DNA from: Gammaproteobacteria bacterium
Lineage (GTDB): Bacteria; Pseudomonadota; Gammaproteobacteria; HK1
DNA: 55,986 nucleotides
Direction: 5' to 3'
Assembly: GCA_021773795.1 (NCBI GenBank)
Contig: JAJFJT010000033.1
Span: forward strand, 1 to 55,986
Of the stretch, positions 1-55,986 are shown piece by piece. A program made the position numbers and the translations under genes. How positions within the stretch are numbered: position 1 is the stretch's first letter; each line of letters opens with the position of its first letter. Under the pieces are notes generated by a model that was not told the DNA's origin, ran no database searches, and saw nothing but the letters and a program-made list of their open reading frames with translations.

Positions 1-4
1 AATT

Positions 5-1105
5 ATGAAAAAAACTAAATTTAACAAAAGCTTAGTGGCTATCGGTTTCAGCCTTGCGGGTTTCTCGATGCAGGCGCCAGCCTTCATCGCTGACGGCAAG
101 TTTGACGCCTCGGAAGGCTATTCCCTGGCCTTCGACGTCAGTTTTCTGGTGGATGGTGGTGATGGCGCAACTGTCGATGGCGGGCGACTCTATTTTGGTA
201 CGGACTCCGCTGGCTCGGGCGATCACTTCATGTATTTCGCTATGCCCAAGGACTTTGTTGATAATAGCTTCGGCGTCAACGCCGTGGGATGGGGAAGCAA
301 AGGGCATACTTTCAAGGACTTGCTAAATAGCGATTCTTTGGGTGGCGACGGCACTAATGCCTCCATGAGCTTTAATACGGAGGGAGGCGTCCTCGACATT
401 GTCATCGACTATCTCGCTCAAGGTCAGTCTAACCCCATTGTCTTCCAGTCCGGTGGAGTGGGTGACTCAGGTTATACCAAGAACGATGGTGAGGTGGTGT
501 CTGGAGATGCGACGGTGATCAAGGAGATTGCCACCTCAATGGAATATAACATTACGCAATTTGTCTCTCAGGCTGACATCGACGCTACGGCCGCTGATAC
601 CAAACATCCCGTTGGGCGTCTTAAGGATTCCCCCGTGGTTACCGGCGTAGACGGCGCGGGTAATTACGTGGTGGACCTCGTGGCGAGTCCCGGTTTAGCC
701 AATTGGATCTTTGAGGTCGGCTACGAGATCCAGTTTGAAGCCGGAACCTTTGGTGCCGGTTGGACCGATGCAAGCCAGGCGCTCAGCTTTGTGTCGCTGG
801 GAGATTCTCATGTCTCGCCGTCCAAAGTGGGCTTCGGCGGCAATATTATAGGCGACTGTGTCGGTGATTCGGATACAAGCTCGGATACTGGTTGGGACTC
901 CGGCTATGACTCGGACTCGGATTCGGACTCGGGCGGGGACTCGGATTCAGGTGCGGACTCCAGCACGAGTTCAGGTACGGACTCCGGGGGCGCGTGTGAC
1001 TCGGGGGGGACACCGGGAGTGCCGGAACCGGGCACCCTGCTGCTACTGGGTTCTGGTCTCGTGGGAATGGTATTGAGCCGTCGACGCCGGTGGTTGGTGG
1101 CCTAG
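5..1105 (+). CDS. PEP-CTERM sorting domain protein with Asp/Ser-rich tract
   Basis: This 366-residue protein has a signal peptide (about residues 1-27, MKKTKFNK then a hydrophobic run to ...APAFIAD). A probably beta-rich, Gly/Asp-rich body follows. Residues about 290-335 form a low-complexity tract dominated by Asp, Ser and Gly (DSDSDSDSGGDSDSG). The C-terminus is a textbook PEP-CTERM signal: VPEP at 339-342, a hydrophobic helix, then RRRR. In this family an exosortase cleaves at the PEP motif and the protein goes to the outer surface or exopolysaccharide matrix. The start at base 5 leaves only four upstream bases, so its promoter and ribosome site lie outside the window. It is convergent with a glycosylation operon that includes PrsT. 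The Ser-rich tract is a plausible glycan acceptor, which is inference. The body itself is not recognised. Confidence 0.9.
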   Translation: MKKTKFNKSLVAIGFSLAGFSMQAPAFIADGKFDASEGYSLAFDVSFLVDGGDGATVDGGRLYFGTDSAGSGDHFMYFAMPKDFVDNSFGVNAVGWGSKGHTFKDLLNSDSLGGDGTNASMSFNTEGGVLDIVIDYLAQGQSNPIVFQSGGVGDSGYTKNDGEVVSGDATVIKEIATSMEYNITQFVSQADIDATAADTKHPVGRLKDSPVVTGVDGAGNYVVDLVASPGLANWIFEVGYEIQFEAGTFGAGWTDASQALSFVSLGDSHVSPSKVGFGGNIIGDCVGDSDTSSDTGWDSGYDSDSDSDSGGDSDSGADSSTSSGTDSGGACDSGGTPGVPEPGTLLLLGSGLVGMVLSRRRRWLVA

Positions 1106-1147
1106 GTCGGTACCTATGTAAGAAAAGGTCTTCCAATCGGAAGTTTG

Positions 1148-1187
1148 AAAAAAAGCCCGCAACTTTTAAGTTGCGGGCTTTTTTTTT
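1148..1187. terminator. Bidirectional Rho-independent terminator
   Basis: A near-perfect stem (GCCCGCAACTT paired with AAGTTGCGGGC) is flanked by an A-run on the left and a T-run on the right. It can end transcription of the PEP-CTERM gene and act for the convergent operon. The following 166 bases up to the next stop codon show no further gene. Confidence 0.92.
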
Positions 1188-1353
1188 GGTTTATCGCAGA
1201 AGACAAAGAGATATCAGTGCCAGCGATCGTTGGTACTTTTCCTGTTTCGGGTGATGGTGAGTTAGCGCTGTTCCTTATCAAGTTAATAGTTATAGCTGCA
1301 CAGTCATCGCTGATGCCTTTCAGCCATACCATGTTTCGTACAGAAGCTGTTTG

Positions 1354-4300
1354 CTACAGCTTCTGCCAGGCTGTAAACCAGCGCAGGCTATCATGCCATG
1401 CTTCGGATGCGGGTAGCCCTGATGTGGCGGGATAGAAGAGTACAAACAGGCCGACAACGGTTGCCCCATAACTGGCCATGAGGGTTCGGTTTTGCCAGGC
1501 GCGGGGATCCAGCCGGGAGAGCAGATAGCTCAGGCCTAAGATAAGGATCGGAATGTGCGGGTAGTAGGCGTACAGGAAGGTGGGGCGTTCCACCAGGAGC
1601 CAGGGTAGAAAGGGCAGAAAATAGGCGCCGGAGAGCAGCAGGCTAATACGGTTTCCACCCTTCAGTGCCCGCCACCCCAGTCCGAGCATCAGCAGCACTC
1701 CAGGCCACCAGATCGCCGGATTGCCCAGTACGCTGATTGTCGAACGTATTCCCTGCGGGGAGTTGCCGCCAATAAATATCTCCGTCAGGGGCTTCACCAA
1801 CGTGGGCCACAGATAGAAGGGGACGCTGAGTGAGTGAGTCGACAGCGCCTTATGACCACCGTGGTAGCCCAGAATGAAGTTTTGTTGGTGCCAGAATGCC
1901 CTCAGACCTGCCATGGAGAGCAGGGCGGGTTGTTCGGGGAGTGCAGACAAAAATTCCCAGTGACTGAGGTAATAGATCAGCGCTGGCAGCAGAATAAAGC
2001 CCAGTGTCCAGGCACCGGCATGGGGCAGAGTCTCGTTGAGCAGACGGGCCCTCAATAGTCGCGACTGCGGAGCTGTGCCTTCCGGTGTGTTGGCCAAGCG
2101 CACCAACTCGCGTCCCAGCACCAGTAGAAAAATGGCAAAGCCCATGAATAAGGCGCTCCATTTGATGGAGGCGGCAAGTCCGAAGCAGAGCCCGGCAAGG
2201 ATAAACCAGGGCACACTTCGACGATGAAATTGCCCATGGTCGAGGCGAAACCAGCGATAGAGGCCTAGCAGAGTAGCGCTGAGAAAGAAGACCAGAAAGG
2301 TATCGATATTCGCCATACGCCCAATGCTGAAGGGCATGCATTCGAAGATGAAAAGCAAAGCTGCCGAGTAAGCCCCCAAGCGCCGACCAGTCAACTCCCG
2401 GCCCGCAAAAAAGAGCAACAAGGGCATCAGTGCTGTGACCAGTGCGGTGCTGAAACGCCAGCCAAAAGGGCTCATGTCAAAGAGTCGGATTCCCAGCCCT
2501 ATGAGGCTCTTGCCAAGCGGTGGATGGGTTTTTTCGTAGGGTGCTACGCTGTTGACGAGGTTGTGTGCGGAACGGGCGTAGTACACCTCGTCCCAGTAGC
2601 TGTTGCCACGGTAATCGTCGATTTCCCCGATGCTTTGTTGCTCATCAAAGAGGGGATGCTGACTGGCCGGGCGGGGAAAGGTTGTGCCCCCCTGAATGGC
2701 TACGATCTCATCTGGAAGTAATCGCTGGCCGTCCACGCCCTGCAATTCCAGTTCATTGAGTACTGCACCGTGGCCAGTGATTCGAAGCTGCAATCGGCTA
2801 AGTTCAACGGCCTCAAAGTGGCGGGCGTGATTCTTGAAGCTGGCCCGGTATTTTACTTTTGTAGGATATCTAAGCTTGCCCTGATTGGCAGGCCACAGTG
2901 GCTGCCAGCGTTCATCCTGCCAGTGTTTAAAGCCCAGCATCGGGCCGGTTTCTCCACCGTAGAAGGCAAGACCAGTCAGCTTTTGGGGATGGTTGAAACG
3001 GAGTTCAAGAAGCACGGATTTCGCCTCAACACTGAGACCATTCGTGGGGTATTTATAGGCGCCAAGATTGCTGAATAATAACCCCAGAGCGAGCAAGAAA
3101 AGTGCCAGCAGGCCGGCATAATCAAGGCTGCGCAGGGAAAAAGTTCGGGCTTCTGCAGGGCGCATTGGCAAGGTGAAATAGGTGTTTAGCACCTGCCATG
3201 TGGCCTTTGCACGGGTTGATAGGTGGTGAGCCAGGCTGCGCAGTTGTGCGCTATGTCTGCTCCACTCGTTGCCTGCTTCAAACAGCAATAGCATGCCAAG
3301 CCCGATGCTGGCCGCGCGGCTGACCGGACTCACCAGCAGCGATTCCATACGCAGATGCTCGACCGCGTGGTATTCCAGGGCAAGCTTGAAAAACACCAGC
3401 GAGGTCAGGCCCAGATAAATCCACTGGTGACGGGGCCCACGCAGCAGCAAGGGGGTCATGAACATGAGGACGGGCAGCCACTCCCGCCCGTGGCTTTGGG
3501 GTAGTAACAGGGCGACAGCAAAGCTGAGGAAAAAAAAGTTCGGCAGCAGTTCGGGCTGAGTGGATGTTTCCCGGGTGGATGCATCGGACAGCATCCAGGC
3601 TATCAGTAGGGCGAGCAGGCCAAGGGTCAAGCCCAATCGCCAGTCGAAATGGCTGATTACGGTTGCCATGCTCTGCCAGAGATCAGCGGGGGTGTCATTA
3701 AGGCCCGGCACCATGGCCAGCAGGATAAACACCGCAACAGCGGTAAGGACACCGCGACGGCGTTGCCGTAGATCGCCAAAGCGCCAGCCATAAGAGACAA
3801 AGAACAGAGACAAAATCATCCACAAGGGGCTGAGAGAGCAAGAGGCTGCCCACAGCGCCCAGGCGCTGATTTGCTGTCCCCGGGCGTGCAAGACGGCGAT
3901 CGAGACCCACAAGGCGGTGATGATGGCGCTGCCCAGGCCGGAGAAGGCCGAGGCTATGATGAGTGCCGGATTCAAGATCAGTAGCAGGCCGATGATCCAG
4001 GTGCTCTGCCCACGTATGCGCTCGCGTAAGTGTTCCAGCAACAGGGCTGCAGCCAGTAGATCCAGGAGGATGAAGGGGAGCTTGAGCACTACGGTGAAGG
4101 CCGCCCCGGGTTGCTGCCACTGGAGGGCCTGCACCAAAGTACCTGACCACTTCAGAACCAGGCCGTAGAGCAATGGATAGTGAGCCGCCAGTTCCGGCGG
4201 GTGTGAGGTGGCACGGCCAAGGGCGAAGTCTTTCAGGGTAATAATTTCGCTTTCCAGCCCGGTATAGGGGCTGGCAATGAGGCGAATGGCGAAGCCCGCA

Positions 4301-5070
4301 ACGATGAGTAGCCAAAAACCCGGATTTTTCCAGAGTGTTTGCAGAGCAGGACTGGTTTCACTTGGGCCGCTGAGTTGTCCGCCACGTCGCAGGAAAACCA
4401 GGAAGGCCAACAGGTAGCTAATCAGGCCTAAAAAAATGTAGAGGCGCAGGGGCATGGATGATTTTCTTTTCCTGGCCTGTTGAAGCTGGATACTTTGATA
4501 GGAGCCATTCCAGGTTTCCAGTTCCTCGATCCGTACTTCATCGAACCAGGCGGTGCCCGTCGCCGTGGCATCCCAATAGCCCAGTCGCAGGGAGAAAGGG
4601 AGTTTTCCTGTTTCGTTGCTCAGAAATACCTGTTCCACCAGGGTCCACGGCGTATCGCCTGTCAGTATCCCGGGACTGCGGTTATAGCTGCCATACACTG
4701 AGAGATTGGCACCTACCTTGCCTTCGACCTCGTGTGTTTTTACCCAGGCGGAGAAGCGGTAATAACGTCCGGCGTAAACGGGAACAGAGACTTGCCGGCG
4801 GAGATCATTGGGCATGGACGCGTGCAGGCGAAAACTGCTGGCCGAACCGTGATGTATCTCTTTATCGACCTTGAGTTGGCCGTGTTTTTTCCATGCGCGG
4901 GAGTCGGCCGGGCCGTACAGCTCGTATAGATTTCCGGCGCGCAGTGGTGGTGTGGCGTTGCACAGGCCGCTGTAGAGCAGGGCGCAGAGTAGTGTCCACC
5001 ACAGGGCGCCCAAGGGGCGTGGTCGACGATAGAACTTCAAATTTTTCCTCCGGCCTTGACAAGATTCCAA
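1354..5070 (-). CDS. Giant two-module GT-C glycosyltransferase (PMT/GT39-like) with N-terminal carbohydrate-binding-like domain
   Basis: At 1238 residues this is much longer than usual single GT-C enzymes. A signal anchor (about 20-40) precedes a beta-sandwich resembling carbohydrate-binding modules (about 45-185, ending in AWFDEVRIEELE). After a membrane helix (about 208-225) comes a first polytopic GT-C-like region (about 250-640). An extracytoplasmic beta-rich insert (about 680-800) and a second polytopic region follow. The second region is the clearer PMT/ArnT-like one: WDEVYYARSAHNLV near residue 827 matches the acidic first-loop motif, followed by KTHPPLGKSLIGLG. Such enzymes transfer sugars from polyprenyl phosphate to protein or lipid acceptors on the periplasmic face. 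The ATG overlaps the deacetylase gene by 34 bases, so it is the last gene of the PrsT-GtrA-GT2-deacetylase operon. The acceptor is unknown; the nearby PEP-CTERM protein is a candidate. Confidence 0.82.
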   Translation of the reverse strand: MESCQGRRKNLKFYRRPRPLGALWWTLLCALLYSGLCNATPPLRAGNLYELYGPADSRAWKKHGQLKVDKEIHHGSASSFRLHASMPNDLRRQVSVPVYAGRYYRFSAWVKTHEVEGKVGANLSVYGSYNRSPGILTGDTPWTLVEQVFLSNETGKLPFSLRLGYWDATATGTAWFDEVRIEELETWNGSYQSIQLQQARKRKSSMPLRLYIFLGLISYLLAFLVFLRRGGQLSGPSETSPALQTLWKNPGFWLLIVAGFAIRLIASPYTGLESEIITLKDFALGRATSHPPELAAHYPLLYGLVLKWSGTLVQALQWQQPGAAFTVVLKLPFILLDLLAAALLLEHLRERIRGQSTWIIGLLLILNPALIIASAFSGLGSAIITALWVSIAVLHARGQQISAWALWAASCSLSPLWMILSLFFVSYGWRFGDLRQRRRGVLTAVAVFILLAMVPGLNDTPADLWQSMATVISHFDWRLGLTLGLLALLIAWMLSDASTRETSTQPELLPNFFFLSFAVALLLPQSHGREWLPVLMFMTPLLLRGPRHQWIYLGLTSLVFFKLALEYHAVEHLRMESLLVSPVSRAASIGLGMLLLFEAGNEWSRHSAQLRSLAHHLSTRAKATWQVLNTYFTLPMRPAEARTFSLRSLDYAGLLALFLLALGLLFSNLGAYKYPTNGLSVEAKSVLLELRFNHPQKLTGLAFYGGETGPMLGFKHWQDERWQPLWPANQGKLRYPTKVKYRASFKNHARHFEAVELSRLQLRITGHGAVLNELELQGVDGQRLLPDEIVAIQGGTTFPRPASQHPLFDEQQSIGEIDDYRGNSYWDEVYYARSAHNLVNSVAPYEKTHPPLGKSLIGLGIRLFDMSPFGWRFSTALVTALMPLLLFFAGRELTGRRLGAYSAALLFIFECMPFSIGRMANIDTFLVFFLSATLLGLYRWFRLDHGQFHRRSVPWFILAGLCFGLAASIKWSALFMGFAIFLLVLGRELVRLANTPEGTAPQSRLLRARLLNETLPHAGAWTLGFILLPALIYYLSHWEFLSALPEQPALLSMAGLRAFWHQQNFILGYHGGHKALSTHSLSVPFYLWPTLVKPLTEIFIGGNSPQGIRSTISVLGNPAIWWPGVLLMLGLGWRALKGGNRISLLLSGAYFLPFLPWLLVERPTFLYAYYPHIPILILGLSYLLSRLDPRAWQNRTLMASYGATVVGLFVLFYPATSGLPASEAWHDSLRWFTAWQKL

Positions 5071-5900
5071 TAATTTATGAGCTCGATATTCAGATGTTTT
5101 ACGGCATCAAGGGTGGCGGGATCGGCGAGCGCCTTAAGCTCCGCCTCGTGCTGGTAGCCCCAATGGGCCTGGGGCGAGTGAGGATCCGGGTACCCGGGAT
5201 GGCACATGAGTTCGCTACTGCCGTGCTCAGGCAGATCAGCCAACAGGCTATGCAGTCGTCCGCTATCCAGTTGGCCCCCGAGGAAGAAGCCAATGAAATG
5301 ATCCGCGTGAATAAGAGCCGGCTCTTTGTTCAGGTGCCAAAGGGCATTCAGGACGAGTAGTTGGGCCAGTCGTGGAAGCTTGTCTGGTCGGCGCAGCATG
5401 TAGGGGCAGGGGCGTTCGCAGGGAAAGCGTATGGCTGGGATGTCAAAGCGTCGGGCCAGCTCTTCGGCAATGCGGCGCAGTGCCGGTAGGGCATGCAGGT
5501 GCTGATGGCTATCAAGGTGGCTGGGACTGATTCCAGCGTCGAGAATACGAGTGATTTGTGCGGTCCATTCCCGGCGCACTTCGTTGAGATCGATGGCCCT
5601 GCGCAGATAGACTTTGATGAAGTCCATGGCGTGCGGGTGAAAGTGGCCCTCGGCATCCACCAGGCTCGGTATCTGTTTGGCTGGGAGTATTGATGGTGCC
5701 TCGCCCACCAGACTGAGGTGAACACCGAGATCGAGGTTGGTCGCTGATCGTCGAAGTTGCAAGGCGTGCTTGAAGGCGATCCCGCCGGCCATTATCGAGG
5801 TGGAGGTCAGGATGCCGTGGCGATGTGCCTGCAAGATCCCATCGTTGATGGCCTTGGAGAGGCCAAGATCGTCACCATGGACGATGAGGACTCGCTTCAA
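5037..5900 (-). CDS. ChbG/HpnK (YdjC-like) family carbohydrate deacetylase
   Basis: This 287-residue protein has the family's metal-binding motifs: HGDDLG at residues 8-13 and SHLDSHQHLHALP near residue 130, with LGVHLSLVGEAP between them. Family members remove acetyl groups from N-acetylated sugars (chitooligosaccharides for ChbG) or act in hopanoid-associated clusters (HpnK). Here the gene starts 7 bases after the GT2 stop and overlaps the GT-C gene, so it probably de-N-acetylates a lipid-linked sugar made by its neighbours. No hopanoid genes are seen nearby, so the hpnK name is not justified. It has no signal peptide and so acts in the cytoplasm. Confidence 0.88.
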   Translation of the reverse strand: MKRVLIVHGDDLGLSKAINDGILQAHRHGILTSTSIMAGGIAFKHALQLRRSATNLDLGVHLSLVGEAPSILPAKQIPSLVDAEGHFHPHAMDFIKVYLRRAIDLNEVRREWTAQITRILDAGISPSHLDSHQHLHALPALRRIAEELARRFDIPAIRFPCERPCPYMLRRPDKLPRLAQLLVLNALWHLNKEPALIHADHFIGFFLGGQLDSGRLHSLLADLPEHGSSELMCHPGYPDPHSPQAHWGYQHEAELKALADPATLDAVKHLNIELINYWNLVKAGGKI

Positions 5901-5907
5901 AATAACC

Positions 5908-6936
5908 TCACCTTTCTGTGCGCTGCTTCATCCCACCTGGCTGCCTTGTGGAGTAGCCCGTAGATGATGTTGGCGGTGAGCTGCTCTTGTTCAAACCGAG
6001 ATGTTCGCTGATAAGGAAACGTGGTCGGCCGCGTACCTCAATGAGGATTCGCCCAATGTATTCCCCCAGCACTCCGAGCAGAATGAATAGCACGCCGAAC
6101 AGGAAGGAGATAATTGCAATGGAGGAAGCCCAACCAGGGACCGCCTGGCCGATGATGAGTTTGCTATAGATGGCATAGAGGATGCCCAAAAAGGACAGTC
6201 CGCTGGTAATGAAGCCGATTAAGACACCGATGCGCAGGGGGACCAGAGAGAAGGAGCTAAGCCCGTGCCAGGCGAATTGGAGCATTTTGCGCGGTGTGTA
6301 CTTGGTGACACCGTGCCAGCGACGCTCGGACTGAAAGCTAATCTTGCTGCTTTTGTAGCCCACCCATTGGACTATGCCCCGCAGAAACAATCCTTCTTCA
6401 CGCATCTTCAGAATGTCATTGACTACCTGGCGATCCAGCAGGCGAAAATCAGCCATTCCTGGTTCCAGTGGCACGCCACTGAGAAATGAAAATAGCCGGT
6501 AATAGAGTCGGGATGTGTAGCGTTTGAAGGCGCTGAAATCATCCGGGTCCAGACGCACGGTATTGACCACCTTATGCCCTGACTGCCACTGCTGGAATAA
6601 TTCTGGCAGTAGCGCTGGTGGATGCTGGAGATCAGCATCCATGGAAATGACGGCATCCCCCGTAGCACGTTGTAATCCAGCGAACAGGGCATATTGATGA
6701 CCGAAATTACGCGATAGCCGGATCCCCTTGATGCGGGGATTGATCTGGTTCAGGGATTCAATTTTTCCCCAGGTGTCATCACTGCTGCCATCATCGATGA
6801 AGATAATTTCCCAGCGTGCCGGCAATTCACTGAGTACAGACTCCAGTTTCTGTTGCAACGGTTCCAGATTCTCGGCCTCGTTATAGGCCGGGATGATGAT
6901 GGAGATGGACAGGGTGGGTGCTTGGGCTTTGGGCAA
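5908..6936 (-). CDS. Glycosyltransferase family 2, polyprenyl-phosphate sugar synthase (DPM1/ArnC/GtrB-like)
   Basis: This 342-residue GT-A enzyme begins with SISIIIPAYNEAENLEPL. It carries FIDDGSSDDT (nucleotide-sugar binding) and the catalytic metal motif MDADLQHP near residue 120. Two C-terminal membrane helices (about 232-260 and 268-298) anchor it, as in GtrB and ArnC. The known reaction is transfer of a hexose from a nucleotide sugar to undecaprenyl phosphate on the cytoplasmic face. It lies 18 bases after the gtrA-like gene and just before the deacetylase. This pairing (GT2 plus GtrA plus GT-C) is the standard three-component module: synthase, flippase, periplasmic transferase. The sugar cannot be told from the sequence. 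Confidence 0.9.
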   Translation of the reverse strand: MPKAQAPTLSISIIIPAYNEAENLEPLQQKLESVLSELPARWEIIFIDDGSSDDTWGKIESLNQINPRIKGIRLSRNFGHQYALFAGLQRATGDAVISMDADLQHPPALLPELFQQWQSGHKVVNTVRLDPDDFSAFKRYTSRLYYRLFSFLSGVPLEPGMADFRLLDRQVVNDILKMREEGLFLRGIVQWVGYKSSKISFQSERRWHGVTKYTPRKMLQFAWHGLSSFSLVPLRIGVLIGFITSGLSFLGILYAIYSKLIIGQAVPGWASSIAIISFLFGVLFILLGVLGEYIGRILIEVRGRPRFLISEHLGLNKSSSPPTSSTGYSTRQPGGMKQRTER

Positions 6937-6954
6937 TGTGTATGACTCCGTCGC

Positions 6955-7347
6955 TTATCTTGCCGTGCTGGCCGCTCGTTCCCGGAACGACCAGAGATAG
7001 TTTCCCGTAAAATTCCACATCAATACTACACCGGTGGCCGCTAGCTGGGCCCACAGATAATGTAGCTCCAGGTAGTGCATTACCATTGTCAGTACCGTGC
7101 CGTTAAGGGCAAGCCCTGCGAGGGCTACGAGGATGAACTTGCTATAAGCGGCAGGGTGTTGTTGGGTACTTTGGAAGGTATAACGATAGTTGAGGGCATA
7201 GTTGAAGCCCGAGGAAACAGCGAAGCCGATGGAAGATGCGAGGACCTCGGCCAGCGTGAAACCCTCAACCAGGATCAGCAAAATGGCATAGTGCAAGGCT
7301 GTGGCGAAAGTGCCCACAAAGGCAAAGCGCAGAAACTTTCCTAACAT
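6955..7347 (-). CDS. GtrA family membrane protein (polyprenyl-phosphate sugar flippase)
   Basis: A 130-residue protein with four predicted membrane helices and the GtrA signatures LRFAFVGTFATALHYAILL at the N-terminus and SGFNYALNYRYTF in the middle. GtrA proteins are thought to flip lipid-linked glucose or a similar sugar across the inner membrane. It sits between prsT and the GT2 gene in the same direction with short gaps (27 and 18 bases), so it is probably co-transcribed and supplies the periplasmic transferase. Confidence 0.88.
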   Translation of the reverse strand: MLGKFLRFAFVGTFATALHYAILLILVEGFTLAEVLASSIGFAVSSGFNYALNYRYTFQSTQQHPAAYSKFILVALAGLALNGTVLTMVMHYLELHYLWAQLAATGVVLMWNFTGNYLWSFRERAASTAR

Positions 7348-7374
7348 GGCGGGCTTTCCATCATGGTTGGATTA

Positions 7375-10182
7375 TTATTTCTTATCCAGTTTCTGTGCGA
7401 GCGCCTGGGCCAACCCCCGTTCCGCAAAGTTTTCCTTTAACTTTAATAATTTAGTTAACTCCCGTTTAGCCTCCTTATCCCGGCCCAGACGGTTAAGGGC
7501 GACTGCCAGATGGTAGAGAATGCCGGGTTTACGCGCGGCGCGGGAGCGAGCCTCGCGCAGGAAACGAAGTGCCTTGCCCGGTTCACCCATTTGCACCAAT
7601 ACCCAGCCATAGGTATCTAATGCAGCCGCCTGTTTAGGAGCGAGTTGGTAAGCCCTCTCGGCGTGGTAGAGCGCACGTGCATCATTGTTTTGAAGGTAGA
7701 GATTGGCAAGATTGTTGAGAATGGCGGCATCATCGGGCAACGCCTTAACCAGCCGTTCGTGCTCGCGGATAGCGTCGGCTAAACGCTTGCTTTCCCCATA
7801 TCCGGAGGCCAATGCCCGGCGTACTTCGTGATCGTCGGGATGGGCTGCCAGCCATTGCTCCGCCAGTTTCAGGCCCTGATTCAACTGCCCATTGGCTTTG
7901 TGGGCTTTGTACAGGCGCACTACGAGAATAGGGCTTGCCTTTTTCGCCTGCCCGGTTTGATAGGATTTCAGTGCCTCTTTGTAGCGCTTCATTGCCACCA
8001 GTGCGTCACCGGCAAGGAGCTCACCCACGGAATTTTCTGGATGACTCTGCTGCAGTCCATGTGCACGTTTGAGGGCCTCTTCATATTTTCCAAGGCGCAG
8101 CTCTACCCGCACCATCGCGGTCACCCCTGGAAGATAGCCGGGCTTCCCCTCCAGCGCCTTTAGTAGCGACCAGTGGGCACCATCGAAATCATCCAGGGCA
8201 ACCTGGTAGCGACTGATACGTAGCAGGTGACCCGCTGCAAAACCGGCAAATTTGGTCATGCGCCGGAAGGTGACCATGGCCTTGTCTCGCGCTCCCGCGG
8301 CAAGCTCCGCACGCCCAAGAGCTGTAAGTACCGGCAGGCTGCGGGGGTGTTTTTGCTCTAACTCATGTGCAAGGGTGAGAGCCTTTTTAGGCATGCCCGC
8401 CTGCAGATAGAGCTCTCCCAAATCCAGCTGGGCGGATAATTGATTGCTATCCATTGCCTGTAATTTTTCCAGCCAGCGGATGGCCCCGGGAAGCTGCCCT
8501 GCATCCTTGGACATACGTGCCAGTTCTTCCATGGCACGGGTTTCTGCCGGCGCCAGTTGGAGAATTTCCAGATAGCGGGCCTTCGCTTCTTTCAGGCGAG
8601 AGGCGGCAATGTCCATCTTGGCCAGGTTATAGCGGGCTGGCAGATAGCTGGCATTCACTGCGATGGCCTGATTAAAGGCCTGGCGTGCAGCCTTTGTTTT
8701 CCCACCTGCCAAGTGGATGGTGGCTAACAGATTATGGGCAGTGGGATTCGTAGGCTGATGTTTGAGGGTACGCAAGGTGCTTTTCAGGGCCTCCGGATAG
8801 TTGCCCTGTTTGAGTAGTATGGTGCCTAGGAGCACGCCTGAACGTCCGCTGGAATCAAGGCCAAATGCAGTTTCCAGATCGGCTACTGCGGAAGCCCGCT
8901 GACCGGTGGCTAGTCGGCTCAAGGCCAATTGGGTACGCAGGGAGGCAAGACTGGGGGCGAGCTTGGCCGCATTCTCGAAGTATCGGGTGGCCTTGGTAAA
9001 GTCCCTCGTACCCATGTACGCACTCCCAAGCAGGCCATGGAGCTGTGCATTCTTGGGTGCAAAGCGTAAGGCCTGTTCCAGGGTCTTGATGGCCTGTGCA
9101 TGTTTTCCCCGACGTATCAGCAGGTTCCCCAATAAAATGCGTCCGCCCACATGGTGGGGCACCAGCTTCATAAAACGCTGGATCTCCTCATAGGCGGAGT
9201 CGTATTTTTCCTCCGCGTGATGAATGACCGCTGATAACAGCAGGCTGGGTGGGTGACTGAAGAGGAAATCACGACCCTTGCTGAGCAGGGTAATGCCCGC
9301 CGTACGCAATACCGCCTGAGCCTCGGCAAGCTGATCGGCCTGGGCCAGCACCATGGCATGGAGATAGCTCGCTTGCGGGTCATAGGGATGCCGATCGCGG
9401 ACCAGTTCCAGTTCCGTGATCGCCTCTTCCTTTCTTCCGAGATCGAGTAGTGCCGCAGTTTTTCCTATGCGCGCCCGAAAATGTTTTTCGTAGAGTGTGA
9501 GGGCCTTATCGTAATATTGGATAGCCCCTTCCAGATCCTGGCGGATGCGACGGATCTCTCCTTTGACATACCATGCTCCGGCACTCTCGGGGGTGATGGA
9601 CGTGGCCTCATCGGCAAGGTCTTCGGCACCCTCATGGTCACCACGCTGGAGCAGCACGGTGGCTTGGCCGATGATGGGGTCTGCGTTATCCGGGGTCAGG
9701 CGGGCCGCCAAGGCAAAATCTATTTCTGCTTCCTTCAGCTGGCGCAGTTGCACGCGAGTCTCGCCACGAATGACGGCCAGAGCAGACTCGGTTTCGGGAT
9801 GACGTCGGCCGGCCGGGAACTTGTCGAAGATCTGCTTGTGCTTGCCTTGTAGTAAATAGGCCTTGGCCAAAGGAACCAGCACCAGATTTTCATCCGCTCC
9901 AGAGGCCAGCGCGACCCTTAGTTCCTTCTCTGCATTGGCACCATCTTCCTTGCTGAGATAGACGCGACCGAGTAGCAGGCGTGCCGGAAGGTGTTCTGAG
10001 TCCAGCTTGAGTGCATTCTTTAGCTGAATAATGGCCGCATTATGCTCGCCCTCCGTGTAACGGCTTTGGGCATCTTCGTAGAATTCCGAGGGGGTACTTG
10101 GTGCGGCGGATACTGACAGGCTCATGAGCAGGGCCAGGAGCCCTGAGATCCATGAAGACTGTTTCCGAGAGTGGAATTTCAT
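7375..10182 (-). CDS. prsT: PEP-CTERM system TPR-repeat protein PrsT-like
   Basis: A 935-residue protein made almost wholly of tetratricopeptide repeats after a signal peptide (about 1-26, ending SVSAAPS). The opening repeats (ARLLLGRVYLSKEDGANAEK) and the overall length match the PrsT family, which co-occurs with exosortase/PEP-CTERM loci. Some family members are lipoproteins; this one shows no lipobox cysteine, so it is probably periplasmic and soluble. PrsT is presumed to scaffold export or assembly of surface glycan and PEP-CTERM proteins. It heads the glycosylation operon (GtrA, GT2, deacetylase, GT-C), a direct link between sorting and glycosylation here. Between it and the GAPDH stop are 119 bases with no clear sigma-54 site. 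Confidence 0.88.
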   Translation of the reverse strand: MKFHSRKQSSWISGLLALLMSLSVSAAPSTPSEFYEDAQSRYTEGEHNAAIIQLKNALKLDSEHLPARLLLGRVYLSKEDGANAEKELRVALASGADENLVLVPLAKAYLLQGKHKQIFDKFPAGRRHPETESALAVIRGETRVQLRQLKEAEIDFALAARLTPDNADPIIGQATVLLQRGDHEGAEDLADEATSITPESAGAWYVKGEIRRIRQDLEGAIQYYDKALTLYEKHFRARIGKTAALLDLGRKEEAITELELVRDRHPYDPQASYLHAMVLAQADQLAEAQAVLRTAGITLLSKGRDFLFSHPPSLLLSAVIHHAEEKYDSAYEEIQRFMKLVPHHVGGRILLGNLLIRRGKHAQAIKTLEQALRFAPKNAQLHGLLGSAYMGTRDFTKATRYFENAAKLAPSLASLRTQLALSRLATGQRASAVADLETAFGLDSSGRSGVLLGTILLKQGNYPEALKSTLRTLKHQPTNPTAHNLLATIHLAGGKTKAARQAFNQAIAVNASYLPARYNLAKMDIAASRLKEAKARYLEILQLAPAETRAMEELARMSKDAGQLPGAIRWLEKLQAMDSNQLSAQLDLGELYLQAGMPKKALTLAHELEQKHPRSLPVLTALGRAELAAGARDKAMVTFRRMTKFAGFAAGHLLRISRYQVALDDFDGAHWSLLKALEGKPGYLPGVTAMVRVELRLGKYEEALKRAHGLQQSHPENSVGELLAGDALVAMKRYKEALKSYQTGQAKKASPILVVRLYKAHKANGQLNQGLKLAEQWLAAHPDDHEVRRALASGYGESKRLADAIREHERLVKALPDDAAILNNLANLYLQNNDARALYHAERAYQLAPKQAAALDTYGWVLVQMGEPGKALRFLREARSRAARKPGILYHLAVALNRLGRDKEAKRELTKLLKLKENFAERGLAQALAQKLDKK

Positions 10183-10301
10183 GCATTGCGCTCGCTGAGA
10201 AAGATCGATGATGTTACCCCAGCTTGCGGCTTGTCGGCTCTAAACTTTAGGTTTTTCCGGGACGCGTCGGCATAGAGAGCCCTGGATCCCAACACCTCTC
10301 T

Positions 10302-11747
10302 TTAATAATAACGAGGCCGCTCCACCCCAGAGATAACCCGTGCCACGCGCGTGGCCTGGGTGGAATAACCGTATTCGTTGTCATACCAGACGTAGATAAT
10401 CACGTGTTGCTTGTGCACCTTGGTGGCGAGCGAATCGACGATGGCCGGATGGTTATTGCCGATCATGTCGCTACTGACCACGTCTTCATCACGGGTGTAG
10501 TCGATCTGTGAGGCAAGGGGACCGCTCAGAGAGGCCTGGCGTAACGCATCGTTAATCCCCTCGCGGGTAACTGTTTGCTTCAGCTCCATACTGAGGATCG
10601 CCAGCGAGACGTTGGGTGTGGGCACACGCACGGCGTTGCTGGTCATTTTTCCCGCCAGTTCCGGCATAGCCTTGGCGGCGGCAGTGGCGGCACCGGTTTC
10701 CGTGAGCACCATGTTCAGTGGCGCCGAGCGTCCGCGCCGCTGTTTCTTGTGGTAGTTGTCGAGCAGATTCTGGTCGTTGGTGTAGGCATGCACGGTTTCG
10801 ATGTGACCGGAATGGATACCGAAGTGGTCATTGAGCACCTTCAAGGGAGGGGCGATGGCGTTGGTGGTACAGGAGGCGGCGGAGAAGATGTGCTCGTCCG
10901 CATCCCAGCCATCGGTATTGACCCCGTAAACGATGTTGGGGATATCTTCCTTGCCCGGCGCCGTAAGCAGAACCCGTTCCACCCCACGGGCCTCCAGGTG
11001 TTTGCCAAGCTCTGCACGGGTGCGCCAGATGCCGGTGTTATCGATAACCAGGGCGTTGTGGATGTCGTATTGCTCGTAGTCGACACTTTCCGGCGTGTTG
11101 GCGGAGATGAACTGGATGTAATGGCCATTAACCACAAGAGCCTGTTCCTGCTCACGAATCTCGATGTGACCGTGAATCAGACCATGCACAGAATCCCGTT
11201 TTAACAGGTTGGCGCGCTTGTACATGTCGAGCTTGCCTCTACAGACCACCGCACGCAGACGCAGGGCATCACTGGCACCCCCACGGGCCAGTAGGATGCG
11301 CGCCAGCAACCGGCCAATACGTCCAAAGCCATAGAGCACCACATCGCGGGAATCAGTGCTGCAGGCGTTGTTTGGTTTGAGATGCTCACCCAATCTGGAC
11401 TTGAGGAAATCCCTGAGGCCCATTTCAGAATTTGCAGCCTGTTGTGCCCGCCATTCCAGTGCCAGACGACCGATGTCTATGGTGGAGGGGCACAGTGACA
11501 GAGAGGCCAGGCTGTCGATAATCGGCAGCGTATCCTGAATGCGCAATTTGGTTTGGGAGATCTGGCTGGCGTAGTTGTGGTGCGCGAGGACTTCCACCGT
11601 CCCTTCGTCTACCAGGACACGGCGAAATAGCATCAGTTCGACGGAGTGCTCGCTCCAGAGCTGGTGAATGATGCTGATAGCGCGTGCCGCCAGTTGCTCT
11701 CCTTCAATCCAGCTATTGAGCTCCTGAGTATATTTTTTGTTGGCCAT
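10302..11747 (-). CDS. gap: Glyceraldehyde-3-phosphate dehydrogenase, long (about 480-residue) form
   Basis: The start at 11747 (MANKKYTQEL) has a good ribosome site (AGGAG, 8 bases upstream); an earlier in-frame start would overlap the Smr gene. It gives 481 residues, about 150 more than classical GapA because of an N-terminal extension of about 125 residues (HQLWSEHSVELMLFRRVLVD). That extension is typical of the long GAPDHs of pseudomonads and relatives. The NAD-binding motif YGFGRIGRLLARILL and the catalytic SAASCTTNAIAPPLKVL are intact. It oxidises glyceraldehyde-3-phosphate with phosphate and NAD(P). The long form is often linked to gluconeogenesis. It follows the Smr gene in the same direction by 71 bases. 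Confidence 0.93.
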   Translation of the reverse strand: MANKKYTQELNSWIEGEQLAARAISIIHQLWSEHSVELMLFRRVLVDEGTVEVLAHHNYASQISQTKLRIQDTLPIIDSLASLSLCPSTIDIGRLALEWRAQQAANSEMGLRDFLKSRLGEHLKPNNACSTDSRDVVLYGFGRIGRLLARILLARGGASDALRLRAVVCRGKLDMYKRANLLKRDSVHGLIHGHIEIREQEQALVVNGHYIQFISANTPESVDYEQYDIHNALVIDNTGIWRTRAELGKHLEARGVERVLLTAPGKEDIPNIVYGVNTDGWDADEHIFSAASCTTNAIAPPLKVLNDHFGIHSGHIETVHAYTNDQNLLDNYHKKQRRGRSAPLNMVLTETGAATAAAKAMPELAGKMTSNAVRVPTPNVSLAILSMELKQTVTREGINDALRQASLSGPLASQIDYTRDEDVVSSDMIGNNHPAIVDSLATKVHKQHVIIYVWYDNEYGYSTQATRVARVISGVERPRYY

Positions 11748-11818
11748 GATGTTGCTCCTGTCCGTGGTATTTGCGAGGGCTACTGGGAGTAATTTCCTGA
11801 GTATAGTTAAGAAGCTGG

Positions 11819-12358
11819 CTATCGTTTTAGCAGTACGTAGACCGCACCGGTGCCGCCATCGTTGCCTCGTGCGGAGCAAAAGGCCACCACCTCCAGACGC
11901 TGGCGTAACCAGTGGTCAAGCTGCATCTTTAGCACGGGTTTTCCATCGCGGGAGCTAAGGCCCTTGCCATGGATGATGCGCGCGCAGCGGATGCCACGGG
12001 TACGGCAGTCAGCAAGGAAAGAGGCCAGTGCATTTCTCGCTTCGCGCACGATCATGCCGTGCAGGTCGAGTTCCGCTCCAATATTGAACTGGCCTCGGCG
12101 CAGTTTTCGGATCAAGCGCTGCTGCAGGCCCGGCCGGGCAAAGAACAAGGTGTCTCCCGCCGCTATTTCACTCCATTCCAGCTCCTGATCCTGGAGTCCT
12201 CCATCCATAGGTGTGGCATCGGTCGGGTGCCGCTGAGGATGGGGGCCGGGCTGTTTGGACTGTGGTATTACCCGATCATCATGGAGCCGCTGCACCGGCC
12301 CTACGCTTTGCCGGAATAGCTCGCGGTCATCGCTGGATGAGGGGGTGCGCTTGGCCAA
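11819..12358 (-). CDS. Smr (small MutS-related) domain protein
   Basis: A 179-residue protein whose C-terminal half is an Smr domain: LDLHGMIVREAR, the HGKGLSS motif and the ending GGTGAVYVLLKR. Smr domains have nicking endonuclease or RNA-cleavage activity; the stand-alone YdaL/SmrA-type role in gammaproteobacteria is poorly defined. The N-terminal 90 residues are polar and probably disordered. A TTG start is preceded by GGAG at suitable spacing. It lies between msrQ and gap, all on the minus strand. Confidence 0.88.
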   Translation of the reverse strand: MAKRTPSSSDDRELFRQSVGPVQRLHDDRVIPQSKQPGPHPQRHPTDATPMDGGLQDQELEWSEIAAGDTLFFARPGLQQRLIRKLRRGQFNIGAELDLHGMIVREARNALASFLADCRTRGIRCARIIHGKGLSSRDGKPVLKMQLDHWLRQRLEVVAFCSARGNDGGTGAVYVLLKR

Positions 12359-12389
12359 GGAAGTACTCCAGAGGGGAACGTGGGGCAGT

Positions 12390-13010
12390 CTAACCGCGTG
12401 TAGTCGGCGGCTTCAACCGGCTGCGCAATCGCGTGATCCAGGGCTCCAGTGCCGGCAGGCGCAGGATATAAAGGCTGGTAAGGACACAAAGATAAATCAG
12501 CGGGTCACGGTAATCGGCCTTGGTGAGCCAGAAGAAATGTAACAAGGCAGTGCCGGCGGCAAGGTAGATCAGTTGATGGAGTTGCTTCCAACGTCCTCCA
12601 CCCAGACGTTTTTGCATGCCGTGGGTGGAGGTCAGGGCCAGCGGCAGCAACAGCAGAAAAGTGCCGAAGCCGACGAGGATATAGCGGCGTTTGCCAAGAT
12701 CTTCGAGGATGTCTGCCCAGGAAAAAAACTGCTCCAGCCAGAGCCAGGTGGTGAAATGGAGGCAGGCATAGAAGAAGGCGTAAAGCCCGAGCATACGGCG
12801 CAGACGCACAACGCCGCTCCAGCCGGTGCATTTTCTCAGTGGGGTGATGGCCAGGGTGATCAACAAAAAGCGCAGCGTCCAGCGCCCGCTACGGAAGGTG
12901 ATTTCTTCTACCAGGTTGGCGCCGAGAGCGTCGTGGAAGCCGTCCCATATTCCCAGGGCGAGGGGGACGAGGGCGGTAATGAAAACAATCGCTTTAAGTG
13001 GGGTATACAT
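12390..13010 (-). CDS. msrQ: MsrQ, heme-binding membrane subunit of the MsrPQ methionine sulfoxide reductase
   Basis: From the ATG at 13010 the protein is 206 residues, the usual MsrQ length. It has six membrane helices and a ferric-reductase-like fold: FRSGRWTLRFLLITLAITPL, RRMLGLYAFFYACLHFTTWL and KRLGGGRWKQLHQLIYLA, with His residues placed to bind heme. MsrQ passes electrons from the quinone pool or flavin reductase to periplasmic MsrP. A GTG at 13049 would extend it by 13 residues but lies inside a palindromic repeat, so 13010 is preferred. msrP is 120 bases upstream in the same direction. Confidence 0.92.
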   Translation of the reverse strand: MYTPLKAIVFITALVPLALGIWDGFHDALGANLVEEITFRSGRWTLRFLLITLAITPLRKCTGWSGVVRLRRMLGLYAFFYACLHFTTWLWLEQFFSWADILEDLGKRRYILVGFGTFLLLLPLALTSTHGMQKRLGGGRWKQLHQLIYLAAGTALLHFFWLTKADYRDPLIYLCVLTSLYILRLPALEPWITRLRSRLKPPTTRG

Positions 13011-13040
13011 ATGCGCTGTTTCATCTAGCCACGGCAGCAA

Positions 13041-13109
13041 GGCAGACACGGTCTACCCTACACGTAGCCCCTGCTTCTGGGGAGTATCGTAGGGCGGACC
13101 ATGTCTGCC
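13041..13109. repeat. Intergenic palindromic repeat, family B (diverged copy)
   Basis: The arms are GGCAGACACGGTCTACCCTA (from 13041) and GTAGGGCGGACCATGTCTGC (from 13089). They form a 21-bp inverted repeat with three mismatches around a 27-base spacer. The same consensus recurs at 32587-32647. It lies between msrP and msrQ and could fold as a hairpin in their mRNA. Confidence 0.82.
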
Positions 13110-13130
13110 TTATGGTCGCCACGAGGGGTA

Positions 13131-14042
13131 TCAATAGTGTTTCCGCAGATCCATCCCCGTGTACAGCGAGGCGACTTCCTTGGCATAGCCATTAAATGGC
13201 AGGGTGGGGCGTTTGAAGATGTCGCCGATGCGCCGTTCTTTTTTCTGGCTCCAGCGCGGGTGGTCTACCGCCGGATTGACGTTGGCATAGAAGCCGTAGT
13301 GATCCGGGCCCTGCAGGTTCCATGTGGTGGGTGGTTCGCTTTCGGTGAATTCAATAGAGACGATGGACTTGATGCTTTTGAAGCCGTATTTCCACGGCAC
13401 CACCAGGCGGATGGGTGCGCCGTTCTGGTTGGGTAGCGGCTTGCCGTAGAGTCCGGTAGCGATCAGGGTGAGGGGATGCATGGCCTCGTCCATGCGCAGA
13501 CCCTCGCGATAGGGCCATGGCAGGATGTCACGCCGTTGGCCGGGCATTTCGGCCGGGCGCAGCAGGGTGCGGAAGGCGACGTAACGTGCCTTTGATGTGG
13601 GGGCAAAGCGCTTGAGGATTTTCCCCATCGGTACACCTTGCCAGGGAATCACCATGGACCAGGCCTCGACACAGCGCAGGCGGTAGATCCGCTCCTCCAC
13701 TTCTGCCGCCTTAATCAGATCGGCCAGGTCGTAGTTTCCGGGATGCTCACAGGCCCCGGAGACGGTGATGCTCCAGGGGTGGGTGCTTAATGCACCAGCA
13801 TGTATCCCGGGGGAACCTTTGCTGGTGCCGAATTCGTAGAAATTGTTGTAGCGGGTGATGTCCTTGAGGCGGGTGAGTTCTTCTGTAGTGCTGTAGCGGC
13901 TGGCTGCGGAGGCCAGGCTGGCGGGTATGGCGGTTAGAAGTGCGGTCCCTATGCCGCGTTGAATAAAACGCCGGCGGTCGAGGTAGATCGCCTCGGGGGT
14001 AATCTCTGAGGCCCGAATCTGCTCAGGGTTTTTGATCAACAT
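13131..14042 (-). CDS. msrP: MsrP, periplasmic molybdenum-dependent protein-methionine-sulfoxide reductase
   Basis: This 303-residue protein has a twin-arginine signal ([15 protein letters not shown] at 22-36) and the YedY/MsrP core. The molybdenum-ligating cysteine is Cys124 in [17 protein letters not shown], and the pterin-pocket segments include [18 protein letters not shown]. It repairs oxidised methionine in envelope proteins with electrons from MsrQ. Length and motifs are normal for the family. It is transcribed toward msrQ. A family A palindrome separates it from purL. Confidence 0.95.
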
Positions 14043-14070
14043 ACGTGGGCTCCCCCTTCGTATAAGAATG

Positions 14071-14174
14071 GTAGCCTGGATGGAGCGGCAGCGGAATCCG
14101 GGGATATGGAAACAAGGTTAGCCGCTACGCTGAACGGCGTGTTCCCGGATTTCACGCTGTTTCATCCAGGCTAC
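14071..14174. repeat. Intergenic palindromic repeat, family A, copy 1
   Basis: This 104-bp element starts GTAGCCTGGATGGAGCGG, contains CGGAATCCGGGG and ends TTTCATCCAGGCTAC. The ends are inverted complements. It lies between msrP and purL. Copies 2-4 are at 22538, 34971 and 44443. Confidence 0.9.
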
Positions 14175-14216
14175 AGGTGCTGCTGGCTGAAACAGTGTAA
14201 GCCCATACGACGTTTC

Positions 14217-17200
14217 CTACCCCAGTGTATGGCGGGCGTTGCGGAACATGCGCAGCCACGGGCCGTCCTCACCCCATTCGTCCGGATGCCATGAGTGCTG
14301 GACGGTGCGGAACAGCCGTTCCGGGTGGGGCATCATGATGGTGACACGGCCATCGGTGCTGGTCATGCCGGTAATGCCTTGTGGTGAGCCGTTGGGGTTG
14401 GCGGGATAGCGGCTTGCTACTGCCCCGTGATTATCCACGTAGCGCAGGCAGGCCCGCTGATCCGCAAGGGCTTTTTCGGGGCCGGTCGTCGAAGCAAAAT
14501 CGGCTTGTCCCTCGGCATGTGCCACTGCCACGGGTAGCCGTGAACCGGCCATGTCAGACAACAGTAGCGACGGGCTTGGCAGGATTTCCACCAGGCTCAA
14601 GCGGGCCTCGAATTGTTCCGAGCGATTGCGTACGAAGCGTGGCCAGTCTTCGGCGCCGGGAATGAGCGAGCCGAGGCGGGCCAGCATCTGACAGCCGTTG
14701 CACACCCCCAGGCTGAAGGTATCGGCTTGCTGGAAAAAGCCCTCGAACTGCTCCCGTGCCCGTGGGTTATGAAGGATGGAATTGGCCCAGCCCCGGCCGG
14801 CGCCGAGGACATCCCCGTAGGAGAAGCCACCGCAGGCCACCAGGCCCTGAAATTCACTCAGGCGGGTGCGGGCCTCAAGAATGTCGCTCATGTGCACATC
14901 GATGGCATCGAAGCCGGTGCGGTCAAAGGCCGCCGCCATTTCCACGTGGCCGTTGACTCCCTGTTCGCGAAGCACGGCAATACGTGGGCGGGCCTTATGG
15001 ATATAGGGCGCCGTAATGTCTGCTGCCGGGTCGAAGCAAAGCTTTGCGGAAAGGCCAGGGTCCTTACGATCAAGGATGCGATCGTATTCTTCTTGAGCGC
15101 AGTCGCTCTGATCCCGCAGGGCCTGCATATGAAAGGTGGTTTCGGACCAGCGGCGCTGCCAGATGATGCGCTCCTCAGCGAGCACGAGTTTGTCTCGCAG
15201 GCGAAATTCAATGCGGTCGTTGTCGTTGGGCGTGCCGATAATATGGACATTGCCCGCGAGCCCGGCATAGCCATTGAGGGTAGTGAGGACCGCATCACGG
15301 TGCTGTGCTGATACCTGTAGCACGGCACCCAGTTCCTCGGCATAAAGGGCGCCCCAGGGCTCGTCACTGAGCTCATCAAGGGTGATGCTGATGCCGGTAT
15401 GACCGGCGAAGGCCATTTCGCACAAGGTGGTGAAAAGGCCGCCATCGGAGCGGTCGTGGTAGGCGAGCAGCCGGTCTGTGGCATTGAGGGTCTGGATGGC
15501 ATGGAAGAAGTCCACCAGTCTCCGGGGATCGTCAAGATCCGGCGGGTTATCACCCAGCTGGTTGTAGATCTGCCCAAGGGCGGAGCCACCCAGGCGGTTT
15601 TTGCCATGCCCCAGATCCACCAGGATGAGCACGGTTTCCCCCGCGTCTCGACGCAGTTCTGGCGTCAAAGTCGCGCGGATGTCCTCCACCGGGGCAAAGG
15701 CAGTGACCAGCAACGACAGGGGTGAGGTCACTTCCCGCGGCATATCGGCCTCGCCCCAGACGGTCTTCATGAACAACGAATCCTTGCCCACGGGAATAGC
15801 GATACCGAGGGCCGGGCACAGTTCCATGCCCACTGCACGCACTGCATCGAACAGGGCGGCATCTTCCCCGGGGTGATTACAGGCGGCCATCCAGTTGGCG
15901 GAGAGCACCACTTGTCCCAGCTCAGGCACGCGCGCCGCTGCCAGATTGGTAAGTGCCTCGCCCACTGCCATGCGTGCCGAGGCCGGGGCATCCAGCAATG
16001 CAACGGGTGCACGCTCTCCTATGGCCATGGCATCTCCCTGAAAACTCTGGAAGCCACTGGCGGTTACCGCGCAGTCGGCCACCGGGATCTGCCATGGGCC
16101 CACCATCTGGTCCCGCGCCACCAGGCCGGTAATGGTGCGATCACCAATGGTGATCAGGAAGGTCTTGTCCGCCACCGTGGGCAGGGCCAGCAGCCGCGTT
16201 GCGGCCTCTGCAAGTTCGGCCTTATCACCGGGAGCAAAGGCCTGACCCAGCGGAGCCCGGTGCGAGGTAACCCGGCGCATGGCGGGGGGATGGGAGAGCA
16301 TGAGATCCAGCGGCAGATCGATGGGGCGGTTGTTGAAAACCGGGTCTTCCATGATGAGCTGCGGTTCTTTAGTCGCTGTGCCGATTTCTGCGTAGGGGCA
16401 GCGCTCGCGTTCGCAGATGCTGACAAATAACTCCATCGCATCGGGGGCCACTGCCAGGGTGTAGCGTTCCTGGGCTTCATTGCACCAGATTTCCAGGGGA
16501 GCCATGCCGGGATCATCATTGTCGATCTTGCGCAGGTTTAATTGCGCGCCCTTGCCATCGTCGTGTACCAGCTCCGGCACACCGTTGGAGAGCCCACCGG
16601 CGCCAATATCGTGGATGGAGAGGATGGGATTGTCCTCTCCCAGCTGCCAACAGGTGTCGATCACCTCCTGACAGCGGCGCTCCATTTCGGGGTTGGCGCG
16701 CTGCACGGAGGCAAAGTCCAACTGTTCCGCGCCCTCACCGGAACTCACCGAGGAGGCGGCACCGCCGCCGAGGCCGATGAGCATCGCGGGACCACCAAGA
16801 ACCACGATATGGGAGGCCGGGGGAATAGAGAGTTTCTCCACCTGGCCCGGGTCCATGGTGCCAATGCCGCCGGCGGCCATGATGGGCTTGTGATAGCCGC
16901 GGATCTCGCTGCCCGCCCGGGTCTTGATGGTTTCCTCGTAGGTGCGGAAATAACCACACAGCGCCGGGCGGCCAAATTCATTATTGAAGGCGGCACCGCC
17001 GATGGGGCCTTCCAGCATGATGTCCAGCGCCGAGGACTGGCGTCCCGGTTTGCCGTTGTCGGCCTCCCAGGGTTGGGTAAAGGCAGGAATACGCAAATTG
17101 GAGACTGAGAAGCCGGTGAGCCCTGCCTTGGTGCGCGAGCCACGGCCGGTGGCGGCTTCGTCACGGATCTCGCCACCAGAGCCGGTGGCGGCACCGGGAT

Positions 17201-18116
17201 AGGGGGAGATGGCGGTGGGGTGGTTATGGGTTTCCACCTTCATGAGTATGGCGGCCTCACCATCCTGGTAGCCGTATTTCCGGGTTTTTAGGTCGCGATG
17301 GAACTGCGGACTCTGCCAGCCGGAGATGACCGCAGAGTTGTCCTTGTAGGCCGACAGCACCTGTCCGGGATGGCAACGGTGGGTGTTGCGAATCATGTCG
17401 AACAGCGAGCGTTCCTGAGCCTCACCGTCGATCACCCAACTGGAATTAAAGACCTTGTGGCGGCAATGCTCGGAGTTGGCCTGGGCGAACATCATCAATT
17501 CAATATCGTTGGGGTTTCGCTCCAGATGAGTGAAGCTTTTTGCCAGATAGGCAATCTCGTCTGCGCTGAGCGCCAGGCCCAGGCACTGGTTGGCCTCCCA
17601 CAGCGCCTCCTCTCCCGCTACCAGCACATCGACGGTAGTCAGCGGTGCGGGTGAGGCGTGAATGAAGAGGGATTCCCCCGCCGCCAGGTTTTCCAGCACC
17701 GCCTCTACCATACGGTCGTGCAGCAAGGGCGCAATACGGGCTCGAATTTCTTGCTGCGGAGGCTGTCCGTCGGCGGTCTCCAGATACCAGGCGATGCCGC
17801 GTTCTACGCGCAGGATTTTCGTCAGCCCACAGTTATGCAGGATGTCCGTGGCCTTGGTAGACCAGGGTGAAATGGTGCCCGGCCGCGGGGTAACTAGCAG
17901 TGTCGGTTCTTCGGCGGGCGCCGTGGAGGAAACCGGGCCGTCCAGCAGAATATCCGCCAGTTGGACGCTTTCATCCGGACTGAGTTCTGACTCGCTATCA
18001 ACGAAGTAAATGAACTCGGCCTGCAGACCTTTAATTTCAGGATTATCCTGCTGCAGCTCCTGCAGTTTTCTGGCGAGACGAAAGGGCGTGAGAGCGGCAT
18101 TGCCACGGAGGTGCAT
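14217..18116 (-). CDS. purL: Phosphoribosylformylglycinamidine synthase (FGAM synthase)
   Basis: At 1299 residues this is the full single-chain proteobacterial PurL (E. coli 1295). It has an N-terminal PurS-like region, two AIR-synthase-like halves ([20 protein letters not shown] near 300, [16 protein letters not shown] near 500) and a C-terminal glutaminase domain. The nucleophile cysteine lies in [16 protein letters not shown], and HPERLFRTV near the end carries the catalytic His. It performs the ATP- and glutamine-dependent fourth step of purine synthesis. It is divergent from the GMC oxidoreductase genes across 114 bases, in which no purine-repressor site was recognised. Confidence 0.97.
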
Positions 18117-18230
18117 GGGCGAGTTTCCGAGAGTTTTGTAGGTTTGTGGGAAAGGGCGAAATGATACCGGGTTCTGGCGCTGGAATCAGGTGGTTGGGAA
18201 GGCTGACAGAGGCTTGAGGCACCCTTTAGC

Positions 18231-18773
18231 ATGATAGTATTTTGCGCCATGGCTTTGGATCGTCGCTCATTTATCGGCTGGTTACTGTCGCTGACCTTCG
18301 TTGGTCGGGTCCGGGATCTGTACGCGGCGGTGATAGGCATGCCGCGGGTGCCAGTGGTCGATCCACTGCGTGCCTTTGCCCCCTATATGGATACGCTTAT
18401 TCCGGCGGACGACAGTCCCAGCGCCACGGACCTTGGGGTTGATCAGGAAATTCTTAGCCGCATCCGTAACAGCGACTATCGAAAAGGGACGATCATGCAG
18501 GGATGTCGTTGGCTCGATGCCGCGGCGCGTAAGCTCGGTGCCACCGACTTCGTCGCCCTTGATCTGGCAGGAAGGGAAGCCGTGGTTACGAAGGCGGCAC
18601 AGGCGACCCGGGGAACTCCGCCGCACGAATTCTTCCGCTATACCCGCTACGAGGCTTTTCAACGCTATTACGCTAATCCCGAGAGCTGGATTCCCCTCAA
18701 TTACCGGGGTCCACCACAGCCCCTTGGCTTCAGCGATTACACCCAGCCCCCTGCCTTTAAAGCCCTCCGCTAA
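18231..18773 (+). CDS. Gluconate 2-dehydrogenase subunit 3-like / small subunit of GMC oxidoreductase
   Basis: A 180-residue protein with a twin-arginine-like start (ALDRRSFIGWLLS) and a body typical of the small helper subunit of membrane GMC dehydrogenases (DTLIPADDSPSATDLGVD, HEFFRYTRYEAFQRYYANP). An ATG at 18249 just before ALDRRS is an equally good start; neither has a strong ribosome site. Its stop codon overlaps the ATG of the flavoprotein gene by one base, so the two are translationally coupled. The small subunit is likely needed for Tat export of the folded flavoprotein, which lacks its own signal. Confidence 0.85.
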   Translation: MIVFCAMALDRRSFIGWLLSLTFVGRVRDLYAAVIGMPRVPVVDPLRAFAPYMDTLIPADDSPSATDLGVDQEILSRIRNSDYRKGTIMQGCRWLDAAARKLGATDFVALDLAGREAVVTKAAQATRGTPPHEFFRYTRYEAFQRYYANPESWIPLNYRGPPQPLGFSDYTQPPAFKALR

Positions 18774-20443
18774 TGGCCGATGTTGACGTCATCATTATCG
18801 GCTCCGGCCCTGGTGGCGGGGCCAGTGCCTGGGCGCTGGCAAGTCAGGGTGTGCGGGTTTTGTTGCTGGAGGCAGGCCCTGCCTATAAGCCGCAGCAGGA
18901 CTATCGCCTGAGCCGTTACCAGTGGGAACAGTCCGGCTTTCCCCACAAAATCAGCCCGTGGGGGCGGCAGAGCTACGCCCTGTTACAAAAGCTTGATGAA
19001 AAGTGGCGTGAGCTGCGCTCATGGAGCGGTGTTAGCGGGCCAATGAATACCACCGACCGGCGCCAGCCTTGGGGTTATCATCATGTTCAGGGGCTGGGGG
19101 GCAGTACCCTGCATTTCAGCGGCGAGGCCCATCGCCTGCACCCGGAATCCATGCAGATGAAGAGCCGCTTTGGTGTGGCCGCTGACTGGCCGTTGGACTA
19201 CGCTGAACTGGAGCCTTACTACCAGCAGGCAGAACGGGTCGTGGGGGTGGCCGGGCCGCTCAAGCAGGGTGCGCGTTGGCGCAGTGAGAACTTCCCGCTG
19301 CCAGCCCACGGACTTGGTTACGCCAGTCAGAAATTGCAGACCGGCTGCGAAAAACTGGGACTCCAGTGGCAAGCCAACTCCCTCGCCATCCTGTCGGCGC
19401 CCTACGACGACCGCCCGCCCTGCAACTATTGCAGTAACTGCAGCCGGGGTTGCCCGCGGCGCGACAAGGGCAGCGTGGATGTTACCTTCATCGCTCAGGC
19501 GCTGCGTACTGGAAACCTGACAGTACGTACCGGCTGCCGGGTGATCGCACTGGAGGCCGGCGCCGATGATCGGGTGCACGGGGTGCGCTGCAGGGAGGCG
19601 GATGGCAGCGAGCGTCACGAAACGGCGCCAGTGATCATCGTGGCCTGTGGTGCCGTTGAGACCCCACGTCTATTACTTCGATCGGAAAGTGCCCATGCCC
19701 CACAGGGCCTGGCCAATGAGTCCGGTCAGGTGGGGCAAAATTTCATGGAGACCCTGTTCTGGACCTCCAGCGGCCTGCACCCGGAGCCACTTGCCAGTTA
19801 TCGTGGTTTACCGGCGGACGGGATTAGCTGGGATTTCAATGCCCCCGATGCCATTCCCGGGGTGGTGGGCGGTTGTCGCTTTTCCCACGCCACTGCTGAT
19901 GCCGATCTGCTCGGTCCTATTCATTACGCCCAGCGCGTAGTGGCTGGCTGGGGGCGTGAACACAAGGCGGCCATGCGCGAGCACTTTGGGCGCGTCATCG
20001 CAGTGGGGGCCATTGGTGAATCATTGCCCAATCCGGGCTCCTACATCGATCTCGACCCGCAGGCCAAAGATGAACTGGGATTGCCCAAGGCGCGGATCCA
20101 CAGCCATCTGGACGAGGGTGAGCTGAAGCGCCTCAGTTTTATGGCGAAAACCACGCGACGGATTCTAAAATCCTCTGGCGTGGAGGATCTCGTCGAGGAA
20201 TACGGCAGTTACGACAGCTTCAGCGCCACCCATGTCTTTGGCACCTGTCGCATGGGCAATGATGCTTCAGACTCCGTGGTGGACCGTTACGGCCAGAGCC
20301 ATCGCTGGAAGAATTTATTTGTGGTGGACGCCAGCACATTCCCCAGCTCCGGCGGCGGCGAGTCGCCCTCGCTCACCATTGAGGCGCTGGCGATTCGTAG
20401 CGTCGGGCATATTGCCGGACGGCTGAAACGGCGCGAATTCTAG
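18773..20443 (+). CDS. GMC family FAD-dependent oxidoreductase
   Basis: This 556-residue flavoprotein has the ADP-binding motif VIIIGSGPGGGASAWALA at 6-23 followed by LLLEAGP. The GMC loop GLGGSTLHFSGEAHRL sits near 105, and the C-terminal active-site region reads THVFGTCRMG then PSSGGGESPSLTIEALA. A cysteine cluster NYCSNCSRGCPRRDKG lies near 220, as in related dehydrogenases. It oxidises an alcohol or sugar; the substrate cannot be told. It has no signal peptide and probably exports with its Tat-bearing partner just upstream. No cytochrome c subunit gene follows, unlike classical gluconate dehydrogenases. Confidence 0.9.
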   Translation: MADVDVIIIGSGPGGGASAWALASQGVRVLLLEAGPAYKPQQDYRLSRYQWEQSGFPHKISPWGRQSYALLQKLDEKWRELRSWSGVSGPMNTTDRRQPWGYHHVQGLGGSTLHFSGEAHRLHPESMQMKSRFGVAADWPLDYAELEPYYQQAERVVGVAGPLKQGARWRSENFPLPAHGLGYASQKLQTGCEKLGLQWQANSLAILSAPYDDRPPCNYCSNCSRGCPRRDKGSVDVTFIAQALRTGNLTVRTGCRVIALEAGADDRVHGVRCREADGSERHETAPVIIVACGAVETPRLLLRSESAHAPQGLANESGQVGQNFMETLFWTSSGLHPEPLASYRGLPADGISWDFNAPDAIPGVVGGCRFSHATADADLLGPIHYAQRVVAGWGREHKAAMREHFGRVIAVGAIGESLPNPGSYIDLDPQAKDELGLPKARIHSHLDEGELKRLSFMAKTTRRILKSSGVEDLVEEYGSYDSFSATHVFGTCRMGNDASDSVVDRYGQSHRWKNLFVVDASTFPSSGGGESPSLTIEALAIRSVGHIAGRLKRREF

Positions 20444-20796
20444 CGCGTAGTATCGCCTCGCTTGCCCCTGTAACGCCCGCTGCCCAGCGTATTTCCTGGG
20501 TGTGTTGTCAGGATTCTTTACGGCTTTTGTAGTCCTTTATCACCCCCGCAGTTACATATCTCCGCAGGATCCCTCTGTTATCACTATGATTTTATTGGAT
20601 TTGTTTGGGTGATCAGGGGTTTTTGACGGTGTCGGAGGTTTTTACATCTTGGCTAAATCCATCTCGGAATATTTTTCCTAGGTCAATGCAAGTTGTTGAA
20701 TAGGCGAAATATATTTCGCATTTAAATAGTTTGGCGCGATGCTTGCACGACTAAATCAGTCGGTACGTATTTATTAACAAGGACGGGGAAGCAAAA
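20444..20796. other. AT-rich intergenic region upstream of the second PEP-CTERM gene
   Basis: These 353 bases have no credible coding sequence. The right half is noticeably AT-rich relative to its neighbours and contains the sigma-54 promoter at 20731-20747. Enhancer-binding sites for a PrsR-like activator would be expected in the 80-200 bases upstream of it, but no clear inverted repeat could be picked by eye. Confidence 0.6.
20731..20747 (+). promoter_or_regulatory. Sigma-54 (RpoN) promoter
   Basis: TTGGCGCGATGCTTGCA matches the -24/-12 consensus (TGGCRCG-N4-TTGCA) with the required GG-N10-GC spacing. The expected start of transcription is near 20758, about 40 bases before the PEP-CTERM ATG. 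PEP-CTERM systems commonly encode the PrsK/PrsR pair, whose regulator is a sigma-54 activator, so this promoter fits the gene it serves. Confidence 0.85.
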
Positions 20797-21564
20797 ATGA
20801 ATAAGTCGCTGCGAGAAACCTGGCTGGGTCAAAGTAGAATCCTGTTACTTATGCTGTTTATCGGCTTGTCTCTGACGGGTCGTGGCGCTTTCGCTGGTGT
20901 GGGTGGGCCACTCCTACCGATGTCCCATGTAGAGGACAGCGTGACCGACAACGGGAATGGCACCTTTGGCTACGCATTTACCGTGTTTAATGACAGTTGG
21001 TTCGTGGGTGACGGATTTGTGGGAGATGGGGGGCCATTTGGTGGAGACCCGATTATCGTCGACTGGGAACTGCCCTGGTTTGGTGATGCCGGTATCGATC
21101 TGACTAGTATCCTTTCGCCGACTGGCTGGGATTTCGAAATTGAGACCATCGGCGTCTTTGACGACCCCAATAATACGGGTTGGGGAGGGGTTGCGTCTTG
21201 GCAGAATCCGTCAGATCCATTTTATGCGGGTGCGGACAGCCCGTTTACCACGGCTACCCAGGTACTGCACTGGTACAACGAGCTTTGGATTGGCGAAGGA
21301 TTTGCAGGTGATGGAATTTTCCCGGGTGATTCACTGGCCGGTTTTGGCTTTACTGCGGACTTTGGACCCACCGCTGCACCTTATCAGGCATCTTGGGACT
21401 TCCTACCCGTCCAGTCCGGCGATCCGGCTTTTCCCTTTGGTGGGGTTCCGGCTTCGCCCCTGGCGCTTGGAAACGGAGTGCCTGAACCGGCGACTTTCCT
21501 GTTATTTGGCAGCAGCCTGCTCGGGATGGCGGCCTATGGACGTCGGCGTCGCTTGAAAGGCTAA
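20797..21564 (+). CDS. PEP-CTERM sorting domain protein
   Basis: A 255-residue secreted protein with an N-terminal signal (about 1-33, RILLLMLFIGLSLTGRGAFA) and a Gly/Asp/Phe/Trp-rich body containing repeated FVGDG and GDGGPFGGDP-like motifs. It ends in a PEP-CTERM signal: VPEPAT at 228-233, a hydrophobic helix, then GRRRRLKG. Exosortase processing at the surface is expected. Its ribosome site is GGACGGGG upstream of the ATG. It has its own sigma-54 promoter and its own terminator, so it is a single-gene unit. The body is not a recognised fold; it is unrelated by eye to the first PEP-CTERM protein outside the sorting tail. Confidence 0.92.
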   Translation: MNKSLRETWLGQSRILLLMLFIGLSLTGRGAFAGVGGPLLPMSHVEDSVTDNGNGTFGYAFTVFNDSWFVGDGFVGDGGPFGGDPIIVDWELPWFGDAGIDLTSILSPTGWDFEIETIGVFDDPNNTGWGGVASWQNPSDPFYAGADSPFTTATQVLHWYNELWIGEGFAGDGIFPGDSLAGFGFTADFGPTAAPYQASWDFLPVQSGDPAFPFGGVPASPLALGNGVPEPATFLLFGSSLLGMAAYGRRRRLKG

Positions 21565-21589
21565 GCGAACCGCAAGTAATGGTTTGAGA

Positions 21590-21625
21590 AGGGGCTGAAC
21601 CCGCGTGGTTCAGCCCCTTTTTTTA
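21590..21625 (+). terminator. Rho-independent terminator of the PEP-CTERM gene
   Basis: The stem AGGGGCTGAACC / GGTTCAGCCCCT with a short CGCGT-type loop is followed by seven T residues. Confidence 0.93.
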
Positions 21626-21689
21626 TCAGTGAGTTCCCTTTCCCGACCGTGCTAACATCACCAAAAGGTTCTTTTCGGAGGGGTGATTC

Positions 21690-22520
21690 ATGGCGGACGA
21701 AGACGCCGGGGTAGTAAAAAAGGCCGGGGCAAAGGTACAGAAAAAACGTACCACCCGACGCGTGACCAGGAAGAAAGTCACCGCAAAAAAACGGCCGGCC
21801 AAAAAGGCTGCGGCATCAACGGTGATTCAGGAACGCGTGGTGGTGACCGAGTCCCCGGACGAACAACTCTCTCGCCTGAAGGAACATGAATTGCTGCGCG
21901 AAGGGGCGACATCGGCCGCACCAGCGGAACCGGAGCCATCCCCCAACGGGCGTATTGGTCCCATGGTCTGGGGACCGTTGCTGGTCATCGGATTTTTGGT
22001 GTTTCTTATCGTGGGCGAAGATTCCGAATCGGAAAAGGCCGTGGGCGCAGCTGTGACAGCCCCTTATTCTGGTCGATCATCCCGTCCCACCGGGCAGGTT
22101 CAGCCTTCCATGGCGAGCCCCCACACAGCCAAACGGAATGGACAACCTGTCGATGCCGGATTGCCGGGAGCCCAATACTGGTCACCAGATGTGCCTGGGG
22201 TAGTGGATGCTAAGCCGCTGGCCAAGCCTCCTGTGCCAACATCATCAAGGCCGGTTTATCCATCTCCTTCTTCTTCGGTTCCGCGGGGTGCAGCACAATC
22301 GGGTGCCGGTTACTGGGCGGCCCCATCTCCAGCCTGGGGAAATGAAGGGGGCAGTGGCCATCAGATTGATAGCTTGCCACCGCCTCCGGGGGCCTCGTTG
22401 GGAATGGGGGGTGGTTCACCCTGGCAGGCTATGCCAGTTCCCCAGTCGGCTTATCCGCCTACACCCGCGCTGGGGACATCTGGCGGATATCCGCCTGTTC
22501 CAATTCCAAGCAGGCAGTGA
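21690..22520 (+). CDS. Uncharacterised single-pass membrane protein with Lys-rich N-terminus and Pro/Gly/Ser-rich C-terminus
   Basis: I do not recognise this 276-residue protein. Residues 9-42 are Lys/Arg/Ala-rich (KKVTAKKRPAKKAAAS), like histone H1 or AlgP tails. One membrane helix spans about 91-109 (PMVWGPLLVIGFLVFLIVG). The remainder is Pro/Gly/Ser-rich and low complexity (SLPPPPGASLGMGGG, YPPTPALGTSGGYPP). The ribosome site is strong (GGAGGGG 7 bases before the ATG). By the positive-inside rule the Lys-rich tail is cytoplasmic and could bind nucleic acid or polyphosphate, while the Pro-rich tail would span the periplasm somewhat like TonB. It stands alone between a terminator and a repeat cluster. 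Function unknown. Confidence 0.7.
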   Translation: MADEDAGVVKKAGAKVQKKRTTRRVTRKKVTAKKRPAKKAAASTVIQERVVVTESPDEQLSRLKEHELLREGATSAAPAEPEPSPNGRIGPMVWGPLLVIGFLVFLIVGEDSESEKAVGAAVTAPYSGRSSRPTGQVQPSMASPHTAKRNGQPVDAGLPGAQYWSPDVPGVVDAKPLAKPPVPTSSRPVYPSPSSSVPRGAAQSGAGYWAAPSPAWGNEGGSGHQIDSLPPPPGASLGMGGGSPWQAMPVPQSAYPPTPALGTSGGYPPVPIPSRQ

Positions 22521-22537
22521 TTTTCTCCAGGCACCCT

Positions 22538-22640
22538 GTAGCCTGGATGGAGCGGATGCAGAATCCGGGGGACGGAGGCAAAACCGGTTGTTAAAGTGAA
22601 TGGCATCCTCCTGGATTTCACTTCGTTTCATCCAGGCTAC
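22538..22640. repeat. Intergenic palindromic repeat, family A, copy 2
   Basis: A 103-bp copy with ends GTAGCCTGGATGGAGCGG and TTTCATCCAGGCTAC and inner CAGAATCCGGGGG. Its middle (ACCGGTTGTTAA) and right side are almost identical to copy 4 at 44443, so these two are the most recently related copies. Confidence 0.92.
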
Positions 22641-22644
22641 GGGA

Positions 22645-22663
22645 AATTTTTTTAGAGGCACCC
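22645..22663. repeat. Solo end of MITE-like family C
   Basis: AAATTTTTTTAGAGGCACCC matches the right terminal repeat of the complete element at 28675-28814 (ATTTTTAGAGGTGCCC). No matching left end is present here, so it looks like a remnant or truncated copy squeezed between family A and family D elements. Confidence 0.5.
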
Positions 22664-22685
22664 ATATGGTGGTAAACGTCGTTTA

Positions 22686-22852
22686 TTAAGGAACCTCTGA
22701 TTTATTCTGGACGAAGTAGATTGTGATTCAAAACCTTCAGCTTTGAGGCGCTGATCGCACGTAATAGCAGGCTATTGCGAAGATCAGTAACGATAAAGAT
22801 GGGCGTTTTGGGCACAAGATACGAGTTCACGAATAGATCAGAGGTTCCTTAG
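22686..22852. repeat. MITE-like element, family D, full-length copy
   Basis: About 167 bp bounded by terminal inverted repeats TAAGGAACCTCTGAT and ATCAGAGGTTCCTTA, with subterminal TTATTCTGGACG and GATACGAGTTCACGAATAG. There is no coding capacity. The right end supplies the TAA stop codon of the sulfotransferase fusion gene (22849-22851). An internally deleted relative is at 32446-32510. Confidence 0.85.
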
Positions 22853-24849
22853 GTTTGTGCTTGCCACCAAAAGCCGCCGAGTCGCTGTTCGCGAAGCGCG
22901 AATTCGATGATGTTTTCGTAATCCACCCGCGCACCCTTAACCAGTTGCTCCAGCTGTTGCCGCTCCTTGTCTCCCAGATGCCACTGATGGCTGGCATTGA
23001 CTCGTGGCGGACGTTGCAGCTGCCCGTGGTGTTCACCCGGATTGATCGCCGCTAGCAATGCCCCGGCACCTTCTCCTTGTGCCAGCTCGGCCAAATCCAC
23101 CTCATGGAAATGAATGTTGGGTTGATCGGCGAGACACTGCCGGTAGTACTGGGCGCGTGCGCGCATTTCATGCACGTACCAGAGGGCGTAGCCAAGCATG
23201 CCGTGTTTGCCGAAGTCTTCCGACGGCACCAGGTTTTTCGGGTAGCGCGGGTCCAGATAGAACAACCAGGTGAAGCCGAGATTGTAGAAATCAAAACGGT
23301 TGGCCAGGCTCCAGGCGGTATCGAAGATATCCCGGGTGAGGTGGATGAGGTGGATATCCACATCCGGCCCCAGCAGGTCGAGGTTCTCGATCAACCCCCC
23401 TTTGGCGAGAAAGTGGGAGGTTTCCACATAGGTTTCCTTGGCACCGAAGCGCGTGCAGGCGAGTTTTCGCCGCCAGAAATCGCGCACGTCCGGCAGGTTG
23501 CCGATGCTGTTGAAACACATGAAATGGGAGGCATCCGGGGTATGCCAGCCGTGGGAGTAAAAGGCTTCACCCCGTTCATGATGCACCTCGGCGTTTTGCA
23601 GATTTAGCCGAAAACATTCGGTCAGAAAGGTGGTACCGCTGCGCCCGGTGGTGATGGTGAAGATGAAGCGTTTGCGGCGCGCGACTTCGCAGCCGTTGCC
23701 CGCGCGCAGCTGACCTATGGGCTGCCCTGCGCCCATCACGTGGTTTTCACCCACGTGCCAGCTGCCAGCGCGATCCGTGCCTGCCGGGAACGGCTTTGCA
23801 TTAAAGACCCGGAACACCCGGTCGTGGATGAGCACCTGCTCACGTATCAGTGGCCAGACAATTTCACGCAGGAACTTCTGGTCACAATGGCTACTTCGAT
23901 GTGCGCTTTCGATATATGGGCGCCACAGTGTGTCGAGCGTGGGCAGGATGTTGGCGACCCCACCCCACATACCGGCGAGGATCGGGTCGGTATGGGCGTG
24001 ATCATCCCGCATCACGTGAAAGGCACGATTGCTTTGTACCCATTCCATCACCGCGGCGCGCTCGCGCAGATTGATCAGGCTGTCCGCATCGCGACACAGA
24101 AAGCGGTCTATCCCGGTGTCGTTGGCCGCCAGAAATCGCCAGAACAGGCCAGAGTACAGGGTTGAGCGGTCCATCATGACCATGTCTGCGCCGTTGGCGA
24201 GCAACTGCCCGCGGATGAAGTCGGGCACGGTTTTATCAACATAAAAACGGCAGCGCCATTCGGGATAAAGCGCGCTGGCAAGTTCCGCATTACGCACCGC
24301 GGTGTCCAGATAGCGAAAATTGCCGCCCCAGAGTGAGAATGCGATGACATTGCGCTCCGGGGCATCCGTGCGGAAAGGCGGTAGTTCCCGAGCCTTGAGT
24401 GTCACCCCCTCGGGTGGCGTATGGGCCATGTCCTTCAGCAGCAGGGAACGCTCGCCATGGTGGCGCGCCTTTTCCATATCACCCACCTCGCCGTAGGCGT
24501 GGGCGAGGCCATCGTGCAGATTGGGATTGTCTGCATCCTGGGCCAGGGCTTCTTCCAGGGCTGGAATGGCCTCGGTAAAACGCCCGTTGCGTACCAGGCT
24601 CGCGCCAAGGCTTTCCTTCAGGTGCGGGTCGTCCGGCCAGATTTTGAGGCCCCGTTCCAGCAGGCGGGTGACATGAGTGAAATTCCCGAGAGAGGAGAGA
24701 TAGAGGACCTGCCTGAGGTAGTCGCCGCGGGCGGGGCTGGTGCGGGTTTTATCAATGACCTCTGCCTGCCTTGCCACCGCTGCCGCGAGTTCGCCCTGCT
24801 GATAGAGCGACCGGGCTTCCTCGCGCAGTGTGTCGACGGTCTGGGTCAT
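22849..24849 (-). CDS. TPR / glycosyltransferase-like / sulfotransferase fusion protein
   Basis: This 666-residue protein has three parts. Residues about 1-150 are TPR-like helical repeats (SLGASLVRNGRFTEAIPALE). Residues about 165-370 resemble a GT-A-type transferase (IAFSLWGGNFRYLDTAVRNA, acidic FLCRDADSLINL). Residues about 395-640 are a PAPS-dependent sulfotransferase: the 5'-phosphosulfate loop FTITTGRSGTTFL and the 3'-phosphate motif LIHLTRDIFDTAWS. It is probably cytoplasmic and may glycosylate and/or sulfate a glycan or protein. It starts 13 bases after dapE, so it may be the last gene of the yciB-dapE operon. Its stop codon lies in a MITE, so the original C-terminus may have been altered. 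Confidence 0.8.
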   Translation of the reverse strand: MTQTVDTLREEARSLYQQGELAAAVARQAEVIDKTRTSPARGDYLRQVLYLSSLGNFTHVTRLLERGLKIWPDDPHLKESLGASLVRNGRFTEAIPALEEALAQDADNPNLHDGLAHAYGEVGDMEKARHHGERSLLLKDMAHTPPEGVTLKARELPPFRTDAPERNVIAFSLWGGNFRYLDTAVRNAELASALYPEWRCRFYVDKTVPDFIRGQLLANGADMVMMDRSTLYSGLFWRFLAANDTGIDRFLCRDADSLINLRERAAVMEWVQSNRAFHVMRDDHAHTDPILAGMWGGVANILPTLDTLWRPYIESAHRSSHCDQKFLREIVWPLIREQVLIHDRVFRVFNAKPFPAGTDRAGSWHVGENHVMGAGQPIGQLRAGNGCEVARRKRFIFTITTGRSGTTFLTECFRLNLQNAEVHHERGEAFYSHGWHTPDASHFMCFNSIGNLPDVRDFWRRKLACTRFGAKETYVETSHFLAKGGLIENLDLLGPDVDIHLIHLTRDIFDTAWSLANRFDFYNLGFTWLFYLDPRYPKNLVPSEDFGKHGMLGYALWYVHEMRARAQYYRQCLADQPNIHFHEVDLAELAQGEGAGALLAAINPGEHHGQLQRPPRVNASHQWHLGDKERQQLEQLVKGARVDYENIIEFALREQRLGGFWWQAQT

Positions 24850-24862
24850 GGGCCGGAGCGGC

Positions 24863-26023
24863 TCACTTGGTCAGCAGCTTTTCCAGCACGGCTTGGTAAA
24901 TTTGGCTCAGGCTTTCCAGTTCGGCAATCCCCACACATTCATTAAGCTTATGGATGCTGCTGTTGACCGGACCCAGCTCCACCACCTCGGCACCGGCAGG
25001 GCGAATAAAACGGCCATCGGAAGTGCCACCGCTGGTGGAGAGGGTGGGTACGGCGCCGGTGATTTCGGTGACCGCTGCCTGCGTGGCAACCAGCAGCTCG
25101 CCATCCTCCGTAAGAAAGGGAGCGCCGGAATGCTGCCACTCCAGTCCATAGGAAAGGCCGTGGCGGTCAAGGATTGCCTCGACCCGCTGCCGTAGTGCTG
25201 TCTCGGTTAGCTCGGTGGAGTAGCGGAAATTAAAATCCAGCTCCAGCGCGCCCGGGATGACATTAACCGCACCAGTGCCGGCGTGCAGATTGGAGATCTG
25301 AAAGCTGGTGGGGGGGAAGTGATTATTGCCCTGGTCCCATACGGCTTGCTGTAGTTCTGTGAGTGCGGGAAGGGATGAAAAGACAGGGTTTTCAGCTAGC
25401 TGGGGATAGGCTACGTGTCCCTGTATACCGTGGATTTGCAGTTTCCCGTTGAGGGAACCGCGCCGGCCCGGTTTCAGGGTGTCGCCCACTTGTGTTTCGC
25501 TAGTGGGTTCACCCAGCAGGCACCAGTCGATGGCCACATCCTGCTCCTGCAGATGCTCCAGTACGCGGATGGTGCCATCTATGGCGGGACCTTCCTCGTC
25601 GCTGGTGAGAAGAAAGGCGAGAGAGCCACGATGGGCCGGATGGCGGGCAAGAAAGCGTTCGGTGGCGGTCACCATGGCGGCTAGGCCACCCTTCATGTCG
25701 GCAGCGCCTCGGCCATAGAGCAGGCCCTCGCGCAGGCTGGGCTCAAAGGGCGGAGTATGCCATTCATCGAGCGGTCCTGGCGGCACCACGTCGGTATGGC
25801 CGGCAAACACAAAGAGCGGCTCCGTACTCCCGTGGCGTGCCCACAGGTTGCGAACCCCACCACGGGGCAGGTGAGAGAGTTCAAATTCCAATGCCGAGAG
25901 CCGATCCCCTATAAGGGCTTGGCAGCCCCCGTCGTCCGGGGTGACCGATTCCCGGGCGATGAGCTCCATGGCCAGTGCCAGCGTCGGGGAATGGTGTACC
26001 CCGTTATCCGTGTTTTGGCTCAT
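24863..26023 (-). CDS. dapE: Succinyl-diaminopimelate desuccinylase
   Basis: Starting at the ATG that overlaps the bolA stop (ATGA), the protein is 386 residues, close to the usual 375. The M20 metallopeptidase motifs are intact: FAGHTDVVPPGPLDEW, YGRGAADMKGGLAAMV and TSDEEGPA, with GGTSDGRF near the C-terminus. It hydrolyses N-succinyl-LL-diaminopimelate in lysine and peptidoglycan synthesis and needs zinc or cobalt. A longer upstream reading frame overlaps bolA and is rejected. Confidence 0.95.
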   Translation of the reverse strand: MSQNTDNGVHHSPTLALAMELIARESVTPDDGGCQALIGDRLSALEFELSHLPRGGVRNLWARHGSTEPLFVFAGHTDVVPPGPLDEWHTPPFEPSLREGLLYGRGAADMKGGLAAMVTATERFLARHPAHRGSLAFLLTSDEEGPAIDGTIRVLEHLQEQDVAIDWCLLGEPTSETQVGDTLKPGRRGSLNGKLQIHGIQGHVAYPQLAENPVFSSLPALTELQQAVWDQGNNHFPPTSFQISNLHAGTGAVNVIPGALELDFNFRYSTELTETALRQRVEAILDRHGLSYGLEWQHSGAPFLTEDGELLVATQAAVTEITGAVPTLSTSGGTSDGRFIRPAGAEVVELGPVNSSIHKLNECVGIAELESLSQIYQAVLEKLLTK

Positions 26024-26289
26024 GCCTCGCCCGGGCTTCGCGCCTGAATGCTCAGGGCATGGACCTCGGAGCCCATGACATCGTCCAGCGCCTTGTAAAC
26101 CATGCGATGGCGCGCCAATGTGCTGCAATCGCTAAAGGCCTTGGCAACGATATGGACGGTGAAATGACCACCCCCGTTGGCGCTGGCGTGGCCGGCGTGA
26201 TCGGCGCTCTGGTCGGTAATTTCCAGTTCTGCCGGGTTAAATTCGGCGTCCAGGCGTTCACGGATTTGCGCCATCCGTGCATCACTCAT
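26020..26289 (-). CDS. BolA family protein
   Basis: An 89-residue BolA/IbaG-like protein: N-terminal RERLDAEFNPAELEITDQS and the conserved HFTVHIVAKAF and ARHRMVYKALDDVM segments with the invariant His of the class. Family members work with monothiol glutaredoxins in iron-sulfur cluster trafficking and affect cell shape. It overlaps yciI upstream by one base and dapE downstream by four, so all three are translationally coupled. It is shorter than E. coli BolA (105), and assignment to the BolA or IbaG subgroup is not attempted. Confidence 0.92.
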   Translation of the reverse strand: MSDARMAQIRERLDAEFNPAELEITDQSADHAGHASANGGGHFTVHIVAKAFSDCSTLARHRMVYKALDDVMGSEVHALSIQARSPGEA

Positions 26290-26588
26290 CAGGGCAGTAC
26301 CTTCTTGAAGGGCTTGACTCGAACTTGCTCGTAGACGCCGGCGGCTACAAAGGGATCGGCATCGGCCCAGGTCTGGGCGGCTTCCAGCGAATCAAATTCC
26401 GCGATCACGAGGCTGCCGGTGAAGCCATTGGGACCCGGGTCTTCGCTATCGATAGCGGGATGGGGACCAGCCACCAGCAGGCGTCCCTCGTCGCGCAGTT
26501 GTTCCAACCGTGCCAAATGTTGGGGGCGGGCACTTTTGCGCAGTGACAAGCTGTCACTCACGTCGTCAGACAGGATTGCGTAATACAT
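26289..26588 (-). CDS. yciI: YciI family protein
   Basis: A 99-residue protein beginning [10 protein letters not shown] with a GAGG ribosome site; an earlier in-frame start would overlap yciB almost entirely and is rejected. It has the YciI fold signatures: [15 protein letters not shown] (His-Asp dyad region), [23 protein letters not shown]. Function in proteobacteria is unknown. It overlaps bolA by one base and follows yciB by 5 bases, the same yciB-yciI linkage seen in many gammaproteobacteria. Confidence 0.93.
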
Positions 26589-26593
26589 AGTGG

Positions 26594-27154
26594 CTATTCC
26601 TCGGGGAGTTCGTCGTCTTTCATATGGCGCATGAGATAGAAGGACTGAGCCACCACGAAGGCGATGGTCAGCCCCAGCAGACCGAAGAGTTTGAAGTTGA
26701 CCCATGTATCGGTATCGAAATGGTAGACCACGTAGAGATTGAGCCCACCCATGAGGATGAAGAAGCCACCCCAGGCCAGATTGAGTCGCTTCCAGATTTC
26801 GTCTGGCAGGTCCAGATTGCCCTGCATCATGCGCCGGATCAGTGGTTTTTCCATTAATGCGCCGGAAATCAGGAAGGCGGCGGCAAACAGCCAGTTGACT
26901 ACCGTAGGCTTCCACTTGATGAACATTTCGTCCTTGAGTAACAAAGTGGCGCTGCCAAAGATGATTACCAGTCCCAGGGTCACGAGGTGGACCGTTTCCA
27001 TGCGTCGGTTCTTGAACCAGGTCCAAGCCACTTGGCACAGGGTGGCGACAATGATTACCGCCGTCGCTACGAGGATTCCTTCATGGGAATCCTCGTAGGA
27101 CTTGTAGGTAATGAAAAACAGCAGGATGGGAAAAAAGTCGAATAACAGTTTCAT
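26594..27154 (-). CDS. yciB: Inner membrane protein YciB / IspZ (septation protein A family)
   Basis: A 186-residue polytopic protein starting [18 protein letters not shown]. It carries the diagnostic segments [30 protein letters not shown] and [20 protein letters not shown], and has five or six membrane helices. YciB works at the inner membrane with the division and elongation machinery. It is the first gene of the yciB-yciI-bolA-dapE run and is divergent from yciO across 185 bases that probably hold both promoters. A 25-residue longer start is less likely. Confidence 0.93.
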
Positions 27155-27339
27155 GGGCGTCGATCGTACAGATTGTAAAAGGGGGTCATTATAGCGGAAT
27201 GAAGGGGCGAAGCCTTGTGATGGCCTCACAGTTCGCTGCTAACCCGCATTTCCACCAGGTACACGTGCTGGTAAGAAATACGGGCTAAAGTCTACGCCGA
27301 TAGGGTAAACTCGCGCGCTGCTTCCATGACGTCCCGCTT

Positions 27340-27963
27340 ATGAGCCAATTCTTTCGCATCCATCCCGATAATCCCCAACAGCGTCTGCTGAAGCAGGCGG
27401 TGGAGATCGTGCATGGCGGTGGCGTGGTCGTGTATCCCACCGACTCCTGTTATGCCATCGGTTGTCATCTTGGGGACAAGGAGGCGATGGCGCGGATCCG
27501 TCGTATCCGTCAGGTGGACAAACATCACAACTTTACCCTGGTGTGCCGCGATCTCGGGGAGATCGCCACTTATGCCAAGGTGGATAATGCAGCCTACCGC
27601 CTATTGAAAGCACTGACCCCCGGGGCCTATACCTTCATCCTGCGCGCTACAAACGAGGTACCGCGACGCTTGATGCACCCGCGTCGTCGTACCATTGGTC
27701 TGCGGGTGCCGGAGCATACCGTTGCCCTGGGTTTGCTGGAGCAACTGGGTGAGCCATTGATGAGCGTTACCCTGTCGCTTCCAGGCGACGATTTGCCCAT
27801 GACCGATGCTGAGGAGATTGTCGACCGACTTGGCAAGCAGGTGGATTTGGTTATCGATGGCGGACATTGTGGCCACGAGCCCACCACGGTGGTGGATCTC
27901 AGTAGTGGTGGCATGGAAATAGCGCGTTATGGGCGTGGCGATACCGGACCGTTGGAGGCCTGA
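27340..27963 (+). CDS. yciO: YciO / Sua5-YrdC family threonylcarbamoyl-AMP synthase-like protein
   Basis: A 207-residue YrdC-fold protein: VYPTDSCYAIGCHLGDKEAM, the KHHNFTLVCRDL segment in place of the KxR...SxN motif of TsaC, and TIGLRVPEHTVAL. The length and sequence fit the YciO branch rather than TsaC. YrdC/Sua5 enzymes make threonylcarbamoyl-adenylate for tRNA t6A; YciO has only weak or uncertain activity. It is the first gene of a plus-strand run with an M50 protease and trpS. Confidence 0.9.
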   Translation: MSQFFRIHPDNPQQRLLKQAVEIVHGGGVVVYPTDSCYAIGCHLGDKEAMARIRRIRQVDKHHNFTLVCRDLGEIATYAKVDNAAYRLLKALTPGAYTFILRATNEVPRRLMHPRRRTIGLRVPEHTVALGLLEQLGEPLMSVTLSLPGDDLPMTDAEEIVDRLGKQVDLVIDGGHCGHEPTTVVDLSSGGMEIARYGRGDTGPLEA

Positions 27964-27976
27964 CCAGGCAGCCCTA

Positions 27977-28675
27977 GTGGAGACGTTAAGCCTCATTCAG
28001 CGCATCGCCATCTGGCTGTTGCCGGCACTGTTTGCCATTACCCTGCACGAGGTAGCCCATGGCTGGATGGCCCGTAAACTGGGCGATCCCACGGCGATGA
28101 TGCTGGGACGCCTCAGCCTCAACCCGCTAAAGCATGTGGACCCCGTCGGCACCATCCTGATCCCCGGCTTATTGCTCTGGGCCGGTGGCTTCATTTTTGG
28201 CTGGGCCAAGCCGGTCCCCGTCACTTGGCAAAATCTGCGTCAGCCCAAGCGGGATATGGCCCTGGTGGCGGTGGCCGGGCCAGCCGCCAATCTGCTCATG
28301 GGTGTGTTCTGGATGCTGGTGATCAAATTCGCCATTGTGGCCCCACCCGTCCTACGCATTGTGGCGGAACCGCTGCTATATATGGGGGTGGCGGGGATTT
28401 TTATTAACAGCATACTGATGATACTTAATTTGTTCCCCATACCCCCGCTGGATGGTGGCCGAGTACTCACCGGCCTGCTACCCGGGCGCTGGGCCTGGCA
28501 AGTGGCGCGGATTGAGCCCTACGGTATGCTGATTGTGCTGGTGCTGCTCATGAGCGGAGTACTGGGAAAGATCCTCTGGCCCTTTATCTATGGGGTGCAG
28601 ATAGTGCTTTCGCTGGCGGCGGGTCTGCCGCCGGAGTGGTTTCAGACCATCTTGCGTGGTCTTTTCGGGAGTTAG
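27977..28675 (+). CDS. Site-2 protease family (M50) membrane metalloprotease
   Basis: From the GTG at 27977 the protein is 232 residues with about six membrane helices. The zinc site HEVAHGWMARKLGDPTA (HExxH) is in the first helix, and the third ligand motif FPIPPLDGGRVL is near residue 155. It lacks PDZ domains, so it belongs to the minimal S2P group and is distinct from RseP. Substrates are unknown. A longer ATG start at 27929 would overlap yciO by 35 bases and add a non-hydrophobic leader; the GTG has only a weak ribosome site. A MITE touches its stop codon. Confidence 0.9.
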   Translation: METLSLIQRIAIWLLPALFAITLHEVAHGWMARKLGDPTAMMLGRLSLNPLKHVDPVGTILIPGLLLWAGGFIFGWAKPVPVTWQNLRQPKRDMALVAVAGPAANLLMGVFWMLVIKFAIVAPPVLRIVAEPLLYMGVAGIFINSILMILNLFPIPPLDGGRVLTGLLPGRWAWQVARIEPYGMLIVLVLLMSGVLGKILWPFIYGVQIVLSLAAGLPPEWFQTILRGLFGS

Positions 28676-28814
28676 GGCGCCTCTAAAAATTCAAGTTTCC
28701 AGGCAAGACAAGGCATGAGTAAAAAAGTTGGGCGCAGCATATGTTTGATATGTAAGCGAAACTTTTTTGCGAGAAACGCCGTATTGCGACGATAGTAGAT
28801 TTTTAGAGGTGCCC
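28675..28814. repeat. MITE-like element, family C, complete copy
   Basis: This 140-bp non-coding element has terminal inverted repeats GGGCGCCTCTAAAAAT and ATTTTTAGAGGTGCCC. It abuts the stop codon of the M50 gene (TAG at 28673-28675) and separates it from trpS. A solo end lies at 22645. Confidence 0.85.
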
Positions 28815-28870
28815 TTAAGGATGCTCTGAGTAACTCAGGGCTTCCTCAAAAATAACGTGAAGGAGTGGTA

Positions 28871-30094
28871 GTGAACGAGGTATTGGTAGCCACGCAACAT
28901 CAGCGGGTGCTTTCCGGGATGCGTCCCACGGGATTGCTGCATCTGGGGCATTATCACGGCGTGTTGAAGAACTGGGTTTCCCTGCAGCATCAGTATGAAT
29001 GCTTTTTCTTCGTCGCTGACTGGCATGCGCTCACGACCCACTACGAAGACACCGGGATCATCGCCGAGAGTGTATGGGAGATGGTTATCGACTGGCTCGC
29101 TGCGGGTGTCGATCCCGGTGATGCGACCCTGTTTATCCAGTCCCAGGTTCCGGAGCACGCTGAATTACATTTGCTACTGTCCATGATCACCCCGCTGGGC
29201 TGGCTGGAGCGGGTGCCAAGCTATAAGGACCAGCAGGAAAAATTGCGTGAGCGAGATCTTGCTACCTACGGATTCCTGGGATATCCGCTGCTTCAGAGCG
29301 CCGATATTCTCACCTACAAGGCAGGTTTGGTGCCGGTGGGGGAGGACCAGGTGGCCCACGTGGAGCTGACTCGCGAGGTGGCGCGACGCTTCAACCACTT
29401 GTACGGACGCGAGCCCGGCTTCGAGGAAAAGGCCGAGGCGGCTATCCGCAAGATGGGCAAGAAATATGGCAAGTTGTATCGTGGCTTTCGCCGCCGTTAT
29501 CAGGAGCAGGGTGAGGTCGAGGCCCGGGAGAAGGGGCGCGCCCTGCTGGAGGCCCAGCAAAACCTGAGTCTGGGTGACCAGGAACGCCTGTTTGGTTTTC
29601 TGGAAGGGGCGGGACGGGTAATTTTGCCGGAGCCACAGCCGCTTTTGAGCCACGCCTCGAAGATGCCCGGGCTGGATGGCCAGAAGATGTCCAAATCCTA
29701 TGGCAACACCATCAGCCTGCGGGAAGAGCCGGCCGCGGTGGAGAAAAAATTACGCACCATGCCGACGGACCCGGCGCGGGTGCGGCGCAATGACCCGGGT
29801 ACCCCGGCCAAATGCCCGGTGTGGCAACTGCATCAGATATATAGTGACGAAGACACCCAAAAATGGGTGCGGGAAGGTTGCCAGAGCGCGGGCATTGGTT
29901 GCCTGGATTGCAAGCAGCCGGTGATCGATGCGGTGCTGGTCGAGCAGGCACCGATTCGCGAACGTGCCGAGGAATACCGGGCCCGCCCTGAGGCTGTACG
30001 TGGGATTATTGCGGACGGGAGCGAAAAAGCACGCGATCTGGCCCGGGAAACCCTGCAAGAGGTGCGTGAGGTCATGGGACTCGATTATTCATGA
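28871..30094 (+). CDS. trpS: Tryptophanyl-tRNA synthetase, long form
   Basis: The GTG at 28871 has a strong ribosome site (GAAGGAG, 5-base gap); a GTG at 28865 would overlap that site. The product is 407 residues. The class I motifs are clear: PTGLLHLGHYHG (HIGH-like) near residue 20 and GQKMSKSYGNTISL near 275. It is about 70 residues longer than E. coli TrpS because of an insert around 195-255 (YGKLYRGFRRRYQEQGEVEA), a form known in some gammaproteobacteria. The segment GIGCLDCKQPVIDA near the C-terminus is also usual for this form. It charges tRNA-Trp. Its stop overlaps scpA by four bases. Confidence 0.95.
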   Translation: MNEVLVATQHQRVLSGMRPTGLLHLGHYHGVLKNWVSLQHQYECFFFVADWHALTTHYEDTGIIAESVWEMVIDWLAAGVDPGDATLFIQSQVPEHAELHLLLSMITPLGWLERVPSYKDQQEKLRERDLATYGFLGYPLLQSADILTYKAGLVPVGEDQVAHVELTREVARRFNHLYGREPGFEEKAEAAIRKMGKKYGKLYRGFRRRYQEQGEVEAREKGRALLEAQQNLSLGDQERLFGFLEGAGRVILPEPQPLLSHASKMPGLDGQKMSKSYGNTISLREEPAAVEKKLRTMPTDPARVRRNDPGTPAKCPVWQLHQIYSDEDTQKWVREGCQSAGIGCLDCKQPVIDAVLVEQAPIRERAEEYRARPEAVRGIIADGSEKARDLARETLQEVREVMGLDYS

Positions 30095-30969
30095 GCAATG
30101 GCGGTATCAATGAGGGCGTAAATTCGCAGCCGGATCAGGCGGAGATGCCCTTTGCCATCGTCCAGGGTGCCCCGCTGACCGAATTACCCAAGGACCTCTA
30201 TATTCCACCCGAGGCGCTGGAGATATTTCTTGAGGCCTTCGAAGGCCCGCTGGATCTGTTGCTCTACCTTATCCGCCGCCAGAATCTGGATATTCTCGAT
30301 ATTCCCATCGTTGAGATCACCCGTCAGTACATGGGCTATGTGGACATGATGACCTCCCTACTGGAGGAAAGAGGGGAGGCTGTCGAGGGCCTTAGCCCGA
30401 CGGTGCACGCCCATCGCTTTGAGCTGGCCGCCGAATACCTGGTGATGGCGGCCATGCTGGCTGAGATTAAGTCACGCATGCTGTTGCCAAGTATCGCCAG
30501 TGCCGATGAGGCAGACGATGATCCGCGCGCAGAACTGGTGCGCCGCTTACAGGAATACGAGCGTTACAAGCAGGCTGCGCAGGACCTTGATTCGCTGCCG
30601 CGTATGGGGCGGGATCGCTACCCGGTGCATGTGGATGCCCCCGATGCGCGACCACTAAAGCATCATCCCGAGGTGAGTCTGGAGGATCTGAGTCTCGCCT
30701 TTGCCCGGGTGCTGGCGCGGGCCGAGCAGTTGGCCCATCATCACGTGCAGTTGGAGCCATTGTCGGTACGCGAGCGCATGGCACGCATTCTCGACGCCCT
30801 GCGCCGTGACAGCTTTCTGGAATTTTCCTCCCTGTTTAGTGCCGACGAGGGGCGTCGTGGGGTGGTGGTGAGTTTCCTCGCATTGCTCGAGTTGCTGAAG
30901 GAATCACTGGTGGAATTGGTGCAGGCCCAGGCCTATGGTCCTATCCACATCAAGGTGCCGAAATCGTGA
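30091..30969 (+). CDS. scpA: Segregation and condensation protein A (ScpA)
   Basis: A 292-residue kleisin with the ScpA hallmarks FEGPLDLLLYLIRRQNLDIL near residue 50 and EYLVMAAMLAEIKSRMLLP near 115, then a C-terminal winged-helix region (SFLALLELLKESLVEL). ScpA bridges the SMC heads to form the chromosome-organising condensin. A 27-residue N-terminal tail precedes the domain. It overlaps trpS and scpB by four bases each, so the three genes are coupled. Confidence 0.95.
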   Translation: MSNGGINEGVNSQPDQAEMPFAIVQGAPLTELPKDLYIPPEALEIFLEAFEGPLDLLLYLIRRQNLDILDIPIVEITRQYMGYVDMMTSLLEERGEAVEGLSPTVHAHRFELAAEYLVMAAMLAEIKSRMLLPSIASADEADDDPRAELVRRLQEYERYKQAAQDLDSLPRMGRDRYPVHVDAPDARPLKHHPEVSLEDLSLAFARVLARAEQLAHHHVQLEPLSVRERMARILDALRRDSFLEFSSLFSADEGRRGVVVSFLALLELLKESLVELVQAQAYGPIHIKVPKS

Positions 30970-31565
30970 GCCAGAACGAGATTCGTAACATTATCGAGGT
31001 GGCCCTGCTGGCCACTGAAGAACCCTTAAATATTGAGCGCCTGCAGGCGCTGTTTGCCAAGGGTGATCTGAAACCCGAGGCTCAGGCCATCCGTGCTGCG
31101 CTTGCCAGCTTGCAAGATGCGAGTGCCGAGCGTGGGGTGGAGCTGGTGGAGGTGGCGAGTGGTTTTCGGTATCAGGTGCGGGCCGATTATGCGCCGTGGG
31201 TAGGCCGCCTCTGGGCCGAGCGACCGGCACGTTATTCTCCGGCCCTGCTCGAGACTCTGTCGCTGATCGCCTACCGGCAGCCGGTCACGCGGGGGGAGAT
31301 AGAGGATGTGCGTGGCGTCAGCGTCAGCAGCTCTATCGTACGCACGCTGATGGAGCGCGAGTGGATCCGGGTGCTGGGCCACAAGGAGGTCCCGGGTCGG
31401 CCAGCACTGTATGGCACCACACGAAAATTTCTTGACGATTTTGGCCTGCAACGCCTGGAACAGTTGCCGGCACTGGCGGATATGCGCGAACTGGATGCGC
31501 TGCACGCCGATCTGTTTTCTGAACAGGAGCGGGCCCTTGCCAACGCACAGAAAGAAGCCGAATAA
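30966..31565 (+). CDS. scpB: Segregation and condensation protein B (ScpB)
   Basis: A 199-residue ScpB with two winged-helix domains: IIEVALLATEEPLNIERLQ at the N-terminus and LLETLSLIAYRQPVTRGEIE, then GRPALYGTTRKFLDDFGL. A GTG start overlaps the scpA stop (GTGA). ScpB dimerises and binds ScpA in the SMC complex. The last 29 bases overlap rluB, a common arrangement. Confidence 0.95.
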   Translation: MSQNEIRNIIEVALLATEEPLNIERLQALFAKGDLKPEAQAIRAALASLQDASAERGVELVEVASGFRYQVRADYAPWVGRLWAERPARYSPALLETLSLIAYRQPVTRGEIEDVRGVSVSSSIVRTLMEREWIRVLGHKEVPGRPALYGTTRKFLDDFGLQRLEQLPALADMRELDALHADLFSEQERALANAQKEAE

Positions 31566-32448
31566 CAAACGTTCAGCAACGCCGCAGCCGGGTGGCGGCG
31601 ATGAGCGCTTGCAGAAGGTGCTCGCCCGTGCGGGACTCGGTTCCCGTCGTGAAGTGGAGTCGTGGATCACCGAGGGGCGGCTGATGGTTAACGGTCAGCT
31701 TGCCACCCTGGGGGTTCGGGTTGGGCGTGATGATCGTATTTTATTGGATGGCAAGCCATTGGCCCGGGCGGTTGGCAGTGCCCGTACCGAGACCCGGGTG
31801 CTGGCCTATCACAAACCGGCGGGAGAGGTCTGTACGCGTACCGACCCGGAAGGTCGTGCCACGGTTTTTGAGCGCCTGCCCAGGATTGCGAATGGGCGCT
31901 GGATTATAGTGGGCCGCCTCGACATCAACACCTCCGGCCTGTTGCTGTTTACCAATGACGGTGAACTGGCCCATCGGTTGATGCATCCCTCCAGTGAGTT
32001 ACAGCGCGAGTACTCGGTGCGGGTCTTGGGCGAAGTCACCCAGGAGGTGCTCGATCAGCTGCGCAAGGGCGTGGAACTCGAAGACGGACCCGCTCATTTT
32101 GATGGCCTGCGCGATCTTGGTGGTGAGGGCGCCAATCACTGGTACCAGGTGATGCTGCGCGAGGGACGTAACCGCGAGATACACCGTATGTGGGAGAGCC
32201 AGGGGGTGCGGGTCAGCCGCCTCATTCGGATTCGTTATGGGCCGATGAAACTCCCGCGTAATCTCGGTCGGGGCCGCAGTCGGGATCTGGAGGCCCACGA
32301 GCTAAAGGCCTTGATGGACGCCGTGGATATGGCGGTGGAGACTCAGCAAAGCCCAGCCCCGCGCCGCCAGAAGGCCCGCGGCCGCAGCTCCGGGCCACGC
32401 CCGAGCGGTGCTCCTAAAAGCCCCTGGAAGTCGAAGTCCCGGGGTTAG
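31537..32448 (+). CDS. rluB: 23S rRNA pseudouridine(2605) synthase RluB
   Basis: The likely start is the TTG at 31537 (PTHRKKPNNK), preceded by GGAGC at about 8 bases. It gives 303 residues with a basic leader, an S4 RNA-binding domain (ERLQKVLARAGLGSRREVES) and the RsuA/RluB catalytic domain with the Asp in GRLDINTSGLLLFTNDG. The C-terminus is a basic, Pro/Ser-rich tail typical of RluB. It modifies U2605 of 23S rRNA. An upstream ATG frame reads through scpB out of frame and is rejected. A MITE remnant begins at its stop codon. Confidence 0.92.
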   Translation: MPTHRKKPNNKRSATPQPGGGDERLQKVLARAGLGSRREVESWITEGRLMVNGQLATLGVRVGRDDRILLDGKPLARAVGSARTETRVLAYHKPAGEVCTRTDPEGRATVFERLPRIANGRWIIVGRLDINTSGLLLFTNDGELAHRLMHPSSELQREYSVRVLGEVTQEVLDQLRKGVELEDGPAHFDGLRDLGGEGANHWYQVMLREGRNREIHRMWESQGVRVSRLIRIRYGPMKLPRNLGRGRSRDLEAHELKALMDAVDMAVETQQSPAPRRQKARGRSSGPRPSGAPKSPWKSKSRG

Positions 32449-32510
32449 GAAAGCGTTGATTTATTCTGGACGCAAGATACGAATTCACGAATAGATTAGA
32501 GATTCCTTGG
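32446..32510. repeat. MITE-like family D, internally deleted copy
   Basis: About 65 bp: TAGGAAAGCGTTGATTTATT then CTGGACG joined directly to AAGATACGAATTCACGAATA and GATTAGAGATTCCTT. Compared with the 167-bp copy at 22686 it lacks the central 100 bases. Its left end coincides with the rluB TAG stop codon. Confidence 0.78.
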
Positions 32511-32586
32511 CATGGTGGTGAGTATGGCCTGCCCAGCTTCGGAGCCCCCTGGGGTAGAGCATGTCCTTGCCGGAACCGCCATTGCA

Positions 32587-32647
32587 CGGCGCACATGGTG
32601 CGCCCTACCGCAGGATCGCGAGGTCGTAGGGCGCACCATGTGCGCCG
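32587..32647. repeat. Intergenic palindromic repeat, family B (perfect copy)
   Basis: A 22-bp perfect inverted repeat (GGCGCACATGGTGCGCCCTA in the left arm; GTAGGGCGCACCATGTGCGC in the right arm) surrounds a 17-base loop. It has no T-run, so it is not a standard terminator. The diverged copy is at 13041. Confidence 0.85.
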
Positions 32648-32691
32648 AATATCCTGTCTCATGAATGAGCATGACGCTGGCTTCTTTCCCA

Positions 32692-33354
32692 ATGCTGGCT
32701 GAAAAACTAACTCTGCGGACAGTCTACGATACCCTCCATGCCACTTGGGGCCCCTAGCACTGGTGGCCCGCCAAGACGCCATTTGAGGTTATGGTGGGGG
32801 CAGTACTCACCCAGAACACCTCTTGGAGCAATGTTGAAAAGGCCATCGCCAAGCTCCGTGCTGAAGATGCGCTCAGTGCAGACAACATTGCGACGGTGGC
32901 CAAATTCAAACTCGCGGAATGGCTGCGTCCCGTGGGTTACTTCAACCTCAAAGCTCAACGGCTGCAGAATTTTTGTCGCTGGTATCTCGCGGCTGGTGGC
33001 TTCAAGCTGCTGTGCGTCGTGGAGACCGAGGCCCTGCGCCGGCAGCTACTCACGGTCAATGGTATAGGGTTTGAGACCGCCGACGATATACTCCTGTACG
33101 CCTTTGAGCGCCCGGTCTTCGTTATCGATGCCTATACCCGCCGCTTGTTTTCTCGGCTGGGGTTGATTCAGGGGAATGAGTCCTACAAAGCCCTGCGCAT
33201 GCTATTTGAATGGAGCCTTCCTCCCGATCCCGCGTTGTATGGAGAATATCACGCACTCATTGTTCGCCACGCCAAGTCTCCGTGTGCATCTCGTCCCGCA
33301 TGTGAAAAATGTGCTTTGCGCGCCCGTTGTTCGGCTGCTCTGGGTTCGGAATGA
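32692..33354 (+). pseudogene. Endonuclease III-like (HhH-GPD, 4Fe-4S) gene interrupted by an amber codon
   Basis: From the ATG at 32692 the frame reads MLAEKLTLRTVYDTLHATWG, then P, then TAG at 32755, then HWWPAKTPFEVMVGAVLTQN. In this family the residue at the stop is normally Gln (GPQHWWPA), so a single C-to-T change explains it. The rest is intact: the HhH segment NGIGFETADDILLYAFERPV, the catalytic Asp in VIDAYTRR and a C-terminal four-cysteine cluster (CASRPACEKCALRARC). Translation could restart at ATG 32791 (187 residues), but that lacks the N-terminal helix. The family is related to EndoIII base-excision glycosylases and lacks the catalytic Lys, as is usual for this branch. Confidence 0.75.
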
Positions 33355-33425
33355 AACCACTTAAGTTTCCCGGACTTCTGGCCGTTAGCTTTCTTAGATG
33401 AATAGAAATTAATAAGGGAAGGTTT

Positions 33426-34919
33426 ATGGATACCAGTTTCACGATAACGGCGACAGATATCTTTGTGGTCATGGGATGGGCCGCCGGCATCGTTATGCTG
33501 TTGGTACTGCTTATGTTTGTGCAGGACGTGATGCAGAGCAAACATGCGGTACGGCGGAATTTCCCGGTTATTGGTCGTATGCGCTATTTTCTGGAGCGTC
33601 AGGGGGATTATTTCCGCCAGTATTTCTTCTCCCACGACCGTGAGGAAATGCCCTTCAATCGTGCCACCCGTAACTGGGTTTATCGCACCGCCAAGGATAT
33701 CAGCCCACTGATCGGTTTCGGTTCCTCCAATGATTTGCGCCAATCCGGCTCAGTATTGTTCGTTAACGATGCCTTTCCTATCCTCGAAGAAGATGCGGAA
33801 AACATGCCGCTACTGGTTATAGGCCCGGATTGCCCTCATCCCTTTGAAACCCGTGGCATTTTGAACATCTCGGGTATGAGCTTTGGAGCCTTGTCGGGCC
33901 GGGCTGTGAGTGCCTTGTCCCGGGGTGCGGCACAGGCCGGGATCTGGATGAACACCGGAGAGGGCGGGCTTTCACCTTATCATCTGGAGGGAAACTGTGA
34001 CCTTATCCACCAGATTGGTACCGCCAAATACGGTTTGCGGGACGAGCATGGCAATTTGAGCGATGAGCGTATTCGCAATGTGCCAGAGCGGGTGCGGGCC
34101 TTTGAAATCAAGCTCTCGCAAGGCGCCAAGCCGGGCAAGGGCGGGGTGTTGCCTGGCCACAAGGTAACGGCAGAGATCGCGGCCATTCGGGGGATTCCCG
34201 AGGGCAAGCCGTCGAGTAGCCCCAATCGGCATAAGGAAGTGGCCAATAATGAGGATCTGCTGGACATGATTCAGCGGGTGCGTGAGGTCAGTGGCCGGCC
34301 GGTGGGGATCAAGTTTGCGCTGGGCAGTGGCCGGAATTTCCGTTCCTTGTGTGAGGCCATCGTGCGGCGGGGTGCGGCCTCGGCGCCTGATTTTGTCACC
34401 GTGGACGGTTCTGAGGGCGGAACGGGTGCAGCCCCCCAGGTACTCGCGGACCACATGGGTTTGCCGCTACGCGAGGCGCTGCCGGCAGTGGTGGACATCC
34501 TGGTGGAGAACGGGTTGCGTGAACGTGTCCGTGTGGTGGCTTCGGGCAAGTTGCTGACCTCGGCAAATGTGGCCTGGGCCTTGTGTCTGGGCGCGGATGT
34601 GGCGGTTTCGGCGCGTGGGTTTCTGTTTGCCCTGGGTTGTATTCAGTCGCTGCAATGCCATCTGGATACCTGTCCCACCGGCATTACCACCCAGAATCCC
34701 CGGCTGCAGAAGGGCCTTGATGTGGAGCAAAAGGCGGGGCGGATAGCGACCTATGCCCACTGGGTGGATCACGAGGTCAACGTACTTGCGCACTCCTGTG
34801 GATTGAAGCATGCGCGGCAGTTCCGGCGTGAGCACGCACGCATCGTGCAGCGGGTGGGTAAGAGTGTGGGCTTGGAAGAACTGTATCCTTACCCCGAGAT
34901 CAGGAGTGCCTCTGCGTAG
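33426..34919 (+). CDS. FMN-binding glutamate synthase family protein, membrane-anchored
   Basis: A 497-residue protein with an N-terminal membrane helix (about 10-33) followed by the FMN-binding (beta/alpha)8 domain of glutamate synthase. Motifs are ILNISGMSFGALSGRAVSAL, NTGEGGLSPYHLEGNCDLI, KPGKGGVLPGHKV, FVTVDGSEGGTGAAPQV and the LDTCPTGITTQNP segment. It lacks the amidotransferase and GltD partners, so it is not a complete glutamate synthase. Stand-alone members are of uncertain function. A good ribosome site (GGAAGG) precedes the ATG. Part of its 3' end is duplicated 200 bases downstream. Confidence 0.88.
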   Translation: MDTSFTITATDIFVVMGWAAGIVMLLVLLMFVQDVMQSKHAVRRNFPVIGRMRYFLERQGDYFRQYFFSHDREEMPFNRATRNWVYRTAKDISPLIGFGSSNDLRQSGSVLFVNDAFPILEEDAENMPLLVIGPDCPHPFETRGILNISGMSFGALSGRAVSALSRGAAQAGIWMNTGEGGLSPYHLEGNCDLIHQIGTAKYGLRDEHGNLSDERIRNVPERVRAFEIKLSQGAKPGKGGVLPGHKVTAEIAAIRGIPEGKPSSSPNRHKEVANNEDLLDMIQRVREVSGRPVGIKFALGSGRNFRSLCEAIVRRGAASAPDFVTVDGSEGGTGAAPQVLADHMGLPLREALPAVVDILVENGLRERVRVVASGKLLTSANVAWALCLGADVAVSARGFLFALGCIQSLQCHLDTCPTGITTQNPRLQKGLDVEQKAGRIATYAHWVDHEVNVLAHSCGLKHARQFRREHARIVQRVGKSVGLEELYPYPEIRSASA

Positions 34920-35123
34920 CAGGTTGTTGGGCTGAAAGGGCCGCCCTGCTACGGTTGCTTAAGCGAGTATGTAGCCTGGATGTAGCACAAGCGGAATCCG
35001 GGAAAGTAGCAGCGCTGTGGTTTGGTGTGGCACCGAGCTCTCCCCCGGATTCCACTTCGTTTCATCCAGGCTACAGTGGGCTGTATCCTTACCCTTAGAT
35101 CAGGAGTGCTTCTGCGTAGCAGG
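34881..35123. repeat. Direct duplication of a gene 3' end flanking a family A repeat
   Basis: Bases 34881-34923 (CTGTATCCTTACCCCGAGAT and the following AGGAGTGCCTCTGCGTAGCA) recur at 35081-35123 with three changes, exactly 200 bases downstream. The first copy is the last 13 codons and stop of the FMN glutamate synthase gene. The second is an untranslated relic. Confidence 0.88.
34971..35074. repeat. Intergenic palindromic repeat, family A, copy 3
   Basis: A 104-bp copy with ends GTAGCCTGGATGTAGCACAA and TTTCATCCAGGCTAC. The inner arms CGGAATCCGGG and CCCGGATTCC pair as well, making this the most symmetrical copy. It lies inside the 200-base duplication interval. Confidence 0.92.
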
Positions 35124-35136
35124 CGGCGGTCCCGTC

Positions 35137-35970
35137 CTACTCAAGCGGAGAGGATAGAAACAACTTCGGGTCCACCATGGCCCGGTTCAGGCTGACGCCC
35201 CAATGGAGATGTGGGCCGGTGGCGCGGCCCGTCATGCCCACCGCACCAATGGTTTCCCCCTGGGCTACCTGCTGGCCCGGTTTTACATCGATGCGATCAA
35301 GGTGGAAGTAGACCGTTAACCAGCCCTGGCCGTGGTCCAGAAAAATCGCTTTGCCGTTAAAAAAATAATCTCCGGTGTTGATTACTGTGCCGGTCTGGGC
35401 CGCCAGTACCGGGGTGCCAAGCGGTGCGGCAATATCGAGCCCGCTGTGGGGTTTGCGGGCGTGGCCATTGAAATAGCGACGGCGCCCGTAGGGCCCACTC
35501 ACACGGCCTTCCACTGGCAGAACCAGATCCAGCGTGGCGGGTACTTCGTCGCGCCAGCTATCCAAGGCTGCATTAATCTCTTTTCTTTCCCCGAAAATAC
35601 GATTGAGGGTTTGTTTGTCCGGCGTGACCTTGTTCTTGTCTTTCAGGGTGATGTGCTGGCTGGCATAGGTCTTTGACTGAACTGTGAAGCTGATACGGGC
35701 ATCCCCACCGGGCTTGTGCAGCCGGATGGTCTTTTCCCCCGGGGTGGTTGATAGCGGGAGCCCCACCAGCGCACGCCAGCCTTGTCCTTCGCGCACTACC
35801 AGCAGACGTCGTTTTCCATAGTAAACGGCCGGGGCCGTTTCGCGGCCTGCGTTCAGCTCGATAGACACCACACCCCCCGGTACCGCCATCGTCCGGGGCA
35901 GGGGGTTGGCGGTGGTGGCTGCGCTGAGCAAAAGGGAGCCAAGGAGATAAAGCAGTTGACTAGTTTTCAT
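35137..35970 (-). CDS. M23 family peptidoglycan metallopeptidase (LytM-like)
   Basis: From the ATG at 35970 the protein is 277 residues with a signal peptide (MKTSQLLYLLGSLLLSAATT). An Ig-like N-terminal domain (about 28-115) is followed by an M23 domain with the zinc ligands in KPHSGLDIAAPLGTP (HxxxD) and GPHLHWGVSLNRAMVDP (HLH). The active-site set appears complete, so it may be a true endopeptidase and not a degenerate EnvC-type activator. It acts in the periplasm on peptide crosslinks. Its ATG overlaps the end of xseA by 11 bases; longer in-frame starts would add a non-signal leader. Confidence 0.92.
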   Translation of the reverse strand: MKTSQLLYLLGSLLLSAATTANPLPRTMAVPGGVVSIELNAGRETAPAVYYGKRRLLVVREGQGWRALVGLPLSTTPGEKTIRLHKPGGDARISFTVQSKTYASQHITLKDKNKVTPDKQTLNRIFGERKEINAALDSWRDEVPATLDLVLPVEGRVSGPYGRRRYFNGHARKPHSGLDIAAPLGTPVLAAQTGTVINTGDYFFNGKAIFLDHGQGWLTVYFHLDRIDVKPGQQVAQGETIGAVGMTGRATGPHLHWGVSLNRAMVDPKLFLSSPLE

Positions 35971-37315
35971 TCGGCTCAACTTCATCCACCGTGCCATGGA
36001 ACTGACCATGGGCCAGGCGGGTGCTAATGTGGTCTCCGGCTTTGATGCCTTGGGTACCACGCAGAATCTGCTGGTTCGGGCCGTGGGTCACAATGGCGTA
36101 ACCCCGCTCCAGGGTTTTTTGGGGGTTGAGGGCCTGTAGCGTGTGATTGAGGCGGCCAAGGGTAGTGCGTTGGCTCTCCATGTGGCCCCCAATGGTCTCG
36201 GTGAGACGATGTTCCAGCCGCTCAACCAACAGCCGATGGGTGCGGATGTGCTCACCCGGTGCCTGCTGTTCAAGACGGCCATTCGCTGTGAGCAGACGGT
36301 TTTTTTGGCGCGGCAACACCGCTTGAGCCGCGCGCTGTAGGCGCAGCCCCAACTGGTCGCAGTGCTGGCTAAGTTCCTGCAGTCGCAATCGTGGATGGCG
36401 CAGGCTGCGCCTTAGCCACTGCAGGTTTTCCCGATGCGTCTGAAGCTGCTGCTGGACTCGGTGGGTGAGGCGAGACTGTAGTTGTGCCACGTTCAGATGC
36501 AGTTCCGCCTGATCCGGAGTAATGAGCTCGGCCGCCGCCGATGGAGTGGCGGCACGTTGATCGGCGACAAAGTCGGCAATACTGAAGTCCACCTCATGGC
36601 CAACCCCCGTGACCAACGGAATCGTCCCGGTATGAATAGCACGGGCCAGAGTCTCGTCATTAAAGGCCCAGAGATCCTCCAGCGAGCCGCCACCACGGGC
36701 CAGCACCAGCACATCACATTCCCGCCGTGTATTAGCCAGTTGTACCATTTGGGTAATCGCTTCTGCCGCCCCGGTGCCCTGTACCGGCACGGGATAAATC
36801 AGTATTTCTGCAGCGGGGAAACGCCGCTCGAGGACACTCAGCAGGTCGTGTAGTGCGGCCCCGGTGGGGGAGGTGATGAGGCCAATACGCTTGGGTATCC
36901 CGGGCAGCGCTTGCTTGTGCTGTTCATCGAACAGGCCCTCGACAGTCAGGCGCTGCTTAAGCACCTCAAAGGCGCGCCGTAGCGCACCTTCTCCGGCCTC
37001 CTCCATGTATTCAACGATAAGCTGATAGTCACCGCGCTCGGGATAGAGGCCGACCCGACCACGCACCAGCACCTCCATGCCTTCCTTGGGTTGGAAGCCA
37101 AGATGGCGGTTAAAGCCCCGGAACATGGCGCAACGCAGCTGGGCAGCTTCGTCTTTCAGGGTGAAATAAATATGCCCGGAACGGGGGCGGGCAAGATTGG
37201 AGATTTCACCACTGACCCAAAGCAGGGGAAAGTGACTCTCCAGCAGCCCGCGCACCGCCTGATTGAGGCGGGAGACGGTGTAGATATCGCGCTGGGTCTG
37301 GGTGAGGTCGTTCAC
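35960..37315 (-). CDS. xseA: Exodeoxyribonuclease VII large subunit
   Basis: A 451-residue XseA: N-terminal OB-fold (LWVSGEISNLARPRSGHIYF), central catalytic domain (PKRIGLITSPTGAALHDLLS, LVLARGGGSLEDLWAFNDE, TGVGHEVDFSIADFVAD) and a long C-terminal coiled coil (about 270-400). It degrades single-stranded DNA together with XseB, whose gene is not in the window. The start is GTG. It is coupled to the M23 peptidase gene. Confidence 0.95.
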   Translation of the reverse strand: MNDLTQTQRDIYTVSRLNQAVRGLLESHFPLLWVSGEISNLARPRSGHIYFTLKDEAAQLRCAMFRGFNRHLGFQPKEGMEVLVRGRVGLYPERGDYQLIVEYMEEAGEGALRRAFEVLKQRLTVEGLFDEQHKQALPGIPKRIGLITSPTGAALHDLLSVLERRFPAAEILIYPVPVQGTGAAEAITQMVQLANTRRECDVLVLARGGGSLEDLWAFNDETLARAIHTGTIPLVTGVGHEVDFSIADFVADQRAATPSAAAELITPDQAELHLNVAQLQSRLTHRVQQQLQTHRENLQWLRRSLRHPRLRLQELSQHCDQLGLRLQRAAQAVLPRQKNRLLTANGRLEQQAPGEHIRTHRLLVERLEHRLTETIGGHMESQRTTLGRLNHTLQALNPQKTLERGYAIVTHGPNQQILRGTQGIKAGDHISTRLAHGQFHGTVDEVEPNEN

Positions 37316-37417
37316 GAGTATGGGGCTGGCAGCCTGCTAAGGGTTTGAGCGCGTCAGTATAACGGACAGGCGCTCCGCATCCCGTAGGTAATGCGGGTTG
37401 CCAAAACAAAGAAACAT

Positions 37418-37449
37418 AAAAAAGGGCGCCGTGTTAGCGACGCTCTTTT
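37418..37449 (-). terminator. Rho-independent terminator of the catalase operon
   Basis: Read on the minus strand, a stem GAGCGTCG / CGGCGCCC (imperfect) around CTAACA is followed by TTTTTT. It lies about 20 bases after the catalase stop. Confidence 0.72.
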
Positions 37450-37467
37450 CTCTCCAGCACTCCGATG

Positions 37468-38940
37468 TCAGGCTATATCAGTCATAGCCTGTTGTACGCG
37501 TGCCGCGTAGTCCGGGTCGGCTTCGCCAAACTGGGCCAGCATGCGTTGCTGGACGCTTGCTGTGGCGTGTATCAAGCCGTCGGCTATGTTCCCCGCCAGT
37601 TGGTTCTTTTGATTATCCGACATTAACCGATACAGAGTTCCCGCCTGGGTGAAGTTGTCGCCCTGTTGGGTGTCATAGGCTTTGATCCAGGCCTTGCCGA
37701 GGATAGGCATGGGGGGCTCGGCAACTTCTGGAACCGGTGCGGGCGCCCCGTCGGTCGTGCGGTCGTTGGGATAGAAGTTCACGCCGCTACCCTGATTGTT
37801 GTCGCTGCCGAAGGCGGGCGGCATCCCGGCCATTGTGCCGTCGCGCTGATAATGATGGAAGGGGCAGCGCGGCGAATTGACCGGCAACTGGCTGGCATTG
37901 ACCCCCACGCGGTAGCGATGCGCATCGGGATACGCGAGCATCCGTGCCTGCAGCATCTTGTCCGGGGAGGCGTTGATGCCGGGTACAAAATTTCCCGGGC
38001 TGAAGGTCGCTTGCTCGGTTTCGGCAAAATAGTTGGCTACATTCCGGTTGAGTTCCAGCTGACCAATCTCAATCAACGGAAAGTCCGCATGAGGCCATAC
38101 CTTGGTCAGGTCAAAGGGGTTGATGGCGTAATTTCTGGCCTCGGGTTCGGTCATGATCTGTACTTTGACGGTCCAGCTCGGATAGTCCTTTCGGGCGATA
38201 GCGTCAATGAGATCCTGCTGGGCGCCGAAGGGCGGCATTTGGACGGCCTCTTCGTTACGGAGCGTGCGGATTCCCTGGTTCGTCTTGAAATGCCACTTCA
38301 TCCAGTGGCGTTCGCCCCGGGCGTTCCAGAAACTCAGGGTGTGCGAGCTGAAGCCGTGCATGTGTCGGTAAGAGGCCGGGATACCGCGGTCGGACATCAG
38401 AATGGTCATTTGATGCAGGGATTGCGGACTGTTGGCCCAGAATTCAAACATCCGGGCGGGATCCGGCAGATTGGTTGCCGGGTTCTTCTTTTGTGAATGC
38501 ACAAAATCCGGGAACTTGATGGGATCGCGCAGGAAGAACACCGGCGTATTGTTGCCCACCATGTCGAAGTTACCTTTCTCGGTATAAAACTTGAGGGCGA
38601 AGCCCCTGGGATCGCGCGCATAATCGCTGGAGTCCTGTCCGCCGCCTACGGTGGAAAAGCGGGCAAATAGCTCAGTCGGTTTGCCTTTCCCCTGGAGAAA
38701 GCTGGCAATGGTGTATTCCCCCATATCCCGGCTCAGGGTAAAGGTGCCATAGGCCCCCGTGCCGCGGGCATGTACCACGCGCTCGGGTATGCGCTCCCGA
38801 TTAAAATGGGCGAGTTTTTCGAACACTCGCCAGTTATCGAAGGTCAGTGGGCCGCGTTCACCCGCGGTGATGCTGTTCTGATCTTCTGCCACCGGCGCGC
38901 CGTTGGCGCTGGTCAGCGGGCATTTGGGGTGCTGGCTCAT
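37468..38940 (-). CDS. kat: Monofunctional heme catalase (small-subunit type)
   Basis: A catalase of 490 residues from the ATG at 38940, which has GAGGA at about 8 bases; the ATG at 38946 sits too close to that site. The active-site His is in RIPERVVHARGTGAYG, the distal Asn region in DMVGNNTPVFFLRDP, and the proximal heme tyrosine in MLAYPDAHRYRVG. The length fits clade 3 enzymes. It decomposes hydrogen peroxide. It follows rubredoxin and rubrerythrin in one operon divergent from oxyR. Confidence 0.96.
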   Translation of the reverse strand: MSQHPKCPLTSANGAPVAEDQNSITAGERGPLTFDNWRVFEKLAHFNRERIPERVVHARGTGAYGTFTLSRDMGEYTIASFLQGKGKPTELFARFSTVGGGQDSSDYARDPRGFALKFYTEKGNFDMVGNNTPVFFLRDPIKFPDFVHSQKKNPATNLPDPARMFEFWANSPQSLHQMTILMSDRGIPASYRHMHGFSSHTLSFWNARGERHWMKWHFKTNQGIRTLRNEEAVQMPPFGAQQDLIDAIARKDYPSWTVKVQIMTEPEARNYAINPFDLTKVWPHADFPLIEIGQLELNRNVANYFAETEQATFSPGNFVPGINASPDKMLQARMLAYPDAHRYRVGVNASQLPVNSPRCPFHHYQRDGTMAGMPPAFGSDNNQGSGVNFYPNDRTTDGAPAPVPEVAEPPMPILGKAWIKAYDTQQGDNFTQAGTLYRLMSDNQKNQLAGNIADGLIHATASVQQRMLAQFGEADPDYAARVQQAMTDIA

Positions 38941-39021
38941 GGTCATTTCCTCGGTTTGGATTAGGAATGTCGCTGGGATTTTGGGAGCCGCCCATCAAAA
39001 AGGTGGGTGGCTACAGATGGC

Positions 39022-39186
39022 TTAGAGCTCCACCATCTCGAAGTCGGATTTGGCGACGCCGCAGGTGGGGCAGTTCCAGCTTTCAGGAATGTCATCCCAG
39101 GAAGTGCCGGCAGCGATACCGTCCTCCGGCAACCCCATGGCTTCTTCGTAGATGAATCCGCAGACAATACATTTCCACTTTCTCAT
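39022..39186 (-). CDS. Rubredoxin
   Basis: A small 54-residue protein: [20 protein letters not shown] at the start, then [33 protein letters not shown]. The two CxxCG pairs that hold the single iron are intact, and the length is typical. The ribosome site is TGGAG. It carries electrons and sits 34 bases downstream of a rubrerythrin that lacks its own rubredoxin domain, so it is the likely partner. Catalase follows after 81 bases. Confidence 0.95.
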
Positions 39187-39220
39187 GATAAATCTCCAGT
39201 AATATCAATTGGATGACAAA

Positions 39221-39697
39221 TTATTTAGACGATCTTTCCAATGCCTGCCGGTAGCGGTTTGCGTGTCGCTGCTCAACCGTAGTCAGCGCTGCGAAGCGTT
39301 TCGCCGCAGTTTCCAGCAAGGTGGAGAAGCGCTCGGCATGTTCCCGGGATTCGGCAATCTGCTCGTCCATTTCTGCCACTGCGGCATGCTTCTTCTCCTC
39401 CAATGCGGTATGGCGGAATTCCGGGTACATGGTGGTGTATTCGTAGGTTTCACCCTCAATGGCCAACGCCAGCATCTTCTCCACGCTGAGGCTATCCGCC
39501 GGATAGAGGAGTTCCAGGTGACCGAAGGCGTGGGCGGTTTCCTGGTTGGCGGTGTCCTCGAACACGGCCGCCACGTCATCGGCACCGAGGGCACGACACT
39601 GGCGTGCGAAATAGAGATATCTACGGTTGGCCATGGACTCACCGGCGAAGGCGGATTCCAGGTTTTTTACGGTTTGGTTTAGATCTTGGCTCGACAT
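39221..39697 (-). CDS. Rubrerythrin (diiron domain only)
   Basis: A 158-residue four-helix diiron protein: NLESAFAGESMANRRYLYFA, the ENTANQETAH-type motif FEDTANQETAHAFGHLELL, LAIEGETYEYTTMYPEF and KKHAAVAEMDEQIAE. Classical rubrerythrin (about 190 residues) ends in a rubredoxin domain; here it is absent and encoded by the next gene. It reduces hydrogen peroxide in the cytoplasm. It is the first gene of the rbr-rubredoxin-catalase operon. Confidence 0.94.
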   Translation of the reverse strand: MSSQDLNQTVKNLESAFAGESMANRRYLYFARQCRALGADDVAAVFEDTANQETAHAFGHLELLYPADSLSVEKMLALAIEGETYEYTTMYPEFRHTALEEKKHAAVAEMDEQIAESREHAERFSTLLETAAKRFAALTTVEQRHANRYRQALERSSK

Positions 39698-39771
39698 GGG
39701 GTGTCTCCTGATTTTTGGTCCAAAAGGTCTGCTGTGTTGCAGAAAGTGGAAGCAGATTAGCAGTGGTGGTA

Positions 39772-39821
39772 AATTCGTTCCAACGAATTATTTGAATATA
39801 ACTAATCGATAAAAACGATTA
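39772..39821. promoter_or_regulatory. Candidate OxyR operator region (two palindromes)
   Basis: Between the divergent rubrerythrin and oxyR genes lie a perfect palindrome AATTCGTTCCAACGAATT (39772-39789) and a second dyad TAATCGATAAAAACGATTA (39803-39821). The second touches the oxyR start codon and has the T-N11-A symmetry of LysR-type sites. The match to the E. coli OxyR four-box pattern is weak, so the regulator is inferred from position. Confidence 0.5.
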
Positions 39822-40735
39822 TGAATTTGCCCACTCTAAGGCAGTTGCAATACCTGGTGGCGGTGGTTGAGGAACGGCATTTCGGCCGGGCGGCCGGGCG
39901 GTGCTTCGTGACCCAATCCACTTTGAGCGCCGGCGTCCATGAACTGGAAAGCCTGTTGGGCACCCGTCTGCTGGAACGCAGCAAGCGCAAGGTGCTGCCG
40001 ACACCACTCGGTGAAGAGATGGCGCGCCGGGCGCAAAGAATCATTGCTATGGCAGGTGAGTTGGTGGAGATGGCCCGCCACGATGACCTGCCGCTGTGCG
40101 GACCCTTGCGGCTCGGGGTGATACCTACTATCGGGCCATTTTTGCTTCCGCGCGTGTTGCCGGAGATTCGCCATCGCTTCCCCTTGCTGGAACTGTCTCT
40201 GATCGAGGAGCCCACGGAGCGTCTGCTTGGCCAGCTTGAGGTGGGGACGCTGGACGCGGCTATCCTTGCCTTTCCTTATGCGGTGGGAAGCCGCGTGCAT
40301 GAGGTTTTCTGGCGTGAAGATTTTCTTGTTGCCCTGCCGAAGGGTCATCTGCTGGCTAACCAAAAAAGCATTGCACCAAAGATGTTGCCGCGGCGGGAAT
40401 TACTGCTGCTGGCGGATGGACACTGTCTGACTGACCATACCCTGGCAGCTTGCAAACTCAAGGATATGAAGACCAGCACGGTGTTCCAGGGCACCAGCCT
40501 GTATACCCTGCTGCAAATGGTAGCGGGTGGGCAGGGGATCACCCTGATACCGGAGATGGCCATCGCCAGTGAATGGCCGGGTAGTGGTGAGGTGCGGTTG
40601 GTGCCGTTGGCGGAGCCCGGACCTCACCGTGAGATCGCTCTGGTATGGCGGGAGACGAGCTTTCGTCAGGCCGACATGCGACTGCTGGCGGGAACAATGG
40701 GAGAGATTTTTCGGGCATCCGCGGGAGCGACCTGA
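39821..40735 (+). CDS. oxyR: OxyR, LysR-type hydrogen peroxide-sensing regulator
   Basis: A 304-residue LysR protein: winged helix-turn-helix LRQLQYLVAVVEERHFGRAA, then a substrate-like domain. Two cysteines in DGHCLTDHTLAACK are separated by eight residues, exactly like Cys199 and Cys208 of E. coli OxyR, which form the peroxide-sensing disulfide. The surrounding DGHCL is also conserved. It is divergent from rubrerythrin-rubredoxin-catalase, which it presumably activates. A strong hairpin lies after the stop. Confidence 0.95.
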   Translation: MNLPTLRQLQYLVAVVEERHFGRAAGRCFVTQSTLSAGVHELESLLGTRLLERSKRKVLPTPLGEEMARRAQRIIAMAGELVEMARHDDLPLCGPLRLGVIPTIGPFLLPRVLPEIRHRFPLLELSLIEEPTERLLGQLEVGTLDAAILAFPYAVGSRVHEVFWREDFLVALPKGHLLANQKSIAPKMLPRRELLLLADGHCLTDHTLAACKLKDMKTSTVFQGTSLYTLLQMVAGGQGITLIPEMAIASEWPGSGEVRLVPLAEPGPHREIALVWRETSFRQADMRLLAGTMGEIFRASAGAT

Positions 40736-40753
40736 ACCACCCGTACATAATGA

Positions 40754-40794
40754 CCGGACCGTCCAGGAAGCCGGGGGGCTCTTGGACGGTCCGG
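40754..40794. terminator. Strong hairpin between convergent oxyR and spy-like genes
   Basis: A 12-bp perfect stem CCGGACCGTCCA / TGGACGGTCCGG with a 17-base loop. No T-run follows on either strand, so it may act as a shared weak or factor-assisted terminator or protect 3' ends. Confidence 0.65.
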
Positions 40795-40803
40795 CCGGGT
40801 TGC

Positions 40804-41286
40804 CTAGTTGCGGAATGAGCGCCCGTGCATTTTCGTCCAACGGGCCTGCTGTTCCGGGGTGAGCTCTGCCTTGATGCGGTTTTTCATCTCCATGCGGAGC
40901 ACCGTCAGCTGAACCTTGGCCTTGGCCTGGGCTTCGGCCACCTCGCGCACCCTGGCCCGGTCATAATCCTGTGCATCCACCAGGTCGCTCAAGGTTTTGT
41001 GGCCCCGGTGTACCTGATTTATCTGGGTGCGCATCCGTGGACCGATCTCCTCAAAAATTTTCCCAACACGCTCGCGTTGTGCCTGATTAAGTTCGAGTCG
41101 CTTTGCTATGCGAGCCAGTCTGTCCTCTCTTTCCCCGCGATAGTCCCCCTTTTGCATGTGATGATGACCGTGTTGCCCGCCGGGTTTACCGCAATCACCG
41201 CGGTTAGAGGCACTGGCGGCCCCTGCCAGTAGCAGACTTCCCGCGAGCAGGCCGGTGAGGGCTGAAATAGCGATTGATTTTTTCAT
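40804..41286 (-). CDS. Spy/CpxP family periplasmic stress protein
   Basis: A 160-residue periplasmic protein with a signal peptide (about 1-27) and a His-rich patch (GGQHGHHHM). An all-helical Spy/CpxP domain follows, with two LTxxQ-like motifs: LELNQAQRERV near 69 and AELTPEQQARW near 142. Family members are ATP-independent chaperones or Cpx inhibitors. It follows the surface-antigen-like gene by 33 bases and shares its promoter, which holds a CpxR box, so Cpx control is likely. The His patch might bind metal. Whether it is Spy- or CpxP-like in function is not decidable. Confidence 0.88.
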   Translation of the reverse strand: MKKSIAISALTGLLAGSLLLAGAASASNRGDCGKPGGQHGHHHMQKGDYRGEREDRLARIAKRLELNQAQRERVGKIFEEIGPRMRTQINQVHRGHKTLSDLVDAQDYDRARVREVAEAQAKAKVQLTVLRMEMKNRIKAELTPEQQARWTKMHGRSFRN

Positions 41287-41319
41287 GATGATGTACTCCT
41301 TGATGATGGATTTCAGGGT

Positions 41320-42042
41320 TTAGGAGCGCACGATTTCCCATGCGCCATCGGGCTGCAAACAGGCGGTGCCGTAGGCTCGTTCGCTACGCCCTCCAACGGT
41401 GATGATTTGTTGGAATTCACGGCATTGACGCCCGGCGGTGCTGGTGCCGATGCGGGTGGTGGTGACTGCGCCAGAGGCGTTGCCATCCTCCCATTGGATG
41501 GTTTCATTCACCTCGGCACTGGCAGCTTCAACCTGTGCCGCCTCGTGTTGGCGCTGTTGCTGCTCATTGAGATTGTCCAGCAGCTTCACCGTTATGGCGG
41601 TAAATGCGAGCCACTTGAAGGCGCTGCTGTCGCTGAAGTGAAAGCCGTATCCGCGGTATACCGGGCCATGGCGTCGGATGACACGGGTGCCGTGGTAATG
41701 GCGATGCCGGCGCGGTGCCACGACTCGGTGATGAGCACGGCTGACGCGTCGTGCATGAGTTGGTGCGTGACGCTTGACGTAGCGGCGGCTACCCACGGCC
41801 CGTGTGGGTACGGCAGCACGATGAGAACGATGCTTGCCTTCCCGGGCGTCCCTTTTCACCTCACGATGGTCGCGTACCTGGCGTGCCGTTTTATGAGATC
41901 TGCGCTCTTTATAGGCACGTTCCACCCGTTCTTGCTTCGCGTAGCTTCGATCTGCCTGGCTAGCGGTGGGCAGGGTGCTCAAGCCAATGAACAGCAGGCT
42001 AAGGGACAGCGTGTAGGGTAGTAACTTGTGAATTCGTTTCAT
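41320..42042 (-). CDS. Basic secreted protein with C-terminal 17-kDa surface antigen-like domain
   Basis: A 240-residue protein with a signal peptide (about 1-30, ending TASQADRSY). A strongly basic Arg/His-rich stretch covers about 38-130 (RRHRHYHGTRVIRRHGPVYR). A short hydrophobic segment follows (about 142-155). The C-terminal domain (about 180-240) has the pattern GRQCREFQQIITVGG then AYGTACLQPDGAWEIV, as in RT0821/17-kDa surface antigen-type proteins. The function is unknown; the basic region could bind peptidoglycan, LPS or nucleic acid. It heads a two-gene operon with the spy-like gene, divergent from cpxR, with a CpxR box upstream. Confidence 0.75.
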   Translation of the reverse strand: MKRIHKLLPYTLSLSLLFIGLSTLPTASQADRSYAKQERVERAYKERRSHKTARQVRDHREVKRDAREGKHRSHRAAVPTRAVGSRRYVKRHAPTHARRVSRAHHRVVAPRRHRHYHGTRVIRRHGPVYRGYGFHFSDSSAFKWLAFTAITVKLLDNLNEQQQRQHEAAQVEAASAEVNETIQWEDGNASGAVTTTRIGTSTAGRQCREFQQIITVGGRSERAYGTACLQPDGAWEIVRS

Positions 42043-42135
42043 GACTTGGCTCCCCGGTTTGTGGCTGAATGTCGGTGTTGGGGAAAACTATAGTGGGGTG
42101 TCGTGCAAGCTTGGGTATGGGGGGTGTAAGGCTTT

Positions 42136-42150
42136 GTAAAATTGGGTAAA
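42136..42150. promoter_or_regulatory. CpxR box
   Basis: GTAAAATTGGGTAAA is a perfect match to the CpxR tandem site GTAAA-N5-GTAAA. It lies in the 197-base space between the divergent surface-antigen/spy operon and cpxRA, about 90 bases from each start codon, so it can serve both. Confidence 0.82.
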
Positions 42151-42239
42151 GGGCCATGCAGAGGCGTGGTGCTGTGGCAATATGACGCCCCTATCAAGGG
42201 TTGGGAGCCTGTCAGACTTCTGGGAAGTGGAAAACATTC

Positions 42240-42938
42240 ATGACTAAGGTGCTACTGGTTGATGACGACGTAGAGCTTTGCGAGATGCTCTCTGAGTACC
42301 TTGCGCCCGAGGGTTTTGACGTGGATGCGAGCCATGACGGTGAAAGTGGCGCACAACGGGGGGTCGACGAAGATTTTGACGTGGTGGTGCTGGATGTGAT
42401 GCTGCCCGGGCTCAATGGTTTTGATGTGCTGAACCGGATCCGTAGTGCTTCACAGGTGCCGGTGCTGATGCTCACCGCTCGTGGCGATGATCTGGATCGC
42501 ATCGTCGGGCTGGAGATGGGGGCGGATGATTACCTGCCCAAGCCCTGTAATCCACGGGAACTGGTGGCAAGACTGCGTGCCATCCTGCGCCGCACTCAAT
42601 CCATTGCCAGCGCACAGTCGGCGGCGACCAAAGACGAGGTGCTGCGCTGTGGTGAGCTGGAACTACGGCCCGGTTCTCGTCTTGCCAAGCTCGGCAACCA
42701 AGCCCTTGATCTGACCAGTACCGAGTACAGCCTGCTGGAGATGCTGGTACGTCAGGCGGGGCAGGTGGTTAGCAAGGATCAGCTTTCTGAACAGGCGTTG
42801 GGTAGGGAGTTGGCGCGCTATGACCGCAGTATCGATGTCCACCTGAGCAATCTGCGCCGCAAATTGGGAACGGAAAAAGATCAGGCCTCTTATATTCAGA
42901 CCGTGCGTGGCATGGGCTACCAGTTGACCACGGGCTAG
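42240..42938 (+). CDS. cpxR: CpxR-like response regulator (OmpR family)
   Basis: From the ATG at 42240 (MTKVLLVDDDVELCEML) the product is 232 residues. The receiver domain has acidic DDD, the phospho-acceptor Asp in VVVLDVMLPGLNG, the Thr in MLTARGDDLD and the Lys in DDYLPKPCNPRELVAR. The winged-helix DNA-binding domain shows DLTSTEYSLLEMLVRQAG and DVHLSNLRRKLG. The sequence is closest to CpxR. It is followed after 6 bases by the histidine kinase gene. The CpxR box upstream predicts autoregulation. A slightly longer start (42201) is less likely. Confidence 0.92.
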   Translation: MTKVLLVDDDVELCEMLSEYLAPEGFDVDASHDGESGAQRGVDEDFDVVVLDVMLPGLNGFDVLNRIRSASQVPVLMLTARGDDLDRIVGLEMGADDYLPKPCNPRELVARLRAILRRTQSIASAQSAATKDEVLRCGELELRPGSRLAKLGNQALDLTSTEYSLLEMLVRQAGQVVSKDQLSEQALGRELARYDRSIDVHLSNLRRKLGTEKDQASYIQTVRGMGYQLTTG

Positions 42939-42944
42939 GGTGCC

Positions 42945-44351
42945 ATGGGTAGATTATTCTGGAAAATTTTTGGCTGGTTCTGGGTGGTGATGCTGCTCAT
43001 GGGCTTTGGCATCAGTTGGGCCATGAGTCAATTGATGCAGGATTCGGAACGGGAGGTGGCTGCTGCGCGCCAGTCCCGCCAATCGCGCTTGGTCCAGATG
43101 CGTATAAATGCCGTGGCGGTCACCCTGGAACACAGTGGTGAGACTGCGGCCAGGGCCGTTCTGCGACAGACAGAAAGCGGCTCACGAAGCCGTATTCTGG
43201 TTTTTGATAGCGAGGGCCGGGAACTTTTGGGACGAGCGGCGGGGCCTAGCGCAGTCAGCAATGCGCGCACGGTAGAGGCACCTTCAGGCCACAGCTATCG
43301 GCTGTTTAGCCAGCGCAATTCATTGCGCCGAGGAATTGCTACGGTGTTGCGAGCACCGTCACTGGCAAGCCCCCCGCCACTGCGACGTGTCGAGTCCGGC
43401 TCCCGGTTTGCCGGTAACCGCGGATGGGGTCATCGGCCGGAGCTCTATTGGCTGCGTTTTGTGCTCGCAGTGCTGGTTAGCGGTCTGGTCTGTTTCTGGC
43501 TGGCCTGGTATCTGACCCGACCCTTGCGCCACTTGCGCGCTGCCAGTCAGCGCTTTGCCGATGGCGAACTGGATGCGCGCGTTGGTGCGGCCATGGGGTG
43601 GCGACGGGATGAAATCAGTGACTTGGGGCACGACTTCGATGATATGGCGGATAAGCTGCAATCTCTCGTTAATGGGCAAAAACAGCTGCTCAACGATCTC
43701 TCCCACGAACTCCGTTCACCACTGGCTCGTTTACAGGTGGCAACGGGGATCGCGCGTCAACGCGGTAGCGGGAAACTTCTGCCGGAGTTGAAACGCATCG
43801 AACGCGAAGGTGAGCGTCTGAATGAACTGCTGGGGCAGATGCTGAGTCTTTCCCGTCTGGAGGCTGGTGCTGCAATCCTTGATAAGGCTGAAGTGGATCT
43901 ATCGGCACTGCTGAAGGAGGTGGTGCGAGACGCGGACTTCGAGGCCCGGGTGCGTCATCGCCGGGTATGTCTCCATGCTATGCCACCTTGCATGATCCGG
44001 GCTAATGCCGAGCTGCTTTTTCGGGCGCTGGAAAATGTGGTGCGCAATGCGGTGAAATACACGGGGGAAGGGACAGAAGTGGTAGTTGAAGGGATTTGCT
44101 CTGATTCAGAACACGAGGCCATCATCCGGGTGAGTGATGCGGGGCCAGGCGTATCGGATGAGCTGCTGGAGCACTTGTTTGAGCCCTTCGTCCGGGCGGC
44201 GGAGGCACGCGATCGAGTCAGTGGTGGCTTTGGTCTGGGGCTTGCCATCGCCCGCCGTGCCGTGTTGTCTCATGGTGGCCAGATCAGCGCCACCAACGGG
44301 CTTGAGGGTGGTTTATGTATTGAAATCCGCCTGCCCGTATCTAATTCCTGA
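42945..44351 (+). CDS. cpxA: CpxA-like sensor histidine kinase
   Basis: A 468-residue inner-membrane kinase with two membrane helices (about 9-30 and 168-190) flanking a periplasmic sensor of about 140 residues. A HAMP linker (WYLTRPLRHLRAASQRFADG) is followed by HisKA with the phospho-His in NDLSHELRSPLARLQ and an ATPase domain (N-box FRALENVVRNAVKYTG, DAGPGVSDELL, GGFGLGLAIARRAVLSHGG). It senses envelope stress and phosphorylates CpxR. The sensor domain has no clear E. coli CpxA-specific motif by eye, so the name rests on the regulator, the box and the spy-like neighbour. Confidence 0.9.
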   Translation: MGRLFWKIFGWFWVVMLLMGFGISWAMSQLMQDSEREVAAARQSRQSRLVQMRINAVAVTLEHSGETAARAVLRQTESGSRSRILVFDSEGRELLGRAAGPSAVSNARTVEAPSGHSYRLFSQRNSLRRGIATVLRAPSLASPPPLRRVESGSRFAGNRGWGHRPELYWLRFVLAVLVSGLVCFWLAWYLTRPLRHLRAASQRFADGELDARVGAAMGWRRDEISDLGHDFDDMADKLQSLVNGQKQLLNDLSHELRSPLARLQVATGIARQRGSGKLLPELKRIEREGERLNELLGQMLSLSRLEAGAAILDKAEVDLSALLKEVVRDADFEARVRHRRVCLHAMPPCMIRANAELLFRALENVVRNAVKYTGEGTEVVVEGICSDSEHEAIIRVSDAGPGVSDELLEHLFEPFVRAAEARDRVSGGFGLGLAIARRAVLSHGGQISATNGLEGGLCIEIRLPVSNS

Positions 44352-44364
44352 TGACACGTGCCGC

Positions 44365-44417
44365 TTTTGTGTAGGGATGTACTTATGCCGCAGGTATAAG
44401 TGCATTCCTACACAAAA
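44365..44417. repeat. Palindrome, family E, first copy
   Basis: TTTTGTGTAGGGATGTACTT pairs imperfectly with ATAAGTGCATTCCTACACAA at the right side, giving a hairpin of about 22 bp just after the cpxA stop. It could serve as its terminator. The core GGGATGTACTTATG recurs at 44670 and inverted at 44728. Confidence 0.75.
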
Positions 44418-44442
44418 CGCTAAGCTAACCTGACCTACCCGC

Positions 44443-44539
44443 TGTAGCCTGGATGGAGCGGCCGCGGAATCCGGGGGCAAGACCGGTTGTTAAGGCGAAT
44501 GACATTCTCCTGGATTTCACTTCGTTTCATCCAGGCTAC
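44443..44539. repeat. Intergenic palindromic repeat, family A, copy 4
   Basis: A 97-bp copy with GTAGCCTGGATGGAGCGG at the left and TTTCATCCAGGCTACGGG at the right. The centre (AAGACCGGTTGTTAAGGCGA) is nearly the same as in copy 2. Confidence 0.92.
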
Positions 44540-44614
44540 GGGCTGGGGTTATTCGCTTCGCGCACCTTGCGGGCCGCCTTTTGAGCATTGTTGTGGGGTT
44601 ACCGCTCTTCGGGC

Positions 44615-44745
44615 AAGCATCGCTCTCGCACATTTTGTACAGGGATGTGCGAGAGCGACGCTTGGCCAGGGATGTACTTATGTCGTGAAGCACAAGGACC
44701 GCTCCTGGGCATCCATGCCTTCGCGGCATAAGTACATCCCTGTAC
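44615..44745. repeat. Two adjacent palindromes, family E
   Basis: The first has arms AAGCATCGCTCTCGCACAT (44615) and ATGTGCGAGAGCGACGCTT (44645) around TTTTGTACAGGG. The second has GGGATGTACTTATG (44670) against CATAAGTACATCCC (44727). TTGTACAGGGATGT and its complement ACATCCCTGTACAA border the group, as if one larger element carried an inserted or duplicated arm. Confidence 0.7.
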
Positions 44746-44780
44746 AAAAAAAACCTCCCACCCCGTGAGGGATGGGAGGC
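44746..44780 (-). terminator. Rho-independent terminator of the ncgABC-nirK operon
   Basis: On the minus strand GCCTCCCATCCC and GGGTGGGAGG pair around TCACG and are followed by eight T residues, 20 bases after the nirK stop. Confidence 0.92.
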
Positions 44781-44799
44781 TGTTAAGGGCTTCCTAAAA

Positions 44800-45753
44800 C
44801 TACCGAAGCTGGATCTTGTCGCCCTTGCCCAGGGTCGGGTCGGCGTCCGGGCGATTCATCAGCACGGTGATGGCACCTCGCATGGCCGCACGCATGGCGT
44901 GATCGACGATAGCGTTATTGGTGGGCTTATCGGCCGGTGAGACGATATCCATAGCCGCAGAGCCGAAGGTCGGAATGCCATAGGTCTGCATGCCGTAGAG
45001 GACATTGTTTGGGCTGCCGTCAGGATAGACACGGTCCCAGATGGCGGCGATGGGATGGGCGGCGATGGGCTGGTTGATGTTGGCGTTACCGTAGAAGATA
45101 CGTACGCGCTCACCCGGCTTGGACATCAAGACGATGCTGGCATCAGGATCGTGCACCGGGTCGTAATGGAAGATCTTTCCGTTGATCAGGGAGTTGGTCC
45201 AACCCTTGTCTTCCAGCATGGCCTTGTCGTCATCGGCGTTGGGGAATAGCTGACCCTGGATGATCACGTACTCACGATCGGGCTTGGGAAATTTCTTGGT
45301 GTATTTTTTCGGATCGACGATGATCATGCCGTACATGCCGCGAGCGATGTGCTGCTGCATAGGCATGGCACCACAGTGATAAAGGAAAGCGCCGGGGACT
45401 TTTACCTTGAACTTGAAGTGCTTGGACTCACCCGGTTTTACTGGTGAGAACTCACCCAGCACGTCTACCTGGGCGGCATGGAAATCCATGGAGTGACTTT
45501 CTTTATTGTCCTTGTCATTGACCAGGGTAAAGTCGACGATATCACCAACTTTGACCCGAACCAGCGGCCCAGGAATCTTGCCATCAAAGGTCCAGCCAGC
45601 GTATTTGGTGCCTTTGTTATCGATCTCGACGGTATTCTCCATGGCATGCATGGTGAGCTCGACGGTTTTCGCCGCCGCGATCTGGGTGGTGAAGACGAGG
45701 CCGAGGGCGGTGCCCAGAGCGGCTATCTTCAAGGTAGATTTACTGAGTATCAT
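44800..45753 (-). CDS. nirK: Copper-containing nitrite reductase (NirK, class II/AniA-like)
   Basis: From ATG 45753 (MILSKSTLKIAALG; ribosome site AGGGAG) the product is 317 residues with a signal peptide ending IAAAKTV. The copper ligands are present. SHSMDFHAAQ gives the type 1 His, the catalytic Asp and a type 2 His. LYHCGAMPMQQHIARGM gives a type 2 His plus type 1 Cys, His and Met, with the shorter Cys-to-His loop of AniA-type enzymes. AHPIAAIWDRVYPDG gives the third type 2 His, and IVDHAMRAAMRGA closes the fold. It reduces nitrite to nitric oxide in the periplasm. It is the last gene of an operon with a multicopper oxidase and two c-type cytochromes, as in Nitrosomonas ncgABC-nirK. Confidence 0.93.
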   Translation of the reverse strand: MILSKSTLKIAALGTALGLVFTTQIAAAKTVELTMHAMENTVEIDNKGTKYAGWTFDGKIPGPLVRVKVGDIVDFTLVNDKDNKESHSMDFHAAQVDVLGEFSPVKPGESKHFKFKVKVPGAFLYHCGAMPMQQHIARGMYGMIIVDPKKYTKKFPKPDREYVIIQGQLFPNADDDKAMLEDKGWTNSLINGKIFHYDPVHDPDASIVLMSKPGERVRIFYGNANINQPIAAHPIAAIWDRVYPDGSPNNVLYGMQTYGIPTFGSAAMDIVSPADKPTNNAIVDHAMRAAMRGAITVLMNRPDADPTLGKGDKIQLR

Positions 45754-45813
45754 TTTTTGTTTCTCCCTGATGAAGTGCCTTAAGGGCACGGTGTTTACCG
45801 CGATAGCGGCAAA

Positions 45814-46182
45814 TTATTTCGCCTTGCCGTGCTGGCATTGGCAGAGTTCGCGCAGGTAGGCCACCAGATCGTGGATTTCCCCGTCATTCAAGTTGTCGCC
45901 CCAGGGCGGCATCAGCGTTGATTTACCGATAGCCTGACCGCCACCCTTGATGGCGTCGAACAGATCCTTTTCAGAGCGTGAGGACATATCCTGTCCATCG
46001 GTGTGATCGCGTGGCTGTACCGACATATCCGGTACATTGACGCCAAGGCCATCACCCGTGAGGCCGTGGCACTGTACGCAGTAGGTGTCGTAATTGTCCT
46101 TGGCGCTGTCGCCAGCGCTGACACTGGCCAAAGGCATGAGTAGCAGTGCGGTGAGTAGTCCGTTTGCGATTCCCGGCTTCAC
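45814..46182 (-). CDS. ncgC: Monoheme cytochrome c, NcgC-like
   Basis: A 122-residue periplasmic cytochrome from a GTG that overlaps the ncgB stop (GTGA). It has a signal peptide (about 1-23, LLTALLLMPLASVSAG) and one heme site CVQCH, with the axial Met in STLMPPWGDNLNDGEIHDLV. The C-terminal LCQCQHGKAK adds two unusual cysteines. It probably carries electrons to NirK or from the multicopper oxidase. A much longer upstream frame overlaps ncgB and is rejected. Confidence 0.9.
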   Translation of the reverse strand: MKPGIANGLLTALLLMPLASVSAGDSAKDNYDTYCVQCHGLTGDGLGVNVPDMSVQPRDHTDGQDMSSRSEKDLFDAIKGGGQAIGKSTLMPPWGDNLNDGEIHDLVAYLRELCQCQHGKAK

Positions 46183-46856
46183 TGGAAGTCCTCCGCTGCG
46201 AGGGCATTGAAGTAATGCACGAACTTTTGTAAATCGCGGTCCTTCAGTTTGCGGGCGGGCATGATGGTTTTGGGTTCCCAGATCTTGGGGTTGCGCATGA
46301 AGCTGACGAGATAATCGGCTTGCAGGCGCTTTCCAATGGTGTAGACCTCGGGGCCAGAGACCCCGCCGTAGCCCGGCTCGACCTGATGACAGGCCAGGCA
46401 ACCGCGGAACTTGTCGAACAGCATTTCCCCCATGCTGAGCGAGATCGTGCCGGTTTTGTAATCGCCCGCTTTGACGCGCTCGGCACCCTCCTTGAGGGCC
46501 ATTAGCGCGTTGGTCGCGGCCCTTGCGGCGGCTGCATCCAGTTTGGGGTGTGGCTTCAAGCTGGCTTCATCCACTACATCGCCCTTGGGGCCAGTCTTGA
46601 TGTGTTTACCGTAGAACATCCCCGCTGGGCGGTTGCGTATCGGCTTTTGTAACCATTGCTCTAGCCATTCGGCGCGGTATTTGATGCCGGCGTAGCCAAG
46701 ATCCGGTCCCTTGCGGTCACGATAGGCCTGAGCCGAGTCCGGTGCCGGGCCGCTCAGGCTGTGGCAGCTACCGCATTGCTCTTGCAACAGCTCCTGATCG
46801 CCCGCGGCCAATGCCGGCGTGCTCAGCAGGGTGAGAATGATGAACCCCGCCCTCAT
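46179..46856 (-). CDS. ncgB: Diheme cytochrome c, NcgB-like
   Basis: A 225-residue periplasmic protein with a signal peptide (about 1-18) and two heme sites, CGSCH near residue 33 and CLACH near 154. Candidate axial methionines lie in PAGMFYGKH and TIMPARKLKDRD. The two-domain layout and the gene order match NcgB of Nitrosomonas europaea. It overlaps ncgA by four bases and ncgC by four. It probably passes electrons between the membrane chain and NirK or the multicopper oxidase. Confidence 0.9.
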   Translation of the reverse strand: MRAGFIILTLLSTPALAAGDQELLQEQCGSCHSLSGPAPDSAQAYRDRKGPDLGYAGIKYRAEWLEQWLQKPIRNRPAGMFYGKHIKTGPKGDVVDEASLKPHPKLDAAAARAATNALMALKEGAERVKAGDYKTGTISLSMGEMLFDKFRGCLACHQVEPGYGGVSGPEVYTIGKRLQADYLVSFMRNPKIWEPKTIMPARKLKDRDLQKFVHYFNALAAEDFQ

Positions 46857-47956
46857 TTCTTGTGTCCTCTGCGCTTACGGCCCTTCTTTGCGATGGGTGT
46901 ACCCACAAAGCGGTCATGGTTGTGCATGCCGTGGGGCTTGGCGAGGGATTCGCTGTAAAAGAAGTTTGAATCGTAATTCACACCGTTCCAGGCATAGTCA
47001 GCATCCCGTTCGATTTCGTCATACTCGATGACGGTGATCGGGCCACCCGGGAATTTCCCGTTATTGGTGACGTGATGGTCCACATGGTCATGGAAAATGA
47101 ACAGCCCCGGGTTATTCATACGGACGATAACGTCGTAGCGCTCGCCGGGCCCAAACAACACGGTATCCACCAGATAGGGTGCCGGAATGGGCAGACCGTC
47201 CTTGTGGGTGATGAGCATGTCGTGGCCGTGGGAATGCATGGTGTGAAACTCACCACCGGCACCGTAGAAGCGGATGCGAACCACATCACCCTTTTTTACC
47301 CGTAGCGGCTGGGTCAGGGGAAAGGAGCGGCCATTCATGGAGAAGTAGTCGGTGACGTCGTGCGGCCCACCACCGTCGCCTAGCTTGCTGGCGTATTTGG
47401 ACTGCCAGCCACTGAGCATCATGATCACGTCCTTGGTGACCTCTTTCTCTATGGCAATGGGTTCTTTGGGATCGACCACGATGGGCCCCCACATGCCGCG
47501 GATACCTACGTGTTCATTGACGTTGACGTGGCAGTGGTACCACAGGCTGCCAGTCTTGTCCGCCTTCCATTGGTAGGTATAGGTGTCGCCAGCCTCAATG
47601 TTGCCCTGGGTAATGCCGGGGACGCCGTCATTGCGCCAGTTATCTTTTTGGTGAATGCCATGCCAATGAATGGTGTGGGGCAGTGAAGTGTTATTGGTGA
47701 CATTGACGGTGACATCGTCGCCTTCTTTCACATGCATGAGGGGACCGGGCACCTGGCGGTTGAAGGCGAAGACCTGATATTTAAAGCCCGGGGCAACCTC
47801 GATCTCCATTTCATCAATACTGAGTTCGAAGACGTGTTTCGCCGCCATGCTTTGGGAGGGGTAGCCGAGAATCATGGCCAGCATGGCAATTGCCAGGCCA
47901 ATGCCTGACAGGGGGCGGCAACACAGACGGCTTATCATGGGGTGGGCTGACGGCAT
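46853..47956 (-). CDS. ncgA: Two-domain multicopper oxidase (type C arrangement), NcgA-like
   Basis: A 367-residue exported protein (signal about 1-38). Domain 1 contains HTIHWHGIHQ and WYHCHVNVNEHVGIRGMWG, which supply trinuclear-site His residues and a full type 1 site (His, Cys, His, Met). Domain 2 has HTMHSHGHD and FIFHDHVDHH, which lack the Cys, so the type 1 copper is only in the N-terminal domain (type C two-domain oxidase). Such enzymes are homotrimers. In N. europaea the homologue heads the nirK operon and is linked to nitrite tolerance. The C-terminus is a Lys/Arg-rich tail. An NsrR-like site lies 37 bases before the start. Confidence 0.92.
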   Translation of the reverse strand: MPSAHPMISRLCCRPLSGIGLAIAMLAMILGYPSQSMAAKHVFELSIDEMEIEVAPGFKYQVFAFNRQVPGPLMHVKEGDDVTVNVTNNTSLPHTIHWHGIHQKDNWRNDGVPGITQGNIEAGDTYTYQWKADKTGSLWYHCHVNVNEHVGIRGMWGPIVVDPKEPIAIEKEVTKDVIMMLSGWQSKYASKLGDGGGPHDVTDYFSMNGRSFPLTQPLRVKKGDVVRIRFYGAGGEFHTMHSHGHDMLITHKDGLPIPAPYLVDTVLFGPGERYDVIVRMNNPGLFIFHDHVDHHVTNNGKFPGGPITVIEYDEIERDADYAWNGVNYDSNFFYSESLAKPHGMHNHDRFVGTPIAKKGRKRRGHKK

Positions 47957-48367
47957 TATTTATTCCCTCACTTGTTTTTAGTTGGCACCCAAAAGATGGC
48001 TGTAAAATACGCCTTCTATAAAGGTGCGGGTAAGATATATGTATTAAACCATCGTTGCAAATTGGTTTTCTGAATAAAGTTGATTGATTTTTATACAGGC
48101 GATAGGTTGATAGTGGGCGGGATGAATGCCATTGAAGGGCGTAGCGTGTTGTCGATACGGAGATCCTTTAGGCTTTAAAGGCTTTAGGTTTTGCCCGGCG
48201 GGGCATACCATGGGGCCGGGTCGGCATTCCACTTTAATAGGCGACTTCTATAATGAAGATTTTGTCTTTTAAATCATGAGAATACTTTACTTATATGATG
48301 TCGAGCCTTAGGATAAGCGCAGATCGTTGGGTTCCCTAACAGGGTTCTCTTGCCATTGGGCCTGGAT
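47957..48367. other. Divergent intergenic region between ncgA and the tolC-like gene
   Basis: This 411-base region is partly AT-rich and has no credible gene. It contains the NsrR-like operator near the left end. A short direct repeat around 48167-48187 (CTTTAGGCTTTAAAGGCTTT) is of unknown meaning. Promoters for both directions are expected here but no clear sigma-70 pair could be fixed by eye. Confidence 0.6.
47993..48015 (-). promoter_or_regulatory. NsrR-like operator upstream of ncgABC-nirK
   Basis: Bases 47993-48015 run AAGATGGCTG-TAAAATACGCCTT. Against the palindromic NsrR pattern AAGATGYATTT-N-AAATRCATCTT this agrees at 17 of 22 defined positions. NsrR is a nitric-oxide-sensing repressor, and nirK of N. 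europaea is NsrR-controlled, so the position fits. The match is by eye only. Confidence 0.5.
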
Positions 48368-49750
48368 ATGGATATGAAACAGCAACCAAAAACCCTTGTA
48401 GATACTGATTCTTTGTCTTGGCCCGGCCGGATTATGGTGGTTGCTATTGCCTGCCTGATGTTTATTCCCGCTGGCTATGCCAAAACCCTGGAAGAAGCGG
48501 TACAAACCGCATTGGCCACTAATCCGCAGGTGCTGGGCGCTGAGGCTTCTCGGCGTGCCGCACGTCAGGATGTTCGTCAGGCCCGCGGGGGTTATTTGCC
48601 CAGCGTGAATCTCACGGGCAGCGTGGGGCGTGAATACAGTGATATCAAACAGTTACATATTGCGGGCAAGGACAATCGTGCGCTGACGCCACGCAAGACC
48701 GGTCTCAGCCTGAGTCAGATGGTGTACGACGGCTTTGCCACCAGGAACGAAGTAGAGCGCCGCCAAGCCTTGCTGGATGCCTCTCATGGTCGCGTGGGTG
48801 GAACCTGGGAGCAGGTGGCACTGGGTGCCGTTAGCAGTTATCTGGAAGTGCTCAAAGGCGAGCAGTTGGTGAAACTGGCGGAAAGTAATCTGGCCGCCCA
48901 CAAGAAGATTTGGGGCAAGGTGAAGCTGGGTGTGGATCGTGGTGTTCGCCGTCGTGCGGACCTGCAGCAGGCATCCAGCCGTTTGGCATTAGCACGCAGC
49001 GTGTTGGTGGCGCGGCGTGGTCGTTTGCGTGAGGTCACTACCAATTATCGGCGCGTGGTGGGGGAAGCGCCCAAGGGTTTGCTAAGCCCTGGCTTCCAGT
49101 CGGCGGCTTTCATTCGCGATGGACAGCTTGATAATGGGGCGCTGAACAGCGCTATTGATGCCGGTGTTTCACGCGCGTTAGCGGAAAACCCCTCCCTGAA
49201 AGCGGCGATTGCGGAAAAAGAGGCTGCAGCGGCGGCAGTGCGCGGCACCAAGGCCGCTTTTATGCCGCGGGTGGATCTGGAGCTGGGCGCCAACCGGGAC
49301 TCTAATCTTGCCGGTGTGGAGGGCGTGCGTAACACCAATTCGGTGATGCTGGTGGGGCGCTGGAATCTGTTTCGTGGTGGTTCGGACAAGGCGCGTGAGC
49401 AGGCCCAGGTACATCGGCATTTTGCCGCGGTGGATTTGGTCGCTGACACCCGCCGTGCCATTGAGGAAGATGTCACGGTGTCGCTGCATGCCAAGGCCAC
49501 CAGTGAGGAGCGCCTGATTCATCTTGGTGCCTATGTTGAGGCAAGTGCCGAGACCCTGAGGGCTTATCGTTCTCAGCACGAATTGGGGCGGCGCAGCCTG
49601 CTGGACCTGCTGGATGCAGAGAACGAGCTCTTCGCGGCGCGCTCTAATCTCTCCTCGGGTCGTTTCGATGATCTGTTCAACCATCATTTTGTAGCCGCCA
49701 GTCAGGGTCGTCTGGTGTCCTCGCTCGGGATCGAGGGTCCGTCCAGGTAA
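48368..49750 (+). CDS. TolC family outer membrane efflux protein (type I secretion, LapE/AggA-like)
   Basis: About 460 residues from the ATG at 48368 (or 48374). A signal peptide ends near GYAKTLEEAV. Then come the paired TolC repeats with long coiled coils: TALATNPQVLGAEASRRAAR near 40 and VSRALAENPSLKAAIAEKEA near 270, plus the typical ELGRRSLLDLLDAENELFAA motif near the C-terminus. It forms the outer membrane channel. The ABC transporter and adaptor genes follow, completing a type I secretion system. A TTG start at 48350 is possible but lacks support. Confidence 0.93.
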   Translation: MDMKQQPKTLVDTDSLSWPGRIMVVAIACLMFIPAGYAKTLEEAVQTALATNPQVLGAEASRRAARQDVRQARGGYLPSVNLTGSVGREYSDIKQLHIAGKDNRALTPRKTGLSLSQMVYDGFATRNEVERRQALLDASHGRVGGTWEQVALGAVSSYLEVLKGEQLVKLAESNLAAHKKIWGKVKLGVDRGVRRRADLQQASSRLALARSVLVARRGRLREVTTNYRRVVGEAPKGLLSPGFQSAAFIRDGQLDNGALNSAIDAGVSRALAENPSLKAAIAEKEAAAAAVRGTKAAFMPRVDLELGANRDSNLAGVEGVRNTNSVMLVGRWNLFRGGSDKAREQAQVHRHFAAVDLVADTRRAIEEDVTVSLHAKATSEERLIHLGAYVEASAETLRAYRSQHELGRRSLLDLLDAENELFAARSNLSSGRFDDLFNHHFVAASQGRLVSSLGIEGPSR

Positions 49751-49801
49751 ATCCGGACAGGCCAGCACGAGCTATGCTCTGGATTCCTGCAGGCCTAGTC
49801 C

Positions 49802-51994
49802 ATGGTTAGCATTGCCAACCAAACAGCCTCGCCACTTCCAGAATCCGGCCTGAATAAACCACCGCTTCCCGACGATCCTCTGCTTGAGTGCCTGGGGATT
49901 CTGGCCGAGCTGCATGGCCAACGGGTTTCTCTCGACGCCCTGCGTGCTGGTCTGCCAACTGCCGGCGGTGAGGCACTAACACCAGAGCTGCTATTGCTGG
50001 CAGCTGAGCAGCAGGGCTACGCCACTCGTCTGCTCAAGCGTTCCCTTAGTCGTATATCCCCGCTGGTCTTGCCCGCTATCTTGCTATTAAAGGATGGGCA
50101 GGCCTGCGTATTGACGGACATCGGTAAAAAAGGTCAGGTAGAGGCGCGCTTTCCGGAAAGCGGTGGCGGCTCTGTGCAAATTACCTTGCGTGAATTGAAG
50201 AAACGCTACAGCGGTTTTTGCCTCTTTGCCCACCCCCACAGCGAGGAAGGTGGCGCTCGGGATGATGGGCCATGGAATATACGATCGTGGTTCTGGGGCA
50301 CGCTGTGGCGCTTCAAACGCTATTATTTTGAGGCCATGGTGGCGACCCTTCTGATCAATGTGCTGGCCCTTGCCACCGCGCTGTTCATCATGAATGTCTA
50401 CGACCGGGTGGTGCCGAACAACGCCCTGGAGACTCTGGTAGTACTAGCGACGGGCACGGCCATCGCCATTGGTTTCGAGTTTATTGCCCGCAATCTGCGT
50501 GGCTATTTCCTGGATATTGCCGGCAACAAAGCGGATCTGTTGATGGGCGGAATTCTGTTTCGCCAGGCGCTGGGACTACGGCTGGAGGCCCGCCCCGCCT
50601 CGGCAGGCGCCTTCTCGGCCCAGTTGCGGGAGTTCGAGAGTCTGCGCGATTTCATGACCTCTGCGACCCTTACCGGGGTTGCCGATCTGCCCTTTGCCTT
50701 CTTTTTTATCTGGGTGATCTCGCTCATTGCGGCACCGCTGCATCTGGTGCCCCTGCTAGCGGTGCCCTTGGTAGTGCTGGTGGGTTTGCTGGCGCAGATT
50801 CCCTTGGCGTGGCTGATGCGCCGTCATCTCCAGGAGGGTGCGCAGAAGCACGGTGTGTTGGTGGAGGCCGTGGATGGGCTGGAGAGTCTGAAGTCCCTGT
50901 GCGCCGAGGGAGCCATGCAGGAACGTTGGGAATACTGTGCGGCTCGCACCGGCCGTACGGCGGCCCGAGCCCGTTCCATCTCTTCGCTGGTAGTGAATTT
51001 TTCGGTTTTCACCCAACAGTGCGTCACCGTGCTGGTGGTGGTCTGGGGAGTACACATTATCAGTACGGGTGAGCTTAGCGTAGGCGGTCTGATTGCCTGT
51101 GTGATTCTCAGTGGTCGTGCCCTGGCCCCGTTGGGGCAAGTGGCCGGTTTGCTGGCCCGTTATCAGCACGCCCGCGCGGCCTACTTCATGCTCCAGAATC
51201 TGATGGCTCAGCCGGTGGAACGACCTGCCGGCCATGGTTTCCTCCATCAACCCAAAATTTCCGGTGGCCTGGAGCTCGCCGGGATCGATTTTGCCTATCC
51301 GGGACAGGAGGGCTTTGCCTTGCGGCAAGTCTCCATGAAGGTGGAACCAGGGGAGCGGGTGGCGATCCTGGGGCGTATTGGTTCGGGTAAAAGCAGTTTA
51401 CTCAAGCTGCTGATGGGGCTTTATCAGCCGGCGGAGGGTTCAATCCTGTTGGATGGCACGGAACTCAAACAGATCGACCCGGTGGACCTGCGCCACGCCA
51501 TTGGTTACGTCGCTCAGGATACCCGTTTGTTTTCCGGCACCTTGCGGGAAAATGTTGCCTTGGGAGTACCTGGAGCCAGTGATGAGGCGATCCTTGAGGC
51601 GCTCGGTATGGCCGGATTGGGAGAGTTTGTGGGGCGGCACCCTATGGGGCTCGATCTGCTCATTTCCGAGGGCGGTAGCGGTCTTTCCGGGGGGCAGACC
51701 AAGGCAGTGGCGATCGCGCGCGCATTGCTTCCGCACCCCCGCATCCTGCTCCTGGATGAGCCCACGGGCGCCATGGATAACACCACGGAACAGGCTTTTA
51801 TACGTGGTTTTCAGGGGTTTATTGAGGGATGTACGGTGGTGGTGGTAACCCACAAACCCTCCATGGTGAATCTGGCTCAGCGGGTGATCGTGTTTGACCA
51901 GGGGCAGATAGTGGCCAATGGTCCACGGGATGAGGTGCTGAAAGCCCTGACTCGCCCAGTGTCCAGCGTCCCCGTGCAGGGACAGGGGTCCTAA
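49802..51994 (+). CDS. Type I secretion ABC transporter with degenerate C39 domain (LapB-like)
   Basis: A 730-residue protein. Residues about 20-150 form a C39 peptidase-like domain (DDPLLECLGILAELHG). The catalytic His is missing (GQACVLTDIG), so it is likely a substrate-docking domain. A six-helix permease region follows (about 180-450). The ATPase has Walker A GRIGSGKSSLLKLL near 523, signature GLSGGQTKAVAIARA near 627 and Walker B ILLLDEPTGAMD. This is the layout of transporters for RTX and LapA-type adhesins. It lies 51 bases after the tolC-like gene and just before hlyD. Confidence 0.94.
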   Translation: MVSIANQTASPLPESGLNKPPLPDDPLLECLGILAELHGQRVSLDALRAGLPTAGGEALTPELLLLAAEQQGYATRLLKRSLSRISPLVLPAILLLKDGQACVLTDIGKKGQVEARFPESGGGSVQITLRELKKRYSGFCLFAHPHSEEGGARDDGPWNIRSWFWGTLWRFKRYYFEAMVATLLINVLALATALFIMNVYDRVVPNNALETLVVLATGTAIAIGFEFIARNLRGYFLDIAGNKADLLMGGILFRQALGLRLEARPASAGAFSAQLREFESLRDFMTSATLTGVADLPFAFFFIWVISLIAAPLHLVPLLAVPLVVLVGLLAQIPLAWLMRRHLQEGAQKHGVLVEAVDGLESLKSLCAEGAMQERWEYCAARTGRTAARARSISSLVVNFSVFTQQCVTVLVVVWGVHIISTGELSVGGLIACVILSGRALAPLGQVAGLLARYQHARAAYFMLQNLMAQPVERPAGHGFLHQPKISGGLELAGIDFAYPGQEGFALRQVSMKVEPGERVAILGRIGSGKSSLLKLLMGLYQPAEGSILLDGTELKQIDPVDLRHAIGYVAQDTRLFSGTLRENVALGVPGASDEAILEALGMAGLGEFVGRHPMGLDLLISEGGSGLSGGQTKAVAIARALLPHPRILLLDEPTGAMDNTTEQAFIRGFQGFIEGCTVVVVTHKPSMVNLAQRVIVFDQGQIVANGPRDEVLKALTRPVSSVPVQGQGS

Positions 51995-51995
51995 C

Positions 51996-53225
51996 GTGGC
52001 AATGGCTAATCCCGAGGGGTATAGCCGTCGGGATCGTGCCCGAGCGCGTGGTGATGCCGCCTACATGTCGGACATCCGTGCCGCCACTATGCTCGACGCC
52101 AACCCGTTGGCCGGGCTTGCGCTGTTCCTTATGCTCGCCTTTCTTGTGGCCAGTTATATGTGGGCTTCCAGCGCGCTGCTTGATGAGGTAACCGTCGGTA
52201 TGGGCGAGGTGATCCCGTCGAGCCGTGAACAGGTCATCCAGAGCCTTGAGGGCGGTATCCTCGCGCAACTATTGGTGCGTGAGGGGGATGTAGTTGAGAA
52301 GGGACAGGTGCTGTTGCGCATCGATGACACCCGCTTTGGTGCCGCCTTTCGGGAAGGAAAATCTCGCCAGCAGACTCTGCGTGCTGCCATTGCCCGCCTG
52401 CGTGCCGAGGCAAGCGGGGATGCCTTGAATTTTTTTGCTGATATTGATGCGCAGTCGGCAGCAGCGGAAAGGGCCTTGTACCTTTCCCGGCGGCGCACCC
52501 TGGAGCAAGGCACTGCAGCCCTGAAACGGAGTTTGGGACTTGCTGAGGACGAGTTGGGCATGACCGCTCCGCTGGTAGCCAAGGGCGTGGTATCCGAGGT
52601 AGAGGTGCTGCGTCTGCGGCGTGAGGTCAACGAGCTGCGTGGCCGTATTCAGGAACGCCGCAACAGCTTTCGAGCAGACGCTCGGGGGGAGCTGTCGAAA
52701 AAAGAGGGTGAACTGGCGGCCTTGGCCGAGATGAACACTGCACGTGCCGATCAGGTGGGACGCACCATTATCCGGGCACCCATGCGCGGTACCGTGAAAA
52801 ACACTCGCCTGACTACTGTGGGCGGGGTGATCCAGCCGGGCATGGATATCATGGAGATCGTGCCACTGGAGGACCAGTTACTTATCGAGGCCAGAATTCG
52901 GCCAGTCGACATTGCCTTTTTGCGTCCGGGACTAACGGCTACGGTCAAGATTACCGCCTACGACTATTCTATATATGGCGGCCTTGATGGTGTGCTGGAG
53001 CACATCAGCGCGGACACCATTGCCGACGAAGGTCGGACCCAGGAGCGTTTCTATCGCATCCGTGTGCGCACTGCGCGCTCCCACCTAAAAGGAAAGGATG
53101 GGCCGCTACCCATTATTCCCGGCATGGTGGCTAGCGTGGAGGTGCTCACGGGACATAAAACCGTCCTGGATTATCTGCTAAAGCCGGTGCTTAAGGTAAA
53201 GGAAAATGCGCTAAGAGAGCGCTAG
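51996..53225 (+). CDS. HlyD family type I secretion periplasmic adaptor (LapC-like)
   Basis: A 409-residue adaptor: a cytoplasmic N-terminus, one membrane helix (about 38-56, ALFLMLAFLVASYMWASS), a lipoyl-like segment (IQSLEGGILAQLLVREGDVV), a long coiled-coil hairpin (about 115-250), a second lipoyl half (IRAPMRGTVKNTRL) and a beta-barrel domain. It links the ABC transporter to the TolC channel. GTG at 51996 and ATG at 52002 are both possible starts. The gene begins 1 base after the transporter stop. Confidence 0.94.
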   Translation: MAMANPEGYSRRDRARARGDAAYMSDIRAATMLDANPLAGLALFLMLAFLVASYMWASSALLDEVTVGMGEVIPSSREQVIQSLEGGILAQLLVREGDVVEKGQVLLRIDDTRFGAAFREGKSRQQTLRAAIARLRAEASGDALNFFADIDAQSAAAERALYLSRRRTLEQGTAALKRSLGLAEDELGMTAPLVAKGVVSEVEVLRLRREVNELRGRIQERRNSFRADARGELSKKEGELAALAEMNTARADQVGRTIIRAPMRGTVKNTRLTTVGGVIQPGMDIMEIVPLEDQLLIEARIRPVDIAFLRPGLTATVKITAYDYSIYGGLDGVLEHISADTIADEGRTQERFYRIRVRTARSHLKGKDGPLPIIPGMVASVEVLTGHKTVLDYLLKPVLKVKENALRER

Positions 53226-53413
53226 CGCACTGGATGCCCGAAACGGGTGCCCAGATGACGAACGGTGGAGCCTGGGTGACCAGTGGCGATGGCTACGGAA
53301 CCGGTTTCTTCCAGACAGTGATTTTGTGAACCCTGACCGGGCATTAACTTGCCCCGGCGACCGCGATAGGTCTATATAGGGTCATCAGATTTAGGCCTCT
53401 GAAAAACGGGGAC

Positions 53414-55986
53414 ATGGAGCAGGGTATGGCATTGCAACTGAGAGTGGTCAACGCGGCGGGAGAGGAACGGATTATTGAGGTCGTTCCCGGCCAGAATATT
53501 TCAGTCGAGGCGGGTGAGACCTATACCTTGGTTAACTCCGATCTTTCCCGGACCGTTGAACTTGTCCGCGATGGCGACACCCTGCTTATTCGTACCGCCG
53601 ATGGTGAACTTCGCCTCGACAATTTTTTTGATGAGCCTGAATCCGGTGCTGTCGCACCTACCCTGGTTTTCGAGGATCTCGGCCGAATTCATGTGTTGAG
53701 TGGCACGGGTGGTGAGGAAACTTTGGGCACCTTTACTGTCCCAGTCACCGAGGGGCTGCCTCCTCTCCCCGAGGATGGTTTGTTCCCCGAAGATGATTTG
53801 CTGATTTCTGGTGCACCGGGGGATTCCCCAGTATTTTCAGCCTTTTTCTTGCCGCCAAGCGGTGACGGTGCAGAGGATGGAACTGCTTTTTCAAGGACGT
53901 TTCCCGAAGGGGACGATGCGGCAGCCGTTGAGATTTTTGCTGGGTTGCTCGCACCTCCAACCTTTACCATCGCCAGTGCCTCGGCGGTGGAAGCCGGGAA
54001 TATCGTCTTTACCGTGACCCGCAGCGGTCAGACCAAAGACTCCGGTTCGGTAGACTTTACCGTGACCTCCGGTTCGGCTATGGACGGCAGCGATTTCACT
54101 GCCATTGCGGGTACGCTGGATTTTGATGCTGGGGAAACTGCTCAGTCTTTCACGGTAACTACCCTTCCTGATTCGATATATGAAGCTAACGAATCTTTTA
54201 ACGTTACCCTGAGTAATCCTACAGATGACGGCGTCATCGGTGTTCCGGGCGCATCTCTAGGCACGATTATTGATGACGAGGCACCGCCGGTCTTCAATAT
54301 CAGTGCGGGTGCCAATGCCACTGAAGGTGGCGCGCTGGTTTTCACCATTACTCGGGATATCGGTACCGTTGAACCGACTCAGACAGTGAGTCTGGGCGTA
54401 GGCGGTAGTGCGACCCCTGGAACAGATTTCATCTTGCCAGTGGCAAGCGTTAGTTTTGCTACTGGCGAGACTTCCAAGAATGTCACTGTTGCGACCTCTC
54501 AGGATGCCCTGTTTGAGCCTACAGAATCCGTCAGTCTTACCATCACCGGGATTGATTTTGGCGGCGTGATCAATACCGCCTCGGCAAGCAGCGATATCCT
54601 CGATGACGATCCGGTTCCCAGCTTTTCTATTTCCTCGGGCTCTGGGGTGGAAGGCAGCACCGTGTTGTTTACCGTTACCCGTACCGGTGATTCAGCGGCG
54701 ACACAGACGGTAGATTTTGCCACCAGCCCGGGAACTGCAATAGCTGCTGATTTCAGCGCGACCGCGGGTACCTTGAGCTTTGCCCAAGGTGAGGTCAGCA
54801 AGAGTTTTACTGTTGTCACGACCCAGGAATTGCTAGCTGAAGGCAACGAGACCTTCAGTGCCACGCTGAGCAATCCCACTGGGGGTGCGATCCTTGGGAC
54901 AGCCGTTGGTACCGGCACCATTATTGATGACGATATTGCCAGTTTTGTGTCACCTGCAGTCAGTGCTACCGAGGGTGATAGCATCGTTTTTACCATCACC
55001 CGCACCCTGGATGCCGCCGGTGTGCAGACAGTGGACTACAACTTTAGCGCCGGAACTGCAGCGATTGGTGATGCCGTTTTTAACGGGGTCAATGGCACCC
55101 TGACCTTTAACCCCGGAGTGCTGTCACAGACGATAACTGTGGCGACCAATGCGGATGCAGTCTTTGAGGCGGACGAGACCTTCCTCCTCAACCTCAGTAA
55201 TGCCACCGGCGGTGCCCAGATCGGCACACCTACATCGGTTGGCACCATTCTGAACGATGATGCTGCGCCGAGTTTTGCCATCAGTGGCGGCAGTATCGCT
55301 GAGGGCGGGGTAGTTACCTTCACTGTGACCCGCACTGGTGTAGCCCAGGCAGATCAGAGCGTGAGCTACGGCACCGTATCGGGCAGCGCGACAGCGGGGG
55401 ATGACTTCACCACCACCAGCGGCAGCTTTACCTTTACTGCGGCAGATGCCAGTGGCACGGCCAAGACTTTCACCGTTCAGACCACCGCCGATAACGTGCT
55501 GGAGGCCGACGAGACTTTCAGCGTTAATTTGTCCGGGGCGACGGCCGGGGCAGTGATCGGTGCGGGCTCTGCTACCGGTACGATTACCAACAATGACTCT
55601 GTTTTCTCCATCGCCGACGTTTCCGCGGCCGAGGGCGGTGGTCTGCTATTCACTGTCACCCGTACTGGTGACACAACAGCTAGCCAGGTAGTCACGGTGA
55701 ATACCTCAGACGGCACGGCGACTACTGCCAATGGCGACTACACCGCTATCGTTAACCAGGACCTGACCTTCGGTATCGGGGTGACCACCCAAGACATCAA
55801 CGTCAATACCACCAACGACACCACTCTGGAGGCAGACGAGACCTTCAGCATTGCACTCACCACCAGTGATGCCAACGCCAGCATTGACGGTGCCAATGGC
55901 ACTGCCACCGGCACCATCACCAACAACGACTCTGTTTTCTCCATCGCCGACGTTTCCGCGGCCGAGGGCGGTGGTCTGCTATTCAC
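53414..55986 (+). CDS. Giant Calx-beta repeat surface adhesin (type I secreted), 5' part only
   Basis: An open frame of at least 857 codons from ATG 53414 (ribosome site GGGGA) runs off the right edge. The first 100 residues resemble the N-terminal retention or prefix module of large type I secreted adhesins (VELVRDGDTLLIRTADGELR then LDNFF). An acidic Pro-rich linker (about 115-180) follows. From about residue 183 there are repeated Calx-beta domains of about 110 residues, each closing with a motif such as GTIIDDE, GTILNDD or GTITNND and reopening with a TEGG/AEGG motif. Six such boundaries are visible. It is the probable substrate of the preceding secretion genes and a biofilm adhesin. C-terminal RTX and secretion signals, if present, lie beyond the window. 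Confidence 0.88.
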   Translation, partial: MEQGMALQLRVVNAAGEERIIEVVPGQNISVEAGETYTLVNSDLSRTVELVRDGDTLLIRTADGELRLDNFFDEPESGAVAPTLVFEDLGRIHVLSGTGGEETLGTFTVPVTEGLPPLPEDGLFPEDDLLISGAPGDSPVFSAFFLPPSGDGAEDGTAFSRTFPEGDDAAAVEIFAGLLAPPTFTIASASAVEAGNIVFTVTRSGQTKDSGSVDFTVTSGSAMDGSDFTAIAGTLDFDAGETAQSFTVTTLPDSIYEANESFNVTLSNPTDDGVIGVPGASLGTIIDDEAPPVFNISAGANATEGGALVFTITRDIGTVEPTQTVSLGVGGSATPGTDFILPVASVSFATGETSKNVTVATSQDALFEPTESVSLTITGIDFGGVINTASASSDILDDDPVPSFSISSGSGVEGSTVLFTVTRTGDSAATQTVDFATSPGTAIAADFSATAGTLSFAQGEVSKSFTVVTTQELLAEGNETFSATLSNPTGGAILGTAVGTGTIIDDDIASFVSPAVSATEGDSIVFTITRTLDAAGVQTVDYNFSAGTAAIGDAVFNGVNGTLTFNPGVLSQTITVATNADAVFEADETFLLNLSNATGGAQIGTPTSVGTILNDDAAPSFAISGGSIAEGGVVTFTVTRTGVAQADQSVSYGTVSGSATAGDDFTTTSGSFTFTAADASGTAKTFTVQTTADNVLEADETFSVNLSGATAGAVIGAGSATGTITNNDSVFSIADVSAAEGGGLLFTVTRTGDTTASQVVTVNTSDGTATTANGDYTAIVNQDLTFGIGVTTQDINVNTTNDTTLEADETFSIALTTSDANASIDGANGTATGTITNNDSVFSIADVSAAEGGGLLF
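55586..55986 (+). repeat. Near-identical 333-bp tandem DNA repeat in the adhesin gene
   Basis: The 68 bases at 55919-55986 match 55586-55653 with one change (ACCAACAAYGACTCTGTTTT and onward). The period is 333 bases, or 111 residues, one Calx-beta domain. The second unit is cut by the window edge, so the run may be much longer. The earlier Calx-beta domains are diverged at DNA level. Confidence 0.88.

Follow-up and report, generated by a model that had tools for sequence, protein, structure and literature searches.

The aminosugar modification of lipid A by NaxD, FlmF2 and FlmK draws on a GT2, a YdjC-family deacetylase and a GT-C, and in GtrABC O-antigen modification the genes for GtrA and GtrB are adjacent. 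The enzymes SdgA and SdgB are of a different type from the PMT-like GT-C considered here. They are described as binding SDR domains directly and linking GlcNAc (PMC3794999). PEP-CTERM proteins have themselves been suspected of being glycosylated (PMC7783341; PMC9850573), and Haft et al., describing PrsT, noted a possible role for TPR proteins in guiding covalent modification, as exemplified by O-GlcNAc transferase (PMC1569441); the relevant passages of these three sources name no modifying enzyme for PEP-CTERM proteins. The window, by which is meant the whole stretch of 55,986 nucleotides that was analysed, carries a PEP-CTERM gene facing a five-gene operon, which we read, at roughly even odds (about 0.5), as a cassette dedicated to the lipid-linked O-glycosylation of its neighbour, the PEP-CTERM protein.

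Gene content of the locus

All six genes that the earlier note had described, a PEP-CTERM gene and a minus-strand set of five, were found in the places given for them (Table 1). The two convergent units are separated by a terminator-like repeat, and a similar element occurs in the sister genome G185. From the prsT-like gene onwards, the operon genes are spaced by gaps of 27, 18 and 7 nt followed by a 34-nt overlap, and this tight packing makes a single transcript likely. Between the window genome (G000) and G185, dN/dS ranges from 0.045 to 0.202 for the six genes of the locus, all of them under purifying selection; the comparison value for a neighbouring GAPDH-domain gene is 0.087.

Table 1. 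Positions of the features discussed in the text
Feature	Position	Strand	Basis
PEP-CTERM surface protein, presumed substrate	5..1105	+	366 aa with a signal peptide-like start; over cut-off in PF07589 and TIGR02595
Ser-Asp tract, presumed glycosylated region	860..994	+	residues 286-330, Cys285 to Cys331
PEP-CTERM sorting signal (PEP, hydrophobic stretch, Arg-rich end)	1019..1087	+	profile match in G000:C27
Terminator-like inverted repeat with A and T runs	1148..1187		sequence reading
PMT-like GT-C, 1238 aa	1354..5070	-	PF02366, PF13231 and PF16192 over cut-off
PMT motifs DE (residues 827-828) and HPPLGK (849-854)	2509..2592	-	alignment to yeast Pmt2 6p25
YdjC/ChbG/HpnK-family carbohydrate deacetylase	5037..5900	-	PF04794, 234 bits
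GT2 polyprenyl-phosphate sugar synthase, GtrB/PgfS-like	5908..6936	-	PF00535, 113.5 bits
GtrA-type small membrane protein, presumed flippase	6955..7347	-	PF04138, 92.8 bits
PrsT-like TPR protein, signal peptide-like start, no lipobox	7375..10182	-	TIGR02917, 668 bits

The sorting signal of the surface protein matches PF07589 at residues 339-361 with 27.6 bits against a cut-off of 20.7 (Pfam scan). The exosortase context that had been presumed for it is real: on another contig of the same genome (C23), XrtA (TIGR03109, 245 bits against 208) is accompanied by PrsK (833 bits), PrsR (727 bits) and, both over cut-off, EpsB2 and a chain-length protein, and the genome contains 16 PEP-CTERM matches over cut-off. 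As the contig begins at base 1, the PEP-CTERM gene of the window has no readable upstream region; sigma-54-like sites agreeing at 11 of 12 positions lie at -97 of its ortholog in G185 and at -121 of that in the more distant congener G111, scores that were equalled by one and five, respectively, of 2000 mononucleotide shuffles, while the 250 bases ahead of the prsT-like genes yielded none. The designation PrsT stands as far as the TIGR02917 model is concerned, the cut-off of 312 bits being exceeded, but the lipobox cysteine is absent from the N-terminus (MKFHSRKQSS...SVSAAPSTP, by eye), so this copy is here named PrsT-like; a second copy on contig C26 has the lipobox LGAC and the higher score of 825 bits.

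The GT-C consists of an N-terminal signal or anchor, a weak CBM_4_9-like region (E = 0.013, below cut-off), an orphan half with multiple transmembrane segments and a C-terminal PMT domain (residues about 823-1236). The PMT character proposed for it is borne out by PF02366 (75.7 bits) and PF16192 (48.3 bits against a cut-off of 32.4), and by the DE motif, which we take to be the catalytic motif of PMT enzymes, together with HPPLGK; DE and HPxxxK were each present in 19/19 PMT homologs aligned with it. Only PMT-type Pfam families matched at E values up to 0.01, in a scan for which serotype-specific GT-Cs are too diverse to be covered at once. The equivalog models gave 59.8 bits for Pmt (cut-off 800) and 28.4 bits for ArnT (cut-off 567), both far short; judged by its domains, the enzyme is PMT-like rather than ArnT-like, and in view of the distance from the Pmt cut-off it is termed PMT-like only, not Pmt. 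Profile comparison with two query sequences detected no relation between its N-terminal half and the PMT family (probability 0.3%), where a degenerate second GT-C may nevertheless lie, and a structure predicted for residues 40-1238 from two sequences was unusable (pLDDT 29.8).

Against reference sequences, the GT2 scored 253 bits with the GtrB Sll0501 (5ekp), 155 with ArnC and 79 with DPMS; its ArnC scores as a whole range from 153 to 166 bits. The deacetylase did not reach the equivalog cut-offs of HpnK (181 against 232.6 bits) or ChbG (158 against 227), and contains HGDD, HLDSHQH and CHPG stretches; its assignment is confirmed to the YdjC family only, with action on a lipid-linked N-acetylhexosamine putative. 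This gene set supports the logic put forward in the earlier note, in which a GT2 makes the lipid-linked sugar, GtrA flips it and the GT-C transfers it.

The Ser-Asp tract and the module in three congeners

The tract holds 15 Ser, 12 Asp and 4 Thr in 45 residues. The richest 46-residue stretch of the protein contains 29 Ser and Asp, beyond all of 5000 shuffles of the protein (maximum 25, mean 16.8), so the Ser/Asp-rich stretch previously remarked upon is real. Scoring was extended to 38 of the 39 PEP-CTERM matches in three genomes (16/16 in G000, 10/10 in G185 and 12/13 in G111; the unscored match, G111:C5:96658, sits within the exosortase gene). On the same measure the tract protein reaches 29 in G000 and 25 in G185, where the runners-up among PEP-CTERM proteins reach 16 and 18; the maximum in G111 is 18, with the ortholog at 12. 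The tract protein thus ranks first in Ser/Asp content among the 38.

This bears on the idea of a general O-glycosylation system with many exported proteins as substrates, the tract being one target among many or none in particular. PMT systems usually act on many proteins, and the sixteen PEP-CTERM matches of G000 would offer candidates; Pgf is described as having two or more surface-protein substrates, including Cnm and WapA (PMC5856776). However, none of the other PEP-CTERM proteins scored has a comparable Ser and Asp content, and the module is placed between PrsT and a single PEP-CTERM gene, which makes such a general role improbable.

Three listed congeners were compared, namely the window genome, its sister G185 and G111. 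Module and tract are both present in the first two. In G111, 507 bp lie between the neighbouring genes for PrsT and the PEP-CTERM ortholog; there is no match to the PMT at the threshold used, to the deacetylase at 1e-15 or to the GT2 at 1e-10, and the tract of the ortholog amounts to C-ILGPEPE-C. This joint presence and absence, which is the main support for the glycosylation reading, suggests that the enzymes decorate the Ser-Asp tract; it is a single coupled gain or loss and not proof, coincidence being possible in three species. Additional PrsT and PEP-CTERM genes are also found at the G111 locus, which is evidently plastic.

It is very unlikely, in our estimation, that repeat slippage has produced an acidic, flexible or calcium-binding stalk that stays unmodified, beside an operon of unrelated role. 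Asp-rich repeats can bind cations, and the sole difference in tract length between G000 and G185 lies in the DSDSDS part; yet the remainder of the tract is nearly identical although the dS of the gene is 0.66, and the tract is missing where the module is missing.

Distribution of the module beyond the genus

Among 369 genomes of the class, 126 contain an exosortase and three a PMT_4TMC domain over cut-off, one of which (G136) has no exosortase match; two, both of the same genus as the window, combine a PMT over cut-off with the deacetylase (E up to 1e-15). The general co-occurrence with exosortase for which the earlier note had proposed a search was not borne out (2/3 PMT_4TMC genomes against 126/369 overall, Fisher p = 0.27), and given this value and the single genus involved, the overlap is not counted as support. 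Exosortases are present in 15/29 genomes with the deacetylase at E up to 1e-15 (p = 0.043, uncorrected for kinship), an overlap that is likewise not counted as support.

Phylum-wide, the PMT loci of 18 of the 21 other genomes over cut-off (all but G697, G580 and G715) were searched with the window proteins as phmmer queries (E up to 1e-4). A GT2 relative is present in nine of the 18 stretches (in L146 about 7 kb off), and relatives of the deacetylase, PrsT, the PEP-CTERM protein and exosortase in none of the 18. Two of nine alphaproteobacterial PMT-linked GT2s were tested and both score best with DPM synthase (162 and 166 bits); the window GT2 lies far from these DPM-synthase-like enzymes. Neighbourhoods of the deacetylase outside the genus were read in 10 of 27 genomes, and three of these ten loci have a GT2 relative beside it and none a PMT relative. 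Two of the GT2s adjoining this deacetylase, in G220 (with GtrA in between) and G300, are 59% and 57% identical to the window GT2 and cluster with it (support 0.993), whereas that beside the G317 deacetylase branches outside the PMT-linked GT2 of G136, a genome in which GtrA, GT2 and PMT occur together; the link between GT2 and deacetylase is hence not tight everywhere. The full combination was not seen outside the genus in any genome, neighbourhoods having been read for the fetched stretches. The GT2 and deacetylase together are most likely a unit that supplies an aminosugar donor, here coupled to a PMT.

The GT2-GtrA-deacetylase unit of G220 sits among dTDP-sugar-type genes (labelled by eye), so such a unit can serve glycan rather than protein acceptors. 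A somewhat unlikely alternative, but one to be weighed, is that the substrate of the module is a glycolipid or polysaccharide, be it lipid A, O-antigen or the XrtA exopolysaccharide, handled as by GtrABC or aminosugar-lipid A systems, and that the tract lies nearby by coincidence. GtrA, a GtrB-like GT2 and a GT-C are also the GtrABC layout, lipid A galactosamine modification combines a GT2 and an ArnT-like GT-C with a YdjC deacetylase, and the ArnC scores of the GT2 point the same way. Set against this are the PMT-like transferase domain, which passes the PMT_4TMC cut-off with a clear lead over its ArnT score, the PrsT-like gene heading the operon, and the concurrence of module and tract in the three congeners.

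Proposed route and comparison with described systems

For the preferred reading, a cassette glycosylating the PEP-CTERM protein, we infer the identity of the sugar, the deacetylation step, the flipping, the target residues and the role of PrsT. The GT2 would make a polyprenyl-phosphate sugar, most likely an N-acetylhexosamine, from which, or from whose product, the YdjC-type deacetylase would strip the acetyl group; after flipping by GtrA, the lipid-linked sugar would be passed by the PMT domain to Ser/Thr of the tract on the far side of the inner membrane, either ahead of XrtA cleavage or at about the same time, and the PrsT-like TPR protein encoded in the same operon may keep hold of the substrate. 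The sugar would then bear a free amine and could form a zwitterionic coat; other exported proteins could equally be targets. A more specific version, which is tentative and rather unlikely, is a self-contained XrtA cassette in which the PrsT-family TPR protein guides the fused GT-C/PMT, and a free-amine hexosamine passes from the lipid carrier onto the tract to give a stalk of alternating acidic and basic groups. If true, the suggestion of 2006, made in the description of PrsT, of that protein as a possible covalent-modification adaptor (PMC1569441) would gain a direct genetic link. The locus offers a candidate enzyme set, adaptor and acceptor stretch, with a natural negative control in one genus, and PEP-CTERM glycosylation thereby becomes directly testable by mass spectrometry.

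With GT39 PMTs (PF02366/PF16192), the locus shares DE, HPPLGK, the PMT_4TMC region and a GT2 in the same locus; it differs in the length of the enzyme (1238 aa against 402-613 aa in 19 homologs, counted from the first Met), in its GtrB/PgfS-like GT2 and in the deacetylase. The NaxD/FlmF2/FlmK set has the same GT2, deacetylase and GT-C components, but the locus differs in its PMT-like GT-C and in the adjoining PrsT-like and PEP-CTERM genes. Adjacent GtrA and GtrB-like genes recall GtrABC, with a PMT-like third enzyme and an added deacetylase. The likeness to staphylococcal Ser-Asp repeats holds for a repeat stretch on a sorted surface protein and is otherwise analogy only, since SdgA and SdgB link GlcNAc directly and the gene set here calls for a donor that is lipid-linked and is used on the far side of the inner membrane; those repeats are long, the tract is short, and MSCRAMM models match the protein only at residues 288-328 with 16.5-18.2 bits, below cut-offs of 999-2500. 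XrtA/PEP-CTERM systems can likewise have a PEP-CTERM gene near a prsT-like gene, as in the pepA-prsT pair described for Aquincola (PMC9850573), the copy in the window differing in its missing lipobox and in heading a glycosyltransferase operon. In Streptococcus mutans Pgf, a surface protein gene is similarly reported beside its modifying genes, and the pgf operon, as described there, has an epimerase and two membrane proteins without a deacetylase (PMC5856776), whereas a deacetylase is present here; the window GT2 resembles PgfS, scoring 248 bits with its model, which is below the cut-off of 500.

Gene order and the Ser-Asp tract

The window is the entire contig C27 (55986 nt) of the source genome G000, which totals 2.56 Mb in 36 contigs and is 99% complete. 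The PEP-CTERM gene begins at base 5, and its own upstream region is therefore missing. On the opposite strand lie, in order of transcription, genes for a PrsT-like protein, GtrA, GT2, a YdjC/ChbG deacetylase and a PMT-like GT-C, spaced by 27, 18 and 7 nt and then by a 34-nt overlap between the last two. A terminator-like repeat is found where the operon and the PEP-CTERM gene converge. The observation of the earlier note, that a protein with a Ser-Asp tract neighbours a putative glycosylation module (the last four genes) and PrsT, is confirmed.

The 45 residues of the tract, between Cys285 and Cys331, comprise 15 Ser, 12 Asp and 4 Thr. The highest S+D count in any 46-residue stretch of the protein is 29, against a mean of 16.8 and a maximum of 25 when it is shuffled (n = 5000). 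Scoring 38 PEP-CTERM proteins from G000 and its two congeners, G185 and G111 (16/16, 10/10 and 12/13 matches, respectively), places the tract protein first in G000 (29; runner-up 16) and in G185 (25; runner-up 18); in G111 the maximum is 18, and its ortholog scores 12.

Features of the window and of the compared loci
Feature	Location	Strand	Remarks
PEP-CTERM protein gene	window 5-1105	+	tract at residues 286-330
PMT-like GT-C	window 1354-5070	-	
Deacetylase	window 5037-5900	-	
GT2	window 5908-6936	-	
GtrA	window 6955-7347	-	
PrsT-like	window 7375-10182	-	no lipobox
GAPDH-domain protein (long N-terminal extension), Smr-domain protein, ferric-reductase-like/molybdopterin oxidoreductase pair	window 10302-14042	-	counterparts in both other congeners; pair presumably MsrPQ-like
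Second PEP-CTERM match	window 20797-21564	+	28.9 bits (genome search); Pfam scan (E up to 1e-5) gives no family; preceded, at a distance of 65 bases, by a sigma-54-like site
Second PrsT copy of G000	L042 (G000:C26) 8190-11977		lipobox present; 825 bits, above window copy
Inverted-repeat sequence	L040 (G111:C9) 9730-10236		between PrsT and PEP-CTERM genes; resembles small REP/MITE-type element (by eye)
Second PrsT/PEP-CTERM pair	L040 (G111:C9) 11687-15514		PrsT-family gene, 619 bits; PEP-CTERM gene with 12/12 sigma-54-like site
Compact GtrA-GT2 and convergent 452-aa PMT	L107 (G136) 6758-9715		
GT2-GtrA-YdjC deacetylase unit	L110 (G220) 4916-9829		

Coupled presence and absence in three congeners

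Within the genus sample of three listed species, orthologs of both the PEP-CTERM and PrsT-like proteins are present throughout, with identities to the window of 86% and 92% in G185, and of 75% (over residues 1-286) and 79% in G111. The flanks are also common to all three: PurL, the ferric-reductase-like and molybdopterin proteins, Smr, and GAPDH before PrsT. G185 (Gammaproteobacteria MAG OFTM67), the sole named relative matched by the PMT protein, has the same gene arrangement and tract. In G111 the PrsT-like and PEP-CTERM genes adjoin, 507 bp apart, and the four module genes are absent there; its 99% complete genome contains no match to the PMT protein (E up to 1e-5), the PMT_4TMC family, the deacetylase (E up to 1e-15) or GT2 (E up to 1e-10). 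The tract is likewise absent, ...GDC-ILGPEPE-C... leading directly into the PEP motif with both cysteines retained. The G111 locus has one more PEP-CTERM gene upstream and the second PrsT/PEP-CTERM pair downstream, and the inverted-repeat sequence is possibly a scar of module gain or loss.

G111 is equidistant from G000 and G185 (PrsT 79% and 79%; PEP-CTERM 72% and 73%), which are 92% and 86% identical to each other in these proteins; therefore, module and tract were either jointly gained on the G000/G185 line or jointly lost in G111. This coupling, a single comparison rather than a statistic, partly supports the earlier interpretation that the module modifies the tract and gives it a stronger basis than it originally had. 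The general co-occurrence proposed with it, of the module with exosortase and Ser-rich PEP-CTERM proteins, is not borne out.

Affinities of the module enzymes

The C-terminal part of the 1238-aa GT-C matches PMT families above cut-offs. The Pmt model gives it 59.8 bits, against 28.4 for ArnT, which is nevertheless well short of the Pmt equivalog cut-off of 800. Its DE and HPPLGK motifs align to yeast Pmt2 (E 0.019 for the entire match), and DE and HPxxxK are each retained in 19/19 PMT homologs from other genomes. The N-terminal part combines an orphan multi-TM region with a weak CBM_4_9 match (E 0.013, under cut-off). Relatives over the full length were not found beyond the genus (185 class genomes; 94 relatives; a seed-based genome-contig scan).

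GT2 is most similar to GtrB Sll0501 (253 bits), ahead of ArnC (155) and DPM synthase (79); against the PgfS model it scores 248, below the cut-off of 500. A GT2 and deacetylase of the window type adjoin in two other genomes, G220 (with GtrA in between) and G300, at identities of 59% and 57% for GT2 and 47% and 49% for the deacetylase. A more distant pair occurs in G317, and no GT2 relative was found at 7/10 fetched deacetylase loci. The window, G220 and G300 GT2s group together (support 0.993), the next branch being the PMT-linked GT2 of the gammaproteobacterium G136, with that of G317 outside it. The GT2s encoded close to PMTs in alphaproteobacteria share 20-24% identity with the window GT2, and the best match of the two tested is DPM synthase. 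Taken together, this recurrence, the tree and the alphaproteobacterial comparison suggest that the deacetylase may act on the product of the neighbouring GT2, and that the GT2/deacetylase unit may have become coupled to a PMT. The G136 locus, in a genome with no deacetylase match at 1e-15 and no exosortase match, is a candidate plain protein O-glycosylation cassette. The G220 unit lies downstream of a 566-aa membrane protein (no significant Pfam match) and a methyltransferase-like gene, and its position among dTDP-sugar-type genes (labels by eye) counts against the unit serving proteins only.

XrtA context and known systems

Contig C23 of the source genome encodes exosortase A (TIGR03109 above cut-off), PrsR, PrsK, EpsB2 and a chain-length protein. 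The most probable reading of the locus is an O-glycosylation cassette that belongs to the XrtA system, is dedicated to this role and is specific to the lineage; the sugar identity, the deacetylation and the charge of the product are inferred. Next to the C26 PrsT copy is an NAD-dependent epimerase-family gene, which could supply an epimerised UDP-sugar.

A search of the open-access literature found nothing on PEP-CTERM together with protein O-mannosyltransferase, and for exosortase with mannosyltransferase gave only two items, off-topic by title and start of abstract; PEP-CTERM combined with O-glycosylation brought up two papers. Excerpts describe the Pgf system (PMC5856776) and SdgA/SdgB (PMC3794999), and passages of two Francisella reviews mention FlmF2/FlmK. 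Sigma-54-like sites scoring 11/12 points lie upstream of the PEP-CTERM orthologs in both G185 and G111 (reached by 1/2000 and 5/2000 shuffles, respectively); for the PrsT-like genes, a scan of 250 bases of upstream sequence in all three genomes found none. This agrees with Aquincola, in which, according to excerpts of PMC9850573, pepA is RpoN-dependent and transcription of the neighbouring prsT is apparently unaffected.
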